31,713 nt of DNA from a virus. The notes below the pieces were generated by a model. The model made no database searches and was not told where the DNA came from. It saw only the letters and a program-made list of their open reading frames with translations. Made by a program: the position numbers and the translations under genes. The DNA lies in IMG/VR virus record IMGVR_UViG_3300032213_000590, positions 1 to 31,713 of that record, one strand, 5' to 3'. The stretch's first letter is position 1. Each line of letters starts with the position of its first letter. Positions 1 to 31,713 of the stretch are shown one piece after another.

Positions 1-123
1 AACCAAAGAAACAAACCTTAGACGCTAAGAGATTCCAAGACGCAGTCAAAGCAGTAACGGAAGGAAAGATAACACGTGAGTCTTTAGAAAGCAAGTTCAC
101 GTTAACAGATGGTCAAATTGATA
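1..123. repeat. terminal direct repeat, left copy
   Basis: Bases 1-123 are identical to 31591-31713. Both copies lie inside the ERF coding sequence, whose frame stays open across the joint. This shows that the window is a circular or circularly permuted molecule of 31,590 bp cut at an arbitrary point. The repeat could be an assembler overlap or a true short terminal redundancy. Its position inside a gene favours the former. Confidence 0.97.
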
Positions 124-140
124 TATTGAATGCGTTATGA
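1..140 (+). CDS. ERF-family annealing protein, 3' part (gene begins at 31212)
   Basis: This is the C-terminal end of the single-strand annealing protein that starts at 31212. Joining 31212-31590 to 1-140 gives one uninterrupted 172-residue frame ending in TGA at 138-140. That stop overlaps the ATG of the exonuclease gene at 137 (ATGA), the usual coupling in this genome. The part encoded here follows the conserved ERF core and is a charged linker plus a short helical tail ending in NAL. The split is only a product of where the circle was opened. Confidence 0.93.
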   Translation, partial: PKKQTLDAKRFQDAVKAVTEGKITRESLESKFTLTDGQIDILNAL

Positions 141-808
141 AAGTTAGATGCTCTGCTATAGGAAAAATTATGTCAGCACCTCGTAATAAATCGGAGGTGC
201 TTTCACAGACTGCAAAGACTTACATCCACGAATTAGTCTTACAGGATAAATACGGAATTAGAAAAGAATTCAGTTCACGTTACACAGATAAAGGTAACGA
301 AGTAGAAAACGAATCAATCAACTTAGTAAACGAAGTGTTAGACGTTGGATTCATTTACAAGAATGAGGAGTTTTACGAGAACGATTGGATTACAGGAACA
401 CCTGACGTAAACACGGAGGAAGTTCTTTTAGATGTAAAATCAAGTTGGGACGGTACTACATTTCCATTTTTTGAAACTGAGATACCCACAAAGGATTACT
501 TCTATCAACTGCAAGGTTATATGTGGCTAACAGGTAAACAACAATCAATGCTTTGTTACTGTCTTGTTGATACACCTGAACTAATGGTTGAAGACGAAGT
601 AAGACGCGCTCATTGGAAACTTAACCTAATGGAAGAAAGCCTTGATTTAAGAGACGAGATTCAGAAGAAGCATATCTTTAGCCACATCCCAAAGAACAGA
701 CGCGTGAAAGTATTTTATGTACAGAAAGACGAAGCAGTCATTGAACGAATCAAGGAACAGGTAGAGCTTTGCAGAGAGTATTACAACACCTTAATAAATT
801 TCTTATGA
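137..808 (+). CDS. YqaJ-type viral recombinase / PD-(D/E)XK exonuclease
   Basis: A 223-residue probable 5'-3' dsDNA exonuclease that would make 3' single strands for the ERF annealase next to it, a two-component recombination system like lambda Exo/Beta. The nuclease core is visible: an early acidic helix (KGNEVE, about 52-57), D90 in GTPDV, the D99-V100-K101 motif in EVLLDVKSSW, and the Q-x-x-x-Y helix of RecB/YqaJ nucleases in YQLQGYMW (123-130). The length fits YqaJ-like phage proteins. The start codon overlaps the ERF stop, so the two are probably co-translated. Family assignment is from motifs; strict polarity and partner specificity are inferred. Confidence 0.85.
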   Translation: MKVRCSAIGKIMSAPRNKSEVLSQTAKTYIHELVLQDKYGIRKEFSSRYTDKGNEVENESINLVNEVLDVGFIYKNEEFYENDWITGTPDVNTEEVLLDVKSSWDGTTFPFFETEIPTKDYFYQLQGYMWLTGKQQSMLCYCLVDTPELMVEDEVRRAHWKLNLMEESLDLRDEIQKKHIFSHIPKNRRVKVFYVQKDEAVIERIKEQVELCREYYNTLINFL

Positions 809-1062
809 AAATGCTTGAAGCAATAATAGAATACTATCCAAATGAAACTTTTTTAAAAGCAGATGGATTTGATGAAGCAGTCATTGGTGTAGAAATACCA
901 TCAATGAGATTGATCTATTCAGTTATTAAGGTTATTGAAACATTGATAACAGAAGAAGAAATGAATTTAGATGATGCTTTAGAGCATTTTGAATTTAATA
1001 TAAGAGGATCATACGTTGGAGAACTTACTCCTATATGGTGCGATGATATGTATTTAATATAA
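805..1062 (+). CDS. small hypothetical protein
   Basis: An 85-residue acidic protein (MKMLEAIIEYYPNE...) that I do not recognise. I chose the ATG at 805 over the in-frame ATG at 769 because it makes the ATGA overlap with the exonuclease stop used repeatedly in this genome. The upstream version would also overlap the exonuclease by 40 bases. No signal peptide, membrane span or metal motif is visible. It lies in the recombination module. Confidence 0.7.
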   Translation: MKMLEAIIEYYPNETFLKADGFDEAVIGVEIPSMRLIYSVIKVIETLITEEEMNLDDALEHFEFNIRGSYVGELTPIWCDDMYLI

Positions 1063-1067
1063 AAAAG

Positions 1068-1295
1068 ATGAACCAACTAATAGAAGACCAAATAGTATTA
1101 CGCGTTCTTAGTCGATTTAACGAACGTTCGCAAGTCGGGATAAACAAGTACAACACAACGCTAGAAAGAACCGATTTAAGTACCTTAGAATGGCTTACAC
1201 ACGCACAAGAAGAAGCTATGGACTTTGTGCTTTACTTGGAACGACTGAAAGACGAATATAAAAGCAAAGATGCGTCACGAACAATGCCTAAATAA
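1068..1295 (+). CDS. small helical protein, weakly MazG/NTP-pyrophosphohydrolase-like
   Basis: 75 residues. The stretch around residues 25-62 (KYNTTLER...WLTHAQEEAMDFVLYLERLK) resembles small phage proteins with an EExxD helix of the all-alpha dNTP-pyrophosphohydrolase type. Only one such helix is present and the protein is short, so activity is uncertain. It starts 5 bases after the previous gene and lies in the recombination operon. The gene is confident, the function is not. Confidence 0.6.
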   Translation: MNQLIEDQIVLRVLSRFNERSQVGINKYNTTLERTDLSTLEWLTHAQEEAMDFVLYLERLKDEYKSKDASRTMPK

Positions 1296-1301
1296 ACACG
1301 G

Positions 1302-1469
1302 ATGAAAATAACAATTGAACAATACGAACACACTGTAAGCCACGAAGTACCATTCAATGATGTTGACCTTGACGAAGCAGTGAGAATGGTCGAAGGACTA
1401 CTGAGGGCAATTGGATACCATTTCACTGGCAACCTTGAGATAGTGGATGAACAAATCAATCAAGAATAA
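1302..1469 (+). CDS. small hypothetical protein
   Basis: A 55-residue acidic reading frame (MKITIEQYEHTVSHEVPFND...), beginning 6 bases after the stop of the previous gene and preceded by an A-rich AAACACGG stretch. Its codon use matches its neighbours, and a longer frame on the opposite strand here is its shadow. I do not recognise a family. Confidence 0.6.
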   Translation: MKITIEQYEHTVSHEVPFNDVDLDEAVRMVEGLLRAIGYHFTGNLEIVDEQINQE

Positions 1470-1504
1470 GTACCAATTTTTACCACATATATTAAATAGA
1501 AATG

Positions 1505-1528
1505 ATAACTAAACAACAAGAACAATGA
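1505..1528 (+). repeat. start-codon leader repeat, copy 1
   Basis: Contains AAACAACAAGAACAATGA (1511-1528), preceded by ATAACT. The same 18 bases occur at 1673-1690 and 1822-1839; copies 1 and 3 share all 24 bases. The ATG inside the repeat (1525) is the start of the next small gene. An 8-codon mini-frame (ATG 1502, stop 1526-1528) ends in the repeat with the peptide ITKQQEQ, the same end as the gene at 1687-1839. Confidence 0.85.
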
Positions 1529-1674
1529 TAACACTAATTGGAATATTCCTTATACTTAAGTCAGTAAGTAATGGAATAAAATTATTAAAACAAAAAGATA
1601 TGGGAGCAAAAGCAGTAGAGTTACTAATGCTGATTGTTCATTTAGGATTTGGGATTTATTTATTAAACCTTTAA
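1525..1674 (+). CDS. small two-span membrane protein
   Basis: 49 residues with two hydrophobic segments (about 2-12, LIGIFLILKSV, and about 32-49, LLMLIVHLGFGIYLLNL) separated by a short basic loop, so a small inner-membrane protein is likely. The start codon lies in the leader repeat. I do not recognise the family. Its place in the early region argues against a classical holin, and a holin candidate exists at 21700. Confidence 0.6.
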   Translation: MITLIGIFLILKSVSNGIKLLKQKDMGAKAVELLMLIVHLGFGIYLLNL

Positions 1675-1690
1675 ACAACAAGAACAATGA
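1673..1690 (+). repeat. start-codon leader repeat, copy 2
   Basis: An exact second copy of the 18-base AAACAACAAGAACAATGA, overlapping the stop of the membrane-protein gene (1672-1674) and containing the ATG (1687) of the next gene. It lies 162 bases after copy 1. Confidence 0.85.
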
Positions 1691-1839
1691 AGATAGCACA
1701 CTTAATTAATGACACATATCAAGTAGTAAGTGAAGATGAATCAAGTGTTCACTTTCAAGGTAGCAAGGAAGATTGCATGAGATATTTACTTGAACAAGAA
1801 CTAATTAAAAACGGAATAACTAAACAACAAGAACAATGA
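1687..1839 (+). CDS. small hypothetical protein
   Basis: A 50-residue acidic protein (MKIAHLINDTYQVVSEDE...). Its last seven codons (ITKQQEQ) are encoded by the third leader repeat, so the repeat serves both as the end of this gene and as the start region of the next. No known domain is visible. Confidence 0.6.
   Translation: MKIAHLINDTYQVVSEDESSVHFQGSKEDCMRYLLEQELIKNGITKQQEQ
1816..1839 (+). repeat. start-codon leader repeat, copy 3
   Basis: A 24-base copy identical to 1505-1528. It carries the end of the gene at 1687 and the ATG (1836) of the next gene in an ATGA overlap. It lies 149 bases after copy 2. Confidence 0.85.
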
Positions 1840-1940
1840 AAGAGAAAACACTAGCAATCATATTTCTGCTATTTGTACTATCCGTTTTTTGCTACGGATT
1901 CCTACATTTCGTAGGTTATATATGGCGAGGAGCATTTTAG
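1836..1940 (+). CDS. very small single-span membrane protein
   Basis: 34 residues: a short basic N-terminus (MKEKT) then a hydrophobic segment (about 6-26, LAIIFLLFVLSVFCYGFLHFV) and a WRGAF end. One membrane span is likely. Its start lies in leader repeat 3. Function unknown; support is from frame, repeat-embedded start and neighbours. Confidence 0.5.
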   Translation: MKEKTLAIIFLLFVLSVFCYGFLHFVGYIWRGAF

Positions 1941-1959
1941 TAACTTACCAAATAGTAAC

Positions 1960-2313
1960 ATGAAAATAGATTGGGATGATTTCAATGTTAAAGCTAATTA
2001 TGTCATAGAAACAATAGTCAAACCACAGGTAGAAAAATACGAATTAAGTAAACAATTAAATAAACATAAAATGGAAAACAAGTTAAACACGGGAGCAATC
2101 TTCAAAAACACGAACAAGATTAAAGACACACATCCCGACTATCGCGGAAAGGTAAACGTAAACGGTAAAGAAATGGAAGTTGCGTTATGGGTAAAGCAAG
2201 GCAAAGCAGGATCATTCTTTTCTGCAGCGTTCTCAGAACCATACGTTGCACCTGCAACAATGGAGCGTAAGCCAATTAGTGATGCAATGGATGATTCAGA
2301 TTTGCCCTTCTGA
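1960..2313 (+). CDS. single-strand DNA-binding-like protein
   Basis: 117 residues. The core (about 43-95: NTGAIFKNTNKIKDTHPDYRG, then KVNVNGKEMEVALWVKQG) looks like a small beta-rich DUF736/SSB-type OB fold. The protein ends in DDSDLPF, very like the acidic DDDIPF tail through which SSBs contact partners. That fits a place downstream of the annealase and exonuclease. ATG 1960 follows a leader (AAATAGTAACATGAAA) also found exactly at 3513. An in-frame ATG at 2071 would give an 80-residue core without the charged N-terminal 37 residues and is a real alternative start. SSB function is inferred mainly from the tail and context. Confidence 0.65.
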   Translation: MKIDWDDFNVKANYVIETIVKPQVEKYELSKQLNKHKMENKLNTGAIFKNTNKIKDTHPDYRGKVNVNGKEMEVALWVKQGKAGSFFSAAFSEPYVAPATMERKPISDAMDDSDLPF

Positions 2314-2534
2314 TGTACATTGATGAGGGAGGATTGCGAAAGCAATTGGAGATGTTGCTTCGTACCAAAACACGAAACCAAATTGTGCAGGAGATCAAAT
2401 CAAACACAGGAAGATTCCATCAGTACCAAATAGACAAGTTCCTACAAGGTAAAGATGTAACACTTTGCACAGTCGTAAAGTTAGACAATTACGTCAGCAG
2501 AGAGATTTACTTAAACAATTTAGAGCCACTTTAA
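2313..2534 (+). CDS. small helix-turn-helix-like protein
   Basis: 73 residues with a predicted helix-turn-helix-like pattern (about 20-65: RNQIVQEIKSNTGRFHQYQI, then DKFLQGKDVTLCTVVKLDNYV) resembling XRE/Cro-type phage proteins, where a recognition helix follows QYQIDKFLQG. Its ATG overlaps the SSB-like stop (TGATG). It is the last gene before a terminator, so it could be a regulator of this operon. Assignment is tentative. Confidence 0.55.
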   Translation: MYIDEGGLRKQLEMLLRTKTRNQIVQEIKSNTGRFHQYQIDKFLQGKDVTLCTVVKLDNYVSREIYLNNLEPL

Positions 2535-2548
2535 CAGGTGGCTTTTTT
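2524..2548 (+). terminator. intrinsic terminator after recombination operon
   Basis: AGCCAC (2524-2529) pairs with GTGGCT (2538-2543) around an 8-base loop, followed by a T run to 2548. The stem overlaps the stop codon of the HTH-like gene (2532-2534). It separates the early operon from the sigma-factor/terminase block. Confidence 0.85.
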
Positions 2549-2589
2549 ATTGTTGAAAACTTTTTAGCAACTCGATTAGATTTTCATCG

Positions 2590-2597
2590 TAAGTTTG
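2590..2597 (+). promoter_or_regulatory. candidate host-type promoter (-7 element) for sigma gene
   Basis: TAAGTTTG matches the Bacteroidota TAnnTTTG -7 element. It lies between the terminator and the sigma-factor ATG at 2613, so a start near 2603 would fit. No good TTG element is seen at the usual distance. GCAAC at 2567-2571 and AAGTTT at 2591 resemble the two halves of the late motif but with the spacing 4 bases too long, so self-activation is only a guess. Confidence 0.4.
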
Positions 2598-2612
2598 ATT
2601 AGAATTTAATCA

Positions 2613-3140
2613 ATGGAATTAATAACAGAGATATCTAAGCATCACAATGAATGGCTAAAAATAGTCAAAACATTCGGTTGCGAGTTTCCGGAGGATGTTG
2701 TACAGGACGCTTACTTACGGATTCACAAGTATGGTAATGCTGAAAAGTTAATCATCAACGGAGAGATCAACAAACTAATCATGTGGACTATCCTTCGCAA
2801 CGTATCTCACGACACCAACAAAGCAAATAGATTGGAGTTTATATCATTGGAGGATGTTTGGAATGTTGAAGACACTAGTGAACCATTAGAAAGACACGAA
2901 GCATTAAGCAAGGTTGATCAGTTAATCGAAGAAGAAACAAAGAAATGGCATCACTACGACAAGATGCTATTTGATTTGTACAGAAAAACGGAACTATCAA
3001 TGCGAGAAATAGCAATAGCTACTGACATACATTACACGTCTATCTTCCATACGTTGAAGAGATGTAAGCAAAGACTACAGGAATCAGTAGGAGAAGACTA
3101 CAAAGATTACCTAAATAAAGATTTTGAACTAATAAAATAA
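2613..3140 (+). CDS. RNA polymerase sigma-70 family (ECF-like) sigma factor
   Basis: 175 residues, the length of an ECF-type sigma factor. Region 2 is visible at about 25-65 (EFPEDVVQDAYLRIHKYG ... IMWTILRNVSHD), with the EDVVQDAYLRI core-binding helix typical of sigma-70 region 2.1/2.2. Region 4 is at about 113-156 (LFDLYRKTELSMREIAIATD, then IHYTSIFHTLKRCKQRL), a helix-turn-helix that would read a -35 element. It lies alone after a terminator and just before the packaging and structural genes. It should redirect host RNA polymerase to phage promoters. The repeated TGCAACA-N14-AAGTTTATA elements downstream are the natural candidate targets (inference). Confidence 0.85.
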   Translation: MELITEISKHHNEWLKIVKTFGCEFPEDVVQDAYLRIHKYGNAEKLIINGEINKLIMWTILRNVSHDTNKANRLEFISLEDVWNVEDTSEPLERHEALSKVDQLIEEETKKWHHYDKMLFDLYRKTELSMREIAIATDIHYTSIFHTLKRCKQRLQESVGEDYKDYLNKDFELIK

Positions 3141-3143
3141 CAA

Positions 3144-3518
3144 ATGGCAAAAACACGAACACCAAGAAAGAAAGCAGAAGGACTAGGAGACACAGTAGAG
3201 AATGTACTAAAGCTAACAGGTATTTCTAAACTAGTAAACTTTGTAGCAGGAGAGGACTGCGGATGTGAAGCACGTAAAGAGAAACTAAACAAACTCTTTC
3301 CTTACAACAAACCTGAATGCCTAACAGAAGACGAATACAACTATTTAAACGAATCTCAGGTACTGTTTAAAGAAAGCATCAAACCAACAGAGCAAGAAGC
3401 CATCTTAAACATCTACAACAGAGTTTTCCATGTAAGAAGAGAACCGACATCATGTGCAAGTTGCTTAAGAGAAATCGTCTTAAAGATGCAGCAGGTATTT
3501 AACGAATACGAAAAATAG
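3144..3518 (+). CDS. conserved Cys-rich phage protein upstream of terminase
   Basis: 124 residues with a basic N-terminus (MAKTRTPRKKAEG), a GLGDTVENVLKLTGI segment, then DCGCEARKEKLNKLFPYNKPECLTEDEY (about 38-65) and a CASC motif near 103-106. The Cys pairs (CGC and CxxC) could bind a metal. I have seen proteins of this type just upstream of terminase genes in Bacteroidota phages, but know no function. It starts 3 bases after the sigma stop, so it shares that transcript. Confidence 0.65.
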   Translation: MAKTRTPRKKAEGLGDTVENVLKLTGISKLVNFVAGEDCGCEARKEKLNKLFPYNKPECLTEDEYNYLNESQVLFKESIKPTEQEAILNIYNRVFHVRREPTSCASCLREIVLKMQQVFNEYEK

Positions 3519-3522
3519 TAAC

Positions 3523-3723
3523 ATGAAATACTATCTCATCGACCACGGAAAAGAAATGATTGCAGAAGCAAACGTTCTAACAGACCATCTAACAAGGCAA
3601 GGACATCACTATGTTGTTTACCTTACAAACGCAGATGGATTAATGTGCATTGAAGAGATAGACGAAAATGAATTTTTAGACCACTTTAAGAAACGACCAA
3701 AACACGAAACCAATGAAAAATAA
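3523..3723 (+). CDS. small hypothetical protein
   Basis: 66 residues (MKYYLIDHGKEMIAEANVLT...), alpha/beta in character with an acidic middle (IEEIDENEFLDHF) and a basic end. The start lies in AAATAGTAACATGAAA, a 16-base leader identical to that of the SSB-like gene at 1950-1965. It overlaps the small terminase gene by 11 bases. Function unknown. Confidence 0.6.
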   Translation: MKYYLIDHGKEMIAEANVLTDHLTRQGHHYVVYLTNADGLMCIEEIDENEFLDHFKKRPKHETNEK

Positions 3724-4126
3724 AGTAGGAAGACCAAGAAACCTAGAATCACCTGAACAACTAAGCGAACTATTCGACAAATACAAAGCAGACGTAAAAG
3801 CCAATCCAAGAATAAAAAGCGTATTCGGAGGAAAGGAGTTCGAAGAAAGAGCAGAGCCACTTGAAAGACCTTTAACACTAGAAGGATTTGAATTGTTTTG
3901 TTACGACAGAGTAGGATGCGTAGAAGATTATTTTAAGAATACTGATAAAAGATACTCAGAATTTACTCCCATCTGTACGCGTATAAGAAAAGCAATACGT
4001 CAAGACCAAATCGAAGGAGGCATGGTAGGACAGTACAATCCGTCTATTACACAACGTCTGAACGGATTAACTGAGAAAGTTGAAAGCACGATTATAACAG
4101 AGCAACCATTGTTCCCTGAGGAGTAG
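3713..4126 (+). CDS. terS: terminase small subunit (probable)
   Basis: 137 residues with the architecture of Bacteroidota phage small terminases: a basic start (MKNKVGRPRNLESPEQL), a helical middle (LTLEGFELFCYDRVGCVEDYF, about 53-73; then YSEFTPICTRIRKAIRQDQIEGG) and a GQYNPSITQRLNGLTEK end (about 107-123). The N-terminal half would recognise packaging-site DNA and the C-terminus contact the large subunit. It lies directly upstream of the large subunit with a 2-base gap. The call rests on position plus the recognisable C-terminal GQYNPSI segment. Confidence 0.75.
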   Translation: MKNKVGRPRNLESPEQLSELFDKYKADVKANPRIKSVFGGKEFEERAEPLERPLTLEGFELFCYDRVGCVEDYFKNTDKRYSEFTPICTRIRKAIRQDQIEGGMVGQYNPSITQRLNGLTEKVESTIITEQPLFPEE

Positions 4127-4128
4127 AT

Positions 4129-5289
4129 ATGTTTAAAAGAACGACTGCAATAAACAAGATTCTTTCGTTAAAAAAACGGATTAAGATAATTCAAGGGGGT
4201 ACCTCAGCGGGGAAGACATTTGGGATCTTACCCGTACTTATTGACAAGTGTGCAAAGGAAGCAGGACTTGAAGTATCAGTTGTTGCTGAATCAATTCCTC
4301 ACCTTAGACGTGGAGCGTTAAAAGACTTCATCAAGGTAATGCGATGGACAGGACGTTACAATGACGATAGATTCAATAAGACGCTTCTAAGATACGAATT
4401 CGGAAACGGAAGTGTTATGGAGTTCTTCTCAGCAGATGACGCATCTAAACTCAGGGGAGCAAGAAGAGACATCTTATACATCAACGAGTGCAATAACGTC
4501 AGCTTCGAATCTTACAACGAGCTTTCCATCCGTACAAAACGAGAAGTATTCTTAGACTTTAATCCGGCGAACGAGTTTTGGGTACACAAGGAACTAAAAG
4601 ACGAACCTGACTCAGACTTCATAATCTTAACTTACAAGGATAACGAAGCGTTAGACGAATCAATCGTAAGCCAAATAGAAAAGAATCGCGAGAAGGCAGA
4701 AACGAGTTCTTATTGGGCGAATTGGTGGAGAGTTTACGGACTAGGAGAAATCGGAAGTTTAGAAGGAGTAATCTTTAACAATTGGAAAACGATTGACACA
4801 ATACCAAGCGAAGCAAAGTTGATAGGAATCGGACTTGACTTTGGATATACGAACGACCCGACATCAGCAATCGAGATTTACAACTACAACGGACAAAGAA
4901 TAATCAACGAGATTTGCTATCGCACAGGAATGGTAAACTCTGACATCGCAAAAGTGCTCCCAAATCATGTAACAATTTACGCAGATTCAAGTGAACCTAA
5001 ATCAATCGAAGAAATCAGACGATTCGGAAAGATGATTAAAGGAGTTACGAAAGGAGTTGATTCAATCAAGTTCGGGATTGATGTAATGCAAAGACAGGAA
5101 TACTTAGTTACAAGTTCTAGTACGAACCTAATCAAAGAGCTGAGAAGCTATTGTTGGAGCGTAAAGAAAGATGGCGAAAAAACAAACGTTCCTATTGATC
5201 ATTACAACCACGCTATTGACGCACTCAGATATCACGAGATGGAAACACTAGGATTAAAAAAGAACTATGGACAATACAACATCAGATGA
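4129..5289 (+). CDS. terL: terminase large subunit
   Basis: 386 residues, the ATP-driven motor and nuclease that cuts and packages DNA into the prohead. The Walker A motif GGTSAGKT is at 23-30, Walker B ILYINE at 115-120 with catalytic E120, and a coupling motif FLDFNPANEFW starts at 141. The RNase H-like nuclease domain shows its acidic residues at D237 (GLDFGY), D286 (ADSSEP, 285-290) and D364 (HAIDALRY). All key residues are present, so it should be active. The GAGGAG just before the ATG is one of the few Shine-Dalgarno-like sites here. The 386-residue length is compact, typical of Terminase_3-like enzymes. Confidence 0.93.
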   Translation: MFKRTTAINKILSLKKRIKIIQGGTSAGKTFGILPVLIDKCAKEAGLEVSVVAESIPHLRRGALKDFIKVMRWTGRYNDDRFNKTLLRYEFGNGSVMEFFSADDASKLRGARRDILYINECNNVSFESYNELSIRTKREVFLDFNPANEFWVHKELKDEPDSDFIILTYKDNEALDESIVSQIEKNREKAETSSYWANWWRVYGLGEIGSLEGVIFNNWKTIDTIPSEAKLIGIGLDFGYTNDPTSAIEIYNYNGQRIINEICYRTGMVNSDIAKVLPNHVTIYADSSEPKSIEEIRRFGKMIKGVTKGVDSIKFGIDVMQRQEYLVTSSSTNLIKELRSYCWSVKKDGEKTNVPIDHYNHAIDALRYHEMETLGLKKNYGQYNIR

Positions 5290-5449
5290 TTTACCGATGA
5301 TGAAAAGAGTAGTGGAAGACTACATCTATCAGCGTACAGGAAAACGTATCTCAATAGTATTCGATGATGTTATGATGATAAGAAGACACTTCCAAATGCT
5401 GACTGCAGCATACGACATTATCCTAGTGCAACAAAACACGAACAAATAA
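5267..5449 (+). CDS. small hypothetical protein
   Basis: 60 residues (MDNTTSDDLPMMKRVVEDYIY...), overlapping the end of the large terminase by 23 bases. It is helical with no recognisable domain. Its 3' end contains the first late-type promoter motif (TGCAACA at 5427-5433), so this gene would belong to the upstream sigma/terminase transcript. Confidence 0.55.
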   Translation: MDNTTSDDLPMMKRVVEDYIYQRTGKRISIVFDDVMMIRRHFQMLTAAYDIILVQQNTNK

Positions 5450-5456
5450 GTTTATA
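5427..5456 (+). promoter_or_regulatory. phage late promoter candidate P1 (TGCAACA-N14-AAGTTTATA)
   Basis: TGCAACA (5427-5433), 14 bases, AAGTTTATA (5448-5456), then 4 bases to the ATG at 5461. It is one of four copies with identical halves and identical spacer. The fixed two-part geometry is that of a -35/-10 promoter and points to a sigma factor, most simply the one encoded at 2613. It would drive the tail gene block. Confidence 0.75.
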
Positions 5457-5460
5457 TATT

Positions 5461-6228
5461 ATGAAGTTAGAAATTAACGTACCTTCAAGCCTAAGTGAAA
5501 TTCCACTTAAACACTACCAAGAATTTCTTAAAATTCAGGCAGATTCCAACGATGAAGAATTTGTCGCTCAGAAGATGATTGAAATCTTTTGTGGTATATC
5601 TTTAAAGGACGTAGTTAAAATGAAGCTAACGAGCTTAAATGAGCTGATAGTACACTTCACACAGTTATTCTCAGAGAAACCTAAGTTCCAAAACAGGTTT
5701 AAAATTACATCTGAAGAAGGCGAGATTGAATTTGGATTCATTCCGGAATTAGAAGCAATTAGTTTTGGAGAATACGTTGATCTCGAATCACATCTTACGA
5801 ATTGGGATAGTTATCACAAAGCAATGGCAGTTATGTATCGTCCGATTATCAAAACACGGAAAGACAAATACGACATTTTACCTTACGAACCTAATGTTGA
5901 CTTTCAAGAATTAATGAAGTTTGCTCCATTGGATGTAGTAATAGCATCATCTGTTTTTTTTTGGAGTTTAGGAAACGAGTTACTACAGGCTACCCTGAAC
6001 TATTTGGAGAAGGAGATGAAGAAGGACATGAACCTATCAACGACTTTTCAGAAACAACTCAATTTGCCAAGCAATGGGGATGGTATCAAAGCATATATGC
6101 ACTCGCTAAAGGAGACGTTACAAGATTCGATGAAGTTACCGAGCTCAGACTTACTAAATGTCTTACCTATCTCGTCTTCGAAAAGCAAAAAAACGAAATT
6201 GAAAGAAGACAATTTGAACGCAATTTAA
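5461..6228 (+). CDS. probable tail assembly protein, frame-0 product
   Basis: 255 residues beginning MKLEINVPSSLSEIPLKHYQEFL, a type found in Bacteroidota siphophages upstream of tail genes. Residues 1-167 are shared with a second product made by a -1 shift at the T9 run (5954-5962). Frame 0 continues through FFWSLGNELLQATLNYLEKE (about 166-185) and ends in a Ser/Lys-rich tail at 6228. The two-product layout resembles the G/GT tail-assembly chaperones of lambda-like phages, which bind the tape measure. Unlike lambda, the tape measure is far downstream (12420) and frame 0 runs on for 88 codons after the slip site. Function is therefore inferred. Start ATG 5461 lies 4 bases after P1. Confidence 0.65.
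   Translation: MKLEINVPSSLSEIPLKHYQEFLKIQADSNDEEFVAQKMIEIFCGISLKDVVKMKLTSLNELIVHFTQLFSEKPKFQNRFKITSEEGEIEFGFIPELEAISFGEYVDLESHLTNWDSYHKAMAVMYRPIIKTRKDKYDILPYEPNVDFQELMKFAPLDVVIASSVFFWSLGNELLQATLNYLEKEMKKDMNLSTTFQKQLNLPSNGDGIKAYMHSLKETLQDSMKLPSSDLLNVLPISSSKSKKTKLKEDNLNAI
5954..5962 (+). other. slippery T9 run, candidate programmed -1 frameshift site
   Basis: In the zero frame the codons are GTT TTT TTT TGG (5953-5964). A one-base slip back lets the ribosome re-read T5961 and continue TTG GAG TTT AGG into the -1 frame, which is open from 5901 to 6236. The run of nine T is long for this genome and sits near the left edge of the overlapping open frame. Confidence 0.65.
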
Positions 6229-6236
6229 AACGATGA
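5961..6236 (+). CDS. -1 frame extension of the tail assembly gene (frameshift product C-terminus)
   Basis: 91 codons in the -1 frame (EFRKRVTTGYPELFGEGDEEGHE..., later QWGWYQSIYALAKGDVTRFDEVTELRLTKCLTYLVFEKQ) that read like a real folded domain. The WGWYQSIYALAKGDV segment has the feel of a conserved phage domain. Joined to residues 1-167 of the frame-0 gene it gives a 258-residue protein, almost the same length as the 255-residue frame-0 product. Its TGA (6234-6236) overlaps the ATG of the next gene (6233) in the ATGA form used across this genome. I infer frameshifting rather than a separate start, because the only start here would be a TTG inside the gene. Confidence 0.6.
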   Translation: MEFRKRVTTGYPELFGEGDEEGHEPINDFSETTQFAKQWGWYQSIYALAKGDVTRFDEVTELRLTKCLTYLVFEKQKNEIERRQFERNLKR

Positions 6237-6883
6237 CAGGATTCTACGACATACTAGACAAATTAAAATGGCACTTTGATAACGATGAGATCGTAAACTC
6301 TGTTACACAAGGCGACATCTTTCAGGTTGATCTTAACAAACAGACGATATTTCCATTGACGCACATAATGGTAAATAGTTCGTCTTTACAAAGCAACACA
6401 CAGACGTTTAACGTATCTATTCTAGCAATGGATATCGTAGACATTTCGAAGTCAGAAGTCACAGACGTATTCCAAGAGAATAACAACGAATTAGACGTTC
6501 TAAACACACAACATCACGTGTTGAATAGATGTTATCAGCAGATGCTTCATGGTAACTTGTGGGACTTAGATTTCGTAGTAGCCGGAGAGCCTACACTTGA
6601 GCCATTCACGGAAAGATTCGAGAACTTACTAGCAGGATGGACAATGACATTCGATGTTACTGTTCCTAACGATATGACTATTTGCGACACTGGTAGCTAT
6701 GCTCCTTACTGCTCACCTTCATACGTTGTAAACACGAACGGAAGTTACTCAGCAACTATTCAGAGTGGAGAAACTCTTACGTTACCTAACACGACATTGA
6801 ATCTACAAATAGACGGAACACAAGTAGCGACATCAACATTTGCAACTTTAAGCAATCAACTTATAAATTTAGTATGGCAATAG
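6233..6883 (+). CDS. probable tail terminator / tail-completion structural protein
   Basis: 216 residues. The segment GDIFQVDLNKQTIFPLTHIMVNSS (about 27-50), the MDIVD...EVTDVFQENNNELDVLNTQ stretch and the ending FENLLAGWTMTFDVTVPNDMTIC (about 129-151) are a pattern I associate with Bacteroidota phage tail-terminator or neck proteins. The last 65 residues (after Cys151) look like an appended beta-rich domain (SYSATIQSGETLTLPNTTLNL). It overlaps the upstream frameshift product (ATGA) and the downstream fibre gene by 10 bases. The assignment to tail terminator is positional and tentative. Confidence 0.6.
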   Translation: MTGFYDILDKLKWHFDNDEIVNSVTQGDIFQVDLNKQTIFPLTHIMVNSSSLQSNTQTFNVSILAMDIVDISKSEVTDVFQENNNELDVLNTQHHVLNRCYQQMLHGNLWDLDFVVAGEPTLEPFTERFENLLAGWTMTFDVTVPNDMTICDTGSYAPYCSPSYVVNTNGSYSATIQSGETLTLPNTTLNLQIDGTQVATSTFATLSNQLINLVWQ

Positions 6884-8043
6884 ACATAAACATTCCATCA
6901 CAGGTAAAGAACTACGCAAACCTAGCAGCATTTCCTGCAACAGGTACGCTAAAAACAATCTTCATAGCTAACGACACCAATAAGACATATCGTTGGACAG
7001 GTTCAGCATACGTTGAGATTTCACCTGCAGGAGCTACGGGAATCACCATCGGTACGACTGCAATCACATCGGGTACTGTTGGACGTGTATTGTTTGAAGG
7101 TACGGGAAATGTAGTTCAAGAATCGGGTAACTTGTTTTGGGATAATACGAATGGAAGGTTGGGTATTGGTGGAACGCCGACACAAACATTAGATATAAAC
7201 GGAAATTTCAGAATAGCAAAATCTACATTTTCATCTTTATTTGCTTTTAATAGTGGTGGATTTGGAGGTGATGCTTCATATATTGACACTTTATATCCGA
7301 TAAACGGAGGGTTAAGATTAGTTCCTAATTTCGCAACTTCTTTTGATGGTGCAACTTTTCAAATGTTTGGTGGAACAACACCAACATTAGCAGGTCAAAT
7401 GTATTTTGATTATGGCTCACAAGCAAGAACTATAACAACAAGAAGTGCCAATTGGCGAAATATGAATTTAGGTAGTACAACAAATGTATTGACCTTAACT
7501 GCAAACTCAAACGTCCTAATCAACACCACCACAGACGCAGGATACAAGCTAGACGTTAATGGTACTGCGAGGGTGGTAGGCTCAATGTTAATTCAAGGAA
7601 TGACCGTAGGACTTGGTGGAGGCGCAAATGTAAATAGCGTAGCAATAGGAAAAGAGGCATTACAAAATAACACAACTTATCAAAATTGTGCGGTAGGTTA
7701 TAGAGCATTGTACAATAACACGGGTGGAGATAATACCGCAATAGGTGCATTTTATGCAATGTTTGCAAATACAACGGGTAGCAGGAATACGGGCATCGGT
7801 ACTTACGCTTTAAATGGAAATACAACGGGACAATATAACACGGCATTAGGCTACAATACTTCATCGGGAAATTTTAGCAATAGCACTATTTTAGGTTATG
7901 GAGCGGCAGCAAGTGCTGACAACCAATTTGTTGTAGGAAGTTCAGCGGTAAATGCGGGAGCGGTAACAAGTGAAGTAAACGCATCCACACAAGTTTGGAA
8001 CGTAATTATAAACGGAGTAGCAAGAAAAATTTTATTAGCATAA
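6874..8043 (+). CDS. tail fibre / adhesin-like protein with head-domain repeats
   Basis: 389 residues. An N-terminal attachment-like part (MAIDINIPSQVKNYANLAAF...) is followed by two copies of the LGIG-LDINGNFRI / LDVNGTARVVG pattern (96-114 and about 216-235) common in trimeric phage fibres. Residues 254-343 are short repeats of the NTAIGxxAL-NNTTG type (SVAIGKEAL, CAVGYRALYNNTGG, NTAIGAFYAM, NTGIGTYALNGNTTG, NTALGYNTSSG), like YadA/Hep_Hag adhesin heads that form trimeric beta-rolls. No C-terminal peptidase S74 chaperone is visible. A role in surface binding is likely. Its place among tail-assembly genes, away from the other binding protein at 20031, suggests a tail or neck decoration. Confidence 0.7.
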   Translation: MAIDINIPSQVKNYANLAAFPATGTLKTIFIANDTNKTYRWTGSAYVEISPAGATGITIGTTAITSGTVGRVLFEGTGNVVQESGNLFWDNTNGRLGIGGTPTQTLDINGNFRIAKSTFSSLFAFNSGGFGGDASYIDTLYPINGGLRLVPNFATSFDGATFQMFGGTTPTLAGQMYFDYGSQARTITTRSANWRNMNLGSTTNVLTLTANSNVLINTTTDAGYKLDVNGTARVVGSMLIQGMTVGLGGGANVNSVAIGKEALQNNTTYQNCAVGYRALYNNTGGDNTAIGAFYAMFANTTGSRNTGIGTYALNGNTTGQYNTALGYNTSSGNFSNSTILGYGAAASADNQFVVGSSAVNAGAVTSEVNASTQVWNVIINGVARKILLA

Positions 8044-8044
8044 T

Positions 8045-8311
8045 ATGGAAACACAAACAAACGGAGTAGCGATTCAACCAATCGTCTATCCACTTAACGA
8101 AGGTACTGCGACACGATTATCCGTGTTAGTATTAAACTTCCCAACGGACGCAACGACTTGCACGACCTATTGGCAATTACTAACTGAGGAAGGAAAGACA
8201 TTAAGCGAAGGGAACTATACTTTAACTGAGGAACAATTCTTAACTTGGGGAACTGATAATTCAGTAGTGAACAAGTATGTCGCTGAAGCAATCGGAGTAG
8301 TAATCATCTAA
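8045..8311 (+). CDS. small conserved phage protein
   Basis: 88 residues (METQTNGVAIQPIVYPLNEGTATRLSVLVLNFPTDATTCTTYWQLLTEEGKTLSEGNYTLTEEQF...), beta-rich with an acidic C-terminal part. It starts one base after the fibre gene, so it probably goes with it, perhaps as an accessory structural or assembly protein. Similar short proteins are familiar beside Bacteroidota phage fibre genes, but I know no function. Confidence 0.6.
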   Translation: METQTNGVAIQPIVYPLNEGTATRLSVLVLNFPTDATTCTTYWQLLTEEGKTLSEGNYTLTEEQFLTWGTDNSVVNKYVAEAIGVVII

Positions 8312-8321
8312 AACACGAATC

Positions 8322-8450
8322 ATGTTAACACTATCAGAAGAACAAGTAAAGCAATTAGAAGCAATCTTAAGTGAGTTACCGATGAAGTTCGGAGTTCCTA
8401 TTTTGAATATCTTAAACGAAGCGAGTAAACCAAAGGATGAAGCAGAGTGA
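8322..8450 (+). CDS. very small hypothetical protein
   Basis: 42 residues (MLTLSEEQVKQLEAILSELPMKFGVPILNILNEASK...), apparently two helices and an acidic end. It fits exactly in the space between its neighbours and overlaps the next start by 14 bases. Its codon use is normal for the region. Function unknown. Confidence 0.55.
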   Translation: MLTLSEEQVKQLEAILSELPMKFGVPILNILNEASKPKDEAE

Positions 8451-8955
8451 ACTTCAAAAGGAATTAGATAGGTTTAAAAACTTTGTTATCAGCGAATCGC
8501 AGAAGAACTTGCGTAAGCTAGGAAAAGACGGAGGTAAACTTTACGATTCAATTGAAGGACGTGTTAAAGCAAATCCTAACTCTTTTGAAATGGAGTTCTC
8601 AATGGAGGAGTACGGAATCTACCAAGATAAAGGAGTTTCAGGTACTGAGAAGAAATACAATACTCCGTTTAAATACAAAAAAGGTAACAAGAATGTACCA
8701 CCACCAAGAGCATTTGACAAATGGGCAGTAAGAAAAGGATTAGCACCTAGAACAAAGACAGGAAAATTTGCTAGTAGGTCAGGATTAAAATTTGCTTTAT
8801 CTAGATTCATACAGAAAAACGGAATTAAACCTAGTTTATTTTTCACTAAACCATTTGAAAAAGCATACAAGAAATTACCACAAGATTTGGTAGACGCATT
8901 TGGAGTAGATGCAATAAAATTATTTAATGATTCAATATATTTAACACAAAAATAG
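8437..8955 (+). CDS. HK97 gp10-like head-tail connector (neck) protein
   Basis: 172 residues with features of the HK97-gp10 family: a helical N-terminus (LDRFKNFVISESQKNLRKL), a Lys-rich SxEGRVKANPNSFEMEFSMEEYGIYQDKGVSG core (about 38-69), a basic loop with PPPRAFDKWAVRKGLAP, and the ending PSLFFTKPFEKAYKKLP (about 136-152). This C-terminal PSLFFTKPFEKAY segment is characteristic of Bacteroidota phage versions. It would sit at the neck, joining capsid and tail. Its stop abuts the next ATG at 8956. Confidence 0.7.
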   Translation: MKQSELQKELDRFKNFVISESQKNLRKLGKDGGKLYDSIEGRVKANPNSFEMEFSMEEYGIYQDKGVSGTEKKYNTPFKYKKGNKNVPPPRAFDKWAVRKGLAPRTKTGKFASRSGLKFALSRFIQKNGIKPSLFFTKPFEKAYKKLPQDLVDAFGVDAIKLFNDSIYLTQK

Positions 8956-10002
8956 ATGTCAATATTTGCAAGGTCACCATATATTTTAACGATTAACGAA
9001 ACAGGACAAACTGCTTCAATGATTCAAATCTTTCTTTGGAATGGAAACACGACTCCAATGCCGAGTTCACCTGCGTACACGTTAAGTAAGCAAATACCTT
9101 CGTCAAGTTCACCTGCTACCTATTACGACTTGTCACCTTACATTCGTGAGTTTATCAATCACAATACATTACAGAATGTCACAAGTGGTAATCCTGTTAC
9201 TCCTGCTGCACAATGGTGTTGGATTGGAATCAAGACATTCAAGAAAACTACAGGTGGATTCGTTCAGTTTGGTTCTACCATCACGAGAAGATGTTATGAA
9301 GGGTACGGAAATTACACGGACGGAGCAAATCCGAATCTATTTATAGCACACCTTTCACCAATAGACTCTTACTACTACAATGACGGAACAGGTAACACAG
9401 GACATATTACAATTGAAGGAGCAAGTGGATATTCAATCAAGTACACTAATCTAGTAACAGGAGCAGTTCAAACAGGTTCGTTGGCTACGTCAAATGTAAA
9501 TGATTGGGCGAAAGTTTATCCTACATATTTAAGTGCAGGAAATCTTGTTGAAATCATCACAGGAGGAAGCACAGTATGGAGTGCAACATTTAGACCTAAG
9601 GAAGAATGTAAATACACACCGATTCGTTGCGACTTTGTAAACAAATACGGAGCGTGGCAAACTGAGTGGTTTTTTAAAGCAAGTAACAATTCTATCAGCG
9701 TTGAAAACACGGAATACAATTTAATGCCTGCAACTTATCCTGCTTACGATGTTCAGGAAGGTCAAAGAAAAGTCTTTAACACAAACGCAAAAGAACAGAT
9801 CAAGGTTAACACCGATTGGGTAAACGAAAGTTTCTCAGAAACGATTAGACAACTAATGCTTAGCGAAAGAATTTTACTAGACAAATCACCTGTGAAGATA
9901 AACACGAAATCAACAGAGCTTTTCAAAAGCATCAACACACATATGATCAACTACCAACTAGACTTTGAATATGCTTACGACACAATTAACTCAGTAGTGT
10001 AA
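8956..10002 (+). CDS. distal tail structural protein
   Basis: 348 residues beginning MSIFARSPYILTINETGQ, an N-terminus I associate with tail-tip proteins of Bacteroidota phages. The middle is beta-rich and Ser/Thr/Gly-rich. The segment ECKYTPIRCDFVNKYGAWQTEWFF (about 216-239) is the most family-like stretch. The C-terminus is charged (KSTELFKSINTHMINYQLDFEYAYD). It overlaps the next gene by one base (TAATG), so the two were probably made together. By position it could be a distal tail or baseplate hub protein; which one is not clear. Confidence 0.65.
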   Translation: MSIFARSPYILTINETGQTASMIQIFLWNGNTTPMPSSPAYTLSKQIPSSSSPATYYDLSPYIREFINHNTLQNVTSGNPVTPAAQWCWIGIKTFKKTTGGFVQFGSTITRRCYEGYGNYTDGANPNLFIAHLSPIDSYYYNDGTGNTGHITIEGASGYSIKYTNLVTGAVQTGSLATSNVNDWAKVYPTYLSAGNLVEIITGGSTVWSATFRPKEECKYTPIRCDFVNKYGAWQTEWFFKASNNSISVENTEYNLMPATYPAYDVQEGQRKVFNTNAKEQIKVNTDWVNESFSETIRQLMLSERILLDKSPVKINTKSTELFKSINTHMINYQLDFEYAYDTINSVV

Positions 10003-12269
10003 TGAATAGAAAAGTACAAGTATACATCGAAGGACAAAGACTTGAACTGTTCAACGATGAGCAGATTCAGGTAACATCCACACAACAAAACGTAGCAGAC
10101 ATTTCAAAGACTTACACTGACTTTTCACAAAGTTTTACCGTTCCTGCTTCGCCATATAATAACGCTATCTTACAACACTTTTATCAGAGTGATGTTGACG
10201 CGACTATTGACCATAATATCAGAAGAAATGCTTTCATTGAAATTGACTTGACTTTCTTCCGTAGGGGTAAAATGCAAATTGATAAAGCACAACTAAAAAA
10301 CGGACAAGCAGAAAGTTACACATTAAGTTTCTTTGGTGATGGTAAGACGTTATTAGATTACTTTGGAGAGGACTTGTTATCAGATTTGGACTACACACCT
10401 GTAAACCATCTATACAACGGAACACAGGTAAGAGCAAGGCTTATTGATGGAACGAATGCTTATGATGTAAAATATCCTTTGATTAGCTCACAACGAGTAT
10501 GGACTTACGATGGAAATGCTCCGACAACAATATCACCTGCTTACTTTTCAATACCTACAACTAGTTCACACGACATAAAACAAACGTCAGGACATATTCA
10601 CTATAATGAGCTATTTCCTGCAGTCAGAGTTAAAAAAATATTTGAGCAAATCGCAGATAAATACGGAGTTACCTTTAATGGAAACTTCCTAAGTGACGAT
10701 AGGTTTACAAAGCTATTCTTGTGGTACAAAAACAAGAACGAGTATTACTTTTATTCAGAACCTCAACCGATTGACTTTACAAGTTTATCTACATCAGGAA
10801 ACGATGCAAGTAATGCTTTTAATTTAACTGAAAATTCTTTGAGAGTTAAATATTTAGGTTTATTTCAAGGATCTCACAATATTATTTTAAACGTAAACTC
10901 AATTTCATCTCCTACAGGTGCAATTATAGATGTTTACCAAAATGGGAACTTATATCAAAGCATTCCATTCAGTACTGCAGGAGCATTACCAACAATAACA
11001 ATTCAAGACACAATTGGACTTGATGCTACTTACACTTTTAAAATCAGAACTCACACTGCAGTTACTGTTAACGTTTCTGTTATTTACACAATCACTGCAA
11101 TAATTGCTAGTGTCTTAATTCCTTTTGCAGCTTGTTCAGCAACTTGTGCTAATAATGTAATGATCATAAACACGGACTTAGCAGGACTTGCTCCTGTGAT
11201 GAAAGTAAGCGACTTCTTTAGTGGGATTTGTAAAGTATTCAATCTGACTTGTTACGCTACATCTGAAAACACGTATCAACTAGAACCATTAGACGATTGG
11301 TATTCAGCAGGTGCGATTGTAGACATTTCACAATTCACAGACGTAGATACGATAGACGTTGACAAGATGAAACTTTATAAGAAGATTACGATGAAATATC
11401 AAAATTCGGAATCCTTCTTAAACAAGCAATTCAGTCAGTTATTTATGCGTGAGTATGGAGATACTTCTTATCAGTATTCTTACGATGGTGACGAGTTTAC
11501 TTTGGACGTTCCATTCGAGAATTTGTTACAGACGAAATTCACAGGAACAAACTTACAAGTGGGTTACTCACTAAATAACGAATTTGCTCCGTATATTCCT
11601 AAACCAATTCTACTTTATCAGTACGACAATCAAGACGTAGACTTTCACTTTAACAACGGAACGTCTACACTAAACATCACAAATTACACACCATTCGGAC
11701 AAGATCTTTACACGAACTTAACCAATTATACGTTAAACTTCGCTCCGGATATTTCTACGATTCTGAATCAACCTGTGCAACAAACGTTATTCGGGACGTA
11801 CTACTTTTCTTATTTGTACAATCTTTACAATCTGAAGCAGAGATTGATCAGCGTTAAAACTATTCTACCTATCGGACTATTGACAGGACTACGTTTAAAC
11901 GACAGATTGGTAATCAGAGATAAACGCTACATCATTAACTCGATGCAGTCTAATCTAACAACAGGCGAAGTAAACTTCCAATTGATCCTAGATTTCAGAC
12001 CGATGGTAAACTCAACGCAAATACCTTACGTTGGTGTGGATGGTGGAGATATTGAACTAGCAATTGACTTTGTTAACGACACATTCTCTTCAATGATGAC
12101 TTCGACTAATTCAGACGTAGTGATTGCACCTGATTACATTGAAGCTGCTCAGTTAGTGACTGTAACTTTACCTAGTGGAACTGCAGGAACGGTATATCCA
12201 ATAGACGTTGAATACACATTGAACTCAGGAATCATAGAAACACGAACCATAAACATCATACAACAATGA
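10002..12269 (+). CDS. large tail tip / baseplate protein
   Basis: 755 residues, the largest product in the genome. The N-terminus (VQVYIEGQRLELFNDEQIQVTSTQQNVADISKTYTDFSQSFTVPASPYN, split here around residue 20) is a hallmark of Bacteroidota siphophage tail-tip proteins. The FTVPAS segment (about 45-50) and the later MNSTQIPYVGVDGG stretch mark domain edges. The last 65 residues resemble a small Ig-like or BACON-like beta domain (SDVVIAPDYIEAAQLVTVTL ...). It may act as tail hub and carry adhesin-like domains. It is made in tandem with the preceding gene and before the tape measure. Exact role is inferred from size and order. Confidence 0.7.
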   Translation: MNRKVQVYIEGQRLELFNDEQIQVTSTQQNVADISKTYTDFSQSFTVPASPYNNAILQHFYQSDVDATIDHNIRRNAFIEIDLTFFRRGKMQIDKAQLKNGQAESYTLSFFGDGKTLLDYFGEDLLSDLDYTPVNHLYNGTQVRARLIDGTNAYDVKYPLISSQRVWTYDGNAPTTISPAYFSIPTTSSHDIKQTSGHIHYNELFPAVRVKKIFEQIADKYGVTFNGNFLSDDRFTKLFLWYKNKNEYYFYSEPQPIDFTSLSTSGNDASNAFNLTENSLRVKYLGLFQGSHNIILNVNSISSPTGAIIDVYQNGNLYQSIPFSTAGALPTITIQDTIGLDATYTFKIRTHTAVTVNVSVIYTITAIIASVLIPFAACSATCANNVMIINTDLAGLAPVMKVSDFFSGICKVFNLTCYATSENTYQLEPLDDWYSAGAIVDISQFTDVDTIDVDKMKLYKKITMKYQNSESFLNKQFSQLFMREYGDTSYQYSYDGDEFTLDVPFENLLQTKFTGTNLQVGYSLNNEFAPYIPKPILLYQYDNQDVDFHFNNGTSTLNITNYTPFGQDLYTNLTNYTLNFAPDISTILNQPVQQTLFGTYYFSYLYNLYNLKQRLISVKTILPIGLLTGLRLNDRLVIRDKRYIINSMQSNLTTGEVNFQLILDFRPMVNSTQIPYVGVDGGDIELAIDFVNDTFSSMMTSTNSDVVIAPDYIEAAQLVTVTLPSGTAGTVYPIDVEYTLNSGIIETRTINIIQQ

Positions 12270-12427
12270 TCAAGCAAATAATAGCAATGTTAGCCATAGA
12301 CAATTTCTACGGAGTATCAGAGAACATAGACATCGCAAAAGGAAAGTACGCATACACGACATCCTTTAGGAAAATGACACGTCAAGAAAGAAGAAAACAC
12401 GCACTAAAAAAAGTAAAAAATGGCTGA
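12266..12427 (+). CDS. small basic protein before tape measure
   Basis: 53 residues with a neutral N-terminal half (MIKQIIAMLAIDNFYGVSEN) and a strongly basic end (RKMTRQERRKHALKKVKNG). Its ATG overlaps the previous stop (ATGA) and its end overlaps the tape-measure start by 8 bases, so it fills the gap exactly. The position is where lambda-like phages carry the tail-assembly chaperone, but this protein is too short and too basic to claim that. Confidence 0.55.
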   Translation: MIKQIIAMLAIDNFYGVSENIDIAKGKYAYTTSFRKMTRQERRKHALKKVKNG

Positions 12428-14237
12428 AAAGAAAGTAATTGAATTAGACTTAAAAACTAACACGGAGTTTACGGTTACTGCTTTAAAGAAAGCACAACGT
12501 GAAGTAGCTATCCTATCAGAGAAATTTGGTGCAACGTCAAAGGAAGCAATTGAAGCAGCAAAACAAGCCGCGATTCTAAAAGACAAAATTGGTGATGCTA
12601 AAAGTTTAACTGATGCGTTTAATCCGGATGCTAAATTCAAGGCTTTATCAGGTTCATTGACAGGTGTTGCAGGTGGGTTCTCCGTTGTTACGGGTGCTAT
12701 GGGTACGTTTGGCGTTGAAAGTGAAGCAGTAGAAAAGACTTTATTAAAAGTTCAATCTGCAATGGCATTAGCATCAGGTGCTCAGGCATTAGGAGAAAGC
12801 ATTGATTCATTCAGACAATTAGGAGCAGTAGCTAAAACTGCATTAAGTGGAATTAGAACAGGTATTGCTGCTACAGGAATAGGACTTTTTGTTGTTGCAT
12901 TAGGTACAGTCGTAGCATATTGGGACGATATCAAAACAGCAGTTAGTGGAGTAAGTGAAGAACAGGAAGCGTTAAATGAGCAAACTCACCAAAACACGGA
13001 GTTTGAAAAGGAAAAACTTGAAACATTAGGTTCACAAGATAACATTCTAAAACTTCAAGGTAAGACTGAAAAAGAAATCTTACAAATCAAGATTGCACAG
13101 AACGAGCGTGTTATAAAAACTACTGAAGCAGAAATTAAGCAAAAAGAAATTACTGCCAAACTTGAAATCAAAGCAGCCGAAAGAAATGCTTCGATAATGA
13201 AAACTGCGTTAAAGGCATCATTGGAATTTAGTGCTTTTGGTTTACGTTTATTGGCAGCACCGATTGATTTAGTTTTAACTACTGCAAATAAAATATCTGA
13301 AGCATTAGGATTCGGAAAGATTACTGCAGTAAATCTAAACGATGAAATCAGTAATTTAATAAACTACGGAGCAGAAAAATTAACTTCGTTCATATTCGAC
13401 CCTGCAGCAACAAAAGCAGCAGCAGAAGCAGACATTCAAGAAACGAAGGATGGTTTAATTAAAATGAAAAATGAAGTTGCCGGATTTAAACTTCAAATCA
13501 TTGAATTAGACAAACCGAGTAAAACTGCCAAAAAAGAAACCGAGAAGGCATTCGAAAGTTACGAGAAATTAGAATACAAAAAAGCTCAGTTATTAAAGCA
13601 TTCAGAAATTACGCTACAAGGTCACGTAAATGAAAACGTAAGAATTCAAAAGGAAGCAGCAGAACACGAACTATTAATACTACAAGCAAAAGCAATTAAA
13701 GCTCAGCAATTAGATGAGAAAGCACAATCTGAAAAAGTTAAATTAACCAAAGCAGGATTCGACACTATTGCACAAATATCAGAGTTATTCGGAAAGCGAA
13801 GTGAAGCACAAGCGAGAAAAGCATTCAAAGTTCAAAAGGCAGCGAGTATGGCAAGTGCTTTGATTACAACTTACCAAAGTGCAAGGAGTGCTTATGCTTC
13901 TCAGTTCGTTCCATTACCTGACCCAAGTTCGCCTGTACGTGGAGCAATCGCAGCAGGTATAGCAATTGCATCCGGATTAGCAAACGTAGCAAAAATAGGA
14001 CAACAAAAATTCGAAGGAGGTTCACCATCAGGAGGTGGAGGGAATATACCTTCAGGAAATCTAGGTGGAGGTGGCACAGTTATGTCTCCAAACTTCAATA
14101 TTGTAGGCAATTCAGGGATGAATCAGTTAGCACAACTTCAGCAACAACCTACGAAGGCTTATGTGGTATCAGGTGACATGACAACTGCACAGGCGTTAGA
14201 TCGCAACAGAATCGAAAATGCAACATTAGTACAATAA
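12420..14237 (+). CDS. tail tape measure protein
   Basis: 605 residues, long and largely helical. It has a coiled N-terminus (LKKAQREVAILSEKFGATSK, about 22-41), a hydrophobic middle (LTGVAGGFSVVTGAMGTFG at about 79-97; GIGLFVVALGTVVAYWDDI at about 152-170, probably membrane-inserting), a long Lys/Glu/Ala coiled coil (about 190-260 and 360-445) and a Gly-rich C-terminal linker (GGSPSGGGGN). The YWDDI segment after a membrane-like span is typical of tape measures. At roughly 0.15 nm per residue it predicts a tail of about 90 nm. It sets tail length and enters the host envelope. Promoter P2 lies over its last codons. Confidence 0.85.
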   Translation: MAEKKVIELDLKTNTEFTVTALKKAQREVAILSEKFGATSKEAIEAAKQAAILKDKIGDAKSLTDAFNPDAKFKALSGSLTGVAGGFSVVTGAMGTFGVESEAVEKTLLKVQSAMALASGAQALGESIDSFRQLGAVAKTALSGIRTGIAATGIGLFVVALGTVVAYWDDIKTAVSGVSEEQEALNEQTHQNTEFEKEKLETLGSQDNILKLQGKTEKEILQIKIAQNERVIKTTEAEIKQKEITAKLEIKAAERNASIMKTALKASLEFSAFGLRLLAAPIDLVLTTANKISEALGFGKITAVNLNDEISNLINYGAEKLTSFIFDPAATKAAAEADIQETKDGLIKMKNEVAGFKLQIIELDKPSKTAKKETEKAFESYEKLEYKKAQLLKHSEITLQGHVNENVRIQKEAAEHELLILQAKAIKAQQLDEKAQSEKVKLTKAGFDTIAQISELFGKRSEAQARKAFKVQKAASMASALITTYQSARSAYASQFVPLPDPSSPVRGAIAAGIAIASGLANVAKIGQQKFEGGSPSGGGGNIPSGNLGGGGTVMSPNFNIVGNSGMNQLAQLQQQPTKAYVVSGDMTTAQALDRNRIENATLVQ

Positions 14238-14248
14238 TCAAGTTTATA
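14219..14248 (+). promoter_or_regulatory. phage late promoter candidate P2 (TGCAACA-N14-AAGTTTATA)
   Basis: TGCAACA (14219-14225), 14 bases, AAGTTTATA (14240-14248), then 4 bases to the ATG at 14253. The first half lies in the last codons of the tape measure gene. Same halves and spacing as P1, P3 and P4. It would drive the protease/scaffold/capsid block. Confidence 0.75.
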
Positions 14249-14252
14249 AAAT

Positions 14253-14846
14253 ATGGCAAAGATTATAGAATTAGTAATTGACGAAAAGGATTCATTGAGT
14301 GGAATTGACGCAGTTTCTGTGGTTCATTCTCCGGCAATCGAGGAGAACTTCATTCACTTATCAAAACACGAAGTAGAGTTAAAAGAAGTAGACACGGAAA
14401 AACGTATCTTAATGGGAGCAGCATTAGTTCCTGATAAGCAAATCTACCGAGTAAACGAAAAGACGAAAGAAGAATACTACATTTATTTTTCTGCTGATAC
14501 GGTTCGCAAAGCATCAGAGTTATTCTTAATGAACTCAAATCAAAACAATGCTACCTACGAACATGACAAGAAGTTAAAAGGAATGTCAGTTGTAGAAAGT
14601 TGGATCATTGACGATAGTAAAACGGATAAAAGTCGATTTTATGGCTTTGATTTGCCAAAAGGAACTTGGATGATTTCCATGAAGGTAAATAACGATCAAG
14701 TATGGAAAGACGTAAAAGAAGGTAAAGTAAAAGGATTCTCAATAGAAGGTTACTTTGCTGACAAGTTAGAAATGTCAATGATTAGTGAAGAAGATTTATT
14801 AATTGAAAAAATCAAACAAATAATTTTAGAAGATGGCAAAAACTAA
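14253..14846 (+). CDS. XkdF-like prohead maturation protein / putative protease
   Basis: 197 residues. The stretch MNSNQNNATYEHDKKLKGMSV (about 92-112), then VESWIIDDSKTDKSRFYGFD and LPKGTWMISMKVNNDQVWKD (about 113-152), and the ending VKGFSIEGYFADK (about 158-170), match the phage XkdF-type domain, which sits where a prohead protease would be. A His near NATYEH and a Ser in GFSIEG are candidate catalytic residues, but I cannot assign a triad. It lies just upstream of scaffold and capsid, as a maturation protease should. Being a distant type, protease activity is an inference. Confidence 0.7.
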   Translation: MAKIIELVIDEKDSLSGIDAVSVVHSPAIEENFIHLSKHEVELKEVDTEKRILMGAALVPDKQIYRVNEKTKEEYYIYFSADTVRKASELFLMNSNQNNATYEHDKKLKGMSVVESWIIDDSKTDKSRFYGFDLPKGTWMISMKVNNDQVWKDVKEGKVKGFSIEGYFADKLEMSMISEEDLLIEKIKQIILEDGKN

Positions 14847-15030
14847 AACACCAAGTTACTCTAGTCCAAAAGGAGGACGCAGAGGATGTCTATGTGAAAA
14901 CGGAACTTACTCAAGCAAATGTTGTGATGGATCTTTACAGGCGCAAGGCATAGGAATGACTACAGGAACTGAAAGCGTTACGATAACAGTTGATTCAGGA
15001 GTAAGAACAACAGTTCGTCAGAACGGATAA
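14833..15030 (+). CDS. small Cys-rich phage protein
   Basis: 65 residues, MAKTKTPSYSSPKGGRRGCLCENGTYSSKCCDGSLQAQGIG (written here only as landmarks: CLC at 19-21, CC at 30-31), then a Thr/Val-rich end. Four Cys in a short span suggest a small metal or disulfide knot. The GRRGCLCENG...SxKCCDG form is familiar from Bacteroidota phages, usually near the capsid genes, but its function is unknown to me. It overlaps the protease gene by 14 bases. Promoter P3 begins just after its stop. Confidence 0.65.
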   Translation: MAKTKTPSYSSPKGGRRGCLCENGTYSSKCCDGSLQAQGIGMTTGTESVTITVDSGVRTTVRQNG

Positions 15031-15033
15031 AAA

Positions 15034-15063
15034 TGCAACAAAGTAAGTATTAACAAGTTTATA
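15034..15063 (+). promoter_or_regulatory. phage late promoter candidate P3 (TGCAACA-N14-AAGTTTATA)
   Basis: TGCAACA (15034-15040), 14 bases, AAGTTTATA (15055-15063), then 15 bases (A-rich, TAAAAAAGATAAAAA) to the ATG at 15079. It is the only one of the four with a possible short leader. It would drive scaffold and, most importantly, the major capsid gene. Confidence 0.75.
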
Positions 15064-15078
15064 TAAAAAAGATAAAAA

Positions 15079-15663
15079 ATGAAAAATAGCACAATTAACA
15101 AAATCAAAGCACTTTTAGGAATGGAAGTGAGTTTAGAAATGATGAAGTTGATGGACGGAATCACAGTTCTTGAAGCAGACGCATTTGAAATGGATAACGA
15201 AGTATTTATCATCACAGAAGACGAGCAAAAGATTCCATTACCGATTGGAGAATACGAACTAGAAAACGGAATGATTCTAGTAGTAGCAGTAGAAGGAATT
15301 ATTGCTGAAATCAAAGAAGCAGTAGTTGAAGAAGAAGTTGCTCCTGAAGCAGAAGTAGAAGTTGAGGTTGAAGCAGAAGCTGCACCTGTTGCTCCACAAG
15401 CTAAGAAAACAGTTGAATCAATCGTTAAAGAAACATTCTTCTCAGAAATCGAAGCACTTAAAAACGAAAATACTGAATTGAAAGCTAAATTGGAAAGTCT
15501 TTCTAAAGTTGAAGAAGTTACAGAAGAGGTAACCGAACTTTCAGAAGAGCCAAAACCAATCAGTTTTAATCCTGAAAACACGAATCAAGTTGAAACTTTC
15601 AAGTTTGCTAAAAACAGAGAGCGTAACACATTGGATTCAATCTTAGAAAAATTTAACAAATAA
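15079..15663 (+). CDS. capsid scaffolding protein (probable)
   Basis: 194 residues, extremely acidic in the middle (about 80-105, runs of Glu/Val/Ala such as VVEEEVAPEAEVEVEVEAEA), followed by a coiled coil (SEIEALKNENTELKAKLESL, about 127-146) and a basic C-terminal hook (FAKNRERNTLDSILEKFNK). Acidic linker, coiled coil and basic C-terminus just before the major capsid gene is the standard layout of phage scaffolds, where the C-terminus binds capsid protein. P3 lies upstream. The long frame on the opposite strand here is a shadow of the repetitive GAA codons. Confidence 0.75.
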   Translation: MKNSTINKIKALLGMEVSLEMMKLMDGITVLEADAFEMDNEVFIITEDEQKIPLPIGEYELENGMILVVAVEGIIAEIKEAVVEEEVAPEAEVEVEVEAEAAPVAPQAKKTVESIVKETFFSEIEALKNENTELKAKLESLSKVEEVTEEVTELSEEPKPISFNPENTNQVETFKFAKNRERNTLDSILEKFNK

Positions 15664-15689
15664 TATTAACTAACAAACATTTTTAAAAA

Positions 15690-16640
15690 ATGGCAACTAC
15701 AACATCAATTACTACAACTTACGCAGGTGAGTTCGCAGGTAAATACATCGCTGCTGCTTTGTTATCTGCACCAACATTGGACAAAGGTGGAATCACTATC
15801 GTTCCTAATGTAAAATACAAACAAGTTATCAAACGTGTAGCTACTGACGGAATCGTTAAAGACGCTACTTGTGACTTTGATGCTACATCAACAATCACGT
15901 TGACTGAGAAAATCCTTCAACCTGAAGAATTCCAAGTTAACTTACAATTGTGTAAAAAAGATTTCGTTTCTGATTGGGAAGCAATTTCTATGGGTTACTC
16001 TGCATTCGAAGTGATGCCGAAAAACTTTACAGACTTCTTATTAGCACATGCTGCTGAGAAAGTTGCTGCTGCAATGGAAACATCTATTTGGACAGGAGCT
16101 AACGCAACTGCAGGTCAGTTCGCAGGTTTGATGACACAATTGACAACAGATGCTACTTTGCCATCAGGTCAAGAGGTTGCAGGTACTACAGTTACTGCTG
16201 CTAACGTTATCACTGAGTTAGGTAAAGTTGTTGACGCTTGTCCTGCTGCTATCTACGGAAAAGAAGACTTAACATTGTATGTATCTAACAACATCTACCG
16301 TGCTTATGTACGTGCTTTGGGTGGATTCGGTGCTTCAGGTTTAGGTGCTAATGGTTACGACAACAAAGGAACAAACCAAACTTTAGGTGATGTTTACTTT
16401 GATGGCGTTCGTGTATTCATGGCAAACGGATTGGCTGCTAACACTGCGTTACTTGCACAAAAATCTAACTTGTACTTTGCGACAGGACTTTTAAATGATA
16501 TGAATGAAGTGTCTGTCCTAGACCTCGCTCAAATTGACGGTTCGCAAAATATTCGTGTAGTTATGCGATTTACTGCAGACGCGAAATATGGTTTTGCATC
16601 AGACGTAGTTACTTACGGAATCACAAACTCTGCTAACTAA
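15690..16640 (+). CDS. major capsid protein
   Basis: 316 residues, the likely HK97-fold shell subunit. Consistent signs: start just after scaffold, length in the usual 290-400 range, a beta-rich N-terminal part (VPNVKYKQVIKRVATDGIVKD), a long central helix with AAEKVAAAMETSIWTG (about 120-135) and a C-terminal beta segment ending NIRVVMRFTADAKYGFASDVV. Codon use changes sharply here to GCT, GGT, ACT, CGT and GTT, unlike the A-ending codons of its neighbours. That is typical of the most highly expressed gene. A terminator follows 20 bases after the stop. Confidence 0.85.
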   Translation: MATTTSITTTYAGEFAGKYIAAALLSAPTLDKGGITIVPNVKYKQVIKRVATDGIVKDATCDFDATSTITLTEKILQPEEFQVNLQLCKKDFVSDWEAISMGYSAFEVMPKNFTDFLLAHAAEKVAAAMETSIWTGANATAGQFAGLMTQLTTDATLPSGQEVAGTTVTAANVITELGKVVDACPAAIYGKEDLTLYVSNNIYRAYVRALGGFGASGLGANGYDNKGTNQTLGDVYFDGVRVFMANGLAANTALLAQKSNLYFATGLLNDMNEVSVLDLAQIDGSQNIRVVMRFTADAKYGFASDVVTYGITNSAN

Positions 16641-16659
16641 TATTAACAGACAATAATTG

Positions 16660-16689
16660 AAAGGGGAGGTCAAATGCCTTCCCTTTTTT
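16660..16689 (+). terminator. intrinsic terminator after capsid gene
   Basis: AAAGGGGAGG (16660-16669) pairs with CCTTCCCTTT (16677-16686) over 10 positions with one G-T pair and a 7-base loop, ending in T to 16689. It would stop most capsid mRNA, raising capsid levels relative to genes after it. Some read-through into the tail tube gene is needed, as no promoter motif is seen between. Confidence 0.8.
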
Positions 16690-16713
16690 GTTTAACTTAA
16701 AAAATATATAAAA

Positions 16714-17277
16714 ATGGCTTGTGATATCTCAAATGGCAGATTAGAAGTATGTAAAGACGCAGTAGGTGGAATTGACGCAATCTACTTCATCAACTTCGGA
16801 GATTACTCTTATCCTGCTGACATTACCTATACAACAGGTACAGACACAATTGATGCAATTGCTAACGTAACTTCATTGTACAAATACGAATTGAAAGGAA
16901 CTAACTCTTTCGATCAAGTAATCACGTCTTCTCGTGAGAACGGAACTTCATTCGTAGAGCAAACGTTATCAGTAGTATTGAAAAAACAAGATGCTGCTAC
17001 ACACAAAACAGTTAAATTGTTATCTTATGGAAGACCTAACATCGTAGTGAAAACACGTAACAACCAATTCTTCCTTGCAGGTTTGGAGCATGGAATGGAA
17101 TTAACTACTGCTAACGTAGCAAGTGGGACTGCAATGGGTGACTTGAACGGTTACACGTTAACATTCGTAGGAACAGAAAAATTGTTAGCTAACTTATTAG
17201 ATGCTACATCTGAAGCAGACTTAGTAGGTTCAGTTGGTGACGTATTTGGAGCAACTACAACTATCGTTACTTCATAG
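16714..17277 (+). CDS. major tail (tube) protein
   Basis: 187 residues beginning MACDISNGRLEVCKDAVGGI, an N-terminus I know from Bacteroidota siphophage tail tube proteins. The C-terminal part (NQFFLAGLEHGMELTTANVA at about 112-131, then SGTAMGDLNGYTLTFVGTEK) is also characteristic. Beta-rich throughout, as expected for a tube subunit. Codon use is as biased as the capsid gene (GCT, GGT, GTA, ACT), indicating high expression. It sits between two terminators, next to the capsid gene rather than beside the tape measure, an unusual place. The call is from sequence style plus expression signature. Confidence 0.75.
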   Translation: MACDISNGRLEVCKDAVGGIDAIYFINFGDYSYPADITYTTGTDTIDAIANVTSLYKYELKGTNSFDQVITSSRENGTSFVEQTLSVVLKKQDAATHKTVKLLSYGRPNIVVKTRNNQFFLAGLEHGMELTTANVASGTAMGDLNGYTLTFVGTEKLLANLLDATSEADLVGSVGDVFGATTTIVTS

Positions 17278-17298
17278 TTCTTTTTTCATAGTGATCAG

Positions 17299-17326
17299 AA
17301 GGGGTGGCTTAGGTTACCCCTTTTTT
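17299..17326 (+). terminator. intrinsic terminator after tail tube gene
   Basis: AAGGGGTGGC (17299-17308) pairs with GTTACCCCTT (17313-17322) with two G-T pairs and a 4-base loop (TTAG), followed by T to 17326. It sits directly before late motif P4, which begins 4 bases after the T run. Confidence 0.85.
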
Positions 17327-17329
17327 ATT

Positions 17330-17359
17330 TGCAACAAATTCATGCTATTTAAGTTTATA
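17330..17359 (+). promoter_or_regulatory. phage late promoter candidate P4 (TGCAACA-N14-AAGTTTATA)
   Basis: TGCAACA (17330-17336), 14 bases, AAGTTTATA (17351-17359), then 4 bases to the ATG at 17364. The terminator immediately upstream makes this the clearest case of a promoter: a new transcript must begin here for the portal block. Same halves and spacing as P1-P3. Confidence 0.8.
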
Positions 17360-17363
17360 AAGT

Positions 17364-17696
17364 ATGATAGTATTAACGCCTTCTACATCAGCTCAAACTT
17401 TTTCGTTTATTCCTCGCTTTGAGAATTACACGACAATGGCAATTACTGACGAACAAACAAACGTAACTACAACAGTTGCTATTACAAGTTCAACTCAAGG
17501 TGGCTATGTAAACACGATCACTGCTACTTTTGCACTAGTAGACAATCACACATACACACTTTTACTATCAAACGGATCAACTATCTGTCACAAGGACAAA
17601 GTTTTCTGCACAAATCAATCAATCGCAACATTCTCCGTAAATGACGGACAATATACTTCTAATGCCACAACAAACACTTTCATAGTTTATGAGTGA
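17364..17696 (+). CDS. small beta-rich structural protein
   Basis: 110 residues (MIVLTPSTSAQTFSFIPRFE...), Thr/Ser-rich and beta-like, ending in VNDGQYTSNATTNTFIVYE. Such proteins are common beside Bacteroidota phage portal genes; a head or tail decoration role is plausible but unproved. It is the first gene after P4 and overlaps the portal gene by 8 bases. A 62-residue frame at 17234 in another register is a shadow across the terminator. Confidence 0.6.
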   Translation: MIVLTPSTSAQTFSFIPRFENYTTMAITDEQTNVTTTVAITSSTQGGYVNTITATFALVDNHTYTLLLSNGSTICHKDKVFCTNQSIATFSVNDGQYTSNATTNTFIVYE

Positions 17697-19440
17697 TAAC
17701 GTACACATATTAAGCCTAAGTGCTTACACAACGCCTACGATTCAAGAATCTAAAAAAGATAATTGGGTTGAATTTGGCGAGGACAATAATTACTATTCTT
17801 TCCTTATAGATAGATACACGAATTCTACAACGAATAACGCTATTATAAACAATATTAGTCGCTTAGTATACGGAAAAGGATTAAGTGCATTAGATGCGTC
17901 TAAAAAGCCTAATGAGTACGCTCAGATGATGGCTTTGTTTAACAAAGATTGCATTCGTAAAATGGTTCTTGATAGAAAGATGTTAGGTCAGTTTGCTATT
18001 CAGGTACACTACAATGATAAACACGACAAGATTCTAAAGGCGTATCATATGCCGATTAACTTATTACGTGCAGAGAAATGTAATAAAGACGGAGAAATTA
18101 CGGGATATTACTATTCTGATGATTGGACAGACGTTAAGAATTTTGCTCCTGTGCGTTACTCAGCTTTTGGAACATCTAAAGACAAGGTAGAAATCTTGTT
18201 TTCTAAGCCTTACGCAGTCGGAATGAAATACTATTCTTATCCGGACTATCAAGGTTCAGTTCCATACGCACTTTTAGAAGAAGAAATAGCAGATTACTTG
18301 ATCAACGAAGTACAAAACGGATTCTCAGGAACTAAGGTAGTAAACTTCAACAACGGAGTTCCTACTGAAGAGCAGCAGTCAATGATTACTTCTAAAGTAA
18401 TGAACAAGTTGACAGGTTCACGAGGACAAAAAGTAATCGTAGCATTCAACGACAATACTGAATCTAAAACAACTGTAGACGATATTCCATTAAATGACGC
18501 ACCTGAGCATTACACGTACCTTTCTGAAGAGTGTTTACGTAAGATCATGCTAGGTCACAACGTAACTTCTCCATTGTTATTTGGAGTTGCTAGTTCAAAT
18601 GGATTCTCAAGTAACGCAGATGAACTTAAAAACTCTGCTATCTTGTTTGATAACATGGTTATTCGTCCAATGCAAGAAGAGTTATTAGACGCATTTGATA
18701 CAATCTTAGCATTTAACGGAATTGCTCTTAAACTATTCTTCAAAACATTACAACCTTTAGAGTTCACAGACCTTGAAAACACGCAAACAGAAGAACAAGT
18801 TGCAGAAGAAACAGGTACTGAATTAAGTTCGCATACAAACGCATTGATTGATTTAGGTGAAGATGCAGACCCTAGTTGGGTTTTAGTAGACGAAAAGCCT
18901 GTTGATTACGATAATGACGATTTAGAAAACGAACTATTAAGTCAAGAACCAAAACAAAGCCTTTTAAGCAAAATCTATAATCTCGTTTCTACGGGTGATG
19001 CAAGACCAAACATAACAGATAAGCAGGATAAAACAATTGATGGCGTTAAATTCGTTGTGAGATACAAATACGAAGGTCAAGTGAGTAAGAATCCTCGTGA
19101 CTTTTGTACTGCAATGGTAAAAGCTAATAAACTTTACAGAAAACAAGACATCCTTAACATGGGAAGTCAAGTTGTTAACGCAGGTTGGGGGCCGAACGGA
19201 AGTGATACTTATTCAATTTGGTTATACAAAGGTGGAGGTAACTGTCATCACAGATGGAACAAACAAGTGTATGCGGTTTTTGAAGGTACTGCATTAGACT
19301 TACCAAACCAAAGACAAATCGCACAAGCAAAGGCTGCTAAATTTGGCTATAAAATCACGAATCCTGAACTTGTTTCAACGCGTCCTGTTGATATGCCTTA
19401 CAACGGATTTTTACCAACTAATAAAACTTACGGGAAATAA
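17689..19440 (+). CDS. portal protein with extra C-terminal Cys/His domain
   Basis: 583 residues. The first about 400 are portal-like: an N-terminal wing with NNYYSFLIDRYTNSTTNNAI, a basic clip region, and EEIADYLINEVQNGFSGTKVV followed by helices with ECLRKIMLGHNVTSPLLFGV (about 285-305) and ADELKNSAILFDNMVIRPMQEEL. These match SPP1/PBSX-like portals of Bacteroidota phages, the ring through which DNA passes. After an acidic linker (about 400-440) comes a domain of about 110 residues with PRDFCTAMVKANKLYRKQDIL, NAGWGPNGSDTYSIWLYKGGGN and CHHRW. Cys and His there could bind metal. I know similar tails on minor head proteins, so this looks like a portal fused to a head-morphogenesis domain. Confidence 0.8.
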   Translation: MSDNVHILSLSAYTTPTIQESKKDNWVEFGEDNNYYSFLIDRYTNSTTNNAIINNISRLVYGKGLSALDASKKPNEYAQMMALFNKDCIRKMVLDRKMLGQFAIQVHYNDKHDKILKAYHMPINLLRAEKCNKDGEITGYYYSDDWTDVKNFAPVRYSAFGTSKDKVEILFSKPYAVGMKYYSYPDYQGSVPYALLEEEIADYLINEVQNGFSGTKVVNFNNGVPTEEQQSMITSKVMNKLTGSRGQKVIVAFNDNTESKTTVDDIPLNDAPEHYTYLSEECLRKIMLGHNVTSPLLFGVASSNGFSSNADELKNSAILFDNMVIRPMQEELLDAFDTILAFNGIALKLFFKTLQPLEFTDLENTQTEEQVAEETGTELSSHTNALIDLGEDADPSWVLVDEKPVDYDNDDLENELLSQEPKQSLLSKIYNLVSTGDARPNITDKQDKTIDGVKFVVRYKYEGQVSKNPRDFCTAMVKANKLYRKQDILNMGSQVVNAGWGPNGSDTYSIWLYKGGGNCHHRWNKQVYAVFEGTALDLPNQRQIAQAKAAKFGYKITNPELVSTRPVDMPYNGFLPTNKTYGK

Positions 19441-19940
19441 TGGCAGAAGCACTTTTCATAACACGCGAAGACATCGTTAAATTTACTGCATTAAACGGAA
19501 ACGTAGACACGGATAAGTTTATTCAGTTCGTTAAGATTGCACAGGACATTCACATTCAAAATTACTTAGGAACAAAGTTATTCCAAAAGTTACAAGCTGA
19601 TATCATCGCAGGAACGCTTACAGGTAACTATCAGACGTTGGTTGTTACATACGTGAAGCCAATGTTGATCCATTGGGGAATGGTGGAATATCTTCCTTTC
19701 GCAGCTTACACAATTGCAAACAAAGGAGTTTACAAACACTCGTCTGAGAACTCTGAGAACGTAGATAAAAACGAAGTAGACTATCTATTGGAAAAGGAAC
19801 GTAACATTGCTCAGAACTACACTCAAAGATTCATTGACTATATGAGTTTTAATCAGCAGTTATTCCCTGAGTACCGTTCGAATAAGAACAACGATGTATT
19901 CCCTGATTCAATGAATAACTACACAGGTTGGTATATATGA
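19440..19940 (+). CDS. head-tail connector / head completion protein (DUF6712-like)
   Basis: 166 residues, mostly helical: FITREDIVKFTALNGNVDTD, then IQFVKIAQDIHIQNYLGTKL (about 28-47), LQADIIAGTLTGNYQTLVVTYVKPMLIHWGMVEYLPF, and a C-terminal VFPDSMNNYTGWYI. The QDIHIQNYLGTKL segment is what I associate with this adaptor family. It starts on the portal stop (TAATG), as adaptor proteins that sit under the portal commonly do. Family name is from memory of the pattern. Confidence 0.7.
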   Translation: MAEALFITREDIVKFTALNGNVDTDKFIQFVKIAQDIHIQNYLGTKLFQKLQADIIAGTLTGNYQTLVVTYVKPMLIHWGMVEYLPFAAYTIANKGVYKHSSENSENVDKNEVDYLLEKERNIAQNYTQRFIDYMSFNQQLFPEYRSNKNNDVFPDSMNNYTGWYI

Positions 19941-20041
19941 GAAAACGGATTAAACTAGGTAATTACAAACCTAAAGAAACTAATGTGGAGAAACTTCGTG
20001 TTTTTCTAGCTAAACTAAATAAAAACGAAAATGGCAAATAG
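19937..20041 (+). CDS. very small basic protein
   Basis: 34 residues (MRKRIKLGNYKPKETNVEKLRVFLAKLNKNENGK, rich in Lys). Its ATG overlaps the connector stop (ATGA) and its end overlaps the next gene by 11 bases, so it fits the gap precisely. Function unknown. The exact fit and lack of alternatives are the main support. Confidence 0.5.
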   Translation: MRKRIKLGNYKPKETNVEKLRVFLAKLNKNENGK

Positions 20042-21455
20042 TAACGGATGGGGAGATGGTGCTGCCAACAACGCAATAGGTTGGGGACAAGGTGCTAATA
20101 ATAACATCGGATGGGGTGCATCACATTCATTGTCTAACGCAGGTTTAACTGACATCGTAGGAATTACAACTGACCCTGCTTCAAGTGCATTCTTTTCAGC
20201 AACAGGAATCACAGGAGCTACTCAACAGAGTGCAGTTGACGCATTAGTCAAAGGACTAAAAGCAGATGGCTTATGGTCAAAGATGAAAGCAGTTTATCCA
20301 TTTGTTACTGATAACATTAATAGGTTGAGTTATACTGAGGACTTTAGCAATGCGTTTTGGGCAAAAGGAAATGTTTCTATAACAACTAATTCAATTACTG
20401 CACCTAATGGAACTTTAACTGCTGATTCATTCGTTGAAAATACTGCAACAGGATATCACTCAGTATCTACTGCATCGGGATTATCTTTAACTGTACAATC
20501 TTATACATATTCAGTTTATGTAAAAAAAGCAGTTCGTGATTGGTTTATGATTTCCTTATACGATGGAGCAACAGGAAGAGATGGTTATTTCAACATTGCT
20601 AATGGAACATTAGGAAGTGTTACATCAGGTGCAACAACAAGCATAACTGATGCAGGTAATGGATGGTATCGTTGTTCAATGACAATGCAATTTTCTTTGT
20701 CAGGTAATTTCTGTGGATATTATGGAGCAAGTGCAAATGGAACTGCAAGTTACACAGGTAATGGATTAACATCTTATTACATTTGGGGAGCGCAACTCGA
20801 ACTAGGCTCATCAGCTACAAACTACCAACCAATAGCAACTACACAACAAGCATACATCTCAGCACAGTTCAAGTATAACCTTGTTAATCCTGTTGACTCA
20901 GATGCTGCTTTCCGATTAGTATTCAACGGAGGATGGACGCATTCAAGTACAGGTGCTTTGCCAAATGGGACTAATGGATATGCTGATACTAAACTTATTC
21001 CTTCGTCCGTTTTAACACAAAATTCAAGTCACTTAAGTTACTATTCAAGGACATTAAATACAACTAATCAAATGGATATGGGTGCATTACCCAGTTCATT
21101 TGCTTACTATTTATTATTGATGGCAAGTGATGGAACTGCACCATTATCAGGGATTAATTCAACTCCAAACAATGCTAGTGGAAATTCACAAGCATATTTT
21201 ATAGGTAATAGAAATTCATCAACTATTCAATCCATATTTAGAAACACAACTAAAACTGATTTCACAACAATTAGTATTAACACACCTGCTTTTGCTTTAT
21301 CAATAGGAGCAGCAAATATTGGTGGAACTGCTGCAAGATTTGCTAATCGTCAATGTGCATTCTCAACAATAGGAGATGGACTTACCGACACCGAAGCATC
21401 AAACCTATACACACGAGTTCAAGCATTCCAAACAGCATTATCTAGACAAGTATGA
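20031..21455 (+). CDS. modular receptor-binding / tail spike protein
   Basis: 474 residues in three parts. Residues 1-32 are a WG-rich repeat (GWGDGAANNAIGWGQGANNNIGWGA), likely an attachment segment. Residues about 33-95 (SNAGLTDIVGITTDPASSAF ... DGLWSKMKAVYPFVTDN) and about 278-474 (AQFKYNLVNPVDSDAAFRLVF, NGGWTHSSTG, PNGTNGYADTKL) look like two halves of one binding domain. Between them, about 96-272, sits a separate beta-sandwich-like domain (LSYTEDFSNAFWAKGNVSIT to YIWGAQLELGSSATNYQPI), of a kind repeatedly found in phage carbohydrate-binding proteins. The layout suggests domain insertion. Placement before the lysis genes fits a host-recognition gene. Confidence 0.7.
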   Translation: MANSNGWGDGAANNAIGWGQGANNNIGWGASHSLSNAGLTDIVGITTDPASSAFFSATGITGATQQSAVDALVKGLKADGLWSKMKAVYPFVTDNINRLSYTEDFSNAFWAKGNVSITTNSITAPNGTLTADSFVENTATGYHSVSTASGLSLTVQSYTYSVYVKKAVRDWFMISLYDGATGRDGYFNIANGTLGSVTSGATTSITDAGNGWYRCSMTMQFSLSGNFCGYYGASANGTASYTGNGLTSYYIWGAQLELGSSATNYQPIATTQQAYISAQFKYNLVNPVDSDAAFRLVFNGGWTHSSTGALPNGTNGYADTKLIPSSVLTQNSSHLSYYSRTLNTTNQMDMGALPSSFAYYLLLMASDGTAPLSGINSTPNNASGNSQAYFIGNRNSSTIQSIFRNTTKTDFTTISINTPAFALSIGAANIGGTAARFANRQCAFSTIGDGLTDTEASNLYTRVQAFQTALSRQV

Positions 21456-21700
21456 AACTAGCAGACATCACAACCGAAGACATCACTACATTAGTCGGAC
21501 TATTGACGAAAGTACAGAAAAACGAATTAGTAGGAGTTTACTACTCAGCAGATTCAATCTACAATCCTATTCAAGATATAAACGACAATTGGATTATTTC
21601 AGTAGAAGAAATGCAGTCAACTTCCAATCCGGATACAATGTGGGTTAAAGACCTTGAACTAATCGAATACAAAGCGAAACCAACACCTTCTCCATTCTGA
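21452..21700 (+). CDS. small hypothetical protein
   Basis: 82 residues (MKLADITTEDITTLVGLLTKVQKNELVGVYYSADSIYNPI...), acidic, with no membrane span. The ATG overlaps the binding-protein stop (ATGA). It lies between receptor-binding and holin genes and could be an accessory to either. Not recognised. Confidence 0.6.
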   Translation: MKLADITTEDITTLVGLLTKVQKNELVGVYYSADSIYNPIQDINDNWIISVEEMQSTSNPDTMWVKDLELIEYKAKPTPSPF

Positions 21701-22125
21701 TGAAAAGCAAACTATCTTTAATCGTTTTTTCGTTGTTTACAATCTTAACTCCTGTTAAACCACTTGTAATCATCGCAGTTCTAGCAATCATCTTAGATAC
21801 GTGTTTCGGCATTTGGCGTTCAGTTAAAAAAGGAGGATGGAAATCAATTCGCTCACGTAGACTATCACACACGATTTCTAAGACACTTTTATATAGTGGA
21901 GCAATAGTATTTGTATTCTTGTTAGAAAAATACGTTGTAGCTGATATTCTTGCACATTTCATTGCGATTGAATTACTGTTAACAAAAGCGTTTACTTTCT
22001 TCTGCGTTTACACGGAAATAAAATCTATCAACGAAAGCTACTTTTCAGTTACAGGAATCAACGTATGGGACAAGTTCAAATCATTTGCGAAAAGAAGTAA
22101 AGAAACTTTAGAAGATTTAAAATGA
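21700..22125 (+). CDS. holin
   Basis: 141 residues with hydrophobic segments at about 5-35 (LSLIVFSLFTIL ... PLVIIAVLAIILDTCFGIW), about 63-78 (TLLYSGAIVFVFLLEK) and about 80-102. After these comes FFCVYTEIKSINESYFSVTGINVWDKFKSF, a C-terminal pattern of the toxin-secretion/phage-lysis holin family (Phage_holin_4 type). It would form membrane holes that let endolysin out, timing lysis. It shares one base with the preceding stop (TGATG) and overlaps the endolysin start by 4 (ATGA). Confidence 0.8.
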   Translation: MKSKLSLIVFSLFTILTPVKPLVIIAVLAIILDTCFGIWRSVKKGGWKSIRSRRLSHTISKTLLYSGAIVFVFLLEKYVVADILAHFIAIELLLTKAFTFFCVYTEIKSINESYFSVTGINVWDKFKSFAKRSKETLEDLK

Positions 22126-22685
22126 CACTAATCGAAAAATACGTTGCCTTTACCAAGAAATGGGAAGGTGGACTATCTAGGGACAAAGCAGATTCAGCAT
22201 CTAGCTATCCTTGTCCAACTCCTTACAAGGGAAAAACGGGATATCATACAAATGTGGGAATCACATATCAAGCGTGGGTATCTTTTTTTGGAACTGATAA
22301 TGATGCACGTTTCTATCTGATGAACGCTGAGGATTGGTTTAAGATATTTAAAAAAGGATATTGGGATAAAGTCAGAGGTGACGCATACAACTCTCAGAAC
22401 ATTGCAATATTTGTTACAGGGATGGCGTGGGGAAGTGGTGCTAGACAAGCAGTAAAATCTCTACAGGTAGCAATCAATCACTGCGGACTTCAATGTGACG
22501 TAGACGGATTAATAGGACCTAAAACAATACTACTTGCTAACTCAATTGAACCTAGAAAATTGTTTGACGCACTGACAAAAGAACGAGAGAGATTCTTTTA
22601 TGCAATTGGAGTAGGTAAAAACGCTAAATTCTTGACAGGATGGTTAAACAGATTAAACGATTACCGATATACATTTCGACCTTAA
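22122..22685 (+). CDS. endolysin, GH108 family (N-acetylmuramidase)
   Basis: 187 residues. The N-terminal catalytic segment KKWEGGLSRDKADS (12-25) carries the WEGG motif with E15 as the likely catalytic acid, and NVGITYQAW (44-52) is the second GH108 hallmark. The C-terminal half is the peptidoglycan-binding part of this family (DVDGLIGPKT about 126-135; AKFLTGWLNRLNDY about 168-181). It cuts the glycan chain at lysis. There is no signal peptide, so it needs the holin. Its last 46 bases overlap the spanin gene in another frame. Confidence 0.9.
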   Translation: MTLIEKYVAFTKKWEGGLSRDKADSASSYPCPTPYKGKTGYHTNVGITYQAWVSFFGTDNDARFYLMNAEDWFKIFKKGYWDKVRGDAYNSQNIAIFVTGMAWGSGARQAVKSLQVAINHCGLQCDVDGLIGPKTILLANSIEPRKLFDALTKERERFFYAIGVGKNAKFLTGWLNRLNDYRYTFRP

Positions 22686-23092
22686 TTTTATTAGGTTCGT
22701 GTTCTGCTCATTACCACATTGTAAAAGCAATGAAAAAAGGGTACAGATGTGACGAAACTAGCGACACAATTCAAGTTTCAACGATAGATTCAATTCCTTA
22801 CGTTTTAAGAGACTCAATTTATTGGGAGAAGGTAATTGTTCAGAAAGATACGATAGTGCGTTACAAGGCTTCTTTCGTACCTAAAACGCGATTCCTGACA
22901 CGTATTGAATACAAGTACAAGACGAAATACATCAAAGCAGAAGTTCAGAAGGTAAAATATCAAAATAAATACATTACTAAATACAAGACAAGGTGGTTTC
23001 TAGTTATTTTGGCTTTTATCATTGGATTCCTTACACGCTTATCAATCAGCGAAACCTTCAGAAGCAGGATAAGACTTCTCACTAAACTTTAA
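22640..23092 (+). CDS. probable one-protein spanin (u-spanin)
   Basis: 150 residues. The N-terminus is a lipoprotein signal: basic MVKQIKR, hydrophobic core, lipobox LGSC with C21. The C-terminus has one membrane span (WFLVILAFIIGFLTRL, about 119-134), followed by a basic tail. The middle is charged and Tyr/Lys-rich, likely coiled. An outer-membrane lipid anchor joined to an inner-membrane anchor is the layout of a unimolecular spanin, which fuses the two membranes after endolysin acts. It overlaps the endolysin gene, as spanin genes often do. No second spanin is seen. Function is inferred from topology and position. Confidence 0.75.
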   Translation: MVKQIKRLPIYISTLILLGSCSAHYHIVKAMKKGYRCDETSDTIQVSTIDSIPYVLRDSIYWEKVIVQKDTIVRYKASFVPKTRFLTRIEYKYKTKYIKAEVQKVKYQNKYITKYKTRWFLVILAFIIGFLTRLSISETFRSRIRLLTKL

Positions 23093-23094
23093 TT

Positions 23095-24195
23095 ATGAGT
23101 AGAAACAAAGGTGGTAGACCTATCGTAAGTCAAGGAGTTCCAAGAGTTCGATTGAATCCTGAAGAATATGAGTTGATTAATCAGTTCAGAGCAATCAAAA
23201 GAGAATCAAACGAGCTAGGTTTAAACGATGAAGATGTAAAACACGGATGGTTAAAGTCTAAAAACGCATCATTGTTCTTCAAAAATCCGAACTTTAAACA
23301 AGCTGAGGAGGTAAATTACAAGGAATTACAGGAATCAATATTACAAGACATTCGTGATTTCAAACCTGAATATCCAACTATTTTTAGGAATCCGTCAACA
23401 GAAGGACACTTATTAGTTGTTGATCCTGCAGACATCCATATCGGTAAACTCTGCGAAGCATTTGAAACAGGCGAAGACTACAACAACCAAATCGCAGTTA
23501 AACGCGTGAAAGAAGGAGTTCAAGGAATCTTGGACAAGTCAAAGGGATTTAATATTGATAAGATCCTGTTTATCGGAGGAAACGACATCCTTCACATTGA
23601 TACTCCTAAAAGACAAACTACCGGAGGAACGCCACAAGACACGGATGGAATGTGGTACTCTAATTTTCTAATCGCAAAACAATTATATGTTGATATCTTG
23701 GAAACTTTGCTATCTGTCGCTGATGTGCATTTTACCTTTAATCCATCTAATCACGATTACACACATGGATTCTTCTTGGCAGACGTTATTCAGACGTGGT
23801 TTCGAAACTGTGATAATATTACTTTCGATTGTTCTATTGCTCATAGGAAGGGATTTCTATATGGGAAAAATCTAATCGGAACTACACACGGAGATGGAGC
23901 GAAAAACGAACACTTACCTTTATTGATGGCAACCGAATTTTCTCACGAATGGAGCTTGTCTAAACACAGGTATGTTTATACTCATCACGTTCACCACAAG
24001 AATAGTAAAGACTATATCGGAGTAACAGTTGAATCTTTAAGATCACCATCAGGAACTGACTCTTGGCATCACAGAAATGGATATCAACACGCACCTAAAG
24101 CAGTTGAAGGATTCCTACATCATAAAGAATTTGGACAAGTCTGCAGGATTACACACATATTTAATCTAATATTTTTTGTATCTTTAATGCTATGA
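23095..24195 (+). CDS. calcineurin-like metallophosphoesterase
   Basis: 366 residues. The metal-binding series is complete: D113-I-H115, GGND (161-164), SNHD (218-221), THGDG (264-268) and a His cluster THHVHH (296-301). The N-terminus carries a basic GGRP segment. Phages of this group often carry such an enzyme after the lysis genes, but its target (nucleic acid or nucleotide) is unknown; DNA processing like SbcD is possible. Homolog-like sequence seems to end at ITHIF (residue 356). The last ten residues (NLIFFVSLML) look foreign and lead straight into the homing endonuclease gene at 24192. Confidence 0.8.
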   Translation: MSRNKGGRPIVSQGVPRVRLNPEEYELINQFRAIKRESNELGLNDEDVKHGWLKSKNASLFFKNPNFKQAEEVNYKELQESILQDIRDFKPEYPTIFRNPSTEGHLLVVDPADIHIGKLCEAFETGEDYNNQIAVKRVKEGVQGILDKSKGFNIDKILFIGGNDILHIDTPKRQTTGGTPQDTDGMWYSNFLIAKQLYVDILETLLSVADVHFTFNPSNHDYTHGFFLADVIQTWFRNCDNITFDCSIAHRKGFLYGKNLIGTTHGDGAKNEHLPLLMATEFSHEWSLSKHRYVYTHHVHHKNSKDYIGVTVESLRSPSGTDSWHHRNGYQHAPKAVEGFLHHKEFGQVCRITHIFNLIFFVSLML

Positions 24196-24851
24196 TGGGT
24201 ATATATAAGATAACAAATCCTAACCAACATATTTACATTGGTCAAAGTGTTAATATTGAAAAAAGATTTTATAGATATTCAATCATTTCTTCTAATGTAA
24301 AAACGCAAACTAAATTATATCGTAGTTTATTAAAATATGGTACTGATAATCATAAATTTGAAATATTAGAAATTTGTAATTCTGAAGAATTAAATCAAAA
24401 AGAAAGGTATTACCAAGAATTATTTGATTCAGTTGATAATGGTTTAAATTGTGTTTATACTAAAACAAATGATAAAAGTGGAAGTCCATCACAAGAAACT
24501 TTATATAGAATGTCAATAGCACAAAAGGGCAATAAAAATTGGCTTGGTAAAAATCATATACAAGAATCAAAAGATAAAATTAGTCAAGCTAATAAAGGTA
24601 GAAAACATAGTGATGAGGTAAATGCTTCAAAAGGAAGAAAAGGAAGAGAATCAAACAGAAAAGGTATTTTTAGCGAAAATCATCCAAGAAGCAAACAAAT
24701 TTTACAATACAATAAAGAGGGAGTTTTATTAAATGAATTTCATTGTATTATGGATATAGTAAGAGAATATGGTTATTCTGCAGGAAACATATCAAGTTGT
24801 TGCACGGGTAAATTGAAAACATACAAATCATTTATTTGGAAATTTAAATAA
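24192..24851 (+). CDS. GIY-YIG homing endonuclease
   Basis: 219 residues. The GIY (3-5) and YIG (15-17) motifs with R25 and E71 form the catalytic fold. The following region has NUMOD-type DNA-binding modules (about 124-152, KDKISQANKGRKHSDEVNAS ... KGRKG) and a C-terminal helical module (about 168-219). Free-standing homing endonucleases of this kind cut at a site in related phages lacking the gene and so spread. It is clearly more AT-rich than its neighbours. It overlaps the phosphoesterase stop (ATGATG at 24192) and has probably displaced that gene's original end. An alternative start is the next codon, 24195. Confidence 0.88.
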   Translation: MMGIYKITNPNQHIYIGQSVNIEKRFYRYSIISSNVKTQTKLYRSLLKYGTDNHKFEILEICNSEELNQKERYYQELFDSVDNGLNCVYTKTNDKSGSPSQETLYRMSIAQKGNKNWLGKNHIQESKDKISQANKGRKHSDEVNASKGRKGRESNRKGIFSENHPRSKQILQYNKEGVLLNEFHCIMDIVREYGYSAGNISSCCTGKLKTYKSFIWKFK

Positions 24852-24868
24852 TCTGTCACATTTTTTAA

Positions 24869-24876
24869 TATATTTG
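24869..24876 (+). promoter_or_regulatory. candidate host-type promoter element (TATATTTG)
   Basis: TATATTTG matches the Bacteroidota TAnnTTTG element. No convincing TTG element lies at the usual distance. Transcription from here would run only about 60 bases before meeting the terminator at 24906-24941, so it would make a short RNA and no protein. Confidence 0.35.
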
Positions 24877-24905
24877 CAGCTCATAGTTTTTTGGTTATAT
24901 AGAAG

Positions 24906-24941
24906 AAGGGTTGACAGTTGAAAGCGTTAGCCCTTTTTTTT
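24906..24941 (+). terminator. intrinsic terminator after homing endonuclease
   Basis: AAGGGTTGAC (24906-24915) pairs with GTTAGCCCTT (24926-24935), ten positions with two G-T pairs, loop of 10 bases, then T to 24941. It closes the late transcript (structural, lysis, phosphoesterase, endonuclease). Confidence 0.85.
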
Positions 24942-24946
24942 ATGGG

Positions 24947-24991
24947 TATAACCTGACTTTTGTCAACTTTTTTCAGGCTATAACTTGACAA
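24947..24991. repeat. interlocked direct and inverted repeats
   Basis: TATAACCTGAC (24947-24957) recurs as TATAACTTGAC (24979-24989), period 32. Also TTGTCAA (24960-24966) is the exact inverse of TTGACAA (24985-24991), and TATAACCTGA (24947-24956) is nearly the inverse of TCAGGCTATA (24973-24982). The two inverted pairs interlock (A-B-A'-B'), the order of a pseudoknot in RNA or overlapping operator sites in DNA. Confidence 0.6.
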
Positions 24992-25024
24992 ACATTTGCC
25001 ACTATTTCGATTTATTGGCAATTG

Positions 25025-25210
25025 TATACGTAGCCAAATCATACTTTAGTGTGATTTTACATATTATAATGTCCATAAATGGCAACATAAAGGCTAAATA
25101 CACATTATAATGTTACTTATAAGTTACTTTATGTATACGCATTGATCCGAATTGATACGTAAAATATACGCTATCGGATATAATTAAGTAGATTTCTTCT
25201 ACATTATACG
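25025..25210. repeat. TATACG site cluster with palindromes
   Basis: TATACG occurs at 25025-25030, 25134-25139, 25165-25170 and 25205-25210, with the perfect palindromes ACATTATAATGT (25102-25113) and ACTTATAAGT (25115-25124) between. ATTGATCCG/ATTGATACG (25141, 25151) form a 10-base tandem. These are candidate iterons or operators for a replication or regulatory protein. Confidence 0.45.
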
Positions 25211-25306
25211 TTTTTCCATACATCTCAAATGCCTGTAAAATCAAGCATTTTAAAAATAATTGTAAAAAAAATGAAAAAAAAATGTTCATAATTGAAACCT
25301 TATGTT

Positions 25307-25314
25307 TATATTTG
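25307..25314 (+). promoter_or_regulatory. host-type promoter for early genes (TATATTTG)
   Basis: TATATTTG, matching TAnnTTTG, 35 bases before the ATG at 25349. A start near 25320 would give a leader of about 28 bases ending in AAACGCT-ATG, which recurs at the gene at 25674. The usual upstream TTG is weak here (GTTC at about 25284). Confidence 0.6.
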
Positions 25315-25348
25315 CATATAATTAATTCAGAAACAAAAATTAAACGCT

Positions 25349-25588
25349 ATGAAAACAAGCACAATTTATTACAGAATTACACATTCAGAGGGTGACTTTT
25401 ACCAATCAGAATCTTTAGATGAAATGATGTCATGGATTCCTAAATCTTACAAGAAAACAGATGATGTATCAAAATGTAATCATTTAACTTGGCATTTTGA
25501 AAAATTTGAACAAATTATTGATGAAGATGATAATGATGATGTTAATTTAATTGATGAATGTTACTATATAGGAAGATATAAGAAATGA
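25349..25588 (+). CDS. small acidic hypothetical protein, first early gene
   Basis: 79 residues (MKTSTIYYRITHSEGDFYQSE...), with a strongly acidic stretch (IIDEDDNDDVNLIDE, about 56-70) and a basic tail. It is the first gene after the gene-free region, has its own promoter-like element and is AT-rich. Small acidic early phage proteins are often host-takeover or DNA-mimic factors, but nothing here proves that. Not recognised. Confidence 0.6.
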   Translation: MKTSTIYYRITHSEGDFYQSESLDEMMSWIPKSYKKTDDVSKCNHLTWHFEKFEQIIDEDDNDDVNLIDECYYIGRYKK

Positions 25589-25640
25589 AAAAAAAATAAA
25601 AAAAATTGTTAATAAATTAGATTTAAATATAAAAAGCACA

Positions 25641-25648
25641 TATCTTTG
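25641..25648 (+). promoter_or_regulatory. host-type promoter (TATCTTTG)
   Basis: TATCTTTG matches TAnnTTTG, 26 bases before the ATG at 25674. The AT-rich gap of 85 bases after the preceding gene and the shared AAAACGCT-ATG leader support a second early start here. No clear upstream TTG at the normal distance. Confidence 0.55.
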
Positions 25649-25673
25649 TCAAACAAATCAAAAACAAAACGCT

Positions 25674-25841
25674 ATGAAAAAACAAGAAATGATTCAAATT
25701 ATGATTGCAGAAGAAAAGCAATTATGGAAAGACATGATGGATTGCATTGACAAATTTGGAATGCGTGATCCTTTTACGGATATCGCAGTCGCTAGATGGT
25801 CATCAGTTAATAAACTAGTATGTAAATTAAGAGGACTATGA
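25674..25841 (+). CDS. small hypothetical protein
   Basis: 55 residues (MKKQEMIQIMIAEEKQLWKDMMDCIDKFG...), helical. Its leader (AACGCTATGAAAA) matches that of the gene at 25349 and its stop overlaps the next ATG (ATGA at 25838). Its codon use matches its neighbours. Function unknown. Confidence 0.55.
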   Translation: MKKQEMIQIMIAEEKQLWKDMMDCIDKFGMRDPFTDIAVARWSSVNKLVCKLRGL

Positions 25842-26035
25842 AAACTTTAAACGAAAATCAAAAAGACATTTTAGGCATAGTAATATCATTGTCTTTATTT
25901 TGGCTTGTAATGGGATATTTTACTGCTACGCAACCAAACTATGCGAGTTCACCTAAAGCTCCGCAAATCGAAGCTAAACACGTTCAGTCACCTGTCCTAG
26001 AGAAATACGGAGAATTAATAACTAATAACAAATAA
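25838..26035 (+). CDS. small single-span membrane protein
   Basis: 65 residues. Residues about 11-29 (ILGIVISLSLFWLVMGYFT) form one membrane span, preceded by a charged start (MKTLNENQKD) and followed by a polar Pro/Lys-rich tail. It looks like an early membrane-anchored protein. Function unknown. Confidence 0.55.
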   Translation: MKTLNENQKDILGIVISLSLFWLVMGYFTATQPNYASSPKAPQIEAKHVQSPVLEKYGELITNNK

Positions 26036-26037
26036 CT

Positions 26038-26382
26038 ATGAACAAATTTGAAATTACTGATTACAAGATGTTGACTTACCGAATGGAAATTGAATACGTC
26101 TTTGGCGAATACTATTACACAGTTATGTGTGACTTTGAATGGTCAGATGAATGCACTAGTAATTACATTGACTTTACTATTACTCCAACAAGTGGTACGT
26201 TTTTCCATGAAACTGCAGATGAAACAGGAAACATTGAAATCACGGACGATTATAAGAAATGGCTACAAGACAGAGTTAAAGAATTTAGAAATCAAACGCT
26301 TTGGCTATACAATGAATCACTACAGAAGATGCAAGATTTAGAAACGGAAGAATTTACTAATTGGGCAAACTATGGTATTTAG
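26038..26382 (+). CDS. hypothetical protein
   Basis: 114 residues, rich in Tyr, Glu and Thr (MNKFEITDYKMLTYRMEIEY..., then TPTSGTFFHETADETGNIEI), probably a beta-sheet start and a helical end (YKKWLQDRVKEFRNQTLWLY). It starts 2 bases after the previous stop. A second frame at 26090 is its shadow. Not recognised. Confidence 0.6.
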   Translation: MNKFEITDYKMLTYRMEIEYVFGEYYYTVMCDFEWSDECTSNYIDFTITPTSGTFFHETADETGNIEITDDYKKWLQDRVKEFRNQTLWLYNESLQKMQDLETEEFTNWANYGI

Positions 26383-26500
26383 ACTACAACGGATGATCAA
26401 GTTTTGGAAAACAAAGTCATCACCGGAAACAATAAGAGGATCATTTAACGAAGACCTTTACAAACGAATTTGTCAAATTAAATTTAATCAGACGCTATGA
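26372..26500 (+). CDS. very small basic hypothetical protein
   Basis: 42 residues (MVFRLQRMIKFWKTKSSPETIRGSFNEDLYKRICQIKFNQTL), basic. It overlaps its upstream neighbour by 11 bases and ends in ACGCTATGA, sharing the ATGA with the next gene. Weakly supported as real; neighbours overlap it neatly. Confidence 0.45.
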   Translation: MVFRLQRMIKFWKTKSSPETIRGSFNEDLYKRICQIKFNQTL

Positions 26501-26601
26501 GCTATAAGAGAAAAGAAAACTACGAAAGCTCGATGCTTGGAATAGCATTCAGTTTAGGAATTGCAATAGTATTAGGAATCATTAAATTATTTACGTTATG
26601 A
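26497..26601 (+). CDS. very small single-span membrane protein
   Basis: 34 residues: polar start (MSYKRKENYESS) and a hydrophobic segment (MLGIAFSLGIAIVLGIIKLF, about 13-32). One membrane span. ATGA overlaps at both ends place it in the early operon. Function unknown. Confidence 0.5.
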   Translation: MSYKRKENYESSMLGIAFSLGIAIVLGIIKLFTL

Positions 26602-26750
26602 AATACAAATTAACTTACAAGATAGGACTTGCAGTAGTTCAGGAATGGATCTTTACTTCTAAAAGTTTAGCCTATTGGAAGCGACTTGATTTAATTGAAA
26701 CAGGACGTTTTAACGATGGGCATTTTGAAATCAAAGAATTTAAATTTTAA
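26598..26750 (+). CDS. very small hypothetical protein
   Basis: 50 residues (MKYKLTYKIGLAVVQEWIFTSKSL...), with a short beta-like start and a charged end (GHFEIKEFKF). Overlaps the previous stop (ATGA at 26598), and is 3 bases before the next gene. Not recognised. Confidence 0.5.
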   Translation: MKYKLTYKIGLAVVQEWIFTSKSLAYWKRLDLIETGRFNDGHFEIKEFKF

Positions 26751-26753
26751 AAG

Positions 26754-27164
26754 ATGAAAAACGATTTAATCGAACGAGTAACGTACCTGATTGAAAGAGA
26801 TGAACTCAATAAAAGAAATAGACGTAAGCATAATATCTACAAGAAGTGCTTCCTGATGGCACAACTCAGAAAAGAAGAATTAACCTTTAATGAAATCGGA
26901 TCATACTTTAATCAGCATCACGCTTCAGTTATTCACAATATCCAAACGCATAAAAATCTAATGAAGTACAATAAAGACGAATATTTGGACGTTGTTAGGG
27001 AATACCAAGTCTTTCTAGTTGATTCCAAGTATATCCTGCAACCTAGAAATATCATAGACGATGTAAACAACTGCACAAGTCTTTATAAGTTGTTACGTGT
27101 TAAAAGATGGATTGCAGAAGGACGATATAAAAATTTACAAGACGATGCAACTTTAATTGAATAA
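26754..27164 (+). CDS. DnaA domain IV-like DNA-binding protein
   Basis: 136 residues. Residues about 42-70 (ELTFNEIGSYFNQHHASVIHNIQTHKN, written as landmarks: EIG, HHASVIH) resemble the helix-turn-helix of DnaA domain IV, where a hydrophobic-E-I-G helix is followed by H-A-S-V-I-H. No AAA+ ATPase part is present, so it is not a full DnaA. It lies just before the replication protein and helicase genes and could bind the origin or recruit host DnaA machinery; that role is inferred. The basic N-terminus (NKRNRRKH) fits DNA contact. Confidence 0.6.
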   Translation: MKNDLIERVTYLIERDELNKRNRRKHNIYKKCFLMAQLRKEELTFNEIGSYFNQHHASVIHNIQTHKNLMKYNKDEYLDVVREYQVFLVDSKYILQPRNIIDDVNNCTSLYKLLRVKRWIAEGRYKNLQDDATLIE

Positions 27165-27171
27165 GATTCGT

Positions 27172-27179
27172 TATATTTG
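27172..27179 (+). promoter_or_regulatory. host-type promoter (TATATTTG) before replication gene
   Basis: TATATTTG matches TAnnTTTG. TGCAACT at 27146-27152 stands at the same distance from TTATA as TGCAACA does in the late motif, although the AAG half is not conserved. This promoter may therefore be read by more than one sigma factor. It lies 110 bases before the ATG at 27282. Confidence 0.55.
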
Positions 27180-27185
27180 TAACGC

Positions 27186-27281
27186 GTGAGCAGACGCATA
27201 GAAAACATTATTCAAAACCTCTTTAGTTAGTAGGACTGCTCTCCGAACCCCAAAGGGGTTTTTTTATTTAAGAGCAGTTAA
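27186..27281 (+). promoter_or_regulatory. structured leader RNA / candidate attenuator before replication gene
   Basis: A transcript from the promoter at 27172 would meet a terminator (27246-27265) before the gene. ACTGCTCT (27235-27242) can pair with AGAGCAGT (27271-27278), perfect 8 bases, enclosing the terminator hairpin and masking the bases just before the ATG. Or its CTGCTC can pair with GAGCAG upstream (27188-27193). These are mutually exclusive, the layout of a regulatory switch. It could also act as a short RNA of about 80 bases. A 14-codon GTG frame (27186-27230) is possible as a leader peptide. Confidence 0.5.
27246..27265 (+). terminator. intrinsic terminator inside leader
   Basis: AACCCC (27246-27251), loop AAA, GGGGTT (27255-27260), then T to 27265. 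It lies between a promoter and the gene it should serve, so complete termination would block replication-gene expression from 27172; read-through or control is expected. Confidence 0.85.
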
Positions 27282-27911
27282 ATGGCAACAGAAAAAAATT
27301 CATTTCTTCTTTACTGTGATATTATTCACACGGTTGAGAAACTAAAAGATGTAGATGCAGGAGCATTACTTAAACACATCTTACGTTACGTAAACGACCA
27401 ACAACCTGTAACAGACAATCCAATTGTAGAAATTGCATTTGAACCAATCAGGCAAAGTTTAAAGCGTGATTTACTTAAGTACGAAAATATCCGAACGCGT
27501 AATAGTGAGAACGCAAAGAAGCGATGGAATGCGACCGCATCCGACCGTATACCTAATTTACCTAATCATACCAAAAATGCCGATAGTGATAGTGTAAGTG
27601 ATAGTGTAAGTGTAATATATAATATAGACTATCAAGCGTTGCTTGACTTTGTGAATAAAACTTTTGGTAGAAACTTTAAAGTAATTGGTGATAAGGTACA
27701 ACGTTCATACAAAGCACGACTGAAAGACGGATATAAAAAGGAAGACATCATAAACGCTATTAAGAACTGCAAAGAGAATCCATACCACAAAGAAAATAAC
27801 TACCAATACTGCACACCTGAATTCTTTAGCAGAGCTGAAACTTTAGATAAATACGCAGATAGAACGATAGTTACAGAAAGTGATAGTATATTAGCAATCC
27901 TAAACAAATAA
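27282..27911 (+). CDS. phage replication initiation protein (DUF6291 plus conserved phage C-terminal domain)
   Basis: 209 residues. Residues about 4-80 (NSFLLYCDIIHTVEKLKDVDAG ... EPIRQSLKRDLLKYENIR, landmarks) fit the DUF6291 pattern. A Ser/Asp linker (SDSVSDSVSV, about 102-111) encoded by a small tandem repeat follows. Residues about 118-190 (LLDFVNKTFGRNFKVIGDKV, YKARLKDGYKKEDIINAI, YQYCTPEFFSRAETLDKY) match the conserved phage C-terminus found in DnaD-like replisome organisers. It likely loads the helicase encoded 3 bases downstream. Expression is probably controlled by the leader at 27186. Family match is by pattern; the loader role is inferred. Confidence 0.75.
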   Translation: MATEKNSFLLYCDIIHTVEKLKDVDAGALLKHILRYVNDQQPVTDNPIVEIAFEPIRQSLKRDLLKYENIRTRNSENAKKRWNATASDRIPNLPNHTKNADSDSVSDSVSVIYNIDYQALLDFVNKTFGRNFKVIGDKVQRSYKARLKDGYKKEDIINAIKNCKENPYHKENNYQYCTPEFFSRAETLDKYADRTIVTESDSILAILNK

Positions 27912-27914
27912 GCT

Positions 27915-28844
27915 ATGTTACTTAAACAAGGAGATTCACTACAATACCTACTTGATGTCAAGGATGGTAAAATTAAACAAGGATTAGGATTAGACTGTTT
28001 CCTAGATGAACATTTAAGATTCAAACCTAAGCAACTAAACATCATTTTAGGTCACGATAACGTAGGAAAGACGTATTGGATTAATTGGTACTTTCTTACA
28101 CTAGCACTTAAGCACAATTTAACATTCTGCATTTGGTCAGGAGAGAATCAGAAAGGACAAATCCTGCGTGATATGATTCAGATGTACAGAGGAAAGCCAT
28201 TTAAAGAACTTAGCCATTCACAAATAAGCGGAGATCTTGCATTTTTAGAACAGTCATTTATGTTCATTGATAATGCACAACTTTACAAACCTGCTGACAT
28301 CTTAAAGCTATTTACAGAAAGTGGAGCAGATGTAGGATTGATAGACCCGTTTACAGGACTTGATAGAGAAATGAGCTTTGCAGGAAATTACGAATTTATG
28401 AATCAAGCAAGACAATTTGTAAACCAAACAGGAATGACAATCTACATAAACACGCATCCAAACACGGAGAGTGGACGAAGCAGTAATCTTTACGCAGAAG
28501 GAGAACTAAAAGGACACCTTAAAGCACCATTAAAAGACCATATAGAAGGCGGTAAAGCATTCTTAAACAGGTGCGATGATATGATAGTGATCCACAGACT
28601 AATAAAACACGAAACATTAAAGTACAAAACGTGGGTACAGATAGAGAAAGTTAAGGATATGGAAACTGGAGGTAAACATACAGGAATGGATCAGCCTGTG
28701 ATTTGTGACTTTAACAAAGGAATCGGATTTGAAATAAACGGAATAGATCCTTTAAAACCTTTCAGAATAACAGAACCATTCCAAGCAAAAATTACGATGG
28801 TAGAACAAAAGTTAAACGCATTAAACAATAAACAATGGACATAG
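27915..28844 (+). CDS. DnaB-like replicative helicase (RecA core)
   Basis: 309 residues. Walker A GHDNVGKT is at 46-53 and Walker B VGLIDPF at 140-146, with a THPNTE motif (180-185) after strand TIYIN and a C-terminal regulated loop region (HIEGGKAFLNRCDDMIVIHR). This is the RecA-type motor core of DnaB helicases. The N-terminal helical domain of bacterial DnaB is missing, so it is a compact phage form. It would unwind DNA at the fork with the preceding protein as loader. It overlaps the next gene by 10 bases. Confidence 0.8.
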   Translation: MLLKQGDSLQYLLDVKDGKIKQGLGLDCFLDEHLRFKPKQLNIILGHDNVGKTYWINWYFLTLALKHNLTFCIWSGENQKGQILRDMIQMYRGKPFKELSHSQISGDLAFLEQSFMFIDNAQLYKPADILKLFTESGADVGLIDPFTGLDREMSFAGNYEFMNQARQFVNQTGMTIYINTHPNTESGRSSNLYAEGELKGHLKAPLKDHIEGGKAFLNRCDDMIVIHRLIKHETLKYKTWVQIEKVKDMETGGKHTGMDQPVICDFNKGIGFEINGIDPLKPFRITEPFQAKITMVEQKLNALNNKQWT

Positions 28845-29131
28845 GATTAAAATTACTTTACATAAAAGGACTTATTCAAAAGAACATTTGGAAAGTAAAG
28901 CTAACGAGAGAAGAACTACAGGAGAAACGACCTGAAGCTGCAACTTACATAAATGGAGCAAAACAAACTGAGAACGATTTAAAACAGGTGCAGTTAGCAA
29001 TAATAGAACTAGAAACTGAACTACGCTTACACGGACGAGAAATCAACCGTTGTCTGCATATAAACGGAGAACTAAAGAAAAGAATTGAAGAATTAGAACA
29101 CGAATTAAAATTTAAAGATATTGAGCTATGA
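28835..29131 (+). CDS. small coiled-coil protein
   Basis: 98 residues with a long Leu/Glu/Lys coiled coil (about 45-98, LKQVQLAIIELETELRLHGR ... KKRIEELEHELKFKDIEL). It overlaps the helicase by 10 bases and its stop overlaps the HNH gene (ATGA). It may act with the helicase, but nothing in the sequence says so. Not recognised. Confidence 0.6.
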   Translation: MDIGLKLLYIKGLIQKNIWKVKLTREELQEKRPEAATYINGAKQTENDLKQVQLAIIELETELRLHGREINRCLHINGELKKRIEELEHELKFKDIEL

Positions 29132-29622
29132 TTGAAATATGGAAAGACATACCTGATTACGAAGGACTTTATCAAGTTAGTAATATAGGAAGAGTAAGAA
29201 GATATGTAAAATCAAAAAAATTATATAAGTTGAATATTTTAACTATTGATAATAGAGGATATTATCATAAAGGATTATGTAAAAATGGTAGTAAAAAAAT
29301 ATTCAGTGTTCATCAATTGGTAGCAAAAGCATTTTTAAATCATAAACCAAATGGAATGAATTTGGTAATTGACCACATTAATGATAATAAATTAGATAAC
29401 AGAGTTGAAAATTTACAAATTGTAACACAAAGATTTAATGCTCGTAAAACACAAGGAAATTACTCTAGTAACTATAAAGGGGTTTATTGGAATAAAAATC
29501 AAAAAAAATGGCACAGTCAAATAAGAATTAATGGGGAAAAAAAATATTTAGGACGTTTTGAAAATGAATATGATGCACATTTAGCTTACGAAAAAGCATT
29601 AAAAGAATTAGTTAACCAATAA
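29128..29622 (+). CDS. HNH homing endonuclease with NUMOD4 and AP2-like domains
   Basis: 164 residues. The N-terminus (IWKDIPDYEGLYQVSNIGRV, about 4-23) is a clear NUMOD4 module. The HNH core has D82-H83 (IDHINDNKLDN, about 81-91), N86, N91 and N95 as expected. The C-terminus (about 113-158, SSNYKGVYWNKNQKKWHSQI, RINGEKKYLGRFENEYDAHL) is an AP2-type DNA-binding domain. Together they make a free-standing homing endonuclease. It is more AT-rich than its neighbours and breaks the replication operon, both signs of recent insertion. Two such genes (with the GIY-YIG at 24192) in one 31 kb phage is notable. Confidence 0.88.
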   Translation: MIEIWKDIPDYEGLYQVSNIGRVRRYVKSKKLYKLNILTIDNRGYYHKGLCKNGSKKIFSVHQLVAKAFLNHKPNGMNLVIDHINDNKLDNRVENLQIVTQRFNARKTQGNYSSNYKGVYWNKNQKKWHSQIRINGEKKYLGRFENEYDAHLAYEKALKELVNQ

Positions 29623-29633
29623 TAAAACGAAAA

Positions 29634-29888
29634 ATGAGAAAAGAACACAAACTAGTTGCACTATGTGCAGTATTGCCTGTTTTGGCAGATTGGATTGAAG
29701 ATTTAAACGACCAAACTGTGTTTAAACGAGATTTGAAACGCAAAGCAAATATGCTCATGCAAGAAATTAGGAGAGTAGACAACCAAGTTTTACAGGTATA
29801 CGGAGAGAACAGAGAACAAATATATGAGCAGCAGGTAGAACTTCAGATTAGATTTCGTCAATTTGTAGAATCAATAATTGTAGACTAA
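29634..29888 (+). CDS. small hypothetical protein
   Basis: 84 residues with a short hydrophobic start (KLVALCAVLPVLADWIEDL, about 6-24, too polar overall for a sure signal peptide) and a long charged helical part (VFKRDLKRKANMLMQEIRRV). It shares one base with the NinG-like gene's start (TAATG). Possibly part of the recombination/replication operon. Not recognised. Confidence 0.55.
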   Translation: MRKEHKLVALCAVLPVLADWIEDLNDQTVFKRDLKRKANMLMQEIRRVDNQVLQVYGENREQIYEQQVELQIRFRQFVESIIVD

Positions 29889-30406
29889 TGCCACGATGTA
29901 AAAAATGCAAGGATAAGTTTGAACCTATCCGATTCAATCACAAATACTGCTTAAAAGACGAATGTATTAAAGCTTTTGTTGAAGAAGTAAAAACAAAGCA
30001 ATGGAAAGAAACGAAAACACGGATGAAACAAGACCTTAAAACTACTCAAGATTGGCTTAAAGAAGCTCAGACAATATTCAACAAGTACATCAGATTCCGC
30101 GACATGGGTTTATGGTGCATCAGCTGCAATACAATACCAAAGAAGCGAAACTGCGGACACTTCTATTCACAAGGCGGTCACTCAAATGTTAGATTCGACG
30201 AAGAAAATTGTCACTTACAATGCGAACATTGCAATACGTATCTATCAGGAAACCTACTCAACTATCGCATTGGATTGGAAAAACGAATAGGATCAAAGAA
30301 ATTAGCCGAATTAGAACAAAGAGCGCACTTAGAAAAACGATGGACAGTCGAAGAAATCAAAGAAATCATCAAAATATACAAAGTAAAACTTCAACAATTA
30401 ATTTAA
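29888..30406 (+). CDS. ninG: NinG-like (Rap) recombination protein
   Basis: 172 residues. The core CISCNT...KRNCGHFYSQGGHSN-VRFDEENCHLQCEHCN (about 77-116) is the NinG/Rap signature: a zinc site from C77, C80, C89, H91, C108, H109, C112 and C115, and an HNH-like SNVRFDEENCH segment. The end (YRIGLEKRIGSKKLAELEQR, about 126-145) also fits. An extra N-terminal CxxC...C (C4, C7, C21, C26) is present. Lambda Rap cuts branched DNA in phage recombination; here it would work with ERF and the exonuclease. The residue pattern is strong. Confidence 0.85.
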   Translation: MPRCKKCKDKFEPIRFNHKYCLKDECIKAFVEEVKTKQWKETKTRMKQDLKTTQDWLKEAQTIFNKYIRFRDMGLWCISCNTIPKKRNCGHFYSQGGHSNVRFDEENCHLQCEHCNTYLSGNLLNYRIGLEKRIGSKKLAELEQRAHLEKRWTVEEIKEIIKIYKVKLQQLI

Positions 30407-30411
30407 TTATT

Positions 30412-30705
30412 ATGAGATTTGAAAACAAAAAAGATTTAGAAAGAGAATTAGGTTGCATTGAGTTTTTCTGTAATACATTCGGACTTACTTATTCTAAACT
30501 AGGAGAAAACGATATTGATTTTTGTCTATATAAAAACGATCAGATAATTTCATTTGCAGAAGTCAAAGGAAGAAATAGAAACATCAATGATGCTTACCCA
30601 CTTCCAATAGCTTGTCGTAAATTAGTTAAGTTGTCAGATAAAAAAATCAATCCTGTAATTATTTGGGATTGTTTCGATGGTATTATCTACGGACAGACAA
30701 AATAA
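30412..30705 (+). CDS. PD-(D/E)XK-like nuclease, cut short by an in-frame stop
   Basis: 97 residues from ATG 30412. I chose this start because the in-frame extension upstream to 30208 would overlap ninG in another frame. Residues about 28-53 show LGENDIDFCLYKN (D31, D33) and FAEVKGRNR (E48, K50), the D...ExK core of the PD-(D/E)XK nucleases, followed by AYPLPIACRKLVKLSDKKIN and IIWDCFDGIIYG. The TAA at 30703-30705 falls just after DGIIYGQTK. Translation resumes in the same frame with IKGKIRTGGRNPRQHSFNDI to 30819, which looks like the rest of the same domain. See the next entry. It may resolve branched DNA, but activity is unproved. Confidence 0.65.
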   Translation: MRFENKKDLERELGCIEFFCNTFGLTYSKLGENDIDFCLYKNDQIISFAEVKGRNRNINDAYPLPIACRKLVKLSDKKINPVIIWDCFDGIIYGQTK

Positions 30706-30819
30706 ATCAAAGGTAAAATTAGAACAGGTGGAAGAAATCCAAGACAACATAGCTTTAATGATATTGAGTTAATGGCATATTTTGACAAGCAAGATAAATT
30801 AAAAGAAAAATATTTTTAA
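30706..30819 (+). pseudogene. C-terminal continuation of the nuclease gene after an in-frame stop
   Basis: 37 codons in frame with the nuclease gene, ending at TAA 30817-30819. They read IKGKIRTGGRNPRQHSFNDI, ELMAYFDKQDKLKEKYF, coherent with the upstream domain: the GGR.PR...ND.E.MAY..KQ pattern is, from memory, the usual end of this small nuclease family. The split codon TAA could arise from CAA (Gln) by one C-to-T change. It could be a true nonsense mutation or read-through. Confidence 0.5.
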
Positions 30820-30826
30820 AAAACGC

Positions 30827-30856
30827 TTGTTTATATAAAAATAGTATTTATATTTG
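30827..30856 (+). promoter_or_regulatory. host-type promoter (TTG-N19-TATATTTG)
   Basis: TTG (30827-30829), 19 bases, TATATTTG (30849-30856). This is the textbook spacing for the Bacteroidota housekeeping sigma factor and the best host-type promoter in the window. The first start codon downstream is ATG 30880, giving a leader of roughly 15 bases. It also leads on to the ERF/exonuclease operon. Confidence 0.8.
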
Positions 30857-30879
30857 TATATAATTAAAAACGAAACAAA

Positions 30880-31161
30880 ATGAAGGTATCAGTAAAAAAC
30901 AAAGCACTAATTAATCAATTAATTAAAGGTATTCCTAAAAGGGTTTATGAATACTATGATAATAAACCTTATGAATTACTTGTTTATTCAAATGAAGATG
31001 AGTTTGAAGTTGCACAATACGTTTCTTTCAAAAATACTACAGAATTAGATAAAGTAATCGATAAAATAATTGAAAAATATAAAAATAAATTAAATAACAT
31101 AGATTTCAAATGGTCGGAGAGTAACGGTGCTTTTGAACAATTTACGATTTACAAATCATAA
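30880..31161 (+). CDS. hypothetical protein, first gene after strong early promoter
   Basis: 93 residues (MKVSVKNKALINQLIKGIPK...), with a basic N-terminal half and the pattern VAQYVSFKNTTELDKVIDKI in the middle, likely alpha/beta. It is preceded by the strong promoter at 30827 and followed by a 50-base gap with a small inverted repeat (GTGCG 31174 / CGCAC 31189) before the ERF gene. Early product of unknown function. Confidence 0.6.
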   Translation: MKVSVKNKALINQLIKGIPKRVYEYYDNKPYELLVYSNEDEFEVAQYVSFKNTTELDKVIDKIIEKYKNKLNNIDFKWSESNGAFEQFTIYKS

Positions 31162-31211
31162 TTAAAACAAGGGGTGCGACTTGGTTAACGCACATATTTA
31201 AACAAATCACT

Positions 31212-31713
31212 ATGAAACATTTATTTAAGTCGTTGGCTCAGTTCCAACAAGAAGTGCCGGTAATACACAAAGCTACTCAGGGATATGGCTATTCTTATTC
31301 GGATTTACCGAAAATCTTTAGTGTAATCAATCCATTGCTAAAAAAACACGGATTAGGATTCACACAGTTAATCAACGAAGGAGATGTCTTAACAATTCTT
31401 TTTCACGTAGAATCAGGAGAACAAATCCAAAGCTCCACAAACATTCCTCAGAACGTACAACTCAAAGGAATGAACGACTTCCAAGTTCTAGGTTCTGCAA
31501 TCACTTACATCAGACGCTATGCGATTAGTGCAATGCTCGGATTAGTAACCGACAAAGATACTGATGCCGGAGGAGAGCAAATAAAAAACGAACCAAAGAA
31601 ACAAACCTTAGACGCTAAGAGATTCCAAGACGCAGTCAAAGCAGTAACGGAAGGAAAGATAACACGTGAGTCTTTAGAAAGCAAGTTCACGTTAACAGAT
31701 GGTCAAATTGATA
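31212..31713 (+). CDS. erf: ERF-family single-strand annealing protein, 5' part (gene continues at base 1)
   Basis: With the segment 1-140, this is a 172-residue ERF protein, which coats single strands and anneals complementary ends. The conserved core is residues about 94-116 (GSAITYIRRYAISAMLGLV, TDKD), almost identical to the ERF consensus, plus the earlier ATQGYGYSYSDLPKIF (21-36) and LLKKHGLGFTQ (42-52). The adjoining YqaJ-type exonuclease completes a phage recombination pair. Starting ATG 31212 follows the A-rich leader AACAAATCACT. Bases 31591-31713 repeat the start of the window. Confidence 0.93.
   Translation, partial: MKHLFKSLAQFQQEVPVIHKATQGYGYSYSDLPKIFSVINPLLKKHGLGFTQLINEGDVLTILFHVESGEQIQSSTNIPQNVQLKGMNDFQVLGSAITYIRRYAISAMLGLVTDKDTDAGGEQIKNEPKKQTLDAKRFQDAVKAVTEGKITRESLESKFTLTDGQID
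31591..31713. repeat. terminal direct repeat, right copy
   Basis: Identical to 1-123; see the left copy. Counting only one copy gives a unique length of 31,590 bp. Confidence 0.97.

Follow-up and report, generated by a model that had tools for sequence, protein, structure and literature searches.

Two-part promoters of a tailed phage, very probably read by its own ECF-like sigma factor, whose -10 boxes change together with an exchanged sigma2 domain

The DNA analysed here (the window) is a viral sequence of 31,713 bases, IMG/VR record IMGVR_UViG_3300032213_000590, and its features are collected in Table 1. A gene for an ECF-like sigma factor lies shortly before the terminase genes and is followed by four blocks of genes, each preceded by a copy of the two-part motif TGCAACA-N14-AAGTTTATA. 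A pattern scan of the whole window detected four exact copies, all on the + strand and with spacers unlike one another. An earlier reading made from the sequence alone (the sequence-only reading) had listed four identical copies and judged them too regular for chance; they were found exactly where it placed them, and dinucleotide shuffling bears out the judgement. Four copies is the top recurrence among all pairs of a 7-mer and a 9-mer separated by 5 to 25 bases in the window, and the same pair search in 30 dinucleotide shuffles gave a maximum of 2 copies in 29 and 3 in one. The window holds no copy with one or two mismatches and only two with three; a control pattern gave 0.

The same reading held that the copies precede the first genes of structural blocks. 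This was confirmed for the tail, protease and scaffold/capsid blocks, but at the fourth copy a 110-residue ORF (17364) comes first and the portal gene (17689) second. The terminator that it saw immediately before that copy is real. The transcript from this site is inferred to reach the endolysin gene. We refer to the putative promoters as late because of the functions of the genes downstream.

Table 1. Features of the window and, in the last row, of phage P12024L; predicted transcription start sites (TSS) follow the geometry of SigH (PMC6411747).
Feature	Position	Strand	Details
Predicted intrinsic terminator	2522-2545	+	upstream of sigma gene
TAAGTTTG	2590-2597	+	upstream of sigma gene; possible host -7 box; TTG missing at usual spacing
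ECF-like sigma factor	2613-3140	+	175 aa; sigma2 residues 1-88 (2613-2876), sigma4 about residues 106-165 (2928-3107)
Terminase genes	3713-5289	+	small 3713-4126, large 4129-5289
P1, putative late promoter	5427-5456	+	-35 TGCAACA 5427-5433, -10 AAGTTTATA 5448-5456; predicted TSS 5461 = A of ATG
P1 block, tail region	5461-14237	+	first gene 5461-6228, tape measure 12420-14237
P2, putative late promoter	14219-14248	+	predicted TSS 14253 = A of protease ATG
P2 block	14253-15030	+	head maturation protease (XkdF-like), then small ORF
P3, putative late promoter	15034-15063	+	predicted TSS about 15068; 11-nt leader, scaffold ATG 15079
P3 block	15079-17277	+	probable scaffold, major capsid 15690-16640, 16714-17277
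Predicted intrinsic terminator	16659-16688	+	after capsid gene
Intrinsic terminator	17297-17324	+	directly upstream of P4; -17.6 kcal/mol, z -4.25
P4, putative late promoter	17330-17359	+	predicted TSS 17364 = A of ATG
P4 block	17364-22685	+	17364-17696, portal 17689-19440, 19440-19940, on to endolysin 22122-22685
P12024L genes with CGTTA boxes	179, 3031, 5412, 24771, 26011, 27612

The sequence-only reading had also placed an ECF-like sigma factor ahead of these genes, and profile and fold both uphold it. The window ORF alone matches Pfam weakly. A family profile built from 43 members, including two bacterial sigma factors, matches SigL (7e-12), SigH (1.5e-9), SigW (3.7e-9) and also SigE; the alignments to SigL and SigH run near full length, with a sigma2 plus sigma4 layout that lacks sigma1 and sigma3. 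The NCBIfam ECF model TIGR02937 matches all 43 alignment members; for the window protein it gives 7.7e-6 and 25.6 bits, under the curated cut-off of 42.9. An AlphaFold model of the protein has a pLDDT of 82 (folding from the single sequence was poor, pLDDT 48), and its best Foldseek matches are ECF sigma factors, with SigE (1or7; E 1.9e-3, probability 1.00) first, followed by SigL, AlgU, SigH and SigW. The sigma4 half superimposes on SigE region 4 bound to -35 DNA (2h27_D) with a TMt of 0.81 and an rmsd of 1.7. By profile scan the family comprises at least 555-574 loci in IMG/VR. The genome contigs database yielded only 4 distant sigma-like proteins (24-27% identity), and a direct tblastn of INPHARED phages with two family members gave no match. 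The motif itself is ECF-like in geometry, with a -35 core CAAC and a -10 core GTT, and base frequencies over 75 sites give CAAC...GTT; this arrangement fits a reading of -35 AAC and -10 GT by an ECF factor.

A cultured relative, Nonlabens (Persicivirga) phage P12024L, carries a sigma gene (gp35; 7e-17 to the family profile) just before TerL. Six of its annotated genes (Table 1) are preceded by a CGTTA box whose GTT stands at -11 relative to the ATG, with AACA further upstream. P12024L and P12024S (NC_018272, NC_018271) share with the window the sigma gene before TerL and a homologous capsid, and P12024L also the GTT at -11, but they are very distant in sequence, the capsid being 30% identical. 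The papers that we found do not describe their promoters. From this relationship the host is inferred to belong to the Bacteroidota. As annotated, positions 16409-18674 of P12024L (L423) encode a 2OG-Fe oxygenase, a glucosyl-HMC transferase and a methyltransferase, and its DNA is possibly hypermodified.

In related phages, where the sequence-only reading had proposed to look for it, the motif is present upstream of orthologous genes, and it tracks the sigma2 domain and not the backbone. Relatives whose sigma factor is 60-94% identical (class A) carry it in corresponding positions, and their spacers have diverged, for example TGCAACA-AAATTCAAATATTA-AGGTTTATA. Five phages (class B, G006-G010) have a backbone like that of class A and a sigma4 that is 90-92% (G007, G008) or 73% (G010) identical to that of the window, together with a sigma2 of only about 31-33% identity to class A and about 30-32% to the window. 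Their promoters occupy the same positions and keep the -35 core, with a changed -10 half: boxes of the TCGTTTTAA type in G007-G009 and mostly ACGTTTAAA-like boxes in G006 and G010. The exchange shows in the pair G016 and G008, which are 98% identical in backbone, 100% in sigma4 and 33% in sigma2; DNA identity along their sigma genes is 0.36-0.67 over nucleotides 15-330 and 0.96-1.00 over 330-509.

Each of five backbone gene trees requires at least three to five switches of sigma2 class. Three promoter regions of 45 nt, one ahead of each ATG-anchored site, contain 13 fixed differences between the classes (7, 3 and 3), against none in six control upstreams and none among the 5,927 variable columns of coding DNA (13,799 aligned columns, 18 backbone genes). 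The only gene that separates class A from class B is the sigma gene. Two ORF families restricted to class A are, from their coordinates, apparently antisense to sigma2. A motif kept in a phage lacking the sigma factor was not encountered, since every fetched phage contig of at least 25 kb with motif copies at these positions also encodes it. Exact matches outside the family in an IMG/VR scan were mostly one common coding-like stretch, TGCAACACCATCAAGATAAATAAGTTTATA, that lacks a correctly spaced ATG, and were set aside as chance; that this stretch, in L009 and similar loci, looks coding is a caution for scans by pattern alone. In relatives, the last part of the 23095 gene holds a near-copy, TGCATCA...AAGTTTGTA, that departs from the motif by 2-3 mismatches; we likewise rejected it, as it looks coding (HHKEFGQ). 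By eye, the window ORFs at 24192-24851 and 29128-29622 resemble homing endonucleases of the GIY-YIG and HNH types, the first adjoining the 23095 gene.

Covariation was measured over the family in 27 dereplicated phages with three sites each; in distant phages the sites were obtained from ortholog-anchored upstreams, and not by a de novo 7-mer search per locus. The -10 boxes of one genome resemble each other (0.763 vs. 0.594 when shuffled, 0/2000), whereas the spacers do not (0.398 vs. 0.384, 316/2000), and control genes have no within-genome excess (0.373 in both). In Mantel tests, -10 distance correlated with sigma2 distance (0.40, p 0.0005; 0.41 partial on backbone) and not significantly with backbone (0.09); against sigma4 given sigma2 the value was -0.15. 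The -35 half correlated with sigma4, partial on sigma2, at 0.32 (p 0.002). Because it also follows the backbone (0.54), this half of the case is weaker, and at the last class B site a G-to-A change at -33 occurs although sigma4 is the same, a point against the main reading.

At the level of single residues, 48 sigma2-dereplicated phages were compared. Among the best-supported pairings, residue 63 goes with base -12 (N with A in 32/33, S with C in 12/12), residue 67 with base -11 (D with G in 26/26; Q, L, M or Y with A in 14/15), and residue 70 with base -12 (K with A in 21, R with C in 13). In a HMMER alignment to SigH, residue 67 corresponds to N92 and residue 63 to N88, which in the SigH structure contact C-11 of the template strand and T-10, respectively (PMC6411747). 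The highest z for -11 belongs to a sigma4 residue, L155 (21.2), with a mutual information of 0.62 vs. 0.91 for residue 67; this signal is probably a clade effect. Independent supported transitions on the sigma tree number four for residue 63, all concordant (p 0.125), and one for residue 67. P12024L combines N63, D67 and R70 with C at -12, so residue 70 rather than 63 may determine this base. The L331 sigma factor has R67 and C at -11 (AGACTTATAA), a possible third code letter, and the sigmas of L326, L327, L328, L330 and L332, with A63, D67 and R70, go with -10 cores CGTC, not CGTT.

The distance from motif to gene bears on where transcription would begin. The first tail gene is represented by 95 distinct upstreams; in 77 of them a GTT/ATT core begins exactly 11 nt ahead of the ATG, and in 8 GTT lies at -13. 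SigH places its GTT at -11 to -9 relative to the start point (PMC6411747), so that by analogy +1 would be the A of the ATG. T occupies -1 at 93% of sites vs. 21% of control genes, as expected at a start point. With the core at -11 in 77/95, many late mRNAs of the family are thus probably leaderless. At P3, where the motif lies 15 nt before the ATG, the prediction is a short leader instead. A variant that overlaps this interpretation keeps the same sigma factor and promoters and moves every start a few nucleotides off the ATG, giving ordinary short leaders. The longer distance at P3 and in 8/95 upstreams would suit it, as would the rarity of leaderless mRNAs in flavobacteria, which make up 5.5% in F. 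psychrophilum (PMC9723704), 87% of leaders in F. johnsoniae exceeding 10 nt (PMC6847099). The exact -11 spacing, the SigH geometry and the T at -1 point the other way; this variant is unlikely, if still deserving of some weight.

We consider it very likely that the four motif copies serve a tailed phage as late promoters read by its own ECF-like sigma factor, with -10 boxes that co-change with the exchanged sigma2 and with three predicted leaderless starts. The sigma profile and fold and the tracking of sigma2 by the motif strongly support the proposal of the sequence-only reading that a sigma factor of the phage itself reads these two-part late promoters. In the mechanism that we envisage, the sigma2-sigma4 protein would bind host core RNA polymerase, sigma4 reading the -35 half (core CAAC) and sigma2 the -10 half (core (A/C)GTT). 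The start point would lie 11 nt downstream from the G of GTT. At P1, P2 and P4 this position is the A of the start codon, so that the mRNAs of the tail, protease and portal blocks would have no leader; the remaining site would give a short one. Among the relatives, sigma2 was exchanged on several occasions, the late -10 boxes altering along with it.

Two other readings dispense with the phage sigma factor. The -10 half contains TAAGTTTA at two sites, one base off the Bacteroidota TAnnTTTG, and could be read by the host primary sigma, with TGCAACA as the binding site of a phage activator. If the host sigma did the reading, the -10 half should not vary with sigma2 as it does (TCGTTTTAA, ACGTTTAAA, TTAATTATAA), and the sigma gene is alone in segregating by promoter class. 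The earlier impression that the host-type promoter is also present here is not borne out by counts: TAnnTTTG occurs 13 times forward vs. 12 and 42 times in reversed controls, TTG-N17-23-TAnnTTTG has one forward occurrence, and the full promoter is absent at all four motifs and not enriched in the window. Nor do these counts favour the view of that reading that early genes use the host sigma. We regard the host-read alternative for the four motifs as most improbable. The constant distance to the ATG and the abundance of A around it (at -3, 71% of sites and 61% of controls have A) might instead suggest a Bacteroidota translation-initiation signal recognized by the ribosome. Such a signal would hardly have a second half 14 nt further upstream at constant spacing, lying partly within preceding genes, nor stay unchanged at P3, 15 nt from the ATG; the motif is also missing at control genes and covaries with a sigma domain. 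We give this explanation almost no credence.

Phage ECF sigma factors are already known. As far as the excerpts of PMC4331800 and PMC7881722 go, the sigma factor of phiEco32 and 7-11 directs middle and late promoters with the consensus TAATGTATA, is termed ECF in phiEco32, with homologs in Kuravirus, and resembles the present system in driving structural genes through phage-specific promoters and host core enzyme. It differs in its consensus (here CAAC...GTT) and in its enterobacterial hosts, and those excerpts describe neither a co-shift of sigma2 and -10 nor a leaderless arrangement. SigH of M. tuberculosis shares the -35 GGAACA, the -10 G-11 T-10 T-9, rigid spacing, the sigma2-sigma4 layout and, in N92 at the -11 pair, a residue that aligns with residue 67 here, but is a cellular stress sigma of low identity with an AACA-GTT gap of 17 vs. 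16 here (PMC6411747). Engineered chimeric ECF sigmas with swapped sigma2 and sigma4 domains read matching chimeric promoters (Rhodius 2013, PMC3817407); those are laboratory constructs, whereas here the swap is natural and the late promoters are altered in concert. The promoters of F. psychrophilum SM6 (PMC9723704) serve host genes, those described here a phage. In the open-licence papers covered by our literature search we found neither a recurrent exchange of sigma2 in nature accompanied by -10 boxes altered in concert nor such leaderless late promoters. The sigma family, its swapping of sigma2 and -10 in nature and the probably leaderless starts appear to be new.

The family offers a natural domain-swap test of promoter reading by sigma factors across hundreds of uncultured phages, and P12024L makes the system testable in culture. 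Pairing of residues 63, 67 and 70 with bases -12 and -11 could aid prediction of ECF specificity and the design of orthogonal sigma/promoter pairs for Bacteroidota. Leaderless late mRNAs are a further prediction, for a phylum with few leaderless genes, and the system raises the question of how unlinked promoters change jointly. Tentatively, and with rather more doubt than confidence, we suggest that sigma2 domains and their matching -10 boxes form interchangeable specificity types, in which several unlinked late promoters repeatedly switch jointly. A recombinant of mismatched types would then fail, the system would be a transcriptional incompatibility barrier between co-infecting relatives, and it would make a residue-to-base code of ECF sigma2 readable.

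Upstream of the sigma gene itself (2566-2612), GCAAC-N16-CGTAAGTTTG is kept in class A and class B phages. Two roles are conceivable for it, autoregulation through an ECF-type promoter or a host -7 box (TAAGTTTG).
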